A stretch of 64,000 nt of DNA from Chitinophaga sp. 180180018-3. GTDB taxonomy: Bacteria; Bacteroidota; Bacteroidia; Chitinophagales; Chitinophagaceae. Shown piece by piece: positions 1 through 64,000 of the stretch (position 1 is its first letter; every line of letters begins with the position of its first letter). Where the stretch lies: assembly GCF_037893185.1 (NCBI RefSeq), contig NZ_CP140772.1:7618001-7682000 (forward strand). Reading direction: 5' to 3'. The notes under the pieces are model-generated. The model saw only the letters and a list, made by a program, of their open reading frames with translations. It did not search any database and had not been told where the DNA came from. The position numbers were made by a program, and so were the translations under genes.

Positions 1-1313
1 CTTTCTGCAACGGTGGCAAAGCCGTTGTCTTTCCTGATCAGCCGGAGTTTACCAGCTTTGGATTTTTTGAAAGATGTCCGGAGCTGGCCATTGGCGTCCA
101 TTTCCACGGGCATTTTCTGTACGTTGATCTTAGCGCCGTTTACCTCGGCATAAGCACATTTCAGTGCAAATTCCTGCGTATCGCGGTTCACGCGCTGGAG
201 GAGGGCGCCGCCCATACCCAGCACCAGGTTTTCGGCACTGATACCGGCTTGTTTCAGGGCTTCGAAGATACCGGGAATAGAAGAATAGCTGATGCCATCG
301 CCCTGGATAACACGCACCTGGGGAGGTAATACTTTATAGCCTTTTTCGTTGACGGTGTATCCGAATTTATCCATGAGGATACCAAATATCTTCAGCAGTG
401 TTTGCACCGGATCGCCACTGTCGGGGCGGATTACCAGGGTGCCATCTCTCTTTAATATCTGTTCTCTCAATTCACCACCCCAGTATTCTTCACAGGCGCG
501 GAAGATGTTGTAAGAATCAGATACACAGGCGATGGTACCGGTAGGATAAGTATTGAGGATGTGTTTGAAAATTTCCAGCTCTCCTTCTTCTCCCAGCAGT
601 GTACATACGGAGTGCTCAGTAGCGGGAATAGACAGGCCGGGAGCGGTAGCAGCGTGGTAATATTTTTTTGCAAAGATGGAACCCGGGATGGTGTCACTGC
701 CTGCAAAGCTCACCAAATGGGCACTTCCGCCTATACCGGCACTTTCCACAGAGCTGGCGCCGCGGAACCCGAAGTCGTTCAGCACAAAATCGATTCCTGC
801 AAAAGCGGCGGCACTGGCGGTATCTTCATAATATTTCTTTACTACTTTCTTAATCTCCCTCGACACAGATGCTACGGTACAGGGGTACCATACCTGCATC
901 AGCAGGGTTTCCAGGAAGTTGGTCAGCCAGAAGCATTCAGGATCTGTATTCTCAATAGTCATCAGCACATTTCGTACAGGCACTACCGTGCCTTCTGCTA
1001 CCGCTTTGATACGTACGGGTAACCTGCCTCCATGTTTCCGGATAATATATTCGAAACGGCTGCGGTCGAAAACATCTTTGCGGCCAAAGACTTCCGCCAG
1101 TAAGCTTTCCGCTTCATCCAGCTTTTCTTTGGTGAACACCTCTCCTGCCAGGTATTCTTTCAGGAAATATTGTAATCCATAGAAAACAGTTTCATCGAAT
1201 TTGCCGCCCCGGCTTTCGAGGTAGGAGTAAATGAATTGGGTGCCGGGAACATACAGTTTATGGTGGGAATATTTATAAGCATCGGCCAGGAGGATGAGAT
1301 TTTCCTTTGTCAT
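1..1313 (-). CDS. nadV: Nicotinamide phosphoribosyltransferase (NAMPT), 3' end outside window
   Basis: About 437 codons are visible from an ATG at 1313; the C-terminus lies beyond base 1, so few residues should be missing against the usual 465-490. The reading frame is open throughout and collinear with vertebrate NAMPT as I remember it, including ENTDPECFWLTN, the SAHLVSF stretch, CVSDSYN, IRPDSGDP and RVIQGDG. The enzyme condenses nicotinamide with PRPP to NMN in the cytoplasm. The adenylyltransferase gene ends only 17 bases upstream on the same strand, so the two probably form one operon (nicotinamide to NMN to NAD). NAPRT is excluded by the close match to NAMPT. No clear Shine-Dalgarno precedes the ATG, as is usual in this phylum. 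Confidence 0.95.
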   Translation of the reverse strand, partial: MTKENLILLADAYKYSHHKLYVPGTQFIYSYLESRGGKFDETVFYGLQYFLKEYLAGEVFTKEKLDEAESLLAEVFGRKDVFDRSRFEYIIRKHGGRLPVRIKAVAEGTVVPVRNVLMTIENTDPECFWLTNFLETLLMQVWYPCTVASVSREIKKVVKKYYEDTASAAAFAGIDFVLNDFGFRGASSVESAGIGGSAHLVSFAGSDTIPGSIFAKKYYHAATAPGLSIPATEHSVCTLLGEEGELEIFKHILNTYPTGTIACVSDSYNIFRACEEYWGGELREQILKRDGTLVIRPDSGDPVQTLLKIFGILMDKFGYTVNEKGYKVLPPQVRVIQGDGISYSSIPGIFEALKQAGISAENLVLGMGGALLQRVNRDTQEFALKCAYAEVNGAKINVQKMPVEMDANGQLRTSFKKSKAGKLRLIRKDNGFATVAE

Positions 1314-1330
1314 ATCTCGAAGTTTTAGTC

Positions 1331-2236
1331 TTAGTTAGAATATTTTTCAGTCAGTTTCGCCAGTAGCGGAATATGTGTATCGTTGATTTCTCCTTTGGCG
1401 GTGAGTGCAGGAATATCAGCCAGCAATACCCAGCGGACTTCAGCCAGGTCGTCGCCTGCGCTGGGTTCTCCATACACCAGGTCGGTACAGAACAGCGTTG
1501 TGATGATTTTGTTTACTTCATCGCGATACCGCCAGTCGTTTACCCGGAGAGAAGCCACGTATTCCATATGACTTGTTTCCACATCGCCACATTCTTCTTT
1601 TAACTCCCTGGCCGCGGCCATTTCGAAATTGTCATCGGTTGGGTCGGAAAATCCGCCAGGCAACCGCCAGGTAGTTTCGGCTGGCTTACGACCGAGGAGT
1701 ATTTCTTTCCTGTTGTTACGGAACAATGCAATGTCTACTGTAGCGTATACAGATGGAAAGAGATTATAAGTATTGTAGATAATACCAGCCCTGAATTCTT
1801 CTGTATCAAATACTTTATCGGATACTGCTTCCCGCAGTGCGGTGGCATTATAGTCTTTCACGGGAGGCAATGCTTCGGTGGTATATTTTCCGGAATAAGT
1901 ATCCATGAAGCTGTTGCGGCTGCCGTAAAGCAGGAACGTTTCATGAGGGAAATTTGTATGCAGGAGCTCATCCAGTTTCTGAGACCATACCCGGTCGCTT
2001 TTCTGATCGCTCAGTGGCAGTACTACTATTTCCGGGAACTGTTGCTTGATCATCCTTTCCCGGGTATAATAATCCAGCGGATTCTTTCTGCTGCCTCTTA
2101 CAGGGCTCACTCCGAGAATGATGAGCACACGGTTGTGTTTCTGTTTCACCTGCCTGATCAGTTCCAGATGCCCTTCGTGAAGGGAAGGTGTCTGAAAGCG
2201 GGCTATAATTACGCCTGTGGGCTTTGTGTTTTGCAT
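1331..2236 (-). CDS. Bifunctional NMN adenylyltransferase / Nudix hydrolase
   Basis: 301 residues. The N-terminal half is a nucleotidyltransferase with ARFQ and the HEGH (H/T)xGH signature at residues 20-23, expected to turn NMN plus ATP into NAD. The C-terminal half, from about residue 170, is a Nudix domain with LPGGF and RELKEECGD; the first Glu of the Nudix box appears to be Asp. Related cyanobacterial proteins pair NMN adenylyltransferase with ADP-ribose pyrophosphatase activity. The frame stays open 27 codons further upstream, but the ATG at 2236 is preferred: the N-terminus then begins just before the catalytic fold, and the extension would overlap the promoter and operator. NAMPT follows after 17 bases. 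Confidence 0.92.
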   Translation of the reverse strand: MQNTKPTGVIIARFQTPSLHEGHLELIRQVKQKHNRVLIILGVSPVRGSRKNPLDYYTRERMIKQQFPEIVVLPLSDQKSDRVWSQKLDELLHTNFPHETFLLYGSRNSFMDTYSGKYTTEALPPVKDYNATALREAVSDKVFDTEEFRAGIIYNTYNLFPSVYATVDIALFRNNRKEILLGRKPAETTWRLPGGFSDPTDDNFEMAAARELKEECGDVETSHMEYVASLRVNDWRYRDEVNKIITTLFCTDLVYGEPSAGDDLAEVRWVLLADIPALTAKGEINDTHIPLLAKLTEKYSN

Positions 2237-2248
2237 GTCCGTGCTGTT

Positions 2249-2267
2249 TTGTGTATTTATGACACAA
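2249..2267. promoter_or_regulatory. Candidate NrtR operator O1
   Basis: Perfect inverted repeat TTGTGT-N7-ACACAA (TTGTGTATTTATGACACAA). It contains the GT-N7-AC core known for NrtR operators. It overlaps the last bases of the -7 element and the expected transcription start of the NMN adenylyltransferase promoter, which suits a repressor. The nrtR gene lies immediately upstream. Confidence 0.75.
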
Positions 2268-2295
2268 ATATAGAGCGGGATTTCGAAACTGCAAA
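2265..2295 (-). promoter_or_regulatory. Promoter of the NMN adenylyltransferase-NAMPT operon
   Basis: On the minus strand a TTTG (2295-2292) is followed after 19 bases by TATATTTG (2272-2265), matching the Bacteroidota primary-sigma consensus TTTG-N~19-TAnnTTTG. The start should fall near 2258, inside operator O1. O2 lies just upstream of the -33 element. Confidence 0.7.
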
Positions 2296-2300
2296 ATATT

Positions 2301-2319
2301 TTATGTAAAAAATACACAA
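2301..2319. promoter_or_regulatory. Candidate NrtR operator O2
   Basis: TTATGT-N7-ACACAA, the same architecture as O1 with one arm mismatch and the same GT-N7-AC core. Its centre is 52 bp from that of O1, close to five helical turns, so two repressor dimers could bind on one face and bracket the promoter. Confidence 0.6.
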
Positions 2320-2388
2320 AATAATTCCGGCAGACAGGTAGATTGTGGGAAGATTGGCTACGGTATTGATTGGGGCTCGGATTTACGG

Positions 2389-3075
2389 CTATATTTCGAA
2401 TACCATTCCTTCTTTTTTCAGTTTGAAGTAGCGTTCTTCATCGAAGCTGAAGAGTTTGGCGGGCCGTCCTTGCGACACCTGTTTTTGTTTTTCGTTATGC
2501 GCCACGAGTATGCCGAGGTGATTGATTTTTTTCTGGAAGTTGCGGCGGTCGATCGGCCGGTCGAGCAGGGTTTCATACAGTTTTTCCAGATCGGCAATCG
2601 GGAATTTTTTATCCAGCAGTTCGAAGCCGATAGGTTCGTAGCGGATTTTGTTACGCAGGCGTTGCACGGCGATATCGATGATATCGGCATGGTCAAAGGC
2701 CAGGGAAGGGAGTTCCTTGATGTTGAACCATTTGGCATCTTCTGCGTCGGAGCTGGCGGCCAGTTTGAAGTTAGTTGGATTTACAAGACCGAAATAGGCT
2801 ACAGATACTACCCTGCCGCGTGGATCGCGGGGAGGCTGACCGAAAGTGTATAATTGTTCGAGATAATTGATATTAACGCCTGCTTCGGTAAGCAGTTCCC
2901 GGGTAACAGCTGATTCCAGGTCTTCATCATCGAGCACAAATCCTCCGGGCAGCGCCCAGCTGTGCAGGTAAGGTTCTATGGTACGTTTGATGAGCAGTAC
3001 CACTATACCCTCTTTAGGAATATATCCAAAAACCACCGCATCTACGGTAAGTCTGATGTGTTGTACGATTGGCAA
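2389..3075 (-). CDS. nrtR: NrtR family Nudix-type transcriptional regulator of NAD metabolism
   Basis: 228 residues. The N-terminal Nudix fold (about 5-140) carries ALPGGF and a box at 44-67 in which one catalytic Glu is lost (RELLTEAGV where REUxEExGU is expected). That fits a sensor that binds ADP-ribose or a related NAD product rather than cleaving it. The C-terminal part (about 145-225) is the winged-helix portion typical of NrtR, including GRPAKLFSFD. The start is TTG at 3075: an in-frame stop lies two codons further up and no ATG is available near the N-terminus. It sits directly upstream of the NAD salvage operon, whose promoter carries two candidate operators. Confidence 0.88.
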   Translation of the reverse strand: MPIVQHIRLTVDAVVFGYIPKEGIVVLLIKRTIEPYLHSWALPGGFVLDDEDLESAVTRELLTEAGVNINYLEQLYTFGQPPRDPRGRVVSVAYFGLVNPTNFKLAASSDAEDAKWFNIKELPSLAFDHADIIDIAVQRLRNKIRYEPIGFELLDKKFPIADLEKLYETLLDRPIDRRNFQKKINHLGILVAHNEKQKQVSQGRPAKLFSFDEERYFKLKKEGMVFEI

Positions 3076-3086
3076 TGCTTATCTGA

Positions 3087-3497
3087 TTATTTAGCTTGAA
3101 TGTACTGTTCCAACTGGGCAGTGTCTTTGTGTAAATTTACGAACAAAGGATTTTTCAGCGGATCAAAAACAATAACGGTGCTTTGTTCCCAGATATCCTG
3201 CGGAGTAGGCAGTTCTATGAGTACTTCCAGTCCGTTGGTACGCCGGAAAAGCAGGCTGTCTTTCCCGGCGATGTGTCCTTTGTACTGGTGCCGGTCGAGG
3301 AAGTCGGTCAGTTCCCTGCGACGCTGTAATACTGTGTCGGTCAATGCGCCGGGAGCGGGTTTGAATTCCCGGTAAACATAACATTTTTCGCTGATCACTT
3401 CGTAGGCCGATTTGTCGGTATTCCGCTCATCGTTACGGGAATGGTTACACGCAAAGAGGAGTACAGGAATGCTAAGGAGCAAAAGTATTTTTTTCAT
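3087..3497 (-). CDS. Small lipoprotein, function unknown
   Basis: 136 residues from the ATG at 3497; an alternative ATG is two codons upstream at 3503. MKKILLLLSIPVLLFAC is a lipoprotein signal with lipobox LFAC, so the mature protein should be lipid-anchored outside the cytoplasmic membrane. The remainder is soluble and charged, with no motif I recognise. It lies 11 bases upstream of nrtR and 12 bases after the SnoaL-like gene on the same strand, so the three may be cotranscribed. A link to NAD metabolism is not shown. Confidence 0.75.
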   Translation of the reverse strand: MKKILLLLSIPVLLFACNHSRNDERNTDKSAYEVISEKCYVYREFKPAPGALTDTVLQRRRELTDFLDRHQYKGHIAGKDSLLFRRTNGLEVLIELPTPQDIWEQSTVIVFDPLKNPLFVNLHKDTAQLEQYIQAK

Positions 3498-3509
3498 GAG
3501 CATATTGCT

Positions 3510-3905
3510 TTAATGTTCATAGCAATCATAATTGCGTTGGCGGTAGATCTTTCCGTCACGGAACTCGATAATGGTGCAGATGAAGGCTTTCATGATTTGC
3601 CCGCGGCGGAACTGGCCTGCATCTACGCCTATTTCCCCGGTCCATTTGGCTTCCACTACCAGGGTATTACCTGATTCTACCACCTTCAGCACACTGAAGT
3701 GCTGGGATTTCAAAATTATCCTATTGGTAGTCATGCTTTCCAGCATCACTTCAAAGTTCCTTTGTTTAATATCATTCGAGAGTTGATTTGGATATTCCGT
3801 CTGAATAATATTAGGATGGAAGATGCTGGCAAATTCTTCACGATCTGCCGAAAATCTCTCCAGCAACTGAAAATACCGGTATATGAGGGCCAGTTTCTCT
3901 TCCAT
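3510..3905 (-). CDS. SnoaL-like / NTF2-like domain protein
   Basis: 131 residues, one compact domain. The order of an N-terminal helix (EEKLALIYRYFQLLERF), an FHPN segment, and strands VEAKWTGEIG and TIIEFRDGKIYRQRNYD resembles the SnoaL / ketosteroid-isomerase-like fold. Substrate unknown. The frame extends 17 codons upstream to 3956, but the ATG at 3905 starts the domain cleanly and leaves the 23-bp palindrome (3934-3956) in the leader. Confidence 0.75.
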   Translation of the reverse strand: MEEKLALIYRYFQLLERFSADREEFASIFHPNIIQTEYPNQLSNDIKQRNFEVMLESMTTNRIILKSQHFSVLKVVESGNTLVVEAKWTGEIGVDAGQFRRGQIMKAFICTIIEFRDGKIYRQRNYDCYEH

Positions 3906-3933
3906 TAAAAGGGATAAAATTGAATAACGTATT

Positions 3934-3956
3934 ATGCGAAAGTATACATTTCGCAT
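3934..3956. promoter_or_regulatory. Palindrome upstream of the SnoaL-like gene, possible operator
   Basis: ATGCGAAA-N7-TTTCGCAT, perfect 8-bp arms, 29 bases before the SnoaL-like ATG. A closely similar palindrome lies at 33807-33824 before a polysaccharide deacetylase gene. Read on the minus strand both contain TGCGAAA, 2-3 bases, then TATACTTTCG. No T-run follows, so it does not look like a terminator. Confidence 0.5.
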
Positions 3957-3989
3957 TTATATGTAATCTTCAAATTTTGAATTTCCTCT

Positions 3990-5282
3990 TTACTGGATGC
4001 TGGTAAAGGCGAGTTTATCCTTGTTATTGGTTTTATCGATGATGTTGTAAACCAGTTTGAGTACGCCGAGGGTTCCTTCATTGTTGACACTGTTATCGGT
4101 GATGTTGGTGTCGCTGCAGAAGTAGAGCACCGGAATATTTTTTTGGTAGAAAGACACATGATCGGCGGTATTGATGCCGCTGGAGTCGTATACCACGGGC
4201 AGGTCTTTAACGGAGGCTTGCTGGAGAACGGTGGCCCATCCGGGGGAAGTGCCGGTGCCACCCACCTGGAGGGCTTTGCCCGGACTGAGGTGACCGATGC
4301 CATCCATATTGATCATATAGTTTACCTCGGAAAGATCTACGGGGCTGTGGGAAGCGAAATATTTAGAACCATACAGGCCCTGTTCCTTACCGGAGAAGGC
4401 GATAATGATGTAGTTGTTGTTGTGAAACCGGGAACCGGAGAGCATTCTGGCCAGTTCCAGTAGTGCGGCGGCAGCGCTGGCGTTATCATCGCCGGAGTTT
4501 TTATTGCCCCAGCCCGGATGGTCGTAATGAGCGCCGATAATGATTGTTCTGTGAGCCTTGTTATTAATAAGACCTACTACATTGGTGCCATTACGTTTAA
4601 CGGCGTTAAAGGCAACCTGCAGATGGAATTTAAATTGACTGGCATCGTCTGCTGCCAGCTTTTTGCTGATATCCTGACTGACCCAAACGGCTGGTATCCC
4701 CGTGGTTTTCGGGCGTTGATCGAGCCATTGGGAAACGGTGGCGATGGATTCTTTTCCGTTATAAAACACGACGCCTGTGGCACCGGATTTTTCGGCTACC
4801 TGTGCCTGGTGCAGGTACTGCTCTACGGGGCTTTTATGGCCATCAGGTTCCATTTCCGCCACATTGATCAGCCAGATGTTATCCGGTTCCGTGACACCAG
4901 CCATGGCTTCACCGCTGGCGGTTTTTTCGGCACTGAATGGAAGTGGAATGAACTGTTTACCAGGGGTGAGCCCGGTATCGTCGATTGTCATCTGACAGTT
5001 GGAAGAGGGTTCCCGGGTTTCCTTAATGGTAAAAGTTTGCAGAAAACCGTCATCGCCTCCTGGCGTTAAGCCGGATTGTTTCAACTGGGAAGAAATATAG
5101 GCAGCAGCCAGTTGTTCGCCGGGAGCTCCCGTGCTGCGGCCGGCCACTTTATCGCTGCTCAGGTAGTTGATGTGCGATTGCAGGTTGTTTAAGGTTCTTC
5201 GATCTTCCTTTTTCTGCGCATAAGCATGCATGGTAACAATTACCAATGGTAACAGCCAGGTTGTCTTTTTCACAGCAATCAT
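3990..5282 (-). CDS. Secreted M28 family zinc peptidase with PA domain, altered catalytic base
   Basis: 430 residues with an N-terminal signal peptide ending near HAYAQ. A PA-type insert (about 125-235) precedes the M28 catalytic domain. Expected zinc ligands are present: H252 and D254 in GAHYDH, D265/266 in the GDDNAS stretch, E300, D327 in NMDG and H375 in TADH. The motif that normally reads EE (general base, then ligand) is FSGKEQGLYGS, so the catalytic Glu is Lys299 (codon at 4386-4388). The protein may be inactive or specialised. The ATG at 5282 is preferred to an upstream TTG at 5300. Confidence 0.88.
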   Translation of the reverse strand: MIAVKKTTWLLPLVIVTMHAYAQKKEDRRTLNNLQSHINYLSSDKVAGRSTGAPGEQLAAAYISSQLKQSGLTPGGDDGFLQTFTIKETREPSSNCQMTIDDTGLTPGKQFIPLPFSAEKTASGEAMAGVTEPDNIWLINVAEMEPDGHKSPVEQYLHQAQVAEKSGATGVVFYNGKESIATVSQWLDQRPKTTGIPAVWVSQDISKKLAADDASQFKFHLQVAFNAVKRNGTNVVGLINNKAHRTIIIGAHYDHPGWGNKNSGDDNASAAAALLELARMLSGSRFHNNNYIIIAFSGKEQGLYGSKYFASHSPVDLSEVNYMINMDGIGHLSPGKALQVGGTGTSPGWATVLQQASVKDLPVVYDSSGINTADHVSFYQKNIPVLYFCSDTNITDNSVNNEGTLGVLKLVYNIIDKTNNKDKLAFTSIQ

Positions 5283-5424
5283 TTTTGGGTGTTGCTGCAA
5301 AATTACGAATTACCCCCGGCGAATGGTTCAATGTGGGAAAAGATCTTTTTTGACTATATTGTTGTATTTTAAGTATTTATAATGTAATGCTTTCGTCTGA
5401 AAATAGTCATTCGCCCGAAGGTGC

Positions 5425-5457
5425 TTGCCGTTGGTAATTCTCAATTTGCTATTTTTG
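5425..5457 (+). promoter_or_regulatory. Candidate gcvT promoter
   Basis: TATTTTTG at 5450-5457 matches the Bacteroidota -7 consensus TAnnTTTG. A TTG at 5425-5427 lies 22 bases upstream, and another at 5431-5433 lies 16 upstream. The predicted start is about 15 bases before the gcvT ATG. Confidence 0.5.
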
Positions 5458-5477
5458 CCCCGTTTTAAAAAGAAAGT

Positions 5478-6566
5478 ATGAAAAACACGCCTTTTACTGA
5501 GAAACACATTGCGCTGGGTGCCAAGATGGCTCCTTTTGCGGGTTACAACATGCCTATTTCCTACACAGGTATCAACGATGAGCACCAGGCGGTGCGTACA
5601 AATGCCGGTGTGTTTGATGTAAGCCACATGGGTGAATTTATGCTAAAAGGCGAAAACGCCCTGGACCTGATTCAGCGTGTTACCAGCAACGATGCCTCCA
5701 AACTTACTGCCGGTAAAGCCCAGTACAGCTGCCTCCCTAATAACGAAGGCGGTATTGTAGACGACCTCCTGGTATACTGCATTGAAGAAAACAAGGTATA
5801 CATGCTGGTGGTAAATGCCAGCAATATTGAAAAAGACTGGAACTGGATCAGCGCACACAACACCCAGGGAGTGGAAATGCACAATATTTCCGACAAAACC
5901 TGTTTGCTGGCTATCCAGGGACCCAATGCCACCAGTATGCTGCAGCCGCTCACGGAGGTAGATCTGGTGAATATGAAATACTACACTTTCGCCAAAGGCA
6001 CCTTTGCAGGTGTACCTAATGTACTGATCAGTGCAACTGGTTATACCGGTGCCGGTGGCATAGAAATATATTTTGAAGATAAAGATGGTGCAGCGGATAA
6101 GATCTGGGATGCGCTCTTCGCGACAGGTGGTCCTAAAGGCCTGAAGCCGATCGGTTTAGGCGCAAGAGACACGCTTCGCCTGGAAATGGGCTTCTGTTTG
6201 TACGGGAATGATATCGATGATACTACTTCCCCGATGGAAGCTGGTTTGGGCTGGATCACCAAATTCACCAAGCCATTTACTTCCAGCGAAATATTTGCAA
6301 AACAGAAAGCAGAAGGGGTGACAAAGAAACTGGTTGGTTTTGAGATGGTGGACAAGGGTATTCCGCGCCACGATTACGAAATCAAAGATGCAGCCGGTAA
6401 TGTGATCGGCAAGGTAACCTCCGGTACACAGTCGCCTTCCCTCCAGAAAGCGGTGGGCCTGGGCTATGTACAAACAGCTTTTGCTGCACAGGATACCGAA
6501 ATCTTTATTGTGGTAAGGGATAAGTCGTTAAAAGCAAAAGTGGTAAAAGTACCTTTCCTGGGCTAG
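5478..6566 (+). CDS. gcvT: Aminomethyltransferase, glycine cleavage system T protein
   Basis: 362 residues, the normal length for GcvT (364 in E. coli). It transfers the aminomethyl carbon from lipoylated H protein to tetrahydrofolate and releases ammonia, in the cytoplasm. Typical features are [45 protein letters not shown] and a C-terminal GCV_T barrel from about residue 280. The gcvP and gcvH genes are not in the window. The start at 5478 follows a good -7 element and a short leader. Confidence 0.96.
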
Positions 6567-6599
6567 GAATAGCCGGGTAAAGTTGTTAATTTCGTTGAT

Positions 6600-6657
6600 A
6601 GTGCCGGCTGGGAAGCATCCCGGGGGATCCCTGGAAAGCTTTGCGGCAGGCACTTTT
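6600..6657 (+). terminator. Possible gcvT terminator
   Basis: AGTGCC (6600-6605) can pair with GGCACT (6649-6654), followed by a short T-run. The loop is long and contains a second small hairpin, so this is a weak call. Confidence 0.3.
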
Positions 6658-6686
6658 CCGTGATTTTAATATTTATTGCCATATCT

Positions 6687-7160
6687 ATGCCTACTATCCA
6701 CTTAACTACCGTTATCTATGCCCCTCTGGAGCGGGTCTTTGACCTGAGCAGGAGCATTACACTGCACAAAAAAAGCATGCATCGCCGGCAGGAAGAAGCG
6801 ATAAAAGGCCGTACCAACGGCCTGATATCATACAATGAAACTGTCACCTGGCGGGCAAAGCACCTGGGAAAAGTCAGGGAGCTGACATCAAAAATCACCG
6901 CTATGCAGCGACCGGAATCCTTTACGGATGAGATGATACAGGGCGATTTTACCCACCTGCATCATCAGCATTTTTTCAAATCCATAGATAACGGAACGGT
7001 GATGATAGACATGATGGATTTTGGTACGCCTTATGGCTGGTTCGGAAAGGTATTCGAGCGCTTCTATCTCCGAAAATATATGATCCGGCTCCTGCAGGAA
7101 AGGAACGATATCATTAAGGATTATGCAGAGAGTGAGAAATGGAGGGTGATCCTTGATTAA
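6687..7160 (+). CDS. SRPBCC-like protein (cyclase/dehydrase type)
   Basis: 157 residues from the ATG at 6687; the frame continues nine codons upstream, but MPTIHLTTVIYAPLERVFDL is the usual beginning of a START/SRPBCC ligand-binding fold. Other family-like elements are the ETVTWRAKHLGK strand, a PESFTDEMIQGDF loop, and a long C-terminal helix after GTPYGWFGKVFERFYL. Ligand unknown. It is 15 bases upstream of the ComB-like gene on the same strand. Confidence 0.75.
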   Translation: MPTIHLTTVIYAPLERVFDLSRSITLHKKSMHRRQEEAIKGRTNGLISYNETVTWRAKHLGKVRELTSKITAMQRPESFTDEMIQGDFTHLHHQHFFKSIDNGTVMIDMMDFGTPYGWFGKVFERFYLRKYMIRLLQERNDIIKDYAESEKWRVILD

Positions 7161-7175
7161 AGAAAAAGTAATGGC

Positions 7176-7904
7176 ATGACAGACAACAACAAACCCAGCC
7201 TGGAAGTATGTTTATCTCCGGCGTTGTTACATTTATTTGATGTAAAAAGCAGTATTGTAGTTATCATCGACGTACTCCGTGCTACGTCTACAATTTGCAC
7301 CGCCTTGTACAACGGTGCTTCCCGGGTGATACCGGTTGCCAGTGTGGAAGAATGTGTGAACATCGGCAAAGCTGTAGGCGGGATCACTGCCGGAGAAAGG
7401 GATGGCAAAATAGCGGATGGACTGGTACATGGCAACTCCCCTTTTGAATATCCCAGGGAGTTTATCGAAAACAAGACACTGGTGCTGACTACGACCAACG
7501 GCACCAAACTATTGCACATGGCAAAGGATGCCATACAAATCGTTACGGGTTCTTTTCCCAATATCAGTGCTGTTTGCGATTACCTGATTGCACAGCAGCA
7601 GCCCGTGATTCTGGGCTGTGCTGCCTGGAAAGACCGCACAAATATGGAAGATACATTGTTTGCCGGTGCTGTGGTAAGCCGTATCAAGGAGCATTTCAAC
7701 GTGAACTGCGACTCGGCGATAGCTGCGGCAACATTATATGATGCGGCTAAACACGATATTTATACATTCATGAAACAGGCCTCTCACTACCAGCGTTTAT
7801 CGAAGTATGGCCTTGAGAAAGATATCCATTATTGCCTGACACCGGATGGCGCTAACGTGCTGCCCATATTCAGGAATGGAGAACTGGTAGCCGAAGGCGT
7901 ATAA
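7176..7904 (+). CDS. comB: Probable 2-phosphosulfolactate phosphatase (ComB family)
   Basis: 242 residues. The ComB signatures IDVLRATST, TAGERDG and LTTTNGTKLL are intact, with a GCAAWKDR segment near 145 and the C-terminal region of the family. Characterised ComB dephosphorylates 2-phospho-3-sulfolactate in coenzyme M synthesis, a pathway Bacteroidota are not known to have. The real role here may be in sulfonate or sulfonolipid metabolism, or another phosphatase step. It is followed ten bases later by the MBL-fold gene. Confidence 0.82.
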   Translation: MTDNNKPSLEVCLSPALLHLFDVKSSIVVIIDVLRATSTICTALYNGASRVIPVASVEECVNIGKAVGGITAGERDGKIADGLVHGNSPFEYPREFIENKTLVLTTTNGTKLLHMAKDAIQIVTGSFPNISAVCDYLIAQQQPVILGCAAWKDRTNMEDTLFAGAVVSRIKEHFNVNCDSAIAAATLYDAAKHDIYTFMKQASHYQRLSKYGLEKDIHYCLTPDGANVLPIFRNGELVAEGV

Positions 7905-7914
7905 AGCTGTTATT

Positions 7915-8709
7915 ATGACGCACTTCCTCTGCACTACCTGCGGGGTGCAATATGATGCCACCACTGAGGTGCCGGCAGGTTGTCCGATTTGTGAAGACGA
8001 CCGCCAGTACGTAAACCCTAATGGACAAAGCTGGACAACCCTGGAACAGCTGAAAAAAACGCACCGGAATATCATAGAACTGGTGGCACCAGGGCTTTAC
8101 GCCATTTACACCACACCGGAATTTGCAATCGGGCAGCGGGCTCATTTACTGGTTACCCCATCGGGGAATATCCTCTGGGATTGTGTGGCTAACCTCGACG
8201 CCTCTACGATAAACCTGATCAACCATCTCGGCGGAATAAAGGCTATCGCTATTTCGCATCCACATTATTTTTCCACCATCGTAGCATGGAGCCACGCTTT
8301 CGGCAAGGTGCCGGTGTATGTACACCAGCTGGACGCATCGTGGCTGCAACACCATGATGAAGTGATTCATTTGTGGAATGGCCAGGAGTTGCCTCTTTGG
8401 GATAGCATAAAACTCGTACTCTGTGGCGGGCATTTCCCTGGTGGAAATGTGCTGTATACCCCGGAAGGTAAAGGGATGCTGCTGGTGGGAGATGTGATCC
8501 AGGTATCATCCGACCGGAAAACAGTATCGATCATGTACAGTTATCCAAACAACATCCCATTGCCGGCCAGCGAGATTGACCAGGTACACGCTGCATTAAA
8601 ACCATTGCAGTATGATGCGATGTATGGCGCTTTTGGAAAATATATCCGCACCGGTGCGCGTGAGGCGGTAGATTTTTCTCTGGAAAGATATAAAGCGCAC
8701 ATTCGGTAA
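7915..8709 (+). CDS. MBL-fold protein with N-terminal rubredoxin-like zinc ribbon
   Basis: 264 residues. Residues 1-30 form a zinc ribbon with C6-x2-C9 and C23-x2-C26. The rest resembles a metallo-beta-lactamase fold: the first metal motif reads SHPHYFS instead of HxHxDH, the later ligands are visible as CGGHFPGG and LLVGDVIQ, and the C-terminus has a family-like YGAFGKYI. The missing Asp-His means a changed metal site. Substrate unknown. It is probably cotranscribed with comB. Confidence 0.8.
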   Translation: MTHFLCTTCGVQYDATTEVPAGCPICEDDRQYVNPNGQSWTTLEQLKKTHRNIIELVAPGLYAIYTTPEFAIGQRAHLLVTPSGNILWDCVANLDASTINLINHLGGIKAIAISHPHYFSTIVAWSHAFGKVPVYVHQLDASWLQHHDEVIHLWNGQELPLWDSIKLVLCGGHFPGGNVLYTPEGKGMLLVGDVIQVSSDRKTVSIMYSYPNNIPLPASEIDQVHAALKPLQYDAMYGAFGKYIRTGAREAVDFSLERYKAHIR

Positions 8710-8924
8710 ATGATTGATAAACAATCGTCTATGGGTGGTGGAAAATAAGTTGAAGCATCACCGCAGTTGGCCTGGCTGCAGGAACCGCGGTTAATGACTT
8801 GTTAACCGGTTTGCCGCGGGTTATTAGAAATTTTCTGCTTACTTTTGTGGATTGCCTTTTTATCAGCTTGATGTTTTTTTAACCCTTTTTTGCTGATAAG
8901 GAAAAGCAGGCAATAACGTTTAGT

Positions 8925-11900
8925 ATGTCGCTGCCCCATTTGCTAAAATATGTTTACAACAACGGCACTGATGAAGTGATCCGCAGGGGGAAGCGTATAT
9001 TTTCCACCGGGGGTGTTGAACTGATTGAGGCAGACCCGGTATTGAAAACAGCGACCTTCCGCGTAAAGAGCGACACACATGCCAATTATTACCGTGTTTC
9101 CATCAATAAGTATGGAGAAACCAGCGGTATGTCGATCCGCTGCCAGTGCCCATATAACCTCGGGGATATATGCCGGCACGAAGCTGCTGCCTTGTTCCAG
9201 CTCCAGGAAATGCTGGATAAAAACCAGTTTGAAAGTTTCGACTCTCAGTTCGACCAGCAGCATACGCTGGTGAAAATGAAGTCTATCGATATTAAAACCA
9301 TCAAGCTGCTCACCTCCGCTTCTATCCTGGCCCAGGCTGAGGAAATAGCTAAAAAGTCGCCGGCAAAAATCAACGCTGCCAAAGATGAAAAAGTGGAAGC
9401 AGTGCTTACGTTGGATGGTAAAGAGTTTCCGCTGATCATACAACGGAATGAGGAACGTTTTTTTGATACACATTGCACCTGCGATGAAACGGAGCATGCC
9501 CTTTGTGTGCATAAAGCCGCGTTGTTCCTGCAGCTGCTGCAAAAGAACGGACCATTTTATTTCGATACCCTTCGCAACTGGGACAAGGAAAAAAATAAGT
9601 TGTTATCGTTATATGGTTATTCCCTGACGGACGACCTCGATGGAAAGTTTGCCTTTTCCTATATGGATGGCAAGCCATTCCTGCGGGTGCTGGACCCCTC
9701 CATCAAAAGAGTGGATGGTGCTGCTTCCAGCCGTCAGCAGGTAACCGCTACTCCTCCGCCGGAGGAAACCCTTACCATCAGCCAGCGGCTGGCAGCGGTG
9801 TTCAATGCCAACGAAACCCTTTATCCTTATTTTAAAATAGACCTGGTAAGCGGCGAAGTGAATGAGGAGCAAACCGCTTTTGTATCACTGGCCAGCAAAC
9901 TGGATCTTTCTAAATACATCGACTTTTACCAGTACAAAGAGAAAGACCGGGAACTGATTGCACCTGTACGCAAACTGCAGGGGAATGAAGTGAGCAAGTT
10001 CCTGAGTAAGAACTCGCCTTTTGCCGGTATCTGGGAGAATATTACGCATGAAAATGCGGAAGAACTGCCTACCGAAACGAAAGAGCTGATGCTGGAATAC
10101 CTGCATCCAAAGCTGGCAAAACTATTCCCGCAACTGGCCGAACACGGGCTGGTATTTGAACTGCCCGACCGGCAGGCCTTCAAGACTAAGAACTTACAGC
10201 TGCTGCGGATTGGTGCAGAACGACTGAAACTGATCATCAAAACACATACTGGTGATACACATGTGGAGATCAGCTGTTTTGTTTCCATCGAAGGAGAGGA
10301 AGTGAATGTAGCGAACAACCAGTGGGGCAGCCCCCTGCTGTTCCTTTACAAACAGGTGATCTATCTGTTTGAAAGTCCGCAGGATGCCCTGCATGTGGAG
10401 CTCTTCCGGCAAAATGGTCAACTCCGCATTCCAAATAACGAATGGCCGGTATACCTGAAAGATTACCTGCTGCCGCTAAGCCGTCAGTATGATATTCAGT
10501 TCGATAAAGGCCTGCTTGCAGAAGTAAAGGATACGTTACCCGAGCCGAGGGTGTTCCTCAAAGAGCTGGGCGAAACATTTATCATTCAGCCGGGATTTGC
10601 CTACAGAGGCCAGGAAGTGGAATGGAACGATGAGAGCAGGATTACGGTGCAGGAAGGCAACAAGGTAATGATCATCCATCGGAACAAAGAGGAAGAAGAG
10701 GCGTTTGTAAATAAGTTACGTACCCTGCATACGAATTTCGCGCAGCATGATAACCACAACTATTTTTATCTGCGTGCGAAGGATGCACTGAAGAATAACT
10801 GGTTTTTCCTGTTCTTTGATGCCCTGAAGGAAATGAATGTGAGGGTATTCGGTTTCGATTCCCTGCGGAATTTCAAATTCAGTTCGCATAAACCAGTCAC
10901 TAATCTGCAAATCAGTTCCGGCATCGACTGGTTTGATGCGCAGATTGAAGTATTGTACGGCGATCAGAAAGTAAGTATCAAGGATATCAAGAGTGCGCTG
11001 GCCAACAAGCAAAACTACGTACAGCTGGCCGATGGCTCGCTGGGCCTGTTGCCGGAAGAATGGCTGCGCAAGTATTCGCTCCTGTTCAAGGTAGGAGAAG
11101 AAAAAGACAAAGGGCTGAAGCTCAGCAAATACAACTTCAGCGTTATCGATGAATTATATGAGTTCATTGACGACGAAGCCGTTGTGCTGGAGCTGGAGCA
11201 AAAACGCCGCAAGTTGCTGCAGTTCGATGAAATCCGCAATATTGCCCTCCCGAATAACCTGCAAGCCACTCTGCGCCCTTACCAGGAAAGCGGTTTCCAG
11301 TGGCTCAACTACCTCGATGATATTAAGTGGGGCGGTATCCTGGCAGATGATATGGGTTTGGGTAAAACCATTCAGGCCCTGACCTTCCTGCAGTATTATA
11401 AAAATAAAAATGCAGATAGGACCCTGGCATTGATCGTTTGTCCGACTACACTGATCTATAACTGGGAGAACGAAATAAAGAAATTCACACCCGATATCCG
11501 GCATCATATCCATCATGGCCCTGCCAGGCTCAAGGCCTCAGAAGAGCTGATGAAATACGATGCTATTATCACTACGTATGGTACCCTGCGCAGCGATATA
11601 CAGCTGTTGATGAAACTGGATTTCGACTACGTGATCCTGGATGAATCCCAGGCGATCAAGAATCCGCAGTCGAAGGTGACCAAGGCTGCGCAGCTGCTGC
11701 AAACAAAGAACAGGCTGGCGCTGAGTGGTACGCCGATGCAGAATAACACGTTCGACATCTACGCACAGATGAACTTCCTGAACCCGGGAATGCTGGGCAG
11801 TGTCGACTTTTTCCGCAACGAGTTTGCCACGCCTATCGATAAATTCCAGGACGAGGAAAGGAAGGAGCATTTACGTAAGCTGATCTATCCGTTTATCCTG

Positions 11901-12662
11901 CGCCGTACCAAGGAACAGGTGGCGAAAGATCTGCCGGAAAAAATAGAAACCGTCATTTTCTGTGAAATGGATGCAGAGCAGCGGCATATCTATGATGCTT
12001 ACCGTAATACCTATCGTTCAAAAATATTGGGCGTGATCGAAGATCAGGGTATGGAACGGTCGCAGCTAACCATCCTGCAGGGATTGATGAAACTCCGCCA
12101 GATCTGCGACTCCCCTGCTATCCTGAATGATACGGAGCAGTACCCGAACCACTCCGTGAAACTGCATGAGCTGACCCGTGAGATCACTGAGAATATCGGC
12201 AACCACAAGGTGCTGATTTTCTCTCAGTTCCTGGGTATGCTGGGCCTTATCCGCGACCGGATGCAGCATCTGAAGATTCCTTACGAATACTTCGATGGAA
12301 GCACTTCTACCGTTGAGCGTGAGAAGGCGATACAGAACTTCCAGAATAATGATGAATGCCGCGTATTCCTTATCTCCCTGAAAGCGGGCGGTGTGGGTCT
12401 GAACCTGACGGCGGCCGATTATGTATATATCGTTGATCCCTGGTGGAACCCGGCGGTAGAACAACAGGCCATCGACCGGACCCATCGTATTGGTCAGACG
12501 AAGAATATTTTCGCCTACCGGATGATTTGTAAGGATACGGTGGAGGAGAAAATATTGCAATTACAGGAAAGGAAGAAATCGCTCGTGAAGGAGATTATTT
12601 CCGACGATAGCGGATTTGTGAAGAAGCTGACGAAAGAAGATGTGTTGTATTTGTTTAGTTAG
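8925..12662 (+). CDS. Large SWIM zinc-finger SNF2 family helicase
   Basis: 1245 residues. A SWIM finger near 73-85 (CQC...CRH) is followed by a second Cys/His cluster at about 184-200 (CTC...CVH). A long middle region of Bacteroidota SNF2-associated type leads to the ATPase core: Walker A DDMGLGKT near 808, DEXX box ILDESQ near 905, and the helicase C lobe with SLKAGGVGLNL, DPWWNPAVEQQA and DRTHRIGQ at about 1150-1190. It is a DNA-dependent ATPase of the HepA/RapA-like group; the target is unknown. It stands alone, with a strong terminator downstream. Confidence 0.93.
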   Translation: MSLPHLLKYVYNNGTDEVIRRGKRIFSTGGVELIEADPVLKTATFRVKSDTHANYYRVSINKYGETSGMSIRCQCPYNLGDICRHEAAALFQLQEMLDKNQFESFDSQFDQQHTLVKMKSIDIKTIKLLTSASILAQAEEIAKKSPAKINAAKDEKVEAVLTLDGKEFPLIIQRNEERFFDTHCTCDETEHALCVHKAALFLQLLQKNGPFYFDTLRNWDKEKNKLLSLYGYSLTDDLDGKFAFSYMDGKPFLRVLDPSIKRVDGAASSRQQVTATPPPEETLTISQRLAAVFNANETLYPYFKIDLVSGEVNEEQTAFVSLASKLDLSKYIDFYQYKEKDRELIAPVRKLQGNEVSKFLSKNSPFAGIWENITHENAEELPTETKELMLEYLHPKLAKLFPQLAEHGLVFELPDRQAFKTKNLQLLRIGAERLKLIIKTHTGDTHVEISCFVSIEGEEVNVANNQWGSPLLFLYKQVIYLFESPQDALHVELFRQNGQLRIPNNEWPVYLKDYLLPLSRQYDIQFDKGLLAEVKDTLPEPRVFLKELGETFIIQPGFAYRGQEVEWNDESRITVQEGNKVMIIHRNKEEEEAFVNKLRTLHTNFAQHDNHNYFYLRAKDALKNNWFFLFFDALKEMNVRVFGFDSLRNFKFSSHKPVTNLQISSGIDWFDAQIEVLYGDQKVSIKDIKSALANKQNYVQLADGSLGLLPEEWLRKYSLLFKVGEEKDKGLKLSKYNFSVIDELYEFIDDEAVVLELEQKRRKLLQFDEIRNIALPNNLQATLRPYQESGFQWLNYLDDIKWGGILADDMGLGKTIQALTFLQYYKNKNADRTLALIVCPTTLIYNWENEIKKFTPDIRHHIHHGPARLKASEELMKYDAIITTYGTLRSDIQLLMKLDFDYVILDESQAIKNPQSKVTKAAQLLQTKNRLALSGTPMQNNTFDIYAQMNFLNPGMLGSVDFFRNEFATPIDKFQDEERKEHLRKLIYPFILRRTKEQVAKDLPEKIETVIFCEMDAEQRHIYDAYRNTYRSKILGVIEDQGMERSQLTILQGLMKLRQICDSPAILNDTEQYPNHSVKLHELTREITENIGNHKVLIFSQFLGMLGLIRDRMQHLKIPYEYFDGSTSTVEREKAIQNFQNNDECRVFLISLKAGGVGLNLTAADYVYIVDPWWNPAVEQQAIDRTHRIGQTKNIFAYRMICKDTVEEKILQLQERKKSLVKEIISDDSGFVKKLTKEDVLYLFS

Positions 12663-12682
12663 CCTTTAGCTTTTATTGAGCG

Positions 12683-12732
12683 AAGCCCTGCCGGAGTTTA
12701 TCGAATAAATTCAGGCAGGGTTTCTTGTTTTT
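12683..12732 (+). terminator. Intrinsic terminator after the SNF2 gene
   Basis: A long imperfect stem pairs AGCCCTGCC..TTTAT with ATAAA..GGCAGGGTT around a CGA loop, followed by a T-rich tail (TTTCTTGTTTTT). It lies 21 bases after the stop codon. Confidence 0.85.
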
Positions 12733-12938
12733 AGACATCGCCTTAATCCGGATGCTTTTCACCTTTTGAAACCACCCTACCATTTTTGCATGGTCAGAGC
12801 AGACTGTCCCGTTTTAACATCTCCCGAAAAAATAATTTAAGTTATTTATTTACAATTGGTTATGTGTTGTTTTCCCCTGGATCTCTTATACTGGCACTCC
12901 GCTGGCTCTGCTGTCTTTGTATCAAACAACAAATCCGT

Positions 12939-13277
12939 ATGTTACCAGACTCGAAAATCTCCCAGTTAATCAGTTTGCAGATTCCGGGATTCACATTTAC
13001 CGGAGAACAGCTTCCTAAAAATCCGATCAGTAAAGTGATACACACTTTTGCGGATTATACCGGCCGGATGATCCGGAACGAACAATTACAGGAAGTGAAA
13101 CGTTGTTTTACTGTGGCCGGAGTACTGTATCATAATGGAAGCAGTGTATTGCGTAATGCCATTGAAAGTGCTTTCCTGTATACGTTGTCTCCCCTGCTTT
13201 GTGGCAAGCATAAGGAATTACTACCGTTATCCCTGAGAAATATCAGAATACAACATTTACAAACTATAGCGCTTTAA
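12939..13277 (+). CDS. Small unknown protein at the head of the kdp locus
   Basis: 112 residues from the ATG at 12939. The frame stays open to 12786, but that extension does not look like conserved coding sequence. Mostly helical with no signal peptide; recurring elements are a FADYTGRMI helix, YHNGSSVLRNAIESAFLY and LPLSLRNI. The pattern resembles small DUF7674-type proteins, which I cannot confirm. It is separated by only ten bases from the micro-ORFs that precede kdpA, so it may be cotranscribed with kdp. Confidence 0.6.
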   Translation: MLPDSKISQLISLQIPGFTFTGEQLPKNPISKVIHTFADYTGRMIRNEQLQEVKRCFTVAGVLYHNGSSVLRNAIESAFLYTLSPLLCGKHKELLPLSLRNIRIQHLQTIAL

Positions 13278-13287
13278 ATTTTCTTTT

Positions 13288-13371
13288 ATGATGACAATTT
13301 TGATGGTACTTGCCGGCCTTGCCTGCTTTGCTTTATTCTTCAAATCCGTAGACTATTTCGAAAAGATCTGA
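13288..13371 (+). CDS. 27-residue membrane micropeptide of the kdp operon
   Basis: MMTILMVLAGLACFALFFK followed by SVDYFEKI: one hydrophobic helix with an aromatic, charged tail. It resembles a KdpF-like peptide but differs from the second micro-ORF. The alternative start is the second ATG at 13291. It lies between the small unknown gene and kdpF, in order with the operon. Coding is supported by position and by the clean single-helix composition only. Confidence 0.6.
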   Translation: MMTILMVLAGLACFALFFKSVDYFEKI

Positions 13372-13388
13372 CACTAAATTTAACTCAT

Positions 13389-13469
13389 ATGATGAACGCA
13401 TTATTTATTCTATCTCTTTTCGTTTTCGGCTACATGATATATGTACTGTTAAAACCTGAGAAGTTCTGA
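13389..13469 (+). CDS. kdpF: KdpF, small subunit of the K+-transporting ATPase
   Basis: 26 residues, MMNALFILSLFVFGYMIYVL then LKPEKF. The single membrane helix followed by YxxYxLLxPExF is the KdpF pattern, and the gene lies just ahead of kdpA. KdpF stabilises the KdpABC complex in the inner membrane. The start may be either of the two adjacent ATGs. Confidence 0.8.
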   Translation: MMNALFILSLFVFGYMIYVLLKPEKF

Positions 13470-13508
13470 ACAGGCCTATACGCTAAGCTTATTTAACTGA
13501 CTATAAAA

Positions 13509-15221
13509 ATGACAACAGAAATTCTCGGCGTCATTGCCACCTACGGTATCACGCTGTTACTTGCCTGGCCCCTTGCGAGGTACATTGTAAAAGTATTCAG
13601 GGGCGACCGGACCTGGTCCGATTTTATGTCGCCCGTAGAGCGTCTCTTCTTTAAAATTTCAGGCATTGATCCTAAAGAGGAAATGGACTGGAAACAGCAC
13701 ATGAAAGCGCTGCTCACTATTAACCTGGTTTGGTTCGTTTATGCATTCTTTGTCCTGATGTTCCAGGATAAGTTGCCATTGAACCCTGATGGAAATCCAG
13801 GGCAATCAGCAGATCTGGCGTTTAACACCGCCATCAGTTTCGTTGTAAACTGTAACCTGCAGCATTATGCCGGAGAAACAGGCGTAACGTATTTTACACA
13901 GTTATTTGTACTGGCTTTCCTGCAATTTGTAAGCGCTGCCACAGGTATTGCCGCGTTGATCGTTGTGTTCAAAGCGATGAAGGAAAAAACCACTACGAAG
14001 CTGGGTAACTTCTGGGATATTTTCCTGAAAACCATTACCCGTATTTTATTACCACTGAGCGTGGTGATAGGGTTGATTTTTATATTCAATGGTATGCCCG
14101 CCAGCTACGCCGGTAAGGATACTGTTATTACCATGCAGGGTGATACCGTGAATGTTTCCCGTGGCCCTGCAGCCGGCTTTGTGGCTATCAAGCACCTGGG
14201 AACCAATGGAGGAGGCTTCTTTGGGGCCAACTCTGCACATCCGTTGGAAAACCCCAACTATGTTACCTGGATGACAGAAATGGTAGCACAGGTAGTTATT
14301 CCGATTGCGATGGTATTTGCGCTGGGTATGTTTATACAGAAGCGGAAATTTGCCAACGTCATATTCGGGATCATGACCATAGGTATGTTATGTTTATTGA
14401 TCCCTTCTATACAACAGGAAGTAGCGGGGAACCCGCGCATTGCCCAAATGGGTATACAACAGGCTACCGGGGCCATGGAAGGTAAGGAAGTGCGTTTCGG
14501 CGCAGCCGCTACAGGTTACTGGAGTACAGTGACTACTATTATATCCACCGGGTCGATATGTGGCTGGCACGATAGTACCATGCCGCTCACCGGTATGATG
14601 CAGCTACTGGGTATGATGCTGAACTGCTTCTACGGTGGTTGCGGGGTAGGTATCCTTAACTATTACATCTTCATTATCATCGCTGTATTTATATCGGGGC
14701 TCATGGTCGGCCGCACGCCTGAATTCATGGGGCATAAGCTGGAAGCCCGGGAAGTGAAGATAGCGGCGCTGATTACGCTGTTGTCGCCTTTCCTGATCCT
14801 GGCCGGTACAGCCTTGTCGTCCTGGGTAGTGGCCCATCACCCGGATATGGACTGGGCTATGAAGCCTTCTGCATGGCTGAACAACCCGAGTTATCATGGG
14901 TTCTCTGAGATGCTGTATGAGTATACCTCTTCCAATGCGAACAACGGATCTGGTTTCGAAGGACTGGGAGATGGTAATATTTTCTGGAATGTGACCACCG
15001 GTTTCGTACTGATACTGGGCAGGTTCCTGCCGATCATCGGGTCAGTGGCTATTGCCGGACTGATGGCATCCAAGAAATATATACCTGAATCTGCCGGTAC
15101 GCTGAGAACAGATTCACTGACATTCGGTGCTATGACCTTTGCAGTGATCATTATACTTACTGCGTTGTCTTATTTCCCTGCATTGGCGCTGGGCCCCATC
15201 GCAGAGTATTTTTCCCTGTAA
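13509..15221 (+). CDS. kdpA: Potassium-transporting ATPase subunit KdpA
   Basis: 570 residues (557 in E. coli), about ten membrane helices. It is the K+-selective channel-like subunit of the Kdp pump. Pore-loop motifs are visible: VNCNLQHYAGE, GTNGGGFFGANSAHP, GCGVGILNYY and GSGFEGLGDGN. It is followed 20 bases later by kdpB, in the canonical order A-B-C. Such operons are usually induced by K+ limitation. Confidence 0.98.
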   Translation: MTTEILGVIATYGITLLLAWPLARYIVKVFRGDRTWSDFMSPVERLFFKISGIDPKEEMDWKQHMKALLTINLVWFVYAFFVLMFQDKLPLNPDGNPGQSADLAFNTAISFVVNCNLQHYAGETGVTYFTQLFVLAFLQFVSAATGIAALIVVFKAMKEKTTTKLGNFWDIFLKTITRILLPLSVVIGLIFIFNGMPASYAGKDTVITMQGDTVNVSRGPAAGFVAIKHLGTNGGGFFGANSAHPLENPNYVTWMTEMVAQVVIPIAMVFALGMFIQKRKFANVIFGIMTIGMLCLLIPSIQQEVAGNPRIAQMGIQQATGAMEGKEVRFGAAATGYWSTVTTIISTGSICGWHDSTMPLTGMMQLLGMMLNCFYGGCGVGILNYYIFIIIAVFISGLMVGRTPEFMGHKLEAREVKIAALITLLSPFLILAGTALSSWVVAHHPDMDWAMKPSAWLNNPSYHGFSEMLYEYTSSNANNGSGFEGLGDGNIFWNVTTGFVLILGRFLPIIGSVAIAGLMASKKYIPESAGTLRTDSLTFGAMTFAVIIILTALSYFPALALGPIAEYFSL

Positions 15222-15241
15222 ATTTTTAATGACTGACTACC

Positions 15242-17287
15242 ATGAAGCATGATAATAAATTGTTTCCGAGAGACCTGGTGATGGAAAGCCTGAAACAGTC
15301 GTTCGTGAAACTGAATCCGAAACTGATGATCAAAAACCCGGTGATGTTCACCGTGGAAATAGGCACCGCCGTAATGTTGCTGGTAGCGTTATATGCGCTG
15401 TTCACCGGCAACAGGGATCAGGGCAGTGCAACATATAATATAGCCGTATTCGTTATACTTTTCCTCACTGTGCTGTTTGCCAACTTCGCAGAAGCGATCG
15501 CGGAGGCACGTGGTAAAGCGCAGGCGGAGAGTCTTCGTAAAACGAGAGAAGAAACTCCTGCCAAGAAAATAGAACTGATCGGAGAGATCTTCACCAACGA
15601 AATCAAGATCGTATCCTCTTCTTCCCTTCGTAAGGGCGATATCTTCGTCTGCGACCCGGGCGATATTATCCCGGCCGATGGAGAAATTGTAGAAGGCCTG
15701 GCGAGCATCGACGAATCAGCCATCACCGGTGAAAGTGCGCCGGTAATCAGAGAGGCTGGCGGCGATAAATCCAGCGTGGTGGGCGGAACCAAGGTTTTAT
15801 CCGATCATATCAAAGTAAAAGTGACCACTGAACCGGGAGAATCTTTCCTGGATAAAATGATCGCCCTCGTAGAAGGCGCCAGCCGGCAGAAAACACCGAA
15901 TGAAATTGCGCTGACGATCCTGTTAGCCAGCTTTACGATCGTGTTCATTATTGTGTGTGTGACGCTGAAACCTTTTGCGGACTATGCACAGACACCAATT
16001 ACGATTGCGGCCTTCATTTCCCTGTTTGTATGCCTCATCCCTACTACCATTGGCGGGCTGTTATCAGCCATCGGGATCGCGGGTATGGACCGTGCACTGC
16101 GTGCCAACGTGATCACCAAATCAGGTAAGGCCGTGGAAACAGCAGGCGACATCGACGTACTGTTACTGGATAAAACCGGTACCATTACCATCGGTAACCG
16201 TAAGGCCACTAACTTTTATGCCACCAACGGCATTTCCCAGGAAGAGTTCATCCGCCTTTGCGCACTCAGCTCTTTATCCGACGAAACACCGGAAGGTAAA
16301 TCCATTGTGGAGCTGGCCGGAAAAGAGGTGGTGAACAAACTGTCTGTAAGTGGTGCGAGCCTGGTGAAATTTACCGCCGAAACACGCAGCAGTGGAATCG
16401 ACCTGCCGGATGGTAACCGCATTCGCAAAGGGGCTTATGATGCCATCAGAAGACTGACAGAGAAAGAAGGATTCAACTTCCCGGATGAAACAAAAGCCAG
16501 AGTAGAATCTATTTCCAAAGATGGTGGAACTCCCCTTGTAGTGGCGCTTAACAGTAAAGTACAGGGCGTAATAGAATTACAGGATATCATCAAACCCGGT
16601 ATCAGCGAGCGTTTCGACCGTCTGCGCAGAATGGGAGTTAAAACAGTGATGGTAACAGGTGATAACCCGCTTACTGCCAAATACATTGCCACCAAAGCAG
16701 GTGTGGATGATTTTATCGCCGAAGCAAAACCGGAAGATAAAATGAGCTATATCCGTAAAGAGCAGAACGAGGGCCGCCTTGTAGCGATGATGGGCGATGG
16801 TACCAACGATGCACCGGCGCTGGCACAGGCCGATGTTGGAGTAGCGATGAACAGTGGTACCCAGGCTGCAAAAGAAGCCGGTAACATGGTGGACCTGGAT
16901 AACGATCCTACTAAGCTGATTGAAATCGTGGAAATCGGAAAACAATTGCTGATGACCCGTGGTACCCTCACTACGTTTTCCATTGCCAACGACGTAGCCA
17001 AATACTTTGCTATCGTACCTGCCTTGTTCGTGGCCTCTATCCCGGCGTTGCAGGGAATCAATATCATGAAACTGCATAGCCCGGAATCGGCTATCCTGAG
17101 CGCGGTGATCTTCAACGCCATCATCATTCCGATGTTGATACCGCTGGCATTGCGCGGGGTGGCTTACAAACCGATCGGCGCCAGCGCACTGCTTCGCCGG
17201 AACCTGCTGATATATGGCGTAGGTGGTATTATAGCGCCTTTCATCGGTATCAAGATCATTGATATGCTGATAGCATTGTTCATGTAA
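15242..17287 (+). CDS. kdpB: Potassium-transporting ATPase ATP-binding subunit KdpB
   Basis: 681 residues, P-type ATPase catalytic subunit. The phosphorylation site DKTGTIT lies near residue 309, the actuator loop contains TGESAPV (the Ser corresponds to the inhibitory phosphorylation site of E. coli KdpB), and the hinge reads [21 protein letters not shown]. Seven helices are expected. It couples ATP hydrolysis to K+ import through KdpA. It lies between kdpA and kdpC with short gaps. Confidence 0.98.
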
Positions 17288-17320
17288 TTCTTCTAAACAG
17301 ATTTTTAAAATTATAGAGAG

Positions 17321-17884
17321 ATGAAAAAATATCTTTGGCCTTCCGTAAAACTCACCCTGCTGCTGATTGTACTGCTGGGCGGTTTATATCCCCTGTTCCT
17401 GGCGGGTATCGCCAAAATGGCTCCGGGTAAGGGCGACGGCATCAAAGTGATGCATAACGGAAGAGTAGTAGGATATGAAAATATTGCCCAGAAATTTACT
17501 GACGATAAATACTTCCAGCCCCGCCCTTCCACTGTAGATTATAATGCAGCCGGTTCCGGCGGATCCAACAAATCGGCCGGTAACCCCGAGTACCTGAAAT
17601 CTGTGGAACAGCGCATCGATACCTTCCTCGTGCATAACCCGGATGTAAAAAAAGCCGATATACCAGCGGAGCTGGTTACGGCTTCCGCCAGCGGTCTTGA
17701 CCCGGATCTGACCCCTGCTGCAGCATATGTGCAGGTGCCAAGAGTGGCCAAAGCCAGAGGAATAGCTGCTGATAAACTGAAACAGCTGATTGATGCCAAT
17801 ACCCAAAAACCAGTGCTCGGTATTTTGGGCGTAGCAAAGGTTAATGTGTTAAAATTGAACATAGCGCTGGACGATCAGAAGTAA
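17321..17884 (+). CDS. kdpC: Potassium-transporting ATPase subunit KdpC
   Basis: 187 residues. One N-terminal membrane helix (about 8-28) precedes a soluble domain with the family features FTDDKYFQPRPS, AAGSGGSNKS, LVTASASGLDPDLTP and a C-terminal VNVLKLNIAL. KdpC raises the ATP affinity of KdpB. A 122-base gap with a hairpin separates it from the porin gene. Confidence 0.97.
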   Translation: MKKYLWPSVKLTLLLIVLLGGLYPLFLAGIAKMAPGKGDGIKVMHNGRVVGYENIAQKFTDDKYFQPRPSTVDYNAAGSGGSNKSAGNPEYLKSVEQRIDTFLVHNPDVKKADIPAELVTASASGLDPDLTPAAAYVQVPRVAKARGIAADKLKQLIDANTQKPVLGILGVAKVNVLKLNIALDDQK

Positions 17885-17939
17885 GAAGGCGCTGTCCGTT
17901 TATTCCTTTAACCTGTGAACATCCTATGAGAACGCTCTC

Positions 17940-17970
17940 CACTGGTGGTCTGTACACCGGATCACCAGTG
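17940..17970. other. Hairpin between kdpC and the porin gene
   Basis: CACTGGTG (17940-17947) and CACCAGTG (17963-17970) form a perfect 8-bp stem with a 15-base loop and no T-run. It may alter expression or mRNA stability between kdpABC and the downstream genes. Confidence 0.35.
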
Positions 17971-18006
17971 ATTATCACATTGAGCCTATATTAAAGTCAA
18001 CTTAAC

Positions 18007-19095
18007 ATGAAGAAAATTTTATTACTGGCAGGAGCCCTGGCAGCTGCTATTACCATGTTTGCCCAGGAAGCTCCTCAACAGGACAAAGACAAAGAGAAAG
18101 GAAAGATCACTTTTTCAGGTTATGCGGAAGCTTATTACAGCTATGATTTCAACAATCCCGCAAATCACACCAAACCGGGGTTCCTGTACAATTTCAACAG
18201 GCACAACGAATTAAACCTGAACCTGGGAATGGTGAAGGCCAATTACACATCGGACCGGGTTAGAGCCAATGTTGGCCTGATGACCGGTACCTACGCCCAG
18301 TATAACCTGGCGGCAGAACCGGGGATCTTTCAGTATGTATACGAAGCCAACGTTGGCATACGGGTTGGAAAGAACGTTTGGATAGATGCAGGTGTCATGC
18401 CTTCCCACATCGGTTTTGAGAGCGCTATCGGGAAGGATTGCTATACCCTGACCCGCAGCATACTGGGAGAAAATTCGCCTTACTATGAAACCGGCGCCAA
18501 AGTAACGTGGACGCCTAACGACAAATGGTCGTTTGCCATTATGTACCTCAACGGATGGCAGCGGATCAAAAAAGTGGATGGTAACCAGACACCTTCCTTC
18601 GGCAGTCAGATCACCTTTAAGCCGTCTGATAAAATACTGCTGAACTGGAGCACCTATGTCGGAAATGACCTGCCGGATAGTGTGCGTGAGATGCGCTACT
18701 TTAACAATGTTTATGGTACCTTTAACATAACAGATAAATTCAGTTTAATAGCAGGATTTGACTATGGGCTGCAACAGAAAGCAAAAGGTTCTTCTGATTT
18801 GAACAGCTGGTATAGCCCGGTTGTTATAGCGAGATATGCCTTTACCGGCAAATTCGCGATGGCGGGCCGTGTGGAGCACTACAACGACCGGCATGGTGTA
18901 GTCATCAGCACGGGTACACCGGATGGATTCCAGACAACAGGATATTCCCTGAACCTTGATTTTACACCCGTAGATCATGTTATGTTCAGGCTGGAAGGCA
19001 GAACATTCAGCGGAAAGGATAAAACATTTATGAAGGGTACAGAAATGAAAAATACCAATACAGCTATTACTGCGTCACTGGCAGTATGGTTCTAA
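18007..19095 (+). CDS. Outer-membrane porin of the kdp locus
   Basis: 362 residues. The signal peptide ends near TMFAQ. The mature part begins with a short charged stretch, then KITFSGYAEAYYSYDFNNP and repeating amphipathic strands to a C-terminal aromatic residue (SLAVWF), the usual barrel ending. Its position between kdpC and kdpD suggests a channel that supplies K+ or other solutes to the periplasm when Kdp is active; this is inferred from context. Confidence 0.85.
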   Translation: MKKILLLAGALAAAITMFAQEAPQQDKDKEKGKITFSGYAEAYYSYDFNNPANHTKPGFLYNFNRHNELNLNLGMVKANYTSDRVRANVGLMTGTYAQYNLAAEPGIFQYVYEANVGIRVGKNVWIDAGVMPSHIGFESAIGKDCYTLTRSILGENSPYYETGAKVTWTPNDKWSFAIMYLNGWQRIKKVDGNQTPSFGSQITFKPSDKILLNWSTYVGNDLPDSVREMRYFNNVYGTFNITDKFSLIAGFDYGLQQKAKGSSDLNSWYSPVVIARYAFTGKFAMAGRVEHYNDRHGVVISTGTPDGFQTTGYSLNLDFTPVDHVMFRLEGRTFSGKDKTFMKGTEMKNTNTAITASLAVWF

Positions 19096-19105
19096 GTTTA
19101 GTCTG

Positions 19106-20230
19106 ATGACAGATAAAGAACAATCCGTACAGCATTTCCTTAACCTGGCCAACCGCGCCGGCAGGGGTAAATTCAAGATATACATCGGCATGAGTGCCGG
19201 TGTGGGTAAAACCTACAGGATGCTCCAGGAGGCGCATGCCATGTTAAGGAATGGAGTCAATATTCAGATAGGATATATTGAAACACATGGGCGTGCCGAA
19301 ACGCACGCCCTGCTGGAAGGACTGCCGCAGATCCCACGGCGGCAGGTATTCTACAAGGGTAAGATGCTGGAGGAAATGGATCTTTCCACTATCCTGCTAC
19401 TGTCGCCGGAATGGGTGGTAGTAGATGAGCTGGCGCACAGCAATATCCCCGGATCTAAGAATGAAAAACGCTGGCAGGATGTAGTAGACATACTGAATGC
19501 CGGCATCAATGTGTTGTCGGCCGTAAATATTCAGCACATTGAAAGTATCAACCAGGAGGTGAAATCCATTACTGGTGTGGAAGTGCAGGAACGTATCCCC
19601 GACCTGGTATTGCAGATGGCGGATGAAGTAGTGAACATCGACCTTACGGCCGACGAGTTGATCACAAGGTTGAAAGAAGGGAAAATCTATGACCGTTCCA
19701 AAGTGGAGAGTGCGCTGAACAATTTTTTCCAGGCCGAAAAGATTCTGCAGCTGAGAGAGCTGGCGTTGAAAGAAGTAACTACGCAGGTAGAAAGAAAGGT
19801 GGAAACCGAGATACCGCGTAACCTGCAAATGAGGCATGAGAGTTTTCTTGCCTGCATATCATCGAACGATGAAGTGGCGCGGAAGGTGATCCGAAAAACA
19901 GCCAGGCTGGCGGCTTATTATCATGCGGAATGGTATGTGCTATACGTACAAACCCCCAGGGAAAGCGCAGATAAGATACAGCTGGCTTCCCAGCGTCATC
20001 TGATCAACAACCTGAAACTTGCAACAGAACTGGGAGCGGAAGTGGTGCAGGAACATAGTGCGAAAGTATCGGAAACGATCATCCGGGTGGCACTCGATAA
20101 AAGGGTAACCACTATATGCATGGGCAAACCACATATCAATCTTTTCCGCATCATTCTGCGAACGAACCTGTTTAATCAGCTGCTGAAAACGCTTTCTACC
20201 AACGACATTGACATTATCATATTATCATGA
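19106..20230 (+). CDS. kdpD: Truncated KdpD: sensor domain plus USP domain, no kinase
   Basis: 374 residues. Residues 20-230 are the KdpD N-terminal domain with Walker A GMSAGVGKT, GYIETHGRAET, VVVDELAHSN and VNIQHIES. Residues 248-374 are a universal-stress-protein-like domain. The four membrane helices, GAF and histidine kinase parts of full-length KdpD are absent; the frame ends cleanly and the next gene overlaps by ATGA. That gene encodes a membrane histidine kinase, so the sensor is split in two. How the two parts signal is not visible from sequence. Confidence 0.9.
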   Translation: MTDKEQSVQHFLNLANRAGRGKFKIYIGMSAGVGKTYRMLQEAHAMLRNGVNIQIGYIETHGRAETHALLEGLPQIPRRQVFYKGKMLEEMDLSTILLLSPEWVVVDELAHSNIPGSKNEKRWQDVVDILNAGINVLSAVNIQHIESINQEVKSITGVEVQERIPDLVLQMADEVVNIDLTADELITRLKEGKIYDRSKVESALNNFFQAEKILQLRELALKEVTTQVERKVETEIPRNLQMRHESFLACISSNDEVARKVIRKTARLAAYYHAEWYVLYVQTPRESADKIQLASQRHLINNLKLATELGAEVVQEHSAKVSETIIRVALDKRVTTICMGKPHINLFRIILRTNLFNQLLKTLSTNDIDIIILS

Positions 20231-21924
20231 GCAAATTCAGACTGAAAACGAAAATTACGCTGGGCGTGTTGTTTCTCTACATCATGCTATTGGTGGTAAG
20301 TATACTGGGATATTATTACCTGAACCGTCTGAATGAGAAAGCCAAGTTTATATTAAAAGACAACTACGAATCGCTCGAGTATTCGAAAAACATGCTGGTA
20401 GCCCTGGAAGATCTGCCGCAGCATCGTGCCCAGGCCATGCAGTTGTTTTCTACTAATCTGAAGAAACAAGAGGCGAATGTAACAGAGCGTGGAGAGAAAA
20501 GGGCAACGGAAGAAGTAGCCCGCATTTTTGAATTGATGCGAAAGGATTCCACAGCCGATATCAGCGCTATTAAGAAGAGCATTTATACTATCATGGACCT
20601 CAATATGGCGGCCATTGTAGGGAAGAATGAAAAGGTAAAGAAGACAGCCGATAATGCACTGCTCTATATCGCGATCATCAGCGGGGTTTGTTTCCTGTTG
20701 GGATTTACATTCGTTTATAATTTCCCCGGATATATTGCGAGCCCCATTGATGCGCTCACTGAAGCCATAAAAGACATTGCCAACAAGCAATACAGTAAAC
20801 GGTTGTTTTTTAAGTCGGGCGACGAGTTCGGAGATCTGGCCACTGCCTTTAATACGATGGCCCAGCGCCTCGATGAATACGAGCATAGTAACCTGGCCAG
20901 AATTGTATTTGAGAAGCAGCGTGCAGAAGCGGTGATCAGCAGTCTGAAAGATGCTACCATCGGTTTCGATACCAACAACGTCATTCTGTTTGTTAACCAG
21001 CCTGCGCTGCAGTTACTCAGTATGCAGGAAAAAGATCTGATAGGCCAGCCTGCTGCAGAAATAGCCAAGCGGAATGATCTGTTACGTTACCTGGTGAGCA
21101 ATCAGGAGAATGCGCCGCTGAAGATAGTGGTGGACGGGAAAGAGTGTTTTTTTACAAGGGAAACAACAGATATCCAGTACGAACATAAGCGTATAGGCTA
21201 TGTCGTTATTCTCCGGAATATCACTTCATTTAAAGAGCAGGATATCGCCAAGACACATTTTATCGCCACTATTTCGCACGAGTTGAAGACTCCCCTGGCG
21301 GCATCTGATTTCAGCATCAAGTTGTTGGAAGATGATAGAACCGGTACGCTGAATAAGGAGCAAACGGAGCTGGTAGATAGTCTGAAGCAGGATAACCGGC
21401 GAATGATAAAGATCGTAAGTGAACTGCTGGACCTGTCGCAGGTAGAAAGCGGCAATATACAGCTGCAGCCGCAGCCTGTAACACCGCTGAATATCATTCA
21501 GTATGCGATGGATACGGTGCAAAAACAGGCTGCACAGAAAGAAATCACTATCCGCACTAATGTGCCCGACACGCTTCCCCGGGTGCTGGCTGATGTGGAG
21601 AAAACAGCCTGGGTACTTGTAAACCTGCTGACCAATGCGATCCGGTATTCAGGTAAGGGCGCGGTGATAGATCTGAGTGTTTCAGATATGGGTACAGAAA
21701 TGATGTCTTTTGTGGTACAGGATTATGGCAAAGGGGTACCAGAGGCTTTCCGTAATAAAATCTTTGAACGATTTTTCCAGGTGCCGGGGGCAAAGGGTAA
21801 TCAGGGCAGCGGGCTTGGGCTGGCCATTTCCAAGGAATTTATTGAAGCGCAGGGAGGTATCATTGGCGTAGAAAGTGAAGAAGGTAAAGGCAGTCGTTTC
21901 TTCTTCACCCTGCCGGAGGCGTAA
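20227..21924 (+). CDS. Membrane HAMP-PAS sensor histidine kinase paired with KdpD
   Basis: 565 residues. Two membrane helices (about 9-30 and 145-165) flank an extracytoplasmic helical domain. Then come HAMP (about 165-220), a PAS domain (about 235-335), HisKA with ISHELKTPL (His near 350), and HATPase_c with NLLTNAIRYS, DYGKGVPE and GSGLGLAIS. The start overlaps the kdpD stop, implying translational coupling. No response regulator gene adjoins it. Its last 20 bases overlap the 3' end of the convergent hybrid kinase gene. Confidence 0.9.
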   Translation: MSKFRLKTKITLGVLFLYIMLLVVSILGYYYLNRLNEKAKFILKDNYESLEYSKNMLVALEDLPQHRAQAMQLFSTNLKKQEANVTERGEKRATEEVARIFELMRKDSTADISAIKKSIYTIMDLNMAAIVGKNEKVKKTADNALLYIAIISGVCFLLGFTFVYNFPGYIASPIDALTEAIKDIANKQYSKRLFFKSGDEFGDLATAFNTMAQRLDEYEHSNLARIVFEKQRAEAVISSLKDATIGFDTNNVILFVNQPALQLLSMQEKDLIGQPAAEIAKRNDLLRYLVSNQENAPLKIVVDGKECFFTRETTDIQYEHKRIGYVVILRNITSFKEQDIAKTHFIATISHELKTPLAASDFSIKLLEDDRTGTLNKEQTELVDSLKQDNRRMIKIVSELLDLSQVESGNIQLQPQPVTPLNIIQYAMDTVQKQAAQKEITIRTNVPDTLPRVLADVEKTAWVLVNLLTNAIRYSGKGAVIDLSVSDMGTEMMSFVVQDYGKGVPEAFRNKIFERFFQVPGAKGNQGSGLGLAISKEFIEAQGGIIGVESEEGKGSRFFFTLPEA

Positions 21925-24868
21925 CACCATTATCGGCAATATGTTCCCGGATCAGATGTACATGCCGGTAGTAAATGCCGGATATTTCCTGTAGTCTCGA
22001 TGGAATACTGCCGAGGTTTTCTTCCAGTCTTGCGTCCCGCTCTACAGTATAAGCAATTTCAGATGCCTGGGGCATACCGGCAATGTTCAGGTTGAATTTC
22101 ATCTGGTGGGCCAGCATATAAAGCGGCTGCCATTTTTGTTCCGTTACCAGCTGGTTCATTTCAGCAAATTTCAGCGGAATACTTTCCATCAGCTCTTCGA
22201 GCAGGATTTTTACATGTTCCCGATCGCCCGACATCATTTTATATACAGTGGCGAAATTGAGGGCCGTTGCAGGTATTGCGGCTGGTTCTTTCTCTGTAGC
22301 ATCAGGGATTTGTTCTCCCATCTCCTTCAGTATTTTATAAAAAAGATCACCGCGTTCGAAAGGTTTGGAGATATAGTTATTCATGCCGGCTTCCAGGCAG
22401 CGTTCTTTTTCGCCCTTGAGGGCAGAAGCGGTCATAGCGATGATGGGGGTACGGATACCTTTTTCGCGAATAGCCCGGGTGGTTTGGTAGCCATCCATTC
22501 CGGGCATTTGTATATCCATGATGATACAATCGTAAAATTTGTAGTCGACCATTTCCAGCGCTGACTTACCGCTGTTTACCACGTCGGTTCTTGCGCCGGC
22601 GTTGCGGAGGGTGTGGAATACCACCTGCTGGTTAATATCGTTGTCTTCCACTACCAGTATTGTTTTCCCTGTCAGAGGGGTATTGGCATACAGCAGATGA
22701 TCTTTATCTTCTTTCTCGTTCATTATATCGGTATTAAGGGCAAACGGCAACTCAAAATAGAAAGTAGCACCTTCTCCAAGATTGCTCCTGACGGTTATAA
22801 AGCCCTTTTGCAATTGAATCAGTTCTCTGGCAATCGCCAGCCCAAGGCCGGTTCCGCCGAATTTCCGGGTATTGTCGGCATGTGTCTGGGAGAAGCTCTT
22901 GAAAATATGCTCATGTTGTTCAGGAGCAATACCGATGCCAGTATCTTTTATTTCGAAACCAATTCTCAGGGGAGCGCCGTTATGGGTTTCTTTTGCCAGG
23001 AATACTTTTACAGTAATAGCTCCTTCCGTAGTGAATTTGATGGCATTTTCGACGAGATTGGTAATGATCTGATTCAGGCGAACTTCGTCGCCGGAAAGCC
23101 AGGCTGGTATGGCCGGATCAGCAAGATCGATAAAAGCCAGTCCCTTTTGCTGCGCCTGTATACGGAGGGGAAACAGTGCGTTGTCGATGACTCCGAAGAG
23201 ATTGAATGGTTCATGGAGCAGCTGCAGTTTGCCGGCTTTTATCTTGGAGAAATCCAATATTTCATTGATGATGACCAGCAGCCGGTTGGCGGAAGTTTTA
23301 ATAGCGGTCGTATATTCCAGCTGGATGGGCGTAAGCTGGCTTTGCTGGGTTAGCAGGTTAGTCATGCCAATGATACCATTCATGGGCGTACGGATTTCGT
23401 GACTCATATTGGCCAGGAACATTTCCTGGGCGTTTACGGCTTCCTGCGCCATATCGTTGGCCTTTTCCATGGCGGTGATATAATCGGCTTTTTCTGTGAA
23501 GTCCTGCCCGATGCTGCAAATGCCGATCATATCTCCATAAGGATTGCGCAGCGGGAATTTGGTGATCAGGAAATGATATCGCTTGTTGTTGACGGTGAAG
23601 TTTTCTTCCCACTTAATCCGGTTTCCGTTGGTCATTATTTCCGCATCGTAGCTGCCGTACCGGCTTACCCAGTCGTAGGACAATTCTGCATCCGTTCTGC
23701 CGATGATATCTTTTTTAGCCACCTGATGCATCTCCACGAAGCGATTGTTGACCAGCAGATACTTACCGGTCATATCTTTTATGAACATCATGGATGGCAT
23801 GTTTTCGAGGATAGCGTCGAGGCGTTTTTGGAGGTAGGCGCTCTGGTCTTCACTTCTCTTTTCCTTATCGATATCCCTTACCACGCATTGGAATTCCTTT
23901 ACTCTCCCATCCTCGCCGTAAACGAGGGATGCCAGCTGTTCCACCCATTTCCTGGTGCCGGATTTGGTGATGATCTCAAATTCCTGGAAGGTATAGTCGT
24001 CGCCCGTCTTTACCTGGTCCATATAAAAAATGGCGAGCCGTTTCCAGGTTTCGTGGTCGAGGAAAATGGAATAGTGTTTACCTACCAGTTCGGTATGTGT
24101 ATAGCCGGTCATATCGGCGGCCCGTTTGCTCATGTAGGTAAAGGTGCCATCAACACTGGATTTATAGCGAATCAGCTCTGTTTCCTCGGCGAGGCGCATA
24201 AAGGATTGTTCGCGCTGGCTCAGCTGATTGGTCCGTTTTTTTAATTTTTTAAAGAGACGGTAAATGTAGCGGGATTCTCCCAACAGCAACACCAGGGTGA
24301 ATAAGCTTATAACGATAGTAGTCCAGAAGGAATAGAAAGTGTATTGGGTATCATTTTCCACTCTCCTGACCATGTTGTTGCGTTTTAGAGTCAGGAAGGT
24401 ACTAACGAGTTCCAGTTGCCGTAATCTCATGTTGTTATTTTCCGGGGCTGAAGCGAGCAGGCGCGCCGCGGGGGCGTCGGTAGCGGCTTTATCCAGTATT
24501 AGCTGGTTATAGGCCATCTTCCGGTGAAGCAGGGCTTCGATGGAGCTCATGATGCGGATAGCAGCCGTGTCGCCGGCAATATTCCGGTGTACGAAAGTCA
24601 GCACCCGGGCGATGCTATCGGGATACATATGGTCGGCAGCCGGCAGCTCCGAATGTCCCTGTAGCAGCATATTGCGGATGATGTTGGAATAACTGTTCTC
24701 AAGTATGGCAACATTCCTGACCTGATCTATGAGGAGGGTGGTTTGTATAATTTGATCTGCAGCACTCCGGCTTCTTTTCTGTACCATCCACGCATAGTAA
24801 ACAAACCCGATCAGCGCCATCAATACAACTAACACCAGTACCAGCACCGTATTTGTAATTTTCTTCAT
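21905..24868 (-). CDS. Hybrid sensor histidine kinase (PAS-PAS-HK-REC-Hpt)
   Basis: 987 residues. Two membrane helices (about 5-28 and 170-190) flank a CHASE3-like helical sensor. Two PAS domains follow (about 220-340 and 345-470). HisKA has NMSHEIRTPMNG (His near 488); HATPase_c has NLVENAIKFT, DTGIGI and GGTGLGLAIA. The receiver starts with LVVEDNDINQ (phospho-Asp near 783 in IIMDIQMPG), and a C-terminal Hpt has LAHQMK (His near 917). It can run a full phosphorelay, but no output protein is encoded next to it. Signal unknown. Confidence 0.92.
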   Translation of the reverse strand: MKKITNTVLVLVLVVLMALIGFVYYAWMVQKRSRSAADQIIQTTLLIDQVRNVAILENSYSNIIRNMLLQGHSELPAADHMYPDSIARVLTFVHRNIAGDTAAIRIMSSIEALLHRKMAYNQLILDKAATDAPAARLLASAPENNNMRLRQLELVSTFLTLKRNNMVRRVENDTQYTFYSFWTTIVISLFTLVLLLGESRYIYRLFKKLKKRTNQLSQREQSFMRLAEETELIRYKSSVDGTFTYMSKRAADMTGYTHTELVGKHYSIFLDHETWKRLAIFYMDQVKTGDDYTFQEFEIITKSGTRKWVEQLASLVYGEDGRVKEFQCVVRDIDKEKRSEDQSAYLQKRLDAILENMPSMMFIKDMTGKYLLVNNRFVEMHQVAKKDIIGRTDAELSYDWVSRYGSYDAEIMTNGNRIKWEENFTVNNKRYHFLITKFPLRNPYGDMIGICSIGQDFTEKADYITAMEKANDMAQEAVNAQEMFLANMSHEIRTPMNGIIGMTNLLTQQSQLTPIQLEYTTAIKTSANRLLVIINEILDFSKIKAGKLQLLHEPFNLFGVIDNALFPLRIQAQQKGLAFIDLADPAIPAWLSGDEVRLNQIITNLVENAIKFTTEGAITVKVFLAKETHNGAPLRIGFEIKDTGIGIAPEQHEHIFKSFSQTHADNTRKFGGTGLGLAIARELIQLQKGFITVRSNLGEGATFYFELPFALNTDIMNEKEDKDHLLYANTPLTGKTILVVEDNDINQQVVFHTLRNAGARTDVVNSGKSALEMVDYKFYDCIIMDIQMPGMDGYQTTRAIREKGIRTPIIAMTASALKGEKERCLEAGMNNYISKPFERGDLFYKILKEMGEQIPDATEKEPAAIPATALNFATVYKMMSGDREHVKILLEELMESIPLKFAEMNQLVTEQKWQPLYMLAHQMKFNLNIAGMPQASEIAYTVERDARLEENLGSIPSRLQEISGIYYRHVHLIREHIADNGVTPPAG

Positions 24869-25083
24869 GGGTAGATTTTCAAGGGCTATTTAAAAGCTTT
24901 GGCAGGGGTTATAGCCTCATTAAAGGATTCTTTTATTTAATTTAGGATATTTTGCGATATTGCCGCCTTGTCTTTTTTAAATAAAGGTAGAACTGGAAAA
25001 GAATATGGGCATATATGATTTTTTCTGCTACTTTCGGCATGCGAATGTGTAATGGAGCCATGTTTTTGCAATATTTTAACCAA

Positions 25084-25111
25084 TTGTGTTACAATCAATC
25101 CATTATATTTG
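25084..25111 (+). promoter_or_regulatory. Candidate promoter of the barrel protein gene
   Basis: TTG (25084-25086) and TATATTTG (25104-25111) are spaced 17 bases apart and match the Bacteroidota promoter pattern. The predicted leader is about 27 bases. Confidence 0.5.
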
Positions 25112-25144
25112 CCTAATATTCTTTTTCCCAAGCATGTATAATTT

Positions 25145-25849
25145 ATGAAGAAAATACTCTTTACCCTGGGTCTGATAGCTGTATCTATAGGGGTTTTTGC
25201 GCAGGATGGCGGTTCGCCGATGAACAAAGCGGTGAATAAACTTACCCATTCGAACGACTTTTTAATGATACAGTTGTCTTACGATGGCTGGTCAGGAACA
25301 CCGGATAGTGTTAAGACCGGCTTGAACAGGGGGTTTAACATAGCCCTGATGTATGATTTCCCGTTCAAGAAGTCTAAAATGAGCCTGGCAGCAGGTTTAG
25401 GAGTAAGTACCAGCGGCGTTTACCTGAAAGGACATACGATGGACATACAGGGAAAACAGAATGCGAGCCAGGTTTCCTTCCCTGCTACGAATACCAGCAA
25501 AAATAAGGTGGCTACTACTTACCTGGAGATTCCGATCGAGTTGCGTTACCGTAGTGTGGCTGATAATGCCAATAAAGGCTTCAAGGCTGCAATTGGCGTG
25601 AAAGTAGGTGCTTTGGTGGATGCACATACGAAAGTGAAGTATACTGGTGCCAACGGCAGCAAGAATATCGATAAGGACAATAACAAGGGCTTCTTTAATC
25701 CATGGCGTTTTGCCGCCACAGCCCGTGTAGGTTATGGTAACTTCGCACTTTTTGGTGCGTATTCCCTGAATCCGTTACTGAAGGATAACAGTGCGAATAA
25801 CCTGGATATCAGGCCTTATTCCATTGGTATCTGTGTAAGCGGGTTATAG
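25145..25849 (+). CDS. Outer-membrane beta-barrel protein
   Basis: 234 residues. The signal peptide ends near VFAQ. The rest alternates amphipathic strands with turns (FLMIQLSYDGWSG, FNIALMYDFPF, KMSLAAGLGVSTSG, LEIPIELRYRS, FKAAIGVKVGALVDA, ARVGYGNFALFGAYSLN), as in small porin-like or PorT-like barrels. No ligand clue. It is a single gene with its own promoter and a strong terminator. Confidence 0.82.
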   Translation: MKKILFTLGLIAVSIGVFAQDGGSPMNKAVNKLTHSNDFLMIQLSYDGWSGTPDSVKTGLNRGFNIALMYDFPFKKSKMSLAAGLGVSTSGVYLKGHTMDIQGKQNASQVSFPATNTSKNKVATTYLEIPIELRYRSVADNANKGFKAAIGVKVGALVDAHTKVKYTGANGSKNIDKDNNKGFFNPWRFAATARVGYGNFALFGAYSLNPLLKDNSANNLDIRPYSIGICVSGL

Positions 25850-25874
25850 TCGCAATCATCTGTTAAATAATAAT

Positions 25875-25918
25875 AAAAACGGCCGTGGTATCAACACCAC
25901 GGCCGTTTTTTATTTTCA
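25875..25918. terminator. Bidirectional terminator
   Basis: A perfect 15-bp stem (AAAAACGGCCGTGGT pairing with its complement) surrounds the loop ATCAAC, with T-runs on both strands. It separates two convergent genes, the barrel gene and the PaaG-like gene. Confidence 0.92.
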
Positions 25919-25925
25919 GGAGGTT

Positions 25926-26702
25926 TTACATTCCTTTAAATGCCGGCTTTCTTTTTTCGAGGAAGGCCTGCATACCCTCTGTGTTATCTGCTGAATTACC
26001 GGCTATTTCCTGGCACCAGGCTTCATAATCGAGCGTGGTATCGAGGTCGCTGGTCATGCCTTTGGTGAGCATTTTTTTCATCAGGGCAATCGCTTTGGTG
26101 GGGGCCGCAGCGTAGTAGGCAGCTTCTGCCTGAACGGCTGTGTCGAGTTCAGCTGCGGGCACCACTTTGTTTACCAGGCCCATTTGCAGCGCTTCGGCAG
26201 CGGTTACTTTCGCCGCTTTGGTAGCCAGTTCAAAGGCCCGGTGGTAGCCTACAGTGCGGGGCAGGAAATAGGAAGAGCCGGAGTCCAGTACCAGTGCGAT
26301 ATTCACAAAGATCTCGATCAGGGAGGCTTCTTCGCTGGCGATGATCAGGTCGCAGGCGAGTGCGAGGGAGCAGCCGGCGCCGGCTGCCACGCCATTAAGC
26401 CGGCAGATCACCGGTTTGGGCATATTACGGATAGCCCGGATGATCGGGTTATAACGTTTACGGAGCGAGTCGCCCAGGTTACGGTTACCCGTTGCCGTGG
26501 CTGCTTTCAGGTCTTGTCCGCTGCTGAAGGCTTTGCCGGCGCCGGTGAGTACTACTACTCTGACCGAGGTATCTTTTTCGGCCTGCTTCAGGGCGTCCTG
26601 CAGCTCATAGCTGAGCGGATCATTAAAAGCGTTATATACTTCGGGTCTGTTTAAAGTGATGGTAGCAATACCATCCTGAATCTCCATCAGTAAATCGGCC
26701 AT
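25926..26702 (-). CDS. Enoyl-CoA hydratase/isomerase, PaaG-like
   Basis: 258 residues, crotonase fold. Visible are ITLNRPEVYNAF, the oxyanion segment AFSSGQDL, NGVAAGAGCSLALACD, and LDSGSSYFLPR, where Asp is placed as in PaaG-type isomerases. That points to 2-(1,2-epoxyphenyl)acetyl-CoA isomerase or a Delta3,Delta2-enoyl-CoA isomerase. No other paa or beta-oxidation genes lie nearby, so the substrate is open. It begins 20 bases after the S9 peptidase gene ends on the same strand. Confidence 0.85.
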   Translation of the reverse strand: MADLLMEIQDGIATITLNRPEVYNAFNDPLSYELQDALKQAEKDTSVRVVVLTGAGKAFSSGQDLKAATATGNRNLGDSLRKRYNPIIRAIRNMPKPVICRLNGVAAGAGCSLALACDLIIASEEASLIEIFVNIALVLDSGSSYFLPRTVGYHRAFELATKAAKVTAAEALQMGLVNKVVPAAELDTAVQAEAAYYAAAPTKAIALMKKMLTKGMTSDLDTTLDYEAWCQEIAGNSADNTEGMQAFLEKRKPAFKGM

Positions 26703-26722
26703 AATATCCGTTTATAGGGTGA

Positions 26723-28750
26723 TTACAAGGTTTCTTTCAGCCAGTTAAAGAATTCGCGTTGCCAAACGATGGCATTTTGTGGTTTGAGCACCCAGTGATT
26801 TTCTTCCGGGAAATAGAGCAGTTTACTTTTGATGCCTTTCAGCTGTGCCAGCTGGAAAGCCTGGAGTCCCTGCTCGATAGGAACGCGGAAGTCGATGCCA
26901 CCCTGGATAATGAGGATGGGGGTATTCCATTTATTGGCGTATTCGCTGGGATTAAAGTTTTTGTATCCTTTTGCGTTGGCCGGATCCCAGTAAGCGCCTA
27001 TATCCCAGTTAGCGAACCATAATTCTTCGGTAGTGCCGTACCAGCTTTTCAGGTCGAAGAGGCCATCGTGGGCGATGAAGCTCTTGAAGCGGTTTTCATG
27101 TACACCTGCCAGCATGTAAACGGAATAACCGCCGTAGCTGGCGCCTACAGCGCCGAGGCGGGATTTATCCACATAGCTTTCCCTGCTTACATCGTCGATG
27201 GCGGAAAGGTAATCTTTGATCGGTTGTCCGCCCCAGTCTTTACTGATAGCGGCATTCCATTCCACACCATGGCCGGGCATCCCTCTTCTGTTGGGAGCCA
27301 CTACTATATATCCCTGGGAGGCCATGAGCTGGAAGTTCCAGCGGAAGGAGTAAAACTGAGAAACAGCAGATTGAGGCCCGCCCTGGCAGTACAGCAGGGT
27401 GGGATATTTTTTAGCAGGATCGAAATCAGGTGGGAAGATGACCCAGGTAAGCATATCCTTGCCATCCGTAGTCTTCACCCAGCGTTTTTCGATTTTGCAC
27501 ATCCCGATTTTGTCGTAGATGTCTTTGTTTTCGTGTGTAATAGTCGTGAGACTGCCTTTTTGCAGGTCTACGGAGTACAGTTCAGCAGCGTGGTTCATAT
27601 CGGCACGGGCCACCACCATAGTGTTGCCGCTCTGGCCGAGGATGTCATTGATATCGAAATCGCCCGTAGTTACCTGGCGTATATGCTTCTCCGTTGTCTG
27701 CGCCGGATTTTTCTGAAGGGCGATTTCCAGCAATTGTTCCGTGCCTTTTATAACAGCGAGGAAATAGATCTTTTTACCATCGTTGCTAAACCGGCAGGAA
27801 GAGGCCGTGCCATCCCAGTTTTTAGTGAGGTTGGTGATGGTGCCGGTAGCGCGATTCAGGATGATGACATCATTTTTATCGGATTCATAGCCATCATGCG
27901 CCATGCTCAGCCAGGTAAGGAATTTGCCATCGGCGCTGAACGAAGGGGCAACATCGTAGCCCATCATGCCTTCGGAGAGGTTGCGGGTAGCTTTGGTTTC
28001 GAGGTTGTATTCGTAAAGGTCGGTATTGGTGCTGACAGCATAATCTTTCCCGTATTTCTTTTTGCATACATAGATGATGCTTTTCCCATCGGGCGCCCAG
28101 ATCATGTCTTCCGGGCCACCGGAAGGCATCTGCGGGCAGTCGTGGGGCTCTCCTTCCATGATATCTACCGGCGTACCTACTTCGCCATCGTTATAGGTAG
28201 CGTAGAAGACATGAGAAAAGTTGCCGTCTTCCCAAGCGTCCCAGTGACGGTAATTCAGGTTATCATAGATCTGAACGTTCGATTTGGCGAGGTCGGGGTA
28301 ATGATCCACTCCGGAGATCTTTTTGATTTTTACTTCTTTCGAAAATAAAATATGCTTCCCGTCGGGAGCAATGCGAATATTCTGCATGCCGCCTTCCACG
28401 TGGGTTTTCTGTACAGGATCAACGCCATCGGCATTCATTTCGTACCATTGTCCTTTCAGGGAAAACCCAACCTTGTTGCCGGGCAGAACAGCCACATCGC
28501 CTTCTGCGCCCGGGGTTTGGGTCAGCTGTTTGGGTTGCCCGCCGGCCAGGGGAACGGCGTAGAGGTTTTTCTCGCCTTTATTTTCGGCCATATTAATCCT
28601 GGAAACGCCGTAAATAACGGTTTTACCATCGGCGCTCAACGCCTCTCCGCTTACCCTTCCGAGCTGCCATAACAGTTCGGGGGTCATCTTGTCCTGGGCT
28701 ATAGCCATAGTAGAAAAGAATAGTCCTGTCAGTAAAAATGGTTTAAACAT
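26723..28750 (-). CDS. Secreted S9 family prolyl-oligopeptidase-like peptidase
   Basis: 675 residues with a signal peptide ending near AIAQ. A beta-propeller of WD40/PD40-like repeats (TPELLWQLGRVSGEALSADG onward) occupies about 25-410; an alpha/beta-hydrolase domain follows. The catalytic Ser is in GASYGGY near 538, Asp in GGIDFRVP near 619 and His in EENHW near 651. Expected to release dipeptides or oligopeptides in the periplasm. It is divergent from hflX and may share a transcript with the PaaG-like gene. Confidence 0.92.
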   Translation of the reverse strand: MFKPFLLTGLFFSTMAIAQDKMTPELLWQLGRVSGEALSADGKTVIYGVSRINMAENKGEKNLYAVPLAGGQPKQLTQTPGAEGDVAVLPGNKVGFSLKGQWYEMNADGVDPVQKTHVEGGMQNIRIAPDGKHILFSKEVKIKKISGVDHYPDLAKSNVQIYDNLNYRHWDAWEDGNFSHVFYATYNDGEVGTPVDIMEGEPHDCPQMPSGGPEDMIWAPDGKSIIYVCKKKYGKDYAVSTNTDLYEYNLETKATRNLSEGMMGYDVAPSFSADGKFLTWLSMAHDGYESDKNDVIILNRATGTITNLTKNWDGTASSCRFSNDGKKIYFLAVIKGTEQLLEIALQKNPAQTTEKHIRQVTTGDFDINDILGQSGNTMVVARADMNHAAELYSVDLQKGSLTTITHENKDIYDKIGMCKIEKRWVKTTDGKDMLTWVIFPPDFDPAKKYPTLLYCQGGPQSAVSQFYSFRWNFQLMASQGYIVVAPNRRGMPGHGVEWNAAISKDWGGQPIKDYLSAIDDVSRESYVDKSRLGAVGASYGGYSVYMLAGVHENRFKSFIAHDGLFDLKSWYGTTEELWFANWDIGAYWDPANAKGYKNFNPSEYANKWNTPILIIQGGIDFRVPIEQGLQAFQLAQLKGIKSKLLYFPEENHWVLKPQNAIVWQREFFNWLKETL

Positions 28751-28844
28751 GATAACGAAAGGTTGTTTTGGATCGGGTAAATGTAGGAAGAAATGTGTTT
28801 AAGCCCGTTCAGTGCGTCAAAAATTCCTGTGGCGGCCGGATAAA

Positions 28845-28874
28845 TTTGCAGCCCGTAAATTCTGTGTAAATTTG
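28845..28874 (+). promoter_or_regulatory. hflX promoter
   Basis: TTTG (28845-28848), 18 bases, then TAAATTTG (28867-28874), a near-ideal Bacteroidota promoter. A second TAAATTTG at 28841-28848 contains the -33 element. The predicted start is about 14 bases before the hflX initiation codon. Confidence 0.65.
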
Positions 28875-28893
28875 CCCCAAATTCAGAAATAAC

Positions 28894-30084
28894 TTGATTG
28901 AGAAAAAACAAGTAGTACAAACAGAAGAAAGAGCCGTTATCGTGGGGGTTATCACAAAAGACCAGACCGAGCGGCAGGTCAATGAATTTCTCGACGAACT
29001 GGTGTTCCTGGCTGAAACCGCCGGCGCCAGGGCCGTTAAACGTTTCACCCAGCGGTTGGCGCACCCCGACAGGGCCACTTTCGTCGGAAAGGGAAAGCTG
29101 GAGGAAATATTCCAGTTCATTACCGGCAGAGATATTTCGCTGGTGATATTCGATGATGAGCTGACAGGTTCCCAGATCGCCAACATAGAAAAGGTGCTGA
29201 AGGTAAAGGTGATCGATCGCAGCGACCTTATCCTGGACATCTTTGCCCGCCGTGCCCGCACTGCGCAGGCAAAAGTACAGGTAGAGCTGGCACAGTACCA
29301 GTATATCCTGCCCCGTTTGCGTGGTATGTGGAGCCACCTGGAACGCCAGGGAGGCGGTATCGGAAGCAGGGGCCCGGGGGAAACGGAAATTGAAACGGAC
29401 CGTCGTATTGTGAAAGATAAGATTGCGCTTTTGCGTAAGCGGCTCACGGAGATCGATAAGCAATCCCTGACCCAGCGTAAAGAGCGAGGCGAATTCATCC
29501 GGGTAGCCCTGGTTGGTTATACCAACGTAGGCAAGAGCACCATCATGAACCTGCTCAGCAAAAGTGAGGTATTTGCGGAAAACAAATTGTTTGCGACCCT
29601 GGACACCACTACCCGGAAGGTAGTGTTTGAACAGACGCCTTTCCTGCTTAGTGATACCGTAGGATTTATCCGGAAACTCCCCCATCACCTTGTGGAGAGC
29701 TTCAAATCTACGCTGGATGAAGTAAGGGAAAGTGATATCCTGATTCATGTAGTGGATACCTCCCACCCGCAGTATGAAGAGCAGATAGAAGTGGTGAACC
29801 GTACGCTGCAGGAGCTGAAGGCCTTTGAAAAGCCCACTATCATGATCTTCAACAAGATGGACCTTTACGAAGCGAATACCTTCGATCAATGGCTGGAGCC
29901 GGAAGTAAAGCAGGACATCCTGAATGACCTGAAACAGAACTGGGAAACGAAGACCCAGGGCAATTGTGTCTTCATATCAGCAACAGAAAAAAGAAACATT
30001 GAGGAACTGCGAAAAACCATTCTGGAAAAGGTTACGCAGTTGTACCGGGAGCGTTATCCCTATAAAACGGAATATTTCTACTAA
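28894..30084 (+). CDS. hflX: Ribosome-associated GTPase HflX
   Basis: 396 residues. The N-terminal HflX domain has FVGKGKLEE, VIFDDELTGSQ, DLILDIFARRA and GPGETEIETDRR. The GTPase domain has G1 GYTNVGKST, G3 DTVGFIRKLPHHL and G4 NKMD. HflX splits stalled ribosomes after heat or antibiotic stress. The start is a TTG at 28894, since no ATG is in frame nearby and the promoter leaves only a short leader. The stop codon overlaps the Rieske start (TAATG). Confidence 0.95.
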   Translation: MIEKKQVVQTEERAVIVGVITKDQTERQVNEFLDELVFLAETAGARAVKRFTQRLAHPDRATFVGKGKLEEIFQFITGRDISLVIFDDELTGSQIANIEKVLKVKVIDRSDLILDIFARRARTAQAKVQVELAQYQYILPRLRGMWSHLERQGGGIGSRGPGETEIETDRRIVKDKIALLRKRLTEIDKQSLTQRKERGEFIRVALVGYTNVGKSTIMNLLSKSEVFAENKLFATLDTTTRKVVFEQTPFLLSDTVGFIRKLPHHLVESFKSTLDEVRESDILIHVVDTSHPQYEEQIEVVNRTLQELKAFEKPTIMIFNKMDLYEANTFDQWLEPEVKQDILNDLKQNWETKTQGNCVFISATEKRNIEELRKTILEKVTQLYRERYPYKTEYFY

Positions 30085-30425
30085 TGGCGAAAAAATACTC
30101 CTGGTATAAACTGGATGAAGGCAGTTTACCGCTGGCAGAGAAAGAGATCAGCGTATTGGAGGTAAATGGAAAGAAAGTGTGTTGTACCCTTTACGAAGGG
30201 CAGCTGTACGGATTTGCGTTTAAATGTCCGCATGCCAGCGGCATTATGGCCGAAGGGTTTATTGATGACGGCGGCAATGCGGTATGTCCGATACACCGTT
30301 ACAAATTCAGTTTACGGAATGGCTACAACAGCAGCGGCGAAGGCTATTACCTGAAAACCTATCCGATAGAGCAGCGGGAAGATGGCCACTGGATGGGCAT
30401 GGAGAAGACCGGATGGCTCTGGTAG
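30084..30425 (+). CDS. Rieske [2Fe-2S] ferredoxin-like protein
   Basis: 113 residues. The cluster ligands are C48 and H50 in CPH and C68 and H71 in CPIH. It resembles soluble Rieske ferredoxins or the small subunit of nitrite-reductase-like systems, but no oxygenase or reductase partner lies nearby. There is no signal peptide. The start overlaps the hflX stop, so the two are translated from one mRNA; the functional link is unknown. Confidence 0.88.
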   Translation: MAKKYSWYKLDEGSLPLAEKEISVLEVNGKKVCCTLYEGQLYGFAFKCPHASGIMAEGFIDDGGNAVCPIHRYKFSLRNGYNSSGEGYYLKTYPIEQREDGHWMGMEKTGWLW

Positions 30426-30504
30426 CGGCTGACGGGGAATTATCTTTCTGTTAAAAGTGGCGTATGTATTTGAAGTAACCGGTATATGCCTGTAACTTTT
30501 CATT

Positions 30505-32142
30505 ATGCTGACTTTACCTACAACGCGTACATTTGTTCTGACTGAAAAGCAGGTCTGGCTGTTGATTACAGCCATGGTAGTATTGTTGCAATTCAGCGCA
30601 TTATTTGTGCCCATCCTTGAACCGGATGGCGCGCTATATGCCGGCATTGCCAAAACGATGGTCCAGAAACACGATTACTGGAACTTATATGCAGATGGCC
30701 ACGACTGGCTCGACAAGCCTCACTTCCCCTTTTGGATAACCGCCATCAGTTTTCAGATTTTCGGGATCCATACCTGGTCGTATAAGCTGCCGGCCATCCT
30801 GTTTCTGCTGATGGGGGCCTGGTATACCTATCGGTTTGCCCTGTACCTTTACGGAGAGAAAGTAGCCCGTTGGGCGGTTTGCATCCTGCTTACGGCGGAA
30901 CACCTGGTGATTTCCAACAACGACGTAAGAGCTGAGCCTTATCTGACAGGGCTGATCATAGCGGCAGTATTTTACTTTTACCGGCGAAAAATCGTATTAG
31001 GAGCCGTTTTTATGGCCTGTGCGATCATGACAAAGGGGTTGTTTGCCCTGGTGCCCGTAGGGGCCGCCATTGGCGGACAATTGCTGTTTACCCGTCAATG
31101 GAAGGAGTTGTTGCATCTTCGCTGGTTGCTGGCATTTTTCCTGACAGCATTATTCATTACACCGGAGCTGTATGCCCTGTACCAGCAGTTCGACCTGCAC
31201 CCGGAGAAGACGGTTTTCGGTACCACGCATGTATCGGGGCTGCGGTTTTTCTTCTGGGATAGCCAGTTTGGCCGTTTTATGAATACCGGGCCTATCAAGG
31301 GAGCCGGGGATCCGTTCTTCTTTTTTCATACGGTATTATGGGCTTTTTTGCCGTGGTCGGTGATGTTATATGCAGCCCTCATTATTTTCATCAGGAGATG
31401 GAAGCAGCAGCGGGAATATTATTGCATCAGTGCCGCGCTGGCAACATTTATTTTGTTTTCCTTGTCGCGGTTCCAGTTGCCACATTACCTGAATATCATC
31501 TTTCCTTTCTTTGCCATACTCACGGCAGCATATATTCTTTCATTGCAAACAGAAAAAGGGCTGAAGTTTTTCCGGGTTACACAATACAGCATTATCATAC
31601 TGATAGCCGTTGTAACGGTGGTTATAGACCTGCTGTATAAGCCTGCGATGGAGCATGCCTGGATGTTACTGGCGGGAGTATTGTTGATAATATATCTGCT
31701 GTTGCATTACTGGTTGGATAAAAACACACGGGAGGCGGTTTTTTACCGGACGATAGCGATCAGTATTTTATTGAACCTTTATCTGAACACTATTCTTTAC
31801 CCCGATATGATGCAGTACCAGAGCGGCAGTGTGGCGGCGAAGTATGCAAACGAGCATTTACCGGGGCAGGCGGTGGAGCTGTATCAGGTTAATTCTTATT
31901 CATTTGATTTTTATCTGAAGGCGGCAGTATTAAGGGGAGACACAGCAGCACCGGTTGTTTTTACGAGCCGGGAGGGGCTGGTATCTTTGGAACAGCAGGG
32001 GTATATATGTGAAGTGTTGCGGATATTTCCACATTTTTATGTGAGTAAGCTGGATATGCCGTTTGTGCGGAAAGCTACGAGGGACGGGGCATTGGGAGAG
32101 CGAATGTTAGTAGCGGTGAAGGGAGCCGGAAAAAAAATCTAA
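30505..32142 (+). CDS. ArnT/PMT-like membrane glycosyltransferase
   Basis: 545 residues with about 12 hydrophobic segments. The first periplasmic loop contains EPDGALYAGIAKTM followed by HDWLDKPHFPFW, the pattern of GT-C enzymes of the ArnT / PMT (GT39/GT83) group, which use polyprenyl-phosphate sugars. A long C-terminal soluble tail follows. The likely acceptor is lipid A or another envelope glycan; this is inference. It ends 80 bases before the tRNA-Asn gene. Confidence 0.85.
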   Translation: MLTLPTTRTFVLTEKQVWLLITAMVVLLQFSALFVPILEPDGALYAGIAKTMVQKHDYWNLYADGHDWLDKPHFPFWITAISFQIFGIHTWSYKLPAILFLLMGAWYTYRFALYLYGEKVARWAVCILLTAEHLVISNNDVRAEPYLTGLIIAAVFYFYRRKIVLGAVFMACAIMTKGLFALVPVGAAIGGQLLFTRQWKELLHLRWLLAFFLTALFITPELYALYQQFDLHPEKTVFGTTHVSGLRFFFWDSQFGRFMNTGPIKGAGDPFFFFHTVLWAFLPWSVMLYAALIIFIRRWKQQREYYCISAALATFILFSLSRFQLPHYLNIIFPFFAILTAAYILSLQTEKGLKFFRVTQYSIIILIAVVTVVIDLLYKPAMEHAWMLLAGVLLIIYLLLHYWLDKNTREAVFYRTIAISILLNLYLNTILYPDMMQYQSGSVAAKYANEHLPGQAVELYQVNSYSFDFYLKAAVLRGDTAAPVVFTSREGLVSLEQQGYICEVLRIFPHFYVSKLDMPFVRKATRDGALGERMLVAVKGAGKKI

Positions 32143-32159
32143 AAAAAGTGGAAGAAGAT

Positions 32160-32189
32160 TTTGCAGAAATGAAAATTTGCCTATTTTTG
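32160..32189 (+). promoter_or_regulatory. tRNA-Asn promoter
   Basis: TTTG (32160-32163), 18 bases, then TATTTTTG (32182-32189), the expected Bacteroidota consensus. The transcript would start about 29 bases before the mature tRNA. Confidence 0.65.
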
Positions 32190-32223
32190 CAATCCCAAAT
32201 CGCACAGACGGTGAGGGAAATAC

Positions 32224-32298
32224 TCCTCCTTAGCTCAGTTGGTTAGAGCATCTGACTGTTAATCAGAGGGTCGCTGGTTCAAGTCCAGCAGGGGGAGC
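32224..32298 (+). tRNA. tRNA-Asn (anticodon GTT)
   Basis: A full cloverleaf folds: acceptor TCCTCCT with AGGGGGA, D-arm GCTC/GAGC, anticodon stem TCTGA/TCAGA with loop CTGTTAA, and T-arm GCTGG-TTCAAGT-CCAGC. The discriminator is G and CCA is not encoded. Confidence 0.95.
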
Positions 32299-32304
32299 GA
32301 AGGA

Positions 32305-32337
32305 AAAGGTTCACAGAAATGTGGACCTTTTTTTATG
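32305..32337 (+). terminator. Terminator after tRNA-Asn
   Basis: An 11-bp stem (AAAGGTTCACA with TGTGGACCTTT, one G-T pair) around a GAAA loop is followed by TTTT. Confidence 0.88.
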
Positions 32338-32425
32338 TATAGACTATTTGTATAGTACCCATAGATATCCCCCTACTCCCAACAATAACGAACTTTAGCT
32401 ATCTTCAGCATTAAGTGTTTAACCA

Positions 32426-32863
32426 ATGACTAACATGTTGAAATTTGACTTAGAAATAGATATTCCTGCATCTCTTGAAATTGTTCATATGGAAGATAGA
32501 GTTAGGTTTCGTGGAAAGAAAGAAGACATCAGACTATTCGCAAGGGAATTTTATAAGCTCCGGGACCTCACAGACGGACAAGTTTGCAAACTGGGAAATT
32601 ATTCTCTGAAGGTGTCGGATTGGGTTACAGCAGACAGGGAAAGAGAAAATTGGATAGAGCTGCCTGCACATGCCTGGGTAGTTATGGGAAGTAAATTCAC
32701 GGAAGTAGCATATGAAGATGAGGAGAATCCATTTGACTTTAATGATTGCGGTTATACAGACAAAAATCCATTTGATATTGGTGTAGAAGTAGTGGATTTG
32801 CCTATTCGGTATATGGAATTTCATGAAGATGGGACGTATAAGGAGAAGATTATCAGAAGATAA
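32426..32863 (+). CDS. Unrecognised acidic protein
   Basis: 145 residues, no signal peptide or membrane helix, rich in Asp, Glu and aromatic residues in the second half (YEDEENPFDFNDCGYTDKNPFD). I recognise no family. Base composition is AT-richer than most of the window. It stands alone between tRNA-Asn and a convergent deacetylase gene, in a short segment bordered by tRNA genes, so an accessory origin is plausible. The second Met (32435) is an alternative start. Confidence 0.65.
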   Translation: MTNMLKFDLEIDIPASLEIVHMEDRVRFRGKKEDIRLFAREFYKLRDLTDGQVCKLGNYSLKVSDWVTADRERENWIELPAHAWVVMGSKFTEVAYEDEENPFDFNDCGYTDKNPFDIGVEVVDLPIRYMEFHEDGTYKEKIIRR

Positions 32864-32913
32864 CGTTGGTGTTGTTAACCTGGTTCAAATTGCCCATAAA
32901 AGGCTGTTCGCCT

Positions 32914-33750
32914 TTATTTTTTGTTGTTCCCGTTGGTTGTTATAAACTCCATCGCTTCGGAAAAAGTAGTCACCCAATAATCGCTTTGATGCGTTCTAAA
33001 ATACTCCAAAAATGCTTTGTGTGTTTCAGCTGAAATTTGAAATAGTTGTCCACCAACACCATGAAACTGATAAACTCCCATCCCTCCTGCTTTCTTCACC
33101 TTTTCTGCAAATGAAATCAGTTCATTTAACGTTGTGCCCGTCCATACATGCCAGGATGGGACTTGCATTGAATTCAGGTGTCTAAAATCAGTAATGATAC
33201 TATTGCTGTCTCCACCGGTTCGGCCAAACTTTACTAAACCTTTGTCTTGAATGATTTTTGAATAATCTGTGTCCCCAATAAATACGTTGTTGCATGGAAA
33301 GGCAAATGCCCGAATTTTTCTTTCGGGGTCCAACAAAGAAAGAATAGCGTTTTGAGTGGTGATTTCAGTTATAATTCTGTCAATAGTGTAATGGTCTATT
33401 GCAACAGCTTTGTTCCAGCCAAGTTTTTCAGGACAAGGATGAAATAAGGTGTGATTTGCAAGTTCATGTCTGTTTCTGGCGGCTAGGGTCCAGCCAAGAA
33501 CCGCTTCAGGGGTTTGCCCGATGATGTCAGATTTGGCGGAGCCTTGAATTGAATTTATGAAAAAAGTAGCTTTTAAACCAACGGCATCCAATTGAGGGAT
33601 GACAGTTGAAAGTTGCGTTTCCAAACCGTCGTCATAAGTCAGACAGATAATAGCTCTTTTTGAATTGTCAGTCTTTTTTGTCTGGGCAACAGAAGATGCG
33701 AAATAAAGAGTAGCTGCAAGGACGAATATCAAACATATTTTTGAATTCAT
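32914..33750 (-). CDS. Secreted polysaccharide deacetylase family protein
   Basis: 278 residues with a signal peptide ending near SVAQ. NodB-type motifs are visible: CLTYDDG (TFDDx, catalytic and metal Asp pair) and ELANHTLFHPC (HxxxH metal site), with FAFPCNN and a C-terminal YQFHGVG. Expected to remove N- or O-acetyl groups from a polysaccharide in the periplasm. A palindrome at 33807-33824 lies 57 bases upstream. Base composition is AT-richer than average here. Confidence 0.85.
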   Translation of the reverse strand: MNSKICLIFVLAATLYFASSVAQTKKTDNSKRAIICLTYDDGLETQLSTVIPQLDAVGLKATFFINSIQGSAKSDIIGQTPEAVLGWTLAARNRHELANHTLFHPCPEKLGWNKAVAIDHYTIDRIITEITTQNAILSLLDPERKIRAFAFPCNNVFIGDTDYSKIIQDKGLVKFGRTGGDSNSIITDFRHLNSMQVPSWHVWTGTTLNELISFAEKVKKAGGMGVYQFHGVGGQLFQISAETHKAFLEYFRTHQSDYWVTTFSEAMEFITTNGNNKK

Positions 33751-33806
33751 GTTCGAGGTTTTAAACTGTTGATAGGGGTACGCCCAACTTATTTAATTAC
33801 TTTTAC

Positions 33807-33824
33807 CGAAAGTATAAACTTTCG
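33807..33824. promoter_or_regulatory. Palindrome upstream of the deacetylase, possible operator
   Basis: CGAAAGT-ATAA-ACTTTCG, perfect 7-bp arms. It is closely similar to the palindrome at 3934-3956; both read TGCGAAA, 2-3 bases, TATACTTTCG on the minus strand and precede minus-strand genes. Confidence 0.5.
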
Positions 33825-34014
33825 CAAAAACAAGCATACTCAATTTACGAAACAAAAAATTTTATAAGAACACTTAAACTGAAGGCTAAGTAATTTTTCC
33901 TCAGATCAATATACCCCGTATATTTACACCGGACACACGACACATCAGCACAAACCAACACGCTATCGACTCAAACGTCCCGCAATTACTACCAACATCC
34001 TTATCCCGCTAAAC

Positions 34015-34653
34015 ATGCATCACCTGAACATCATTACCCACATCGTCTCCGGCACCATAGCCCTGCTCCTCGGCCTCGCCGCTATCCTGACAACAAAAGG
34101 CAGTAAATGGCATATCCTCGCGGGGCGCTGGTTTCTCGTATTTCTTGCCATGGTGATCATTACCGGCCTGATAGGCGTATTGGTATTTGGCAGAAATACC
34201 TTCCTGCTGGTTATTACTATGCTAAGCGCCTACGTAGCCTTTTCCGGATATCGTGCAATGAAATTAAAATCCAACCGGTTCCGTATATTGGATGCTACTA
34301 TTGCTATCATTACACTGGCAACCGTGTTTTATTTCATTTATTATTTCAGATCTATTGGAATGATCTGGTCGCCGGTAATCATTTACAGTACTGTTGGATA
34401 CTTATTATTTATTATATCCTATGATTTTTTTCGGTATCTGATTCCGCAGAATAGATATGGTAATCTTTGGTTGTATGAACACATTCTCAAAATGATGAGT
34501 GCATTCAGCGGAATACTGTCGGCTTTTACAGGCACTGTTTTCCCGCAGTATCATCCTTACAGCCAGTTCCTGCCTTCTACAGCCGGAACCATTGTAGCCA
34601 TTGGATTTATGATATATTGTTTTAGGAAGAAGATGGCAACTACGGTGGCGTAA
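34015..34653 (+). CDS. DUF2306-like membrane protein
   Basis: 212 residues with seven or so hydrophobic helices. The N-terminus (LNIITHIVSGTIALLLGLAA, then KGSKWHILAGRWF) and a later YEHILKM match the pattern of conserved His and Gly residues in DUF2306-type proteins. No enzymatic role is known to me. It is the last gene before tRNA-Gly. Confidence 0.7.
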   Translation: MHHLNIITHIVSGTIALLLGLAAILTTKGSKWHILAGRWFLVFLAMVIITGLIGVLVFGRNTFLLVITMLSAYVAFSGYRAMKLKSNRFRILDATIAIITLATVFYFIYYFRSIGMIWSPVIIYSTVGYLLFIISYDFFRYLIPQNRYGNLWLYEHILKMMSAFSGILSAFTGTVFPQYHPYSQFLPSTAGTIVAIGFMIYCFRKKMATTVA

Positions 34654-34735
34654 AGGATAGGAACAGGATAAGGTGACGAAAAACTTTGCCAGGACAGGCG
34701 GCCGATAAGTAATTTTTTCTATCTTTAAAGCAAAT

Positions 34736-34808
34736 GCGGAAATAGCTCATCTGGTAGAGCGACAGCTTCCCAAGCTGTAGGTGGCGGGTTCGAGTCCCGT
34801 TTTCCGCT
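34736..34808 (+). tRNA. tRNA-Gly (anticodon CCC)
   Basis: Acceptor GCGGAAA pairs with TTTCCGC; D-arm GCTC/GAGC; anticodon stem ACAGC/GCTGT with loop TTCCCAA; T-arm GCGGG-TTCGAGT-CCCGT. The discriminator is T and CCA is not encoded. Confidence 0.95.
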
Positions 34809-34814
34809 CACCCG

Positions 34815-34848
34815 AAGAAGCGCTGGCTCAACCCGGCGCTTCTTTTTT
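34815..34848 (+). terminator. Terminator after tRNA-Gly
   Basis: AGAAGCGC pairs with GCGCTTCT around a short loop, followed by a run of T. It ends 13 bases before the 3' end of the convergent SDR gene. Confidence 0.85.
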
Positions 34849-34860
34849 GCATATATGAAA

Positions 34861-35730
34861 TCAGGAGAAAATAGACCGGTAGTCGGTTACAAACCGGGCG
34901 AAGCTAATGGGAGCGGTGTTTGTTACATCGTCTACTGTTGTATGAACAGCTGACGCCTCTCCTCTTGCATAATGGGCGTAATCCTCAATTAACCCACCGA
35001 TCTGCCATTCAGGAAAGCCGGCTGCCTGCAGGGCGCCTTTCATTTGATCAGGGGAAACATCTACAAACGAAACTGGTTTGCCCAGTACTGCTGAAAGTGT
35101 ATCTGCTATTTCATAGTGCGTTAACGTGGCTGGCCCCGTAATGTTATAGACTTTATTTTCATGGCCTGTTGCTGTAAGGGCGCTTGCCGCAACAGCCGCT
35201 ATATCCCGGATGTCTACCAGGCTGATACCTGCATTCCCCACAGAAGCATAAAATCGTCCGTCGTTTTTAATATAGTCGCTGAAAGCGATCAGGCCCTGCA
35301 TGTATAAATTGGGGCGAAGAAAAGTGTAAGTCATGTCAAGTTCCCGGATACGCTGCTCTACCCTGGCATGATACCTTAAAAAACGTACCGGTGAATGAAT
35401 GTCGGCTGCAAACTGAGAAAGTTTCACGATATGTGCTGCACCTGCCTGCTGCGCCGCGTTTACAAGATTTAACTGCAGCTCTTCTGCCTGTTCAGATGAA
35501 TTAGTAAGAAGGAATACTTTCCGGATACCCTGTAATGCGGTCTTCAGGCTGTTCCTGTCTGCCAGATCACCAACTACTATTTCTGCCTGCGGGATATTCC
35601 TGAGCGTGCCGGCATTGTCACCGGAACGAACCAACGCCCTGAAGGGGATATTTAATGCTGTGAGTTGTTTTACCAATTGTGTGCCCACATTTCCGGTGGC
35701 GCCTGTGATAAGGATGGTAGCTTGTGCCAT
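34861..35730 (-). CDS. NmrA-like SDR family NAD(P)-binding protein
   Basis: 289 residues. The nucleotide-binding loop is TGATGNVG near 8-15, followed by a Rossmann fold and a VGDLADR segment. The lack of a classical YxxxK pair and the FLRPNLYMQ and YNITGPATLTHYEIA stretches fit the atypical NmrA / quinone oxidoreductase 2-like group. The ATG at 35730 is preferred to 35763, because the extension is not part of the fold. It may be cotranscribed with the AraC-TetX-like block 78 bases upstream. Confidence 0.85.
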   Translation of the reverse strand: MAQATILITGATGNVGTQLVKQLTALNIPFRALVRSGDNAGTLRNIPQAEIVVGDLADRNSLKTALQGIRKVFLLTNSSEQAEELQLNLVNAAQQAGAAHIVKLSQFAADIHSPVRFLRYHARVEQRIRELDMTYTFLRPNLYMQGLIAFSDYIKNDGRFYASVGNAGISLVDIRDIAAVAASALTATGHENKVYNITGPATLTHYEIADTLSAVLGKPVSFVDVSPDQMKGALQAAGFPEWQIGGLIEDYAHYARGEASAVHTTVDDVTNTAPISFARFVTDYRSIFS

Positions 35731-35808
35731 AAGATGAATTTTTTTGTGTGAATAAGATGACACAAAATTCAGCTCCTTCAGGCACGGAAAATTGTAAGAA
35801 AACGAAAC

Positions 35809-36627
35809 TCACGGTAAAGGGTTACAGATATCCTGCTGGAATTGCAGGTATTTCGAAGGGCTCAGGTTGAGGTAATGTTTGAAGTCGTGAATAAGCTGAC
35901 TCTGGTCGTAGTAGCCACATGCCACCACGATCTCAAACCAATCCATCCCTGATCCTGCCACAGCGGATGTTTGTATCAACTGAACTGCCTTCATAAAGCG
36001 CTGATAGCGGCTGAGCTCTTTGGCGGAATATCCAAGCAATTTTTTATGATTGATTTGTATGGCCCTTTCGCTCAGGTTATTTTTTTGCGCAGTTTCTTTG
36101 ATAACACTGATATTGCTTTCAGTGAAGCCGGATAACTGCTGTGCGATATGGCTGCGGTTACGCAAATAGGGCCGGCAGAATTCCAGTATGTGATCAACCT
36201 GGTGCTGTACATTATCCATTTCGTTCAACTCCGTCCACAGCGCAGTAAAGCAGTTTTCGTTAAACAGGCTATCCGGGTGAACGGGTTGCTGTGCCGCTAT
36301 TGAAGCATCACCAAAGAAACGGTAAAAGGCATCATCCTTAAAATTTGCCACCAGTATAGCAGCGTTGGGCGCCAGGGAATATTCAAGCGATTGCCTGATA
36401 GGGCCGGCAACAAGACATTTGTCCATCGTCACCTGCGTATGCTGTTTGCTGATAAAAGAAGCAGGAGCACCAAAACTGAATACCATGATGGTCTGATACG
36501 AAGGCAACAGTGTTTGGGTGATAGTTTCGCCAGACTTGTTTTCTGCAAAATAGAAATGAACGAACACTTCCTCAAACGCAGCAGGTACGGGTATTCTGAA
36601 TTGATGGTATGCCTGGCGCCCGCTCAT
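35809..36627 (-). CDS. AraC family transcriptional regulator
   Basis: 272 residues. An N-terminal sensing domain of about 150 residues is followed by a C-terminal AraC helix-turn-helix pair, in which the second recognition helix region (ACGYYDQSQLIHDFKHYLNLSPSKYL) is clear. It begins five bases after the TetX-like gene on the same strand. A role as local activator is inferred. Confidence 0.88.
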   Translation of the reverse strand: MSGRQAYHQFRIPVPAAFEEVFVHFYFAENKSGETITQTLLPSYQTIMVFSFGAPASFISKQHTQVTMDKCLVAGPIRQSLEYSLAPNAAILVANFKDDAFYRFFGDASIAAQQPVHPDSLFNENCFTALWTELNEMDNVQHQVDHILEFCRPYLRNRSHIAQQLSGFTESNISVIKETAQKNNLSERAIQINHKKLLGYSAKELSRYQRFMKAVQLIQTSAVAGSGMDWFEIVVACGYYDQSQLIHDFKHYLNLSPSKYLQFQQDICNPLP

Positions 36628-36632
36628 GGAAT

Positions 36633-37796
36633 TTAGTTTTGTTCAAAGATATGTATTAAATACGGAAGGCCATTTTCTGAGTGGAGCTTCTCCATTTGAT
36701 CCAGCGTCATGGCTGTTATTGCAGAGGCCCGGAGGCACATCGCTTTTTCAAAACTGGCAATGGCAGCCTGCAGATCCGGGAACTGGTCAGAAGTAAGGCA
36801 GATGCTTAATTCCAACGCATCCAGCATGGCCATATTTACGCCCTCTCCGGCATAGGGAGGCATACGATGGGCGGCATCTCCCAGCATCGTTAAATTACTC
36901 AGCGTGTTCCAATGCTGATCCAGTGGGTAATGATACATAGGGCGGGGAATGAAATATACTTCATCGGTTGAAAATAATTCATGCCATAACGGATCCCAAT
37001 CAACGAAACATTCTTTAAACCAGTCAAATACCTGGTGCCTGTCATTGAAGTCTATTCCGCACTGTTGTACCCAGTTCTCATCTTCCCAACAGCCGGTATA
37101 GAACGATAAACTGCCATTTCCTTTACTACTAAGTATCAGTGATTTCTCTTTTCCGATGGCGAAAACTTTTCCGCCTTTTAACAGTGAATAAAGTGCTGGC
37201 GCATTCTTCGCGGCGTTATAGATATTGGCCTCCACAACAGTAAGGCCGGAATAAACAGGAGGGATATCACTGATCAGCGGGCGGATCTTTGAATGAGCGC
37301 CATCCGCAGCTATTACCAGGTCAGCATATGCTTTTGTTCCATTGTTGAAACGGAGCAACCACCCATTACCTTCTTTCTCCATAGCAATAAAGTGGCTGTC
37401 CCATACGATGGTGCCGGGTTGCAGGGAGGTAATTAGAATATCCCGCAAGGGGCCTCTATCTATTTCAGGCCGGAAGTAGCTGTTACCAAAATGCTCTTCT
37501 TTGCCACGTGTATGATCATCCCGGTAAAGTACGGCATTCTCATCCACCACACGTACTTTGTCGGCGCCAGGGCGGTAATGCTGCCTGAATTGTTCCATCA
37601 GGCCGGCGGCCTGCAATGCTTTCAGGCCTGAATCGTCATGAAGATCGAGCGTTGCGCCTTGTTGCCTGACGTCGGCATTCAGGTCGCGTTCATATACTTT
37701 TACGCTGGCTCCTTTCTGCTGTAGTAGTTTGGCCAGTGTGAGCCCTCCCGGCCCGCCACCAACGATAGCTATACTTTTTTCTTTTATCAATATCAT
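36633..37796 (-). CDS. TetX-like FAD-dependent monooxygenase
   Basis: 387 residues from the ATG at 37796; a TTG at 37820 is an alternative. The N-terminal Rossmann motif reads IAIVGGGPGGLTLAKLLQQK. Other family marks are VYERD, GATLDLHDDSGLKAL, NSYFRPEIDRGPLRDIL, the second FAD motif LVIAADGAHSK, and GDAAHRMPPYAGEGVN. The layout closely follows tetracycline-destructase TetX as remembered, so hydroxylation of an aromatic or polyketide compound is likely. Whether it accepts tetracyclines cannot be told from sequence. It lies between two AraC regulators. Confidence 0.88.
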   Translation of the reverse strand: MILIKEKSIAIVGGGPGGLTLAKLLQQKGASVKVYERDLNADVRQQGATLDLHDDSGLKALQAAGLMEQFRQHYRPGADKVRVVDENAVLYRDDHTRGKEEHFGNSYFRPEIDRGPLRDILITSLQPGTIVWDSHFIAMEKEGNGWLLRFNNGTKAYADLVIAADGAHSKIRPLISDIPPVYSGLTVVEANIYNAAKNAPALYSLLKGGKVFAIGKEKSLILSSKGNGSLSFYTGCWEDENWVQQCGIDFNDRHQVFDWFKECFVDWDPLWHELFSTDEVYFIPRPMYHYPLDQHWNTLSNLTMLGDAAHRMPPYAGEGVNMAMLDALELSICLTSDQFPDLQAAIASFEKAMCLRASAITAMTLDQMEKLHSENGLPYLIHIFEQN

Positions 37797-37822
37797 CGGT
37801 AAATCAATTTTGTAATGCAAAA

Positions 37823-38572
37823 TTATTTCCCGGGTAATAATGAAAATTGTATAAATCGGTCGTTTTGGTTACGATTAAGCTCTTTGGGTGAAACTCCAGC
37901 CAGTTTTTTGACGGCTTTGATGAAATGCGACTGATCGGTGAAGTCTTGTTCCGGAAATAGTTTGCCGGCTTTAATGTGCTGAAAAGAAGCCCGGAACAAG
38001 AGGATCATGCAATATGATTTCAGCGAAAGACCGTACTGCCGGCTGAAATAGCGATTGATCTGGCGGCTGCTCCAAAATACTTTTTCAGAAAGCGCTTTCA
38101 CGGTCATCGCCCCGTTGGTGGAGTAGATCAGCTGAAAGAGCGTGCGCTTGCGCTCGTCCATTGAAGCAGGTAATAGTGTTGTTATTTTCTGAGACGCCTT
38201 CCGGCAAAAAAGATCAAAATCATGGAGGTCTGTTGCTGTAAATCCCCAGAAGTCCGCAGGCAGATCCAGCGCACTGTCTACTATACCGGCAACACTTTGA
38301 TGAAGTATATACTCAGTTGCCAGCAGGTTGAAGCTGATAGCAAATGTGAGTGTTTGTGGCGCTATAGTTGCGCGTGTTGGTAGGGTTCCTAACCCAATTA
38401 TGGTTACATGAAAAGACTCGGTTCCTGAGCTGGAAAAGAACAGATCGATTCTGCCATCCGGCAGCAGGATCACTTCCTTTTCTTCATCGGAAGCATTATG
38501 CAGCATCCAGTAACTTTCAACAAAGTCGGATAAGGCCGCAGTTGGTTTTATATTTTTTGTGATCAAAGCCAT
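37823..38572 (-). CDS. AraC family transcriptional regulator
   Basis: 249 residues. The N-terminus (YWMLHNASDEEKEVILLPDGRIDLFF) is the DUF6597-type sensing domain common in Bacteroidota AraC proteins. The C-terminal helix-turn-helix contains VFWSSRQINRYFSRQYGLS and DFTDQSHFIKAVKKLAGVSPKEL. It lies first in a block with the TetX-like gene, spaced about 26 bases from its ATG. Confidence 0.9.
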   Translation of the reverse strand: MALITKNIKPTAALSDFVESYWMLHNASDEEKEVILLPDGRIDLFFSSSGTESFHVTIIGLGTLPTRATIAPQTLTFAISFNLLATEYILHQSVAGIVDSALDLPADFWGFTATDLHDFDLFCRKASQKITTLLPASMDERKRTLFQLIYSTNGAMTVKALSEKVFWSSRQINRYFSRQYGLSLKSYCMILLFRASFQHIKAGKLFPEQDFTDQSHFIKAVKKLAGVSPKELNRNQNDRFIQFSLLPGK

Positions 38573-38755
38573 GACCTTGTTTTCAAAGATAGTAAAATAA
38601 CTCCCTACCTCTACTACCCTGTCTGCTGTTGGTTTTAACAGGGGTTTAACAGAGGAGGATCAGGGGGATGGCCAATGAGACACGTTTTATCTAAAAAGTA
38701 GAATTAATGGGAAACCATTGTTCACCTGTATTCATCATCGATAAAAATTTAAACC

Positions 38756-38959
38756 ATGAGACACTTAAAATGGATGGCGCCAATCGTTGTGGCTGCAATG
38801 ATTATCAGCACCAGTGCAATTGCCCAGCAACCGAAGCAGCAACAGCCTACTAAGAAAGAGCAGAAAGAACAGAAAAAAGCTGCTGCGGACTCCGGCAAAC
38901 AAAAAGCTAAGGCAGAAAAAAAAGCGCAGCAAAAAGGTGCGCCCACCAAAAAACAATAG
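38756..38959 (+). CDS. Small secreted Lys/Gln-rich protein
   Basis: 67 residues. A signal peptide of 23 residues (ending STSAIA) precedes a 44-residue mature part of almost only Lys, Gln, Ala and Glu (14 Lys, 11 Gln), expected to be disordered and strongly basic. Function unknown; binding to DNA, LPS or another anionic polymer is conceivable. The gene has its own terminator and a clean signal peptide, which argues that it is real despite its size. Confidence 0.7.
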   Translation: MRHLKWMAPIVVAAMIISTSAIAQQPKQQQPTKKEQKEQKKAAADSGKQKAKAEKKAQQKGAPTKKQ

Positions 38960-38984
38960 TTTATTGTCTGTACTGTTGTTTTAT

Positions 38985-39020
38985 GTATCCGTTTCGCATG
39001 ATGCCGGAACGGATACTTTT
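38985..39020 (+). terminator. Terminator after the Lys/Gln-rich gene
   Basis: GTATCCGTT pairs with AACGGATAC (9 bp) with a loop of 14 bases, followed by TTTT. Confidence 0.75.
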
Positions 39021-39211
39021 CTTGTTTGTTGACTTAAGATCCTGTGTTACCGGAGATCAATAACTTTTGCCAGACTCACTCATTCAGCGCATTTTTCTGA
39101 TGCAACCGCTTACCCGTTTCTGAACTTTTCCTGCCACTTCCCTGTTATCCAAAACCAGAGGCCGGTTTACAATCAGGCCAGCCACTAAAACACCATTTCA
39201 AAAAGAACGCT

Positions 39212-39838
39212 ATGAAACACACGCCCCTACTGCTCTTTCTGGCACTTTTTCTGGGTGCCTGCTCATCTACCAGTCTCATTTCCAGTTGGAAAGAACCCGG
39301 GCTTTCACCGCAGAAGTTCAGCAAAATACTTGTGGTAGGCATGGCCGGATCCAGGGACAGGGAAATAAAGGAGAGCCTGGAAAATGCCATGTCTCAGCAA
39401 CTGATTGCCCACGGCATGCAGGCGGCTACCGCCAGCAGTATACTGGGGCCAAAAGCATTTGAGAACATGTCTGAAACTGAAGCCGTAAATCAGGTAAGCG
39501 ATAAAGGATTCGACGGAGTGCTGATCCTCTCGATGCTGAATAAGAACAAGGAAAAATATTATACTCCGGGCCGTATGTCCTACACGCCGTTTGCTGTTGT
39601 TCGCAGTCACTGGTACCCCTACTACCGGGTAATCTACGACAGGGCCTATACGCCCGGGTATTACAGCAGCTCTGTAGATTATACACTGGAAGCCAACCTG
39701 TATTCCACAAAAGGCCAAACACTCGATTATTCAGCCCAGGCAAAAACATTTGATCCGTCAAATGCCATGTCGCTGGCAACGAGCTTCAGTAAAACGGTGA
39801 TTGAGAATATGCTAAAAGAAGGAGTAATAGCGAAGTAA
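39212..39838 (+). CDS. DUF4136-like lipoprotein
   Basis: 208 residues. The lipoprotein signal has lipobox LGAC near residue 17. The mature part (SSTSLISSWKEPG, then KILVVGMAGSRDREIKESLE, SDKGFDGVLILSM, DYTLEANLYSTKGQTL) resembles the DUF4136 group. Function unknown. Its last codon and stop lie inside the left arm of a large inverted repeat. Confidence 0.78.
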   Translation: MKHTPLLLFLALFLGACSSTSLISSWKEPGLSPQKFSKILVVGMAGSRDREIKESLENAMSQQLIAHGMQAATASSILGPKAFENMSETEAVNQVSDKGFDGVLILSMLNKNKEKYYTPGRMSYTPFAVVRSHWYPYYRVIYDRAYTPGYYSSSVDYTLEANLYSTKGQTLDYSAQAKTFDPSNAMSLATSFSKTVIENMLKEGVIAK

Positions 39839-39970
39839 GAATTACGAATTAAAAATTACGAATTACGAAATAGCGGGGAGATTTTAGCGGATAATAAATA
39901 GTATTATCAATCGCCAAGATCTCCCCGCTATTTCGTAATTCGTAATTTTTAATTCGTAATTCTTTACTTC
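39832..39970. repeat. Large inverted repeat spanning two convergent gene ends
   Basis: The left arm (39832-39882) and right arm (39919-39970) are complementary over about 51 bases with one single-base indel; weaker similarity extends inward. The arms contain repeated ATTACGAATT units and a GC-rich part, TAGCGGGGAGAT. The stop codons of both convergent genes lie within the arms. It can form a very long cruciform or RNA stem and may terminate transcription in both directions. No transposase is associated. Confidence 0.9.
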
Positions 39971-40875
39971 TTCAGCCAGCCCTTATCCTTCATCCAGTAC
40001 AGGCAACGGCCAAACCATTCATCGAATGGCGGGTTACCTAAAAAACCATGCTCCCCTCTTTCGTAAATGTGTATAGCGGCGGGTATTTTATTGCGGTGCA
40101 ATGCTCCGTAAAACTGCAGGCTGTTTTCTACCGGCACAACCGTATCATCAGTTGCATGAACCAGGAACGTAGTAGGCGTTGCAGCTGTTACCTGCAGCTC
40201 ATTGGAAAACAACCTGACCTGATCAGGAGAAGGCGTTGCGCCAAGCAGATTGTTCCGCGATCCGATGTGCCCGATGCTATCTGAAAAGCTGACAACAGGA
40301 TATACCAACACCATGAAATCCGGACGTAGACTGATGCCTGCAGGATTATTGATGTAAGCATGTGAGAAATGTGTTCCTGCTGTAGATGCCAGATGGCCTC
40401 CGGCGGAGAAGCCCATGATACCAATCCGCGCGGGGTTAACATGCCAGCGGGCAGCCTGACTGCGTACGGTAAGAATTGCCTGTTGCGCATCCTGCAGCGG
40501 CCCTATGGAAGGATCCCGCATGGTGTGCGGATCCGGCATCCGGTATTTGAGCACAAATGCGGTTACTCCCATTTTGTTGAATGCCTTTGCTATTTTTTCA
40601 CCTTCCATTTTGATGCAGAGAACATGGTAACCGCCACCCGGACAAATGATCACAGCGGTACCATTGGCCTTGCCTGCCGGTGGCTGATAAACGGTAAGTG
40701 TGGGCCGGGATACTTTCGATACTACGGTATCCACTACTTTATCGGGCCGGCGCTGTTCCTCGTCCGGCGCACCTGTGGCATTGGGAATGCTATCAGGGTA
40801 AAGCGGGAACTGCTGTTGTGCATAGCTGGCCATTGCTGTTAAGCAGATGAGCAGTGTCAGGCATTTTTTCTTCAT
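39964..40875 (-). CDS. Secreted alpha/beta-hydrolase esterase (acetyl xylan esterase-like)
   Basis: 303 residues with a signal peptide ending near SYAQ. The oxyanion segment CPGGGYHVL, nucleophile motif GFSAGGH, acid region HATDDTVVP and a His in YERGEHGF fit the BD-FAE / acetyl-esterase type. Likely removes acetyl or similar acyl groups from a glycan in the periplasm. It is the last gene of the minus-strand carbohydrate operon, starting nine bases after the GH78 gene. Confidence 0.85.
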   Translation of the reverse strand: MKKKCLTLLICLTAMASYAQQQFPLYPDSIPNATGAPDEEQRRPDKVVDTVVSKVSRPTLTVYQPPAGKANGTAVIICPGGGYHVLCIKMEGEKIAKAFNKMGVTAFVLKYRMPDPHTMRDPSIGPLQDAQQAILTVRSQAARWHVNPARIGIMGFSAGGHLASTAGTHFSHAYINNPAGISLRPDFMVLVYPVVSFSDSIGHIGSRNNLLGATPSPDQVRLFSNELQVTAATPTTFLVHATDDTVVPVENSLQFYGALHRNKIPAAIHIYERGEHGFLGNPPFDEWFGRCLYWMKDKGWLKK

Positions 40876-40884
40876 ATCCTTTAT

Positions 40885-43251
40885 TTAGAAATTGATCTGT
40901 TGACTTCCCTCATGCAACGCTACTTCTCTGCCACGCCAGCTGAACCTGCCGGTGAGGCCCGGTGGGAGCGTTACCACCCCACTGATCCCCCGTTCATTTT
41001 TTCGTTTAAGCGATACCGTTATACTGCCTGCGGGATGTGGCAGGCTGCCGTTGATCGTGGTAAGCGCTCCTGGTGCAGGTGCTATCAACACCCGCCGGAA
41101 CCCCGGCGCATCGGGCATGATGCCGCAGATGGTTGCAAGAAAATCGTAGTTCGGACTGGATGCCCAGGCATGGCAATCTGAACGGGTCGGCTCCGGCTTT
41201 TCTGCAAAAGTGGTAAGACCCAATGCGAGCATGTCGCGCCACGGCCCCAGCTGACTGTAATATACATCGGCCATACCTGCCTGCTTCAGTGCCTGCGTCA
41301 GGTAGAAACGATAGTAGAAAGTAGCCTGGCTCAGACTTTTATCTGTCAACACTTTGTCGAGCACGCTGTGTATCTGGCTGCCGGATATTGCCCCGCTGAG
41401 CACGCCCATGATGTTGGCATGCTGACTATAACTCTTCTTCGACGGCGCATCTGCGAAAATGCCTTTGCCCTGATCAAAGCAAAGCTGATAGGTATGCTGG
41501 TTGAGCGATGCCGCCAGCTGGCGCCAGTGAGCGGCGTTTTCTTTTTGTCCGAAATAGTCTGCCAACTGTGCTGCCTGCGCTAACGTAAACGCATAATGGA
41601 GCGTACGGATAGCGCTGTTGTTTTCCTGACCATTACTGAAGTTGTCGAGGCCGGGCAGCCAATCTATAAAGCTCCACCAGCTCAACGGTCCCAGCATACC
41701 GGTGGCAGAATCTATGCCTCGCTCGTGCCAGTCCAGCACGTCTTTTACGGCCGACATGAACTGTCGCAGAAAAGCGTCGTCCTGGCGTTGCATCCAGTAG
41801 TCATGTATCATCGTGACCCAGAACAGCGAGAAGGTAGGAATTACCTGCAGCCTGTTGCTCGGGTATCTGCCCTGTGGCTGGCCATCTGGTGTACGGGAAT
41901 GGTAGAAGTCGAGCAACGCCTTGCGCATCAACCGGTCGTCGCCACTGGTATAAAGTGAAATGAGCGATTGTATGCGGGTATCTCCTTCGTATTGCAGCTG
42001 CTCGTAATAGGGGCAGTCGAAATAAGTTTCTCCTGCGCATAGCTGTGCGGTGCGCCAGCCAGTTTCCCATATCTGCCGCAGACTGCTGTCGTTGCAACTG
42101 AACGATGCTTTCAGCTGCAGCGGATATCCGGTGCGCATACCATAGAGGTCTGTAATTTCCAGCGGTTCGGTGCCAGTACTGATCTCCAGCTCCAGGTACC
42201 GGTAAGTCCGGAACCACAGCGGGCGGAATGTCCGGTTGCTCCCGCCATCGGGTTGAAAAATATCGTAGTTGCCGAGTATCTCCTTGCCTTCAATGCTGCT
42301 GCGGTTACCTTTCTGTCCGTCTTTATCAAACAGCGCTTCTGCATAAGTGAGTTTTATAACTGCATCTTTGCCCCGGCTGGTATGCAATTCCGGATAGGCT
42401 ACGGTATTGAAGGTCTGATCCAGGAGGATGCGCAGGTGGCTGTTGGCAGGGATGCTCAGTGGTGCTGCGCCGGTCAGGAATGCGGGGCTAACCGGTTGGC
42501 TCGAACGCCTGATCACCTGTATACGCTGCTGTGTTTCTTCAAAAAGCGGAATGTTGCGGGGAGCGAGCGTCCAGTAGTTGTCGGTGCCATAGCCCACGGG
42601 TGTGGTACCGGTACCAACCGGAACGGCTGCCGCCCAGGCATCGTCTTTATATTCCGGCTGTTCCCAGCCCCAGGGATAGCTGTTGCCCTGCACGGCATCT
42701 CCCGGGCCTGTTACAATGTAGGCATGCAACCGGGCGCCGTTATCGGTAGAGCAGGGCGTGTAGGCGCTGTCGTGCAGCACCTTCCAGCCGTTGCCGGTAT
42801 TCACAGCATATTCTTTTTCGGTATCTCCCTGTAGCAGGAAACCGGTACTGTTGGAGACCTGCGCTACAGGGGCCAGTGTACCCATATTCCAGACGAGGGC
42901 GGCAATGGTATTGTTGCCCTGTTTGAGATAAGGGGCAATATCGATGCTTTCGAAATACCAGTTGTAGAGGTCGCCCCGGGCAGGGCCGCTGCACACCGGC
43001 TTACCATTTACGAACAAACGGTAACGGTTATCCGCAGTGACGTGTACAATGAAATGTGCCGGTTTAGCTTCCAGCGAAAACGCCTTCCTGAAGTGGTATA
43101 CGCCATAATCCCGGGCGGGTGCGCCAGGACAGGTGATCCAGGTTGCCGGCCACATGCCATGCAGCAGCCGTGTATTTACAGGAACCGACTGGGCTGCAAG
43201 CTGTAATATAGCCAGCAGCCCTGCCATGAATAGAATGAAAGTTTTTTTCAT
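40885..43251 (-). CDS. Alpha-L-rhamnosidase-like glycoside hydrolase (GH78)
   Basis: 788 residues with a signal peptide ending near QLAAQ. The N-terminal beta-sandwich has WPATWITCP, HVTADNRYRLFVNG and APYLKQGNNTIAALVW. The (alpha/alpha)6 domain contains FDCPYYEQLQYEGDTR, the counterpart of the GH78 acid/base region, and SDCHAWASSPNYDFL near the C-terminus. It should release terminal L-rhamnose from glycosides. The ATG at 43251 is used; another at 43260 overlaps the SusD gene end. The exact sugar needs biochemical proof. Confidence 0.85.
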   Translation of the reverse strand: MKKTFILFMAGLLAILQLAAQSVPVNTRLLHGMWPATWITCPGAPARDYGVYHFRKAFSLEAKPAHFIVHVTADNRYRLFVNGKPVCSGPARGDLYNWYFESIDIAPYLKQGNNTIAALVWNMGTLAPVAQVSNSTGFLLQGDTEKEYAVNTGNGWKVLHDSAYTPCSTDNGARLHAYIVTGPGDAVQGNSYPWGWEQPEYKDDAWAAAVPVGTGTTPVGYGTDNYWTLAPRNIPLFEETQQRIQVIRRSSQPVSPAFLTGAAPLSIPANSHLRILLDQTFNTVAYPELHTSRGKDAVIKLTYAEALFDKDGQKGNRSSIEGKEILGNYDIFQPDGGSNRTFRPLWFRTYRYLELEISTGTEPLEITDLYGMRTGYPLQLKASFSCNDSSLRQIWETGWRTAQLCAGETYFDCPYYEQLQYEGDTRIQSLISLYTSGDDRLMRKALLDFYHSRTPDGQPQGRYPSNRLQVIPTFSLFWVTMIHDYWMQRQDDAFLRQFMSAVKDVLDWHERGIDSATGMLGPLSWWSFIDWLPGLDNFSNGQENNSAIRTLHYAFTLAQAAQLADYFGQKENAAHWRQLAASLNQHTYQLCFDQGKGIFADAPSKKSYSQHANIMGVLSGAISGSQIHSVLDKVLTDKSLSQATFYYRFYLTQALKQAGMADVYYSQLGPWRDMLALGLTTFAEKPEPTRSDCHAWASSPNYDFLATICGIMPDAPGFRRVLIAPAPGALTTINGSLPHPAGSITVSLKRKNERGISGVVTLPPGLTGRFSWRGREVALHEGSQQINF

Positions 43252-43253
43252 GA

Positions 43254-44909
43254 TTACCATCCGGGATTCTGTTCAAGTTTTTTATTCTTGCTGATCTCAT
43301 CAAACGGGATCGGCATAAAATACATTTTTTCTGAGAATACCGCATCCTGTGGGTCTACAGGATGGACAGCATAAGTAAAGCCTCCACCTGCCTGTTTGGT
43401 GATCACCATGCCATTGCCCCGCTTGCCACTAAGCGTGCCCACGGCCGTTTTCCAGCGGCGAAGATCCCAATAACGCTGATTTTCAAAACAAAACTCCACA
43501 TACCGTTCGTTCCTGATAAGATCCCGCATGCTGCTTTTATCAAGGCTGCCTGCCGGGATATCGTTCTGGATACCAGCCCGCCGTCTGACTGCATTCACGG
43601 CAGCGTATACACTAACATCGGGGGCAGTCTGGGATTCGTTTTGCGCTTCGGCGTAATTCAGCAGCACTTCTGCATAACGTATTTCCAGCCAGGGCTGCAC
43701 ACTGCCATAGCCCCAGGTATAGATGGTGTTGGATTGATCTACCATCTTCAGTGTATAATAACCGGTAATGGTATTGTATACCTGTCCGGATGCAACGGAA
43801 TCATAATCGCGTCCTCCTTTGTAAATCAGCAGGGTGATTTCTGTCAGCGCGCCGTTCAGCATTCCTCTGCGTTTGGCGCCGTTATAACCTATATCCGCGT
43901 AGAAACGGTCGTCTCTGCCAACATAAGGATCAGCCGCATTATAACCACTCCCCTGCTCCATGATGCGTTTGCCGTTTTTCATCGGAAAGGCATTGATTAA
44001 CTCCTGCAGAGGGGCAACATGGCCCGCATCTCCATTGGCAATTACCAGCGGCGTTACCATAGCGTCCCAGCCATGGTATTTTTCGGGCATTTTATATTGT
44101 ACTTCAAATATGGGTTCTTTGTTACCGGAAGACATGTCCTGCCACAGCTGTTTCAAATCCGGATACAGGGCGTACATATTCATGTCCATCACAGCTTTTC
44201 CTGCATCAGCAGCCTGTTTCCAGAGGGTAGCATCATTTTTCTCGTTGTAAAGCGGACTGGCCTGATATAGCAGCGCCCTTGATTTCAACGCCAATGCGGC
44301 ACCTTTCCCAGCTTTTCCCCTGATAACATTGGCCGGCAGGTCGGCTGCGGCTGCATCCAGCTCAGATGAGATAAATGCAAAACATTCGGTAAGGCTGTTA
44401 CGGCCTACCTGCAAATCTTCGTTCAGCGACTGTGGTTTGGTAATCAGCGGTACGGCGCCATATCTCTTTACTAAATTAAAATACTGGAAAGCCCTCAGGA
44501 AGCGGACTTCCGCCTTCAGTCGTTTGCGGGTGCCATCGTCGATAGTAGCCGCATCTATCTTTGAAAGGAATTCATTAGCCTTCCGGATGCTGGCGTAAAG
44601 ATTGCCCCACACGTCCATCGGATTGTTGGTGGCGTCCCAGTCGCCCCGTAATATCTGCCACGCAACTTCGCTCGGATAGTCGGTTCTGGCTTCATCTGTG
44701 GCGTCTGTTGTAGCAATGTACAGGTTGCGGCTCCATCCCAGCAGGTCGTTGTAGATGCCGTTTACGATCAGCTCTGTCAGCCCGGCATCATGCAGGGCTT
44801 CATCAGGTGCGATGGAGTCCGGATTGCGCGGGTCGAGGAAATCCTTGTTACAGGCTGCCCCGGCCAGTAACACTAACAGGTATATATAAATGAAATGATA
44901 ACGTTTCAT
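43254..44909 (-). CDS. SusD/RagB family nutrient-binding lipoprotein
   Basis: 551 residues with lipobox LAGAAC near residue 20 and CNKDFLDP after the Cys, a frequent SusD start. SusD signatures include FLRAFQYFNLVKRYG, ALALKSRALLYQASPLY, WLEIRYAEVLLNYAEAQNE and the C-terminal FEN-RYWDLRRW. It caps the SusC channel on the cell surface and binds the glycan. It is 11 bases downstream of susC. Confidence 0.95.
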   Translation of the reverse strand: MKRYHFIYIYLLVLLAGAACNKDFLDPRNPDSIAPDEALHDAGLTELIVNGIYNDLLGWSRNLYIATTDATDEARTDYPSEVAWQILRGDWDATNNPMDVWGNLYASIRKANEFLSKIDAATIDDGTRKRLKAEVRFLRAFQYFNLVKRYGAVPLITKPQSLNEDLQVGRNSLTECFAFISSELDAAAADLPANVIRGKAGKGAALALKSRALLYQASPLYNEKNDATLWKQAADAGKAVMDMNMYALYPDLKQLWQDMSSGNKEPIFEVQYKMPEKYHGWDAMVTPLVIANGDAGHVAPLQELINAFPMKNGKRIMEQGSGYNAADPYVGRDDRFYADIGYNGAKRRGMLNGALTEITLLIYKGGRDYDSVASGQVYNTITGYYTLKMVDQSNTIYTWGYGSVQPWLEIRYAEVLLNYAEAQNESQTAPDVSVYAAVNAVRRRAGIQNDIPAGSLDKSSMRDLIRNERYVEFCFENQRYWDLRRWKTAVGTLSGKRGNGMVITKQAGGGFTYAVHPVDPQDAVFSEKMYFMPIPFDEISKNKKLEQNPGW

Positions 44910-44920
44910 GTGTAACTGAT

Positions 44921-47900
44921 TTAGAAAGTAAGATCAATGCCTGCATTAAAGTTTTTCTGTTGCGGATAATAGCCGCCTGCACCTCTTGTCACTGCTTCAG
45001 GATCAAACTCTTTCAGCTGGCTCCAGGTAAAAAGATTAAATGCAGATACGTATAGCCTTAACCGTTGTATACCGCTTCCTTTGAGCAGGGTGTTGGCGAA
45101 ATTGTATCCCAGGTCTATCGATTTAAGACGGGCATAGCCGGCTTTGCGCAGCCAGAGGTCTGAATCGCGGTTATTCATAGAACGGCCGCCTATCCATGCC
45201 AGCGGAAATCTGGCGTTGGGATTTTGTGATGTCCAGCTGTCAGTGAAATAGGCGAAGCTGTTACCCTCGCTGTTTGTGAACATGGTCCGGGCATCTCCCT
45301 GCAACATGAAAGTGCGCAGTGCGGCGCCCTGTATCAGGAAGTGCAGATCGAAACCTTTGTAACTGCAGCCTGCGGCCAGGCCGTACATAATGCGTGGGGT
45401 ATTGCCATAGTTGGAAAGTACTTCCTGATCCTGCGCATCTATTTTCCCGTCATGATTAACATCGGCATATTTGATATCACCAGCCAGTGAATGTTGTCCG
45501 AACTGGGATCCACCGAACCAATCCTCTGCTTCTTTCTGGCTTTTAAAAATGCCCAATGCATGATAACCTGCTACAAACCCGAGCGGCCTGCCCAATTGTT
45601 TCTGGAAATCAAGGGCATTGGCAGGATCATCTATCTGTGTCACTTTATTAGTGGCAAAACTACCAGAGAGGCGTATGTCGTAAGTGACTGCACCGATGTT
45701 GTTGCGATGGTAAAGACTTAACTCCATACCGTGGCTTTTCATCTGGGCATAATTTTCTGCAGGAAGACTGCGGCCAAATGTAGCGGGTACTGACCTTACC
45801 CGGCTCCAGAGGATATCTTTGGTAGACCGGGAGAAGTAATCGAATTCAATGCCCAGCAGGCCTTTCCAGAGTTCTGCGTCGAGCCCGATGTTATTGTTGT
45901 CCTGTTTTTCCCAGGTAATACCGGTATTCGGATATACGCCGTAATTCAGGGCTGATGCGGCTTTGCCGTCCATGATGGGACCACTGCTGGTATTGATGTT
46001 GTAAATGTCCTGGAACTGGAAAGCATCTACCCGGTCGTTACCTATAACGCCTTTGGATACACGTAGTTTCAGGCTATTCACAAATTGTAATGCTGCGGCA
46101 TTTTTAAAGAAGGATTCTTCTGATATGCGCCATCCGGCTGATACTGCCGGGAAGAAGCCGAAGCGATGATTACGCGGGAAGCGGTACGATCCGTCGTAGC
46201 GGAAAGAACCTTCCAGCAGGTATTTGTCGTGATAGGCGTAATTCACACGTCCCACAAGGCTGCGGCGGGCATCTTTCAGCAGGCTGGTACCGGTCACACT
46301 CTGGTTAGCCGGACCGCTGTAGTACAGTTCATCCCTCAGTGTATTCGGAAAGTCGGCTTTGGTGGCCTGCAGGTTATCGCCCTGGATACCATATTGTTCA
46401 TATAACAGTAACGCCCCTACGGAATGTTTGTTGAAGGCACCTGCATAATTGAGAGAAATGTTATAGGTGGTAGTAGTCAGCGGAGTATAGGTTTCGGTAA
46501 GAGATGCCGGAGAACCAACTGCTTTTACGCCGGTAACATTGCCCTGGTTGTCTTCATTGTACAACAGGTAAGGGGTGGCAAAATACTTATCGAAAAGATG
46601 ATCCTTTATCACGGCAGCAGTACCTTTCAGCGAGAGTCCTTTGGTGATGAAGGGAAGCTGCTGATCGAAGAAGATGGTACCGGCATATTGGTTGTCGGTG
46701 GTGTGGCGGTAGCCGGAACCGTTTACAATCTGTACCGGATGCGGGCCGTTGGCATTGTACGGATGGCCACTGGGCGTATAGGCCGGCACATCGGGCCTTG
46801 TACGCAGCGCTTCCGCGAAGATGAAGAATTCATCGAAACCAGGTGTGGAGGTCAGTCCCTGTTCGCCCGACAGGTTAAGGCCTATTGTGAGTGTTTTCGT
46901 AATATCCGCATCCATATTGGCGCGCAGGTTATAGCGCTGATAGCTGATATGGTTGTACATACCTTCCTGATCGGTATAGCCCAATGAAGCATAGTAACGA
47001 ATGGCCCCGTTGCCGCCGTTAACAGAGAGGTTATGTTTGGTTTGCGGGCTGTTCTGCCGGAACGTTTCCTTATACCAGTTGGTGCCGGTTTTACCGGATT
47101 TAAAATCTGCCAGTTCTGCATCGGTGAAAACCGGAGAGCTGCCCTGGTTCTGAAGGGCCTGGTTACGGTATACCGCATATTCGTACGGACTCATGATCCG
47201 CGGATAACCGGTAGGACGCTGTATACCGGCCATACCGGAATAATTGATCACGGGCTTGCCTTTATGACCGCGTTTGGTAGTAATAAGAAAGACGCCATTA
47301 GCAGCGCGTGCGCCATATACAGCCGCTGCGGAGGCATCTTTCAATACGGAGAAACTTTCCACATCAGCAGGATCGATGTCGTCCATGGTATTACGAACGA
47401 TGCCATCTACCACGATGAGCGGGGAGTTATCGTTCAGCGTGCTGACGCCCCTGATCTGCAGTATGGAGCCGCTACCGGGCTTTCCGCTGGGGTTGGTGGC
47501 AATCACACCCGGAAGGCGGCCGGCGATACTGTTGGTGATATTGGCTACCGGCTGTTTTTCCAGCTCTTTGCCATTAATAGTGGCAACAGAACCGGTCAGG
47601 TTTACTCTTTTCTGCGTGCCGTACCCAACTACCACTACTTCACCGAGTGCAGTGGATGCTTCTTCCAGTGAAACATCGATCACGGTTCTGCCATCGCAGC
47701 GGATTTCACGCGGCGCATAACCGATGGCACTAAAGGTGAGCAGACTTTCCTTTCCGGGAACGGACAATGTGTAACGTCCGTCGGTGCCGGTATTCATACC
47801 GGTTTGAGAACCTTTTACCATTACGGTAACTCCCGGGATGGGATTGTTTTTGTCGTCTTTCACAACACCTGAAACGGTCAGTGATTGTGCGTGAGTGGTT

Positions 47901-47992
47901 GGTGCATACAGCTGCAACAGACAGGTTAGTAGCAGCGAAAGGAGCAATTGGAGTGCGTGCGGGCATGATGCCCGACTGGAGATTCTGGTCAT
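44921..47992 (-). CDS. SusC/RagA family TonB-linked outer-membrane transporter
   Basis: About 1023 residues from the ATG at 47992; an in-frame ATG at 48055 adds 21 residues and is possible. The signal peptide is followed by a carboxypeptidase-D-like domain (TVSGVVKDDKNNPIPG), a plug domain (VVVVGYGTQKR, GRLPGV, IRGVSTLNDNSPLIVVDG) and a 22-stranded barrel ending in aromatic FNAGIDLTF. It imports the oligosaccharide bound by SusD with energy from TonB. Start choice rests on the signal peptide; three copies of ACCAGAATC straddle it. Confidence 0.93.
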   Translation of the reverse strand: MTRISSRASCPHALQLLLSLLLTCLLQLYAPTTHAQSLTVSGVVKDDKNNPIPGVTVMVKGSQTGMNTGTDGRYTLSVPGKESLLTFSAIGYAPREIRCDGRTVIDVSLEEASTALGEVVVVGYGTQKRVNLTGSVATINGKELEKQPVANITNSIAGRLPGVIATNPSGKPGSGSILQIRGVSTLNDNSPLIVVDGIVRNTMDDIDPADVESFSVLKDASAAAVYGARAANGVFLITTKRGHKGKPVINYSGMAGIQRPTGYPRIMSPYEYAVYRNQALQNQGSSPVFTDAELADFKSGKTGTNWYKETFRQNSPQTKHNLSVNGGNGAIRYYASLGYTDQEGMYNHISYQRYNLRANMDADITKTLTIGLNLSGEQGLTSTPGFDEFFIFAEALRTRPDVPAYTPSGHPYNANGPHPVQIVNGSGYRHTTDNQYAGTIFFDQQLPFITKGLSLKGTAAVIKDHLFDKYFATPYLLYNEDNQGNVTGVKAVGSPASLTETYTPLTTTTYNISLNYAGAFNKHSVGALLLYEQYGIQGDNLQATKADFPNTLRDELYYSGPANQSVTGTSLLKDARRSLVGRVNYAYHDKYLLEGSFRYDGSYRFPRNHRFGFFPAVSAGWRISEESFFKNAAALQFVNSLKLRVSKGVIGNDRVDAFQFQDIYNINTSSGPIMDGKAASALNYGVYPNTGITWEKQDNNNIGLDAELWKGLLGIEFDYFSRSTKDILWSRVRSVPATFGRSLPAENYAQMKSHGMELSLYHRNNIGAVTYDIRLSGSFATNKVTQIDDPANALDFQKQLGRPLGFVAGYHALGIFKSQKEAEDWFGGSQFGQHSLAGDIKYADVNHDGKIDAQDQEVLSNYGNTPRIMYGLAAGCSYKGFDLHFLIQGAALRTFMLQGDARTMFTNSEGNSFAYFTDSWTSQNPNARFPLAWIGGRSMNNRDSDLWLRKAGYARLKSIDLGYNFANTLLKGSGIQRLRLYVSAFNLFTWSQLKEFDPEAVTRGAGGYYPQQKNFNAGIDLTF

Positions 47993-48003
47993 GACTGAAT
48001 AAT

Positions 48004-48038
48004 TGATTCTGGTGGTGGATAAATGATTCTGGTGGTGG
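48004..48038. repeat. Direct repeat in the SusC leader
   Basis: TGATTCTGGTGGTGG occurs at 48004-48018 and 48024-48038, exactly 20 bp apart. A shorter copy, GATTCTGGT, lies at 47981-47989 within the first codons. It may be a regulatory element, or a slippage product near the alternative starts. Confidence 0.6.
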
Positions 48039-48078
48039 TGGCGAAGTGTGAACATTCATCGTTTGCCGGCGCTGTTGA

Positions 48079-48936
48079 TCAGAGCCGGTAAATTCTTACA
48101 GCATTCTCATGGAATAAGCCTGTCAGTTCTTTTGGTGTACATGTTGAGAGTGCCTGTAGTAAAGCTTCGAGCCATTGACGGTAAGTGCCGGCCAGCAACA
48201 GCACGGGCCAGTCGCTGCCGAACAGCAAACGTTCAGGGCCGAAGCAACTAAAGGCGTGGTGGATATATGGCGCCAGTATCTCCGGTGTCCAGCCTGTATG
48301 TGCGGCTTCTGTGATCAGCCCGGATAATTTGGCGCAAAGATTCGGGAATGCAGCCAGTTTGTCTGCGTTTCTTTTGAAGTCGTCCAGTCTGTTGTTCCTG
48401 ATATCCGGTTTGCCAAGGTGGTCCAGTATAAACGGCGTATCCGGGCAGGCGGCTATCATGTTGATGGTATGTGGTATGGCATGCGGCTTTACACTGATAT
48501 CGAGAGAAAGATGATATTCCGGCAGCAGTTGCAACGCATCGAGGTAACCGGTGCTGCAACATAGCCGGGGATCATCGTCATACATTCTCCTGATGCCTTT
48601 TACCAGCGGGTTGCCGGTGAGTTCGTGCAGCATCGTAGCTACTGCCCTGCCCTGTTCCAGTGGTGCATAGGCAACGATGCCACGGATACGATCGTCGGCC
48701 TGCGCCTGTTGCATTACCAGTTCAATTTCCTGTAAGCATTGATCAGGGCGGCATTCGGCCTGCACGAATACCATACCGCTGATGGGAACGCCGGCGGTTG
48801 CCTGTTGATAATCTGTTATGAGATATGGCCGGTGTATCCCGGGAAACTCCTCCAGCCATGGATATTCCAGCCGGAGGGGATCCCAGAGATGTAGATGTGT
48901 ATCAATAACGGGAATGGCGGTCAGGAGATGGTTCAT
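48079..48936 (-). CDS. Amidohydrolase, sugar-lactonase type (L-fucono/L-rhamnono-lactonase-like)
   Basis: 285 residues, TIM barrel of the COG3618 amidohydrolase group. Metal motif [10 protein letters not shown] at the N-terminus, [19 protein letters not shown] and LLFGSDWP match lactonases that open L-fucono-, L-rhamnono- or galactaro-lactones. In a sugar-oxidation pathway it would hydrolyse the lactone formed by the dehydrogenase. It overlaps the dehydratase gene by ATGA, so the two are translationally coupled. Confidence 0.87.
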
Positions 48937-50672
48937 GTCTTGGCTGTTTTGTATTGTGATGCCAGCTTGCGCAACCAGGATAGTTCGTCTGTTACACAGC
49001 CCTCGGTAGCAGATGAAACCGTGAGGCTGTATTTATACAATACCCCCTTTTGATATTTGAGCGCAGGTGGCTGCCAGGCCGATCTGCGGCGGGCAATTTC
49101 CTCGTCTGTTAAACTAACTTCAATACTGTTGTTCACGGTGTTGATGGTGATCTTGTCGCCGTTTTGCAACAGGGCAATCAGTCCGCCATCGTATGCTTCC
49201 GGTGTAATATGGCCAATTACAAAACCATGCGTGCCACCGGAGAAACGGCCATCGGTAACCACTGCTACATCTTTGCCCAGGCCTGCTCCCATGAGGGTGG
49301 CCGTGGCTTTCAGCATTTCGGGCATACCAGGGCCGCCGCGTGGGCCTTCGTAACGGATCACCACTACATCGCCCGGAACTACCTGTTGTTGTTCTATGGC
49401 TGCGATGGCGGCAAACTCTCCGTCGAATACCTTGGCCGGGCCCTCAAAAAATTCTCCTTCTTTTCCTGTGATCTTCGCTACGGCTCCTTCCGGGGCGAGG
49501 TTCCCATACAGGATCTGCAGGTGCCCATTGGGCTTCAGTGGCTGGGAAATCGGGTGTAATATGCCCCTGGCAGGATCTGCGGGAGGAACCTCCTGCAGGT
49601 TTTCAACGAGTGTTTTACCGGTCACCGTCAGGCAGTTGCCGTCCAGGAAACCTGCTTCCAGCAACGTTTTCATGATGGCTGGTATACCTCCTGCCTGGTG
49701 TACATCTTCCATGAGATATTTTCCGCTGGGTTTCAGATCGGCCAACAGCGGGGTGCTGTTACTGATTCGCTGAAAATCGTCGAGTCCCAGTGCTATGTCT
49801 GCCGCCCTTGCGATGGCGATAAGATGAAGCACCGCATTGGTAGAGCCTCCCAGCGCCATTGTTAGCGTGATGGCGTTTTCGAAGGAGGCTTTTGTGAGAA
49901 TATCTTTTGGCTTAATATCCTTCTCCAGCAAGCGATATAATGCCTGTCCAACCTCCAGGCATTCTTTTTCTTTTTCCTTGCTCAGTGCCGGATTGGAAGA
50001 GCTGTATGGCAAGCAAAGTCCCAACGCCTCTATGGCGGCCGACATGGTATTGGCGGTATACATGCCGCCACAAGCGCCGGCGCCGGGGCAGGCATTGCGG
50101 ATGATGCCCTCAAAATCGGCAGATGATAATTTACCGGCCAGCTTCTCCCCATAGGCCTCCAGCGTTGAAAGCACGTTGATTTTTTTGTCTTTGTAAATAC
50201 CAGACCCGATGGTGCCTCCGTATACCATGATGGCAGGGCGGTTCAGCCGGCACATGGCCATAACGGCGCCGGGCATATTTTTATCACAGCCCATAATGGT
50301 GATCAGTCCATCATACCACTGAGCATTGACGATGGTTTCAATTGAATCTGCGATGATGTCGCGTGAGGGCAGCGAGAAACGCATGCCTGCCGTGCCCATG
50401 GTGAGTGCGTCGCTTACTCCGATGGTGTTAAAGATCAGTCCTACCATACCCGCATCGGTAACGCCCTGCTTTACTATCGCGGCAAGCGCATTGAGATGAA
50501 GATTACAAGGGTTTCCTTCAAAACCCGCGCTGGCAATGCCTGTCTGGGGTTTGTTAAGATCTTCCGGTGTGAGGCCAGCCCCATGAAGCATGGCCCTGGA
50601 AGAAGGTTGACTGATGTTCTGCGTAAGCACACTGCTATACCTGTTTAACCGATTATCCATACATTGTTGCAT
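48933..50672 (-). CDS. IlvD/Edd family dehydratase, probably acting on a sugar acid
   Basis: 579 residues. Iron-sulfur and catalytic motifs are intact: [58 protein letters not shown] and [17 protein letters not shown]. The sequence looks closest to dihydroxy-acid dehydratase (IlvD) of branched-chain synthesis, yet no ilv gene is nearby and it is coupled to a sugar lactonase, so dehydration of an aldonate to a 2-keto-3-deoxy acid is the likely job. An ATG four codons in (50660) is an alternative start. Confidence 0.88.
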
Positions 50673-50743
50673 TTGAAAAATTAGAGCAAAGAAATCCCAG
50701 GCACCTGCGGGTGCAGTTGCTTACCTGTTGTTCTCCGTAAAAA

Positions 50744-51829
50744 TTATATCTGATGTTGAATCGTCGTACCGCCTGCATCGCTGGAAGCATAGGCCGCTTC
50801 CACCAGCTGCATGGTCTTGTATGCGCTGTCTATATGGTTGACCAATATTGATGACGTTCCTTCTGCGTAGCACATGAGATTGGCCATGGATGCAAGAAAC
50901 GCATCCGGCATCCAGGTGCCGTTTAACTGCACCGGCTTCCACTCCGGTGGCTTGCCGTTTTCCAGCAGCACGTATTCAAAAGTATCCGGCACACCGTGAG
51001 GATAATCGATGTTCAGGCCCAGCGTGGTGATGATGGCGCCTTTGGTGCCTTCCCATTTAATGAACGAATCCTGGTGCTTCAGGCCAAATTCATGACCGTG
51101 GTTGGTATTGATGAAAGCCCTTACCGCATCATTGTAATCCAGTATGATCACTGAGCGGGTAGATGCAAGCTGCATCATTTTGGGGTGTTGCACCGTTTTA
51201 GCATAGATGCTGTCCGGCTCTCCCAGGAAATAGCGCAGCAGATCCATGTAGTGGATGCTGTGATACAGCATTTCCATGCGCGGGATACCAAAGAGGAATT
51301 CCCACAGATGCCACGGGTGATAGATGTTCATGCGGATCTCCATATCGTGGAGGGTACCTATCAGGCCCTGGCTGATGATATCTTTGGCGGCGGCAACAGC
51401 AGGGATGAAACGCATCTGGAAATTTACGGCAGCAATAAACTGTTTTTGACGGCAAAGCTGCATGATGTTGTCGGCCGCCGGCAGGGTTTCTCCCATTGGC
51501 TTCTGCATCAATACTACCGCTTTCTGCGGCAGTTGTTCCAGTATGGAGGGCAGTACCGAAGCTGGTACGGCAATATCGAAAATAACGTCCGTGGGTACGT
51601 TTGCTATCAGTTCGGCAGTATTGTTATATACACGTGGAATATTGAATTGCGTAGCCAGCTGCTGCGCTTTTTCCAGGGCAGGATCGCAGATGGCTACTAT
51701 CTCCCAGCCGGCTTTGCGGTAGGCCGGCAGATGTGCCCCTTCTACAATGCCGCCTGCACCGATAATGGCGATAGGTCGTGGATGCACAGGAAGCTGAGGT
51801 TGATAGTTGATCGTGATATCTGCTTGCAT
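50744..51829 (-). CDS. Gfo/Idh/MocA family oxidoreductase
   Basis: 361 residues. Rossmann motif IGAGGIVEGAH, VAICDP, then VLMQKPMGETL where the family usually has EKP (Glu to Gln, Lys kept), and the Gfo/Idh C-terminal sheet with HSIHYMDLLRYFLGE. In this operon it is the best candidate for the sugar dehydrogenase that makes the lactone. It is the first gene of the minus arm, transcribed from the control region shared with the AraC regulator. Confidence 0.88.
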   Translation of the reverse strand: MQADITINYQPQLPVHPRPIAIIGAGGIVEGAHLPAYRKAGWEIVAICDPALEKAQQLATQFNIPRVYNNTAELIANVPTDVIFDIAVPASVLPSILEQLPQKAVVLMQKPMGETLPAADNIMQLCRQKQFIAAVNFQMRFIPAVAAAKDIISQGLIGTLHDMEIRMNIYHPWHLWEFLFGIPRMEMLYHSIHYMDLLRYFLGEPDSIYAKTVQHPKMMQLASTRSVIILDYNDAVRAFINTNHGHEFGLKHQDSFIKWEGTKGAIITTLGLNIDYPHGVPDTFEYVLLENGKPPEWKPVQLNGTWMPDAFLASMANLMCYAEGTSSILVNHIDSAYKTMQLVEAAYASSDAGGTTIQHQI

Positions 51830-51894
51830 GAATCAAATTTCTTCCAAAATAACTGATCAAACCAACACTTTAAGAGACATTACCTGCACTATTT

Positions 51895-51962
51895 TGACCA
51901 TTTTTGGGAATTAGCAGGCCAAATAGATTATATTAGTGCTATAGCCCGACCAAAAACGGTCA
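51895..51962. promoter_or_regulatory. Divergent overlapping promoters with inverted 13-mers
   Basis: TGACCATTTTTGG (51895-51907) and CCAAAAACGGTCA (51950-51962) are inverted copies with one mismatch. Each holds a TTTG that could be the -33 element: rightward 51903-51906 with TATATTAG (51929-51936), spacer 22; leftward 51954-51951 with TCTATTTG (51927-51920), spacer 23. The two promoters overlap back to back. The 13-mers are likely binding sites of the AraC regulator encoded on the right. Confidence 0.6.
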
Positions 51963-51963
51963 T

Positions 51964-52842
51964 ATGAAAGCGATTTTACAAAAGGTACCGGTTTCAACAG
52001 ATGCGTCGTTCGCCGTTCAGGTGTTCTGTTCTCCTTATTTCGATACGCCCTGGCATTTTCATCCGGAGTGTGAGCTGGTGTTGGTGCTGAAGGGAGATGG
52101 GAAACGCTTTGTGGGCGACAGTATTACGGATTTTGTTCCGGGAGATTTGGTATTGCTGGGTTCCAACCTGCCGCATTGGTACAGGAACGGTGCTGCTTAT
52201 TACGCCAATGATCCTTCGCTGGAAGCGAAATCGCTCGTGATCCAGTTCAACAGGGAGTTCCTGGGCAGCAGCTTTTTCGGATTGCCTGAAACAGCAGGGA
52301 TTAAAAAACTACTCGACAGATCCAGGCAGGGCATCTGTATCACCGGCCGTACCCGTGAAGTAGTAGCAGGGAAAATGCATCAGATTGTAGACAGCGACGG
52401 AATGGACCGCCTGCTGCAGTTATTGTCGATATTGCATGTGGTGGCCGGCTCGGCCGACTGCCGCCTGCTTTCCAGTCAGGGTGCCACGGGGATTAACGTA
52501 AAGGATTCCGAGCGCGTCAACCGGATTTATGAATTTGTAATGCGGCATTTCACAGATCCGATTTCCACCAATGAAGTGTCGAATGCCATTAATATGAGCC
52601 CTTCTGCATTCTGCCGTTATTTTAAAAAACGTACGCGCAAGAATTTTACACATTTTCTGAATGAGTTACGAATAGGACATGCCTGTAAGCTATTGCAGGA
52701 AGAAGATCTCAGCGTAACGGAAATCTGTTTTATGAGTGGTTATAACAGCATTTCTTATTTCAACCGTCAGTTCAAGAATTTTAAAAAGAAAACTCCACAG
52801 GCGTTCAAGCAGGAGTATATGCAACGAAAGAGTTTTGTGTAA
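51964..52842 (+). CDS. AraC family regulator with cupin sensing domain
   Basis: 292 residues. The N-terminal cupin (PWHFHPECELVLVLKGDGKR, then VPGDLVLLGSNLPHWY) is typical of sugar-responsive AraC proteins. The C-terminal helix-turn-helix pair contains INMSPSAFCRYFKKRT and CFMSGYNSISYFNRQFK. The ATG lies one base after the right inverted 13-mer. It is divergent from the sugar operon and so probably controls both directions. Confidence 0.92.
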   Translation: MKAILQKVPVSTDASFAVQVFCSPYFDTPWHFHPECELVLVLKGDGKRFVGDSITDFVPGDLVLLGSNLPHWYRNGAAYYANDPSLEAKSLVIQFNREFLGSSFFGLPETAGIKKLLDRSRQGICITGRTREVVAGKMHQIVDSDGMDRLLQLLSILHVVAGSADCRLLSSQGATGINVKDSERVNRIYEFVMRHFTDPISTNEVSNAINMSPSAFCRYFKKRTRKNFTHFLNELRIGHACKLLQEEDLSVTEICFMSGYNSISYFNRQFKNFKKKTPQAFKQEYMQRKSFV

Positions 52843-52883
52843 ACGCTGGTGGAAAATTGTTCCCGGAAATTAAGATGATCATT

Positions 52884-54404
52884 ATGAAAAACATTTTCCT
52901 ATTTACCTTCCTCGTTATGCACATGGCATTTACACAAGCCCAACATCAGGTTAACCAGAGAAAAACTGCAAATGGTATTGTTGAAGGCACGGTAGAAAAA
53001 AGTGGTATCCTTTCTTTCAAAGGTATTCCTTACGCGGCGCCGCCCGTGGGCGATCTGCGATGGAAAGCGCCACAGCCGGCAAGCAACTGGGATGGCGTTC
53101 GAAAGGCTGCCAGCTTCGGACCCCGTGCCATGCAGCCACCTATTTTCGGGGATATGGTGTTTCGCTCAGATGGGATGAGCGAGGATTGTCTTTACCTCAA
53201 CGTATGGACCCCTGCAAAGAAAGCGGCGGAGCGCCTTCCGGTGCTGGTGTATTTTTATGGCGGCGGCCTTGTTGCCGGCGATGGTTCTGAACCGCGCTAC
53301 GATGGAGAAAATATGGCGAGGAAAGGAATTGTTACACTGACGGTGAATTACCGGCTCGGCGTTTTCGGCTTTCTCTCGCATCCCGGGCTGACTGCTGAAT
53401 CTCCGGTGCATGCCTCCGGGAATTACGGTTTCCTGGATCAGGCAGCGGCCTTGAAATGGGTGTGGGAAAACATCGCTGCGTTTGGCGGTGATCCGGAGCG
53501 CGTCACCATTGCAGGAGAATCGGCGGGTTCGATATCCGTTAGTGCATTGATGGCATCTCCCCTTTCCCGGACGCTGATAGCCGGTGCGATCGGAGAAAGT
53601 GGTTCTTTGCTTGGCACGCTGCCGGCAGTGCCGCTGAGCAATGGCGAAAGCACTGGTAAACAGTTTGCAGAAAGTGTGAACGCCTCATCCCTTACCGATT
53701 TACGGGCGCTTCCGGCAGAGAAGATATTGGAAGCTGCCACTAAGTTCGGGCCGTTCCGCATTTCCCCGGTGATAGATGGATACTTCCTGCCTGAAAGCGT
53801 GTATAACATCTACGCTGCGGGAAAACAATCGCATGTTCCCCTGCTTGCAGGCTGGAATTCGGAAGAGTCGAACTATCGCGGCATACTGGAAAATCAGCCG
53901 CCCACGAAAGAGAATTTTGCGAAGGCAGTGCAACGCCTGTACGGAGAAAAAGCAGCACAGGTGCTGGAAACCTATCAGGCAGCCACAGATGCCGCAGTAG
54001 AGAAGGTGGCCGGCGACCTGGCCAGCGATCGCTTTATCGGTTTCAGTACCTGGAAGTGGATAGATCAACAGGCAAAGACCAATACCAAACCGGTGTATCG
54101 CTACCTTTATTCCCGTCCCCGCCCCGGAGCAAAAGGTGCGGTGCATTCAGCAGAAATAGAATATGCTTTGGGTAATCTTGCCACCAACAAAGTATTTGCC
54201 TGGACACCTGACGACTATAAAGTGTCGGCCATCTTACAGGATTATTTCGCCAATTTCATCAAAAAAGGAAATCCAAATGGAAAGGGATTGCCGGAGTGGC
54301 CTGCTATTCAAGGGGAAGATGTACCCGTGATGAATATTGATGTGAAGACGCAAATGCAGAAAGAGCTGTTTCGGAAAAGATATGTATTACTGGATGGTTT
54401 TTAG
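52884..54404 (+). CDS. Secreted type-B carboxylesterase
   Basis: 506 residues from the ATG at 52884 (other ATG 52875). The signal peptide ends near TQAQ. Family features: GIPYAAPPVGDLRW, SEDCLYLNVW, the oxyanion VYFYGGGL, nucleophile motif GESAGS, and a C-terminal His region near GAVHSAEIEYALGN. It hydrolyses carboxylic esters in the periplasm. It follows the AraC gene by about 40 bases on the same strand and is probably part of the glycan locus, removing ester groups. Confidence 0.92.
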   Translation: MKNIFLFTFLVMHMAFTQAQHQVNQRKTANGIVEGTVEKSGILSFKGIPYAAPPVGDLRWKAPQPASNWDGVRKAASFGPRAMQPPIFGDMVFRSDGMSEDCLYLNVWTPAKKAAERLPVLVYFYGGGLVAGDGSEPRYDGENMARKGIVTLTVNYRLGVFGFLSHPGLTAESPVHASGNYGFLDQAAALKWVWENIAAFGGDPERVTIAGESAGSISVSALMASPLSRTLIAGAIGESGSLLGTLPAVPLSNGESTGKQFAESVNASSLTDLRALPAEKILEAATKFGPFRISPVIDGYFLPESVYNIYAAGKQSHVPLLAGWNSEESNYRGILENQPPTKENFAKAVQRLYGEKAAQVLETYQAATDAAVEKVAGDLASDRFIGFSTWKWIDQQAKTNTKPVYRYLYSRPRPGAKGAVHSAEIEYALGNLATNKVFAWTPDDYKVSAILQDYFANFIKKGNPNGKGLPEWPAIQGEDVPVMNIDVKTQMQKELFRKRYVLLDGF

Positions 54405-54615
54405 CCTTTGCCTGCCCCGCCGGAGATAGCTGCTGCACTACCTCCGGTCCGGTAACAGGCTGCATCAACATTCCACACCGAGCCTATCCGCACTTTTTTG
54501 AGTTGACTATACGTTAGAATCGCCGGAGCGGTCAGCCGCTCATTGGAAAACAAAGCGAGAAGGTGAGTGGAAGGATGCGGTTTTGTTGTAACGCTTAATC
54601 AAAAAAACTTATAGT

Positions 54616-54652
54616 GTAAAGAGCCATTGCCATTTTGGCAATGGCTCTTTAC
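54616..54652 (-). terminator. Terminator of the second SusCD operon
   Basis: A perfect 16-bp stem (GTAAAGAGCCATTGCC with its complement) with loop ATTTT. On the minus strand a run of seven T follows after nine bases. It lies seven bases after the susD stop. Confidence 0.85.
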
Positions 54653-54658
54653 GGATTA

Positions 54659-56203
54659 TTAGTATCCTGGGTTTTTCTTCAGGTTCGGATTAACGGCCAG
54701 CTGTTGGCTGGGTATGGCAAACAGCAGATATTTAGGATCGTCTGTTGGTTTTTCCTGCCAGGGCTGTAAGAATTTTCCAAAGCGGATCAGGTCAGATCGT
54801 CTGCTGCATTCCCAGTAAAACTCACGTCCTCTTTCATCCAGCAGCTGATCCAGGGTTACACTGGCCCATGGAGCAACGTTGCGGGCAACACGTAGGATGT
54901 TTACCGGAACGAGTGCGCCGGCGGTATTTCCCTGGCGGAGTAATGCTTCAGCTTTCATGAGCAATACATCAGAATAGCGGTAATACACAAAGTCATTCTC
55001 AACTTTTCCATTACCATCGTTCACATAATCAGGGCAGTATTTAACTACCCGGATACCTGTAACCTCCAGGTTGGCACCGGTTTCAATGCTGTGTACTTCC
55101 GGGATGAATATCAATGGTGCACCTGTTCTGTCGGTTAAAGCCGCATTGGTTGTCAGATCATATTGCTGACCAATCAGGAATCCGACATTGATTCGTTTAC
55201 CAGGGTTACCGGGTCCGTTAGTAGTATAAGCTGCTCCGCGTCTTACATCTGCAGCTTCAAACTTGTTGTAGAAGTCGGAAAGTGTGGCCCAGCCATTCCA
55301 TCCTGCAGGATTTTGGTTGTAGTGCATTACAGTATGCCAAACAGAGCGTATGTCGCCTGCGTCCACACCGCCGATGTTTTCAGCAGTGAAGATATTCTCT
55401 TTCGAAATAGCGCCATTGTTTGGTGCAAAGTTGTCGAAGTAATTTGCACTGAAACTGTATCTGCCACTGGTGATGATAGCATCAGCCAGCTCCACAACTT
55501 TTGCCATATCCGCAGCATTGAAGGTAGGAGTAGCCCGGTTGGCGATCACTCCCTTATTCAGATAGCATTTCATCAGCAACATTCTCGCTGCATCCTGATT
55601 GGCCTTGGTGATATTGTGTTTATCTGCAGCCACATCAGGAAGATCATTCATCACTGCAGTCACTTCAGACATAATGTAGTCCAGGGCTTCTGCTCCGGTT
55701 CTTACTTTCGCCGGTACTGTTACTTTTTCTCCCGGCTCCCTGTATGGTACCTGGTTAAAGAGATCCAGCATACTGAACATGGCAAAGGCTCTCAGAAACC
55801 TGGCTTCTGCTGCCTGCTGTTTGGAAGGGCTGAACTGAAGAATGTTAGTAGCGGTATATACTACACCTCCAAGGTTGTTGAAAGCATCACGGATATGGAT
55901 ATTGTCGCCATCCCACTGGTGTGAGTGCAATACGCGCCATACGCCGTTATCATCCCAGTCGCCGCCCCTGGTAGGAGCTATCTGCTCGTCGGTACTCATT
56001 TCAGACAGTGCAAATACCTGATCATTATTCTGATATGGCAAGCGCATCGAATTATATACACCTTTCAGCAGGGCGTCTGCTGATCCGCCGCTACCGCCCA
56101 CCTGTTCTGTGGTTGCCTCTCCCTGGAGTTTTTCATCCAGCTTGGTACAGGCTGAAATCAACAGTATGCCGGTGAGTAGAAAATATTTTGTTACGTGGTT
56201 CAT
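54659..56203 (-). CDS. SusD/RagB family nutrient-binding lipoprotein
   Basis: 514 residues with lipobox ISAC and CTKLDEKLQG after it. SusD patterns include ARFLRAFAMFSMLDLFNQVPY, ARMLLMKCYLNKG, YYRYSDVLLMKAEALLRQGN and the C-terminal REFYWECSRRSDLIRFGKF. Expected to bind a glycan or other polymer fragment at the surface. It follows its susC by 18 bases. No enzyme gene adjoins, so the substrate is unknown. Confidence 0.94.
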   Translation of the reverse strand: MNHVTKYFLLTGILLISACTKLDEKLQGEATTEQVGGSGGSADALLKGVYNSMRLPYQNNDQVFALSEMSTDEQIAPTRGGDWDDNGVWRVLHSHQWDGDNIHIRDAFNNLGGVVYTATNILQFSPSKQQAAEARFLRAFAMFSMLDLFNQVPYREPGEKVTVPAKVRTGAEALDYIMSEVTAVMNDLPDVAADKHNITKANQDAARMLLMKCYLNKGVIANRATPTFNAADMAKVVELADAIITSGRYSFSANYFDNFAPNNGAISKENIFTAENIGGVDAGDIRSVWHTVMHYNQNPAGWNGWATLSDFYNKFEAADVRRGAAYTTNGPGNPGKRINVGFLIGQQYDLTTNAALTDRTGAPLIFIPEVHSIETGANLEVTGIRVVKYCPDYVNDGNGKVENDFVYYRYSDVLLMKAEALLRQGNTAGALVPVNILRVARNVAPWASVTLDQLLDERGREFYWECSRRSDLIRFGKFLQPWQEKPTDDPKYLLFAIPSQQLAVNPNLKKNPGY

Positions 56204-56221
56204 ATAAGCAATGTTTTTGGA

Positions 56222-59200
56222 TTAGAGAGAAAAATTAACCCCCAGTGTAAATGTGCGGGCAGATGGGTAAGGCTGGTATTCAATACCTGCGGATGGAACA
56301 CCACCAGCTGTAGACATGCCGGTTTTTGAATCTGCACCCGGTGTACCACTACCTTTATCCACATTTACCTCAGGATCAAATCCCCTGAACTTGGTGATCA
56401 CAAACAGGTTCTGAGCGGTCAGGTAAACATTCAGTCCTTTAACTACATGGCTGATATCGCCGATAGCGTAAGCCAGTGAAAGGTTAGACAGTTTTACGTA
56501 GTTGCCGTTCTCAATAAACCGGGAAGAGGAAGTAACACGATTGGAAAGCGATTCCTGTACAGGAGCATTGTAGAATGCTTCTGCAATGTTACGGGTTCCC
56601 CTCAGGTTGCTTAGATTCACCACGTTGTTGAATGTATTGTTATAGATCTTGTGCCCAAATGCGCCGTTGAGGTTAGCAGTGAGCGTCAGTTTTTTGTAAG
56701 TAAGCGTAGTAGTAAAACCCAGTAGTGTAGAAGGGTTCGGATTTCCCTGATAACTTAGGCTATCACCGTTCGGGTAAATAGACTGACCATCCTTATCGAT
56801 ACCGCCAAATGTTCTTGTATAGAAAGCATTGATGGGCATGTTATTGTAAATGATTTCCACCAATGTACCGGAAACACCCTGGCCGTTCAACTGACCTGTA
56901 TAGATGGGAGCTTTCATGCCGGTAACATTGTTTTTCAGGAAGGTAGCGTTTGCACCAACTTCCCAGATGAAGTTTTTCTGAGAAATAATAGTGGCGTTGA
57001 CCATGGCTTCTACCCCTTTATTGATGATCTTGCCATCCAGGTTTTTCCAGGTTACAACTGATTGGGAGGCTGCCGGCTGAATAGCGGTTGTAGGATAAAG
57101 CAGATCAGATGTAGTTTTGTGGAAATAGTCCACAGAACCTGTGATCCGATTTTTCAGTAAACCGAAGTCCAAACCGATATTGAACTGTTTGTCAGATTGC
57201 CATTTCAGATCGGGGTTGTCGTTGGATTTCTGGCCAACGGCTCCGTTGTTCTGGAATGCCCACCTGGCCTGAGACGCGCCGGCAGGGAATTCCTGATTAC
57301 CGGTGATACCCCATCCGCCTCTCAGTTTCAGGTTGCTGACTACGTCTTTATGGAAGAATTCTTCGTTACTGATATTCCAGGCTGCGGCAAATGAAGGGAA
57401 ATAGCCATAACGGTTATTCTTACCGAATTTAGTGGAACCATCTGTCCTGAGAGTAGCCGTGAGCATGTATCTGTCTTTCGCATTCAGGGTCACCCTGCCG
57501 AATACAGATTGCAACTCTGAGATCGGATCTGCAAAAGACGTGATGTTTCGGCCTGCGGCATTGGAGAACTGGATATAATCTGTAAGGTCCAGGCCGTAGT
57601 TACCGAAGCCACCTGTTTGCGCAGGCCCAAGCCCGTTCATATAGGCTCCTTTATTGGTGAACTTCATGTACTCATATCCGACAAGTGCATTCAACCTGAA
57701 ATTCTGGTTTAGTTGCTTGTTATAAGTCAGGGTGTGGGTTACCTGTTGCGTGGTCAACTCATTGTTGCCGATATTAGCCCAACCCAAACCGGTGGGATAT
57801 TGAGGCGTAATACCAAAGGTATTGAGGTTGATGTTGCCATCTACCGCTGTTCTCCGGATACCACTGCTGTAGTTAATACTGTATTGCATACGATATTCCA
57901 GGTCATCAGTGATCTTGTAGTAAGGAGAAACACTTCCGAGAATAGTGGTCACTTTGGATCTGTCGTGGTAAACCCGTGACATAGCTACTGGATTTACTGC
58001 AGCACTACCTTGTTTAATGTTCAGGCTACCATCAGCATTGTACAATGGTTCTGTAGGGTTCCATTGTAACGCTTGCCCAATCAGGCTGTTGCCAAAGCCG
58101 GCGTCATTGGTGATAGGAGGAATATTTTCGAGGTACTGGTTGGCGATCACATTCAAATCAACTCCCAGTCTTCTGTTGTTAAGGAATTTGAAACCAGAGT
58201 TGAGGCCTACGGAGTATTTTTTGAAATCAGACTTTTTGATAATACCCTGCTGGTCCAGCATACCAATAGACAGGCGGTATTTTGCATTTTCGCTGCCTCC
58301 GCTAACACCGGCGTTATAGTTTTGTGTAACTGCGGTACGTAAAATCGCATCAAGGGCATTTACGTTGCTACCTTTATCGGCACTATTTCCCAGGTTCCAT
58401 TTCTGCAACGCCTGGCGATATTCGCCTCCATCAAGTACCTTGATGCGCTTCATGATAGAGCTGATACCTACGGATGCACCTATATCCAGCTTGGGTTCTC
58501 CAACCTGACCTCTTTTGGTGGTGATCAGTACCACGCCATAGGCAGCCCTGGAACCATAAATAGCTGTTGCAGAAGCATCTTTCAATACATCTACGCTGGC
58601 AATATCAAAAGGGTTGATGAAGTTCAACGCATTACCTCCCGGCACGTTGCCCAGCTCGGGTACGTAAAGTCCCGGTCTTGCAGAACGCCCGTCCAACGGC
58701 ACACCGTCCACTACATACAATGGCTGGCCGGTACCAGTCAGCGCGGCATTACCCCTGATCCTTACAGTGGTAGCACCACCGGGCTGCCCGGAGTTGGAAA
58801 GGATCTGCACACCTGCCACCTTACCCTGGATAAGTTGATCCGGCGCCGTGAAAGTACCTTTGTTGAAGTCCTTGGCCTGAATGGATGCCACCGCACCGGT
58901 GATATCCTTCTTCCGGACAGTACCATACCCTACCACCACTACGTCGGTTAATTGGGTGCTGCTCGATTGCATCGATACATTAACAGCCGATTTTCCTGCA
59001 ATATTTACTTCCTGTGTGGTAAATCCGATAAAGGTAACTACCAGCGTGGTGGCATTTGAGGGAACGCTCAACTTAAAAGTTCCATCCGGACCTGCTGCTG
59101 TTCCTGTACTCGTACCTTTTAACTGGATAGAAGCTCCCGGAATAGGGGCCCCCTTATCGTCCGTTACCTTCCCGGCAACAGTTTTGGTTTGTGCGCTGGC

Positions 59201-59266
59201 TATGCCTGCTATCAGCAGCAATAACGAGCATAACAGACGCACTTTGCGAAATAGAACTCTGTTCAT
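56222..59266 (-). CDS. SusC/RagA family TonB-linked outer-membrane transporter
   Basis: 1014 residues. The signal peptide ends near IASAQ. Carboxypeptidase-D-like domain (VAGKVTDDKGAPIPGASIQ), plug (VVVVGYGTVRKKDITGA, GKVAGVQI, TVRIRGNAALTGTGQPLYVV) and barrel ending in FTLGVNFSL. Pairs with the SusD gene downstream. It begins after a 700-base gene-free region that should hold its promoter. Confidence 0.95.
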   Translation of the reverse strand: MNRVLFRKVRLLCSLLLLIAGIASAQTKTVAGKVTDDKGAPIPGASIQLKGTSTGTAAGPDGTFKLSVPSNATTLVVTFIGFTTQEVNIAGKSAVNVSMQSSSTQLTDVVVVGYGTVRKKDITGAVASIQAKDFNKGTFTAPDQLIQGKVAGVQILSNSGQPGGATTVRIRGNAALTGTGQPLYVVDGVPLDGRSARPGLYVPELGNVPGGNALNFINPFDIASVDVLKDASATAIYGSRAAYGVVLITTKRGQVGEPKLDIGASVGISSIMKRIKVLDGGEYRQALQKWNLGNSADKGSNVNALDAILRTAVTQNYNAGVSGGSENAKYRLSIGMLDQQGIIKKSDFKKYSVGLNSGFKFLNNRRLGVDLNVIANQYLENIPPITNDAGFGNSLIGQALQWNPTEPLYNADGSLNIKQGSAAVNPVAMSRVYHDRSKVTTILGSVSPYYKITDDLEYRMQYSINYSSGIRRTAVDGNINLNTFGITPQYPTGLGWANIGNNELTTQQVTHTLTYNKQLNQNFRLNALVGYEYMKFTNKGAYMNGLGPAQTGGFGNYGLDLTDYIQFSNAAGRNITSFADPISELQSVFGRVTLNAKDRYMLTATLRTDGSTKFGKNNRYGYFPSFAAAWNISNEEFFHKDVVSNLKLRGGWGITGNQEFPAGASQARWAFQNNGAVGQKSNDNPDLKWQSDKQFNIGLDFGLLKNRITGSVDYFHKTTSDLLYPTTAIQPAASQSVVTWKNLDGKIINKGVEAMVNATIISQKNFIWEVGANATFLKNNVTGMKAPIYTGQLNGQGVSGTLVEIIYNNMPINAFYTRTFGGIDKDGQSIYPNGDSLSYQGNPNPSTLLGFTTTLTYKKLTLTANLNGAFGHKIYNNTFNNVVNLSNLRGTRNIAEAFYNAPVQESLSNRVTSSSRFIENGNYVKLSNLSLAYAIGDISHVVKGLNVYLTAQNLFVITKFRGFDPEVNVDKGSGTPGADSKTGMSTAGGVPSAGIEYQPYPSARTFTLGVNFSL

Positions 59267-59920
59267 AAGATCAGTTTTATTTGTTTGTGGAATATTGATG
59301 CCTAAGTAAAAATGGATTTAGAAACGGAAGCAAAAACGGAAAGGCCGTTTCCAATAACGTGAATGCTTATTCATAATGGAATTTTTAGATTTTGATCCAG
59401 GTGCAAACAATGCCCGGGTTATTCTGTTGTTGCCTATAACATCCTTCGGGCCGCAATTGTTGCTATCGAAATTCAAAGTATAACAGCTTAGTCAGGCTAA
59501 CAATTTATATGGTCAATGTATAGAAAATATTGCCCTTTTTCGGTGTTTTTACAGTTTTAATTATTTGTATATCAATTTATTATATAAACATTATAATATT
59601 TAATATATGAATGATTTCAGCCCTGAAAAAGAAGCATTTTTAAGTGTTTAAACAACCATTATTTAGTTCATTTTTCTTTTTTGGGGGCATATCGCCGGAG
59701 TAGATTTTTATAGCAGGATGAGGAATTTTAATATATGCCTCACAGTTATCAATCAAAAAAGCAGATGTTGGAAAAATAACGTCATCCGGAAGAATTGCGC
59801 AATTTCATCCACATAAAATTTTCTAAAAAAATTTAAAAACTGTGGGCACAAAAAAGTAAAATCAAGGATTGGGATATCATTTTAATGATTATGACGCCTC
59901 AACAGGTTACCGAATAAAAA
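59267..59920. other. Long AT-rich gene-free region upstream of the second susC
   Basis: About 650 bases with no credible ORF. The middle (59500-59680) is strongly AT-rich with runs such as TTATATAAACATTATAATA. On the minus strand a small hairpin (AAACGG with CCGTTT, 59334-59350) followed by T lies about 70 bases before the SusC start and could be an attenuator. No exact TAnnTTTG element was found, so the promoter position is open. No sigma factor or FecR gene is present. Confidence 0.6.
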
Positions 59921-59950
59921 GAGGCTGACCAAAAAGTAATGGTCAGCCTC
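59921..59950 (-). terminator. Terminator of the third SusCD operon
   Basis: An 11-bp perfect stem (GAGGCTGACCA with its complement) and 8-base loop, followed on the minus strand by TTTTTATT. It lies 23 bases after the susD stop. Confidence 0.88.
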
Positions 59951-59972
59951 GCCGGATATGGTGATATTATTT

Positions 59973-61790
59973 TTACCAGTTAAATATCTGGGTCAGATTA
60001 GGATTCAATACCCGTTGCGCATCCTGGATCGGCCGGTAATAATACTTAGGCGAAACGAAGGAACGCTGATTATCACGATTACGGGTGAACAGGATATGAC
60101 CTGAAGTATTATTTTCCAGGTAGAAATTATTATCCTTTCCGTCTTTATCCTTCAGGTAGAATCTGGAAAGTTTGCCTCTCAGATCGGCCGGCATACCGGC
60201 AATCGGCGTAGTGTCGGCCGGATTGTTCAGCAGAATGATATCCGCAATACCATCTCCCGACAAATCAATACCTCCCAACTGCGGAATATACATGCCCTGT
60301 TGGCCTTTTTCGAGAAGCGCACCGGCAGCCCAGCGATTGACATCGTTAAGACGCAGCCCTTCACAGGCCATCTCCACCCGGCGTTCGCGGCGGATCTCCA
60401 GCAGTACTCCTTTATTGGCACCACCTACGAGCGGATAAGCTGCAGCCATGGTGGCATCGGGATTGGCGTTGGCAATAGCGAGCGACAAATTCGGCATTCC
60501 TACCCTGGCTCTCAGTTTGTTGATGGAATTGTCGAGATCAGACTGCGTAAGCAGGCCCAGTTCTGCCATCGCTTCAGCATAATTCAGCAATACTTCGGCA
60601 AAACGGTAAACAGGCAGCCCGGTGTAATTGGCCCCCCAACCCTGGCGCAGCGCCGGGTCGCGGGGATAAAATTTCAACTGATCGTAGCCTCCCAGGTTGG
60701 GCTTGGCAAGATACAGCACATTATTATTGGTGGTGGAAAAGCCAGGGTAAGCGATGGTTTCAGCAAGGCGTGGATCGCGGTCTTTGAACACCTCCACAAA
60801 ACCTTTTGCTGCATATCCCGGCTGAGAGGTAAATGGGGTACCATCTTTCATCAGGTAACTTTCCATCAGGCTGCGGCTCAACGACCACATCCAGCCAAGT
60901 ACACTATGTGTATTGTTCCCTATGCCCAGGCTTTGCTGGCAATCGAACCACTGGATCATTTCCGGATTCCCCGCCAGTGTAGGACTGGAGAACAATGCCT
61001 GGAAATCGGCTCCGTTCTTACCTGTATTGTAAACGGCAAAGCTGCTGTTGTTCATGATCTGACGGCATGCCCTGGCGGCACTGTCAAGGAAACGGTTGGC
61101 ATCTGTCAGTTTAAGCTCATCATGATATTTCCGGAAAGTACCTTCAAATAAGCAGAAGCGGGCTTTCAGCGCCAGTGCTGTCCATTTGCTGACACGTGTT
61201 CTGTTGCCCAGGTCCGGTTTGATATTATCCACGGCATACTGCAGATCAGCCAGGATAGAGTCTACCACCCGGGCCCGTGGATCACGGGGCTTATATAAAG
61301 CCGAATCCACATTGCTCAGTGCGGCGGAATACCAGGGCACGTCAGAATAGCGCGCTACTTTTTCTGCATAGAACCTGGCCCTGAAGAAACGGGCGATGCC
61401 GATGTTGTGATTGATGGCAGCAGGGTCGCCCTGTGTTTTGTAGACGTTGCCCAACATGAAGTTATAACTGCGCAGCGAGCTCCAGTCGTTCCAGCCGGTG
61501 TTGCCCACGGTAACCGGATCCAGCCGGCCTTCCATCATCAGATCCATTTCTCCTGCGCCGCTGTAGCTGGAAACGTTATCGGAATTGATATCGTCTGTAG
61601 CGTAATAGGCATTTGCATAGAAGCTGTTGGTATATGTTTCCAGGTCTTTGGGCGTATTGAAGAATGCTTCCGGCGTGATCGATGTCTGCGGCAGGCGCTG
61701 CAGAAAATCTTTATTACAGGAAATCGTTGCTAACCCTGTTATTACAGCCAGGCTGCTGATATATAATTTAAACCGATGCATGATGTTCAT
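59973..61790 (-). CDS. SusD/RagB family nutrient-binding lipoprotein
   Basis: 605 residues with lipobox ATISC and CNKDFLQRLP after it. SusD elements: ARFFRARFYAEKVARYSDVPWY, ALALKARFCLFEGTFRKYH, GLPVYRFAEVLLNYAEAMAELG, RRERRVEMACEGLRLNDVNRW. Longer than the other two SusD proteins here. It starts three bases after its susC ends. The Met at codon 4 may be the true start. Confidence 0.94.
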   Translation of the reverse strand: MNIMHRFKLYISSLAVITGLATISCNKDFLQRLPQTSITPEAFFNTPKDLETYTNSFYANAYYATDDINSDNVSSYSGAGEMDLMMEGRLDPVTVGNTGWNDWSSLRSYNFMLGNVYKTQGDPAAINHNIGIARFFRARFYAEKVARYSDVPWYSAALSNVDSALYKPRDPRARVVDSILADLQYAVDNIKPDLGNRTRVSKWTALALKARFCLFEGTFRKYHDELKLTDANRFLDSAARACRQIMNNSSFAVYNTGKNGADFQALFSSPTLAGNPEMIQWFDCQQSLGIGNNTHSVLGWMWSLSRSLMESYLMKDGTPFTSQPGYAAKGFVEVFKDRDPRLAETIAYPGFSTTNNNVLYLAKPNLGGYDQLKFYPRDPALRQGWGANYTGLPVYRFAEVLLNYAEAMAELGLLTQSDLDNSINKLRARVGMPNLSLAIANANPDATMAAAYPLVGGANKGVLLEIRRERRVEMACEGLRLNDVNRWAAGALLEKGQQGMYIPQLGGIDLSGDGIADIILLNNPADTTPIAGMPADLRGKLSRFYLKDKDGKDNNFYLENNTSGHILFTRNRDNQRSFVSPKYYYRPIQDAQRVLNPNLTQIFNW

Positions 61791-61793
61791 TTT

Positions 61794-64000
61794 TTAGAAG
61801 TTCATGTTTAAGCCGGCAGAATAGGTTTTCTGGAACGGATAAATGGCCCCATCCAGTCCTTCCGGATCTATATTCGCTCTCAGGTGAGAGATGGTGAAGA
61901 TGTTTTCTGCACTGAAGTAAAATCTCAGGCGTGCTATCTTCATTTTGTCTGTTAATTTCTTGGGCAGCGTATAACCGAGCGTGATGTTCTTCAGGCGCAG
62001 GTAAGCAGCGTTCTGCAGGTAACGGGTCTGTGGTGCGCCCAATTCGGTTGCTCCTTCTGCGATATAGGATTTAACACGCGGGAAATAGGCATTCGGATTC
62101 TCCGGTGTCCAGTAATCCATGTTATGCACCTGCACATTGGTCCACGGCTGCGCATATATTCCCCAGAAGTAGTGATTGCTTGGATTCGGGTACCAGTCGC
62201 GTTTGCCAATTCCCTGAAGATAAAGGCGCAGATCGAACCCTTTATAGCCTGTGTTGATATCAATACTATACGGGAATCTGACAGCATTATTACCAATGAT
62301 GCGTTTGTCGCCATGATCCGCCAGTGTATTTTTACCATAGCTGATCACGCCATCGCCGTTGAGATCTTTGAATTTGAGATCACCCACATAAAATTTAAAG
62401 CCCTGATCAGGGGTACCTACTTTGGATTGATCTGCGTGATTTTTTAATTCGGTTTCATTCTGGAAGAAACCTTCTGTTTCAAGGCCCCAGATCTCTCCTA
62501 TCTCCTGTCCAACATAATAATCATCCAGTGATCCTATAGGGTTGTCGTATTTGGTAATGAAAGTACGGCTGTCTGCAAGCGCCAGTTTGATGCTGTAGAA
62601 GAAAGGATCTTTGTGGATATTGAATTGATCTCTCCACATAATGCTCAACTCCTGGCCCCTGGTTTTCAGATCGGCGGCATTGGTAGCCGGTTCTTTAGCA
62701 CCATATACTGCAGGCAGGGTCTTGCTTTTGATGAACATGCCTTCTGTAAAGCGGGTGTACCTGTCGTAGCTGAGGCTTAATCTTTCTTTCAGCAGGGCTA
62801 CATCCACCCCACCATTGATGGATCTTACTTTTTGCCAGGTATAGGTGGGCGTAACCGGATTAGGCTGATAAACGCCGATTGGTCTGTTGCCATCGAGTAT
62901 TACTCCCACCCTGTTGGAGGGCATGGTAGCGAGGTAACCGTAGGTCAGGTAGGTCTGATCGCCCAGAGAGCCATAAGAACCGCGTATCTTCAGGAAGTCG
63001 AGTTTTAATGCTTCATTAACCGGCTGGAAGAATTTTTCTTTTGAGATCACCCAGGCAGCAGAAGCAGATGGGAAGAAGCCCCAGCGGTTGTTCTGCGGGA
63101 ACCTGGAAGATCCGTCGCGGCGACCATTGAATTCCAGGAGATATTTATCGTCGTAAGAATAGTTGAGGCGGTAGAATATACCACGTACTGCCCAGTCAGA
63201 AATGTTTTCATTCTGAGAAACGGCGCCGGTAGCCAGGTTGATGGTGGGGAAGGTAGGACTGATCAGGCCTTGTGCCTTTACGCCGTAGTTTACGTTATAC
63301 CAGTACTCCTGGTTGAATCCGAGCAAAGCCGACAGTTCGTGTTTGCCAAATTTTTTGTTGAAGTCGGAATAAACGTTGTATACGGTGTACTTCGTTTGTC
63401 CGTTGCTGTTATAGGCATACGACTGGTTTCCATCGGTATACTGCAATGGCTGGCCAGGTCCTGTGCGGTAAGGAACAGGCACTACGAAGAGTCTTTCAGC
63501 GCCGTTACTTCTTCTGAAAGTAGCATCAGCCTTCAGTGTCCACACTTTTTTTATCAACCCGATTTCAGTATTGAAATTCGCCAGAAACTCGCTGCTGTTG
63601 TAATTGTCGCGTCCGCCGGATTCCAGTCTGCCCAGGAGTGCGGCGCCGTCTGATGTCCAGGTACCATCCGGGTTACGGGGTACGGAGAGAGAAGGCGTTC
63701 TGTTGGCATTATGGAAGAAGAGATAATCCATCGCATTCGATGGCTGATCATAGATCATATTGGTATAGGTAGTGTTGGTACCTATTTTTAGCCGGTCGTT
63801 GAAGGTATACGTGGCCTTGGCCCGGAGGTTATAGCGGGTATAGATATCCGGGTTGGAACGCAGCATTCCATCCTGTTTGTAATATTCTCCGGAGAGATAA
63901 TAATTAAGTTTTCCGTCTCCGCGGGAGATGCTGAAGTTCGCGGTATACGCAGGAGCTGATTTGTTATATACTTCATGCAGCCAGTCGGTGGTACCGAAGT
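61794..64000 (-). CDS. SusC/RagA family outer-membrane transporter, N-terminus outside window
   Basis: About 735 codons are visible; the frame stays open past the apparent Met at 63866 to the window edge (FGTTDWLHEVYNKSAPAY, then SISRGDGKLNYYLSGEYY), so the true start, plug and signal peptide lie beyond 64000. The visible part is the TonB-dependent barrel with SusC patterns such as YSYDDKYLLEFNGRRDGSSRF, WGFFPSASAAWVIS, DLKFKDLNGDGVIS, and a C-terminus in YSAGLNMNF. Pairs with the SusD gene three bases downstream. Confidence 0.93.
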   Translation of the reverse strand, partial: FGTTDWLHEVYNKSAPAYTANFSISRGDGKLNYYLSGEYYKQDGMLRSNPDIYTRYNLRAKATYTFNDRLKIGTNTTYTNMIYDQPSNAMDYLFFHNANRTPSLSVPRNPDGTWTSDGAALLGRLESGGRDNYNSSEFLANFNTEIGLIKKVWTLKADATFRRSNGAERLFVVPVPYRTGPGQPLQYTDGNQSYAYNSNGQTKYTVYNVYSDFNKKFGKHELSALLGFNQEYWYNVNYGVKAQGLISPTFPTINLATGAVSQNENISDWAVRGIFYRLNYSYDDKYLLEFNGRRDGSSRFPQNNRWGFFPSASAAWVISKEKFFQPVNEALKLDFLKIRGSYGSLGDQTYLTYGYLATMPSNRVGVILDGNRPIGVYQPNPVTPTYTWQKVRSINGGVDVALLKERLSLSYDRYTRFTEGMFIKSKTLPAVYGAKEPATNAADLKTRGQELSIMWRDQFNIHKDPFFYSIKLALADSRTFITKYDNPIGSLDDYYVGQEIGEIWGLETEGFFQNETELKNHADQSKVGTPDQGFKFYVGDLKFKDLNGDGVISYGKNTLADHGDKRIIGNNAVRFPYSIDINTGYKGFDLRLYLQGIGKRDWYPNPSNHYFWGIYAQPWTNVQVHNMDYWTPENPNAYFPRVKSYIAEGATELGAPQTRYLQNAAYLRLKNITLGYTLPKKLTDKMKIARLRFYFSAENIFTISHLRANIDPEGLDGAIYPFQKTYSAGLNMNF

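Follow-up and report, generated by a model that had tools for sequence, protein, structure and literature searches.

A small gene unit of Chitinophaga sp. 180180018-3, patchily distributed and of the polysaccharide-utilization (PUL) type, is probably coupled to a non-phosphorylative sugar pathway of its own. In this pathway, as judged from sequence comparisons, an aldose is likely to be oxidized, the lactone opened, and the acid dehydrated by a repurposed dihydroxy-acid dehydratase (DHAD). The unit (positions 39964-52842) lies in a window of 64,000 nucleotides, the whole stretch of DNA that was analyzed (GCF_037893185.1, NZ_CP140772.1, 7,618,001 to 7,682,000), and all coordinates are those of the window. 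It comprises an AraC gene and, divergent from it, the genes for Gfo/Idh, IlvD, lactonase, SusC, SusD, GH78, and a PaeX-like esterase:

52857..54404, plus strand: type-B carboxylesterase, outside the unit.
51964..52842, plus strand: AraC-family regulator with a cupin domain, divergent (PF12833, PF07883).
51880..51897, minus strand: conserved 18-bp site TCAAAATAGTNNAGGTAA, a candidate AraC operator in the divergent gap (alignment of five loci).
50744..51829, minus strand: Gfo/Idh/MocA dehydrogenase, a proposed aldose 1-dehydrogenase, first in the run (Pfam PF01408, PF22725, PF02894).
48933..50672, minus strand: DHAD-class IlvD dehydratase, a proposed aldonate dehydratase (TIGR00110, 717 bits).
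48079..48936, minus strand: amidohydrolase-family (Amidohydro_2) lactonase (PF04909, 144.5 bits).
44921..48055, minus strand: SusC TonB-linked outer-membrane transporter (TIGR04056, 939.5 bits, cut-off 368).
43254..44909, minus strand: SusD surface glycan-binding lipoprotein (PF07980, 193.7 bits).
40885..43260, minus strand: GH78-like α-L-rhamnosidase (PF17389, 104.4 bits).
39964..40875, minus strand: PaeX-like esterase with a signal-like start, last in the run (NCBIfam PaeX, 258.8 bits, cut-off 550).

An ORF check together with Pfam and NCBIfam scans returned all nine genes at the positions and in the families given by the initial annotation, including the ATGA overlap of the IlvD and lactonase genes, which is 4 bp long; elsewhere in the minus-strand run, neighboring genes are spaced by 9, -7, 11, 23, and 71 bp. 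The adjacent susC/susD pair and the glycan-active enzymes (Pfam, NCBIfam) place the unit among PULs. The Gfo and AraC genes are divergent and separated by 134 bp, and the earlier proposal that SusCD, rhamnosidase, and esterase share one divergent control region with a dehydrogenase-lactonase-dehydratase series is supported. As had also been observed, the unit encodes no final aldolase or dehydrogenase and no permease; putative candidates are found elsewhere in the genome. The type-B carboxylesterase, previously counted as part of the locus, was rejected as a member because it is missing beside the only other whole copy of the unit that was found, in the Chitinophaga MAG BIN2.

In BIN2 the whole eight-gene unit recurs in the same order, with protein identities of 72-85%, and none of the nine flanking ORFs of that copy matches the window. 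A five-gene core (AraC/Gfo/IlvD/lactonase/esterase), here termed the module, occurs in five of the 60 genus genomes searched. The repetition of the eight-gene order between unrelated flanks and the recurrence of the core indicate that the gene set is more than a chance association, and sequence comparison shows its co-inheritance. Three core loci (L148, L149, and L150) lack the window-type GH78 and SusCD genes, and each is adjoined by a different GH78-type gene. This gene is full-length by Pfam in L148; L149 has a fragment of it where the contig ends, and in L150 the shortened open frame has 576 aa. A GH43-type gene is also present in L148 and L150 and is shortened in the latter.

The GH78 protein of the window matches the six-hairpin domain PF17389 at 104.4 bits (cut-off 24.5) and falls below the cut-off for the N-terminal domain model (20.4 versus 25). 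Its best match in the PDB is 2okx, Rhamnosidase B, to which the motif DCPYYEQLQYEGD at residue 415 was aligned; the residues of this motif are presumably catalytic in GH78. In L156 and L166, homologues with 60-61% identity have RhaI-like and kinase genes nearby. The PaeX-like esterase has a GFSAG motif and a homologue in all five module loci. The AraC gene is divergent from the Gfo gene in 5/5 module loci, and alignment revealed an 18-bp pattern of the TCAAAATAGTNNAGGTAA type upstream of Gfo in each; TCAAAATAGTNNAGGTAA has a single match within the window and is a candidate operator for the regulator.

The catalytic steps, substrate, and regulation that we infer from these genes would be as follows: (i) SusCD would bind and import a glycan or glycoside that bears acyl groups and rhamnose, the acyl groups being removed by the secreted esterase and terminal α-L-rhamnose released by GH78; (ii) the intracellular Gfo/Idh enzyme would oxidize an aldose at C1 to the lactone, the ring of which would be opened by the amidohydrolase; (iii) the dehydratase, derived from a duplicated DHAD and having an altered channel, would convert the aldonate to a 2-keto-3-deoxy acid, to be finished by enzymes encoded outside the unit; and (iv) AraC, acting at the common divergent promoter, would switch the unit.

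The initial annotation described the dehydratase as IlvD/Edd-type. Its assignment to the IlvD family stands, but the sugar-acid class is rejected by model scores and class motifs. The protein passes the model for true dihydroxy-acid dehydratases (TIGR00110, 717 bits versus a cut-off of 618) and is far under those for sugar-acid enzymes (L-arabinonate dehydratase, 401.8 versus 882 bits; YjhG/YagF, 221 versus 808). Alignment shows the motifs GCDKNM, GACGG, and SGGT, the three Fe-S cysteines, and the Mg ligands to be all present, with GCDKNM in place of GCDKTT. In PMC9314677, the first three motifs are assigned to branched-chain-acid DHADs (BCADHT), and GCDKTT and a C-terminal histidine to the sugar-acid class (SADHT). 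The module IlvD is 64% identical to the ilv-operon DHAD of the same genome and 33-34% identical to the genome's own sugar-acid-type copies, and in the tree the module IlvDs form one clade (support 1.0) within Bacteroidota DHADs. By sequence, the dehydratase is thus a monophyletic offshoot of the Bacteroidota dihydroxy-acid dehydratase. The other DHAD of the window genome has, by inspection, ilvB, ilvN, and ilvC homologues in the same run of genes, and the remaining four module genomes each carry a second DHAD copy that is 63% identical to the query; with a second DHAD in all five genomes, the module copy is spare. The module IlvD of genome G426 lacks the last ~45 residues in its open frame.

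Of 550 alignment columns (including those in which at most one module protein has a gap), 11 are invariant among the module IlvDs with a residue that none of 57 DHADs has; the DHADs were taken from fetched loci rather than from all matches (29 through a phylum search and 28 within the genus, of which two are second copies). Three of the 11, corresponding to V178, F181, and V497 of AthDHAD (numbering as in PMC11528067), fall among eight channel and entrance residues; the Fisher p value of 3e-4 is generous because this list, one paper's inhibitor-contact and entrance residues, was assembled after the variable positions were known and because the five module sequences are related. The module IlvD thus departs from the conserved BCADHT channel residues at these three positions, which are replaced in 5/5 module proteins by residues found in 0/57 DHADs; the remaining five of the eight are not module-specific. 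F181 is identical in 57/57 DHADs, and V178 varies only between V and I. Weighing against a sugar-acid role, the channel changes are from hydrophobic to hydrophobic, whereas the sugar-acid-type copies of the same genome have polar residues there. Two further fixed changes are at position 89, beside a magnesium ligand, and at position 127, two residues before an Fe-S cysteine. Also against such a role are the retained class motifs and the report that FtDHAD, a characterized enzyme of the same branched-chain class, has virtually no D-gluconate activity.

The most likely substrate of the pathway is L-rhamnose, although we hold this only tentatively; D-apiose or another sugar that accompanies rhamnose comes next, the two together being rather improbable. 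L-rhamnonate is 2R, as is dihydroxyisovalerate, whereas L-fuconate is 2S, and GH78-type genes from two different clusters accompany the module. The lactonase scores best in NCBIfam with L-fucono-1,5-lactonase (NF052480, 126.2 bits, below the cut-off of 400) and in the PDB with 4dlf, and is presumably COG3618-like. In a midpoint-rooted tree, the five module lactonases form a clade (support 1.0) with 10 others and one protein of a fucose-like operon, and the 35 lactonases of CoA-transferase loci (those that matched the window's and measured 270-310 aa) stand apart; descent shared by these and the module proteins to the exclusion of the fucose type was rejected on this tree. The fucose-like operon, at about 762-768 kb, encodes SDRs, an FAA hydrolase, a RhaM-family mutarotase, a lactonase, and a FucP-like permease, which are candidates for the final steps and the permease of the unit. 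It is possible that L-rhamnose takes a second, oxidative route beside the isomerase route and that the SDR and FAA hydrolase of this operon complete the breakdown of the resulting keto-deoxy acid. Against this, the genome already has an L-rhamnose operon at about 3.555-3.561 Mb, where RhaT and RhaEW exceed their cut-offs and a RhaI-like isomerase falls short of its own; a gene that looks kinase-like on inspection and an adjoining GH106-like gene are also there. RhaEW exceeded its cut-off in 34/34 sampled Gfo-positive and 18/26 Gfo-negative genomes; together with the genome's own operon, this makes an extra rhamnose route unneeded. The E. coli-type RhaA is absent from the window genome and present in 1/394 family genomes, a scarcity that fits the use of RhaI-type enzymes. 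With a separate rhamnose operon in the genome and relatives of the Gfo protein often in probable RG-II loci, L-rhamnose, the sugar originally proposed, is only a candidate.

Matches to the Gfo protein (E <= 1e-30) occur in 77/394 family genomes, the window genome included; those in the other 76 are mostly 43-54% identical, with two at just 33-34% and two broken or partial (G106 and G307). Among the 40 of these 76 genomes from which neighborhoods were fetched (four shorter than 20 kb: L046, L047, L053, and L056), the Gfo locus has two CoA-transferases in 37, one in 1, and an IlvD in none. Apiosidase genes are usually near, and the relatives are probably often in loci for RG-II pectin. A Gfo tree that included 39 of the 40 proteins (a 230-aa piece in L085 was omitted) separates the module clade (support 0.93) from the CoA-transferase-type proteins at its base (support 0.543). 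A Pfam scan of 59 neighbors gave nearly all single-member families among the 25 of 65 listed, and NCBIfam scans of genes adjoining the cassettes gave mostly no sugar-specific name. It is conceivable, but doubtful, that related aldose dehydrogenases feed the repurposed DHAD here, or two class III CoA-transferases and a MaoC hydratase in RG-II-type loci, where the sugar acid would be dehydrated as its CoA thioester.

D-apiose is the best case for a branched sugar, and DHAD would be a natural dehydratase to recruit for it, since D-apionate corresponds to 2,3-dihydroxyisovalerate hydroxylated at its methyls and has the same tertiary 3-OH; we nevertheless regard this sugar as unlikely. The AlphaFold model of the Gfo/Idh protein (pLDDT 91.6) has as its best Foldseek match 5uhw, from Agrobacterium radiobacter, which is the nearest solved structure by sequence, profile, and fold and which we take to be D-apiose dehydrogenase (ApsD). 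However, the identity is just 21%, and other Gfo/Idh structures have similar TM-scores. The profile search of the PDB gave no match at 1e-20 and found 5uhw at 1e-6. RuBisCO-like proteins of A. radiobacter K84 act in D-apiose catabolism, according to PMC6302742. RhaEW, apiosidase, and the transketolase AptA were sought in a chosen set of 60 genomes: the 5 module genomes, 29 Gfo-positive ones, and 26 Gfo-negative ones (no match at E <= 1e-30 in the Gfo search, in which generally five candidates per genome were scored). A strong apiosidase (PF13204) match was found in 28/29 CoA-transferase-type versus 9/26 Gfo-negative genomes; it shared a contig with Gfo in 27/29 and was no more than about 50 kb distant in 25. 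In contrast, strong matches in the module genomes are limited to two of the five, G399 and G426, where they lie on a different contig in one case and some 630 kb off in the other; PF13204 was not detected in the window genome or G427 and was weak (25 bits) in G412. An AptA-like apulose-pathway transketolase (49-53% identity) is present in 13/29 CoA-transferase-type genomes, in one of which other apulose-pathway genes lie directly upstream of the cassette, so that apiose already has a route there. Equally unlikely is that the IlvD protein is simply an additional branched-chain DHAD located in a PUL by chance, as its score above the curated cut-off and intact class motifs would allow, given the Gfo, lactonase, and esterase genes nearby in 5/5 loci, the module-specific replacements at F181 and V178, and the further DHAD in each of the five genomes.

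The pathway favored here, oxidation followed by lactone opening and dehydration by a former DHAD, resembles the non-phosphorylative L-rhamnose (LRA) pathway of Watanabe in that no kinase takes part: oxidation and lactone opening lead to a deoxyhexose acid, which is dehydrated. The LRA pathway uses an SDR dehydrogenase and an enolase-superfamily dehydratase, as the initial annotation had it and as PMC9795676 describes, whereas the unit has Gfo/Idh and DHAD-class IlvD proteins and lacks an aldolase or keto-acid dehydrogenase. The Dahms/Weimberg pentonate pathways (CcXDHT, RlADHT) rely on an [Fe-S] IlvD/EDD enzyme for aldonate dehydration, as predicted here, but those dehydratases are of the sugar-acid class with GCDKTT (PMC9314677), whereas the unit's IlvD is of the branched-chain-acid class. 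The D-apiose oxidative pathway likewise has an aldose dehydrogenase and a lactonase (D-apiose dehydrogenase and D-apionolactonase); its later steps, given as oxidoisomerase, kinase, and decarboxylase in PMC11747546, have no candidates among the unit genes. SusCD, GH78, esterase, and AraC are shared with Bacteroidota SusCD/GH78 PULs, from which the unit differs in that its gene run also encodes, ahead of susC, enzymes for intracellular oxidation. No description of this gene combination was found in the titles and abstract openings of the open-license literature searched.

If the proposed function is correct, the unit would provide a natural conversion of a branched-chain-acid DHAD to a catabolic sugar-acid dehydratase, with positions 89, 127, 168, 171, and 486 of the window protein as candidate specificity residues of the kind sought by IlvD/EDD engineers. 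Were the link to the CoA-transferase loci also true, the same chemical step would have been solved in two unrelated ways, each part of a new route for an unusual sugar associated with rhamnose. The unit may also point to Bacteroidota catabolic pathways for plant-pectin sugars beyond those described in the literature searched.

The nine genes and the families assigned to them in the initial annotation were confirmed by gene positions and family profile searches. On the minus strand the order is Gfo/Idh/MocA dehydrogenase (Gfo), IlvD, amidohydrolase (the lactonase), SusC, SusD, GH78-like protein, and PaeX-like esterase, with successive gaps of 71, -4, 23, 11, -7, and 9 bp, and the AraC gene is divergent from this run, at an intergenic distance of 134 bp. 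The esterase has a GxSxG motif, the GH78-like protein the acidic motif of its type, and the lactonase metal-site-like amidohydrolase motifs. As judged by eye, the esterase, GH78-like protein, and SusD have a signal-like start, and Gfo, IlvD, and the lactonase, presumed to be intracellular, start without one. The window's genome is a single contig of 8.13 Mb.

A second whole unit (L095, in Chitinophaga MAG BIN2) has AraC and the seven genes of the run in the window's order, with protein identities of 82% (Gfo), 82% (IlvD), 72% (lactonase), 85% (SusC), 83% (SusD), 77% (GH78), and 75% (esterase). Because none of the nine ORFs flanking it matches the window, the carboxylesterase at 52857-54404, originally counted with the unit, is a mere neighbor and not a member. 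Two additional SusD/SusC-type pairs adjoin the unit (54659-63866, minus strand) and are missing from its second copy; at 0.001 no Pfam family matched the 61794-63866 protein, which nonetheless shows 28% BLAST resemblance to the L095 SusC. At 35809-38572 an FAD-binding monooxygenase-type gene is flanked by two AraC/DUF6597 regulators.

Recurrence of the gene order, named in the initial annotation as a check, was observed for eight genes in L095 and for the core (AraC, Gfo, IlvD, lactonase, esterase) in 5 of 60 genus genomes. Searching these 60 gave IlvDs 72-83% identical to the window's in four genomes other than the window's own, each with AraC, Gfo, lactonase (that of locus L150 included), and esterase in the neighborhood. 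The cluster of the module genome G412 has both genes, IlvD lying ~6 kb upstream of Gfo and belonging to a run that also contains SusCD, GH43, and GH78 genes; the interchangeable components of the module are SusCD and the GH78 of the window type. Among 394 family genomes no Gfo >54% identical was found beyond those of the module, so all sightings of the module in this sample fall within the genus. The unit is a real, mobile-looking PUL-plus-oxidation unit. Each of the five module loci has an 18-bp pattern, TCAAAATAGTNNAGGTAA, upstream of Gfo; it was derived from the alignment of these same loci, occurs once in the window (51880-51897), and is a candidate regulator site. In L095 the longest AraC frame covers the pattern, so the gap there depends on the AraC start chosen.

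The module IlvD passes the equivalog cut-off for dihydroxy-acid dehydratase (DHAD), its closest PDB entry is a plant DHAD, and it carries the motifs that PMC9314677 gives for the branched-chain-acid DHAD class. Four IlvD/Edd genes, the module copy included, are present in the window's genome: by inspection, a second belongs to an apparent ilvD-ilvB-ilvN-ilvC run, and the other two have the Thr-Thr motif of sugar-acid types and lie near SDR genes. A tree of the five module IlvDs and 57 other DHADs places the five in a single clade (support 1.0, on a stem of 0.25 substitutions per site), which is nested in a group (support 0.996) of 45 proteins from Chitinophaga and other members of the Bacteroidota. 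At 11 of 550 comparable columns the five share a fixed residue that none of the 57 has. The AthDHAD complex, as far as the excerpted text of PMC11528067 describes it, supplied eight residues of the channel or its entrance.

Positions in the window IlvD, from alignment
24, 89, 127, 141, 168, 171, 372, 471, 486, 540, 550: module-fixed columns, against 57 DHADs
92, 167, 168, 171, 205, 454, 485, 486: counterparts of AthDHAD M102, I177, V178, F181, Y215, L465, V496, V497

The two lists have three positions in common (Fisher p 3.2e-4, for related sequences and a second list chosen after a first look at variable positions); Phe181 is present in 57/57 DHADs and is Leu in 5/5 module IlvDs. A change of substrate would leave this kind of pattern, and the unit's notable feature is a DHAD-class enzyme apparently repurposed for sugar-acid dehydration. 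FtDHAD, of the branched-chain-acid class, prefers dihydroxyisovalerate, accepts L-threonate, and hardly accepts D-gluconate, according to section 6 of PMC9314677. Further second DHAD copies (63% and 61%) occur in two Chitinophaga genomes (L151:9103-10803 and L152:9088-10791), with no Gfo within the 20 kb fetched, and each adjoins a related ~188-residue protein.

The sugar may, tentatively, be L-rhamnose. Rhamnosidase-type genes are present at 5/5 module loci (one a contig-edge piece, one a shortened frame), and the module lactonase is akin to that of a fucose-like operon. The GH78 of the window type probably is a genuine rhamnosidase: among the 14 loci fetched around its 60-63% homologues (L153-L166), two, L156 and L166, have RhaI-like and kinase genes close by, with RhaT and RhaEW also present at L156. 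However, the window's genome already has a rhamnose operon and a GH106-like gene at ~3.552-3.561 Mb, and RhaEW exceeds its cut-off in 34/34 Gfo-positive genomes sampled. D-Apiose is unlikely: the nearest structure to the module Gfo is 5uhw, which we take to be an apiose dehydrogenase, and D-apionate fits a DHAD, but apiosidase matches are absent from G000 (the window's genome) and G427, weak in G412, and, where strong (G399, G426), distant from the module or on a different contig, and an AptA-like gene occurs in none of the five module genomes. Elsewhere in the window's genome, L172:5157-11004 (lactonase, two SDRs, FAA hydrolase, RhaM-family mutarotase, FucP-like permease) is probably an oxidative fucose operon, in which no dehydratase gene was noticed.

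Gfo matches (E <= 1e-30) occur in 77/394 family genomes and 28/101 genera, the window's genome counted, with identities of 43-54%, save two at 33-34%. At the 40 fetched neighborhoods (L046-L085), with families called on representatives, two CaiB-type class III CoA-transferases are present at 37, one at 1, and none at 2 (contig ends), together with a MaoC-like hydratase (36/40), a solute-binding-like protein (35/40), a distant lactonase (36/40), and a RhaT-like or FucP-like permease (35/40); IlvD was found at 0/40. At L052, L081, and L082 the lactonase position is taken by another solute-binding-type gene. Counted by cluster, an α-galacturonidase gene (NCBIfam, 1500 bits), presumably GH138, is present at 22/40, GH106 at 10, GH95 at 15, GH28 at 10, GH78 at 6, and GH127 at 5. 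A strong match to the apiosidase PF13204, which we equate with GH140, was found in 28/29 sampled CoA-transferase-type genomes versus 9/26 Gfo-negative ones, on the Gfo contig in 27/29 and within ~50 kb in 25/29. From the galacturonidase and GH genes and the nearby apiosidase, these are probably RG-II loci. A Beta-CASP protein at L068:17560-18963 scores 384 bits against a type VII CRISPR Cas14 model, under the cut-off of 800.

An AptA-like gene, named after the apiose cluster of E. coli SE15 in the excerpted text of PMC13001218, is present in 13/29 of the CoA-transferase-type genomes and 0/26 Gfo-negative ones, which argues that the cassette there serves an RG-II sugar other than apiose. Aceric acid is one candidate, among others, for the 40 loci. 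In one genome (L183:13918-18369 and L079:584-3109), AptA-, AptB-, sugar-binding-protein-, permease-, and ApsK-like genes, types of the apiose/apulose pathway, lie directly upstream of the cassette. The closest relatives of the module Gfo point to a further cassette, of which we found no description, and its CoA-transferases and MaoC may perform the dehydration that IlvD performs in the module.
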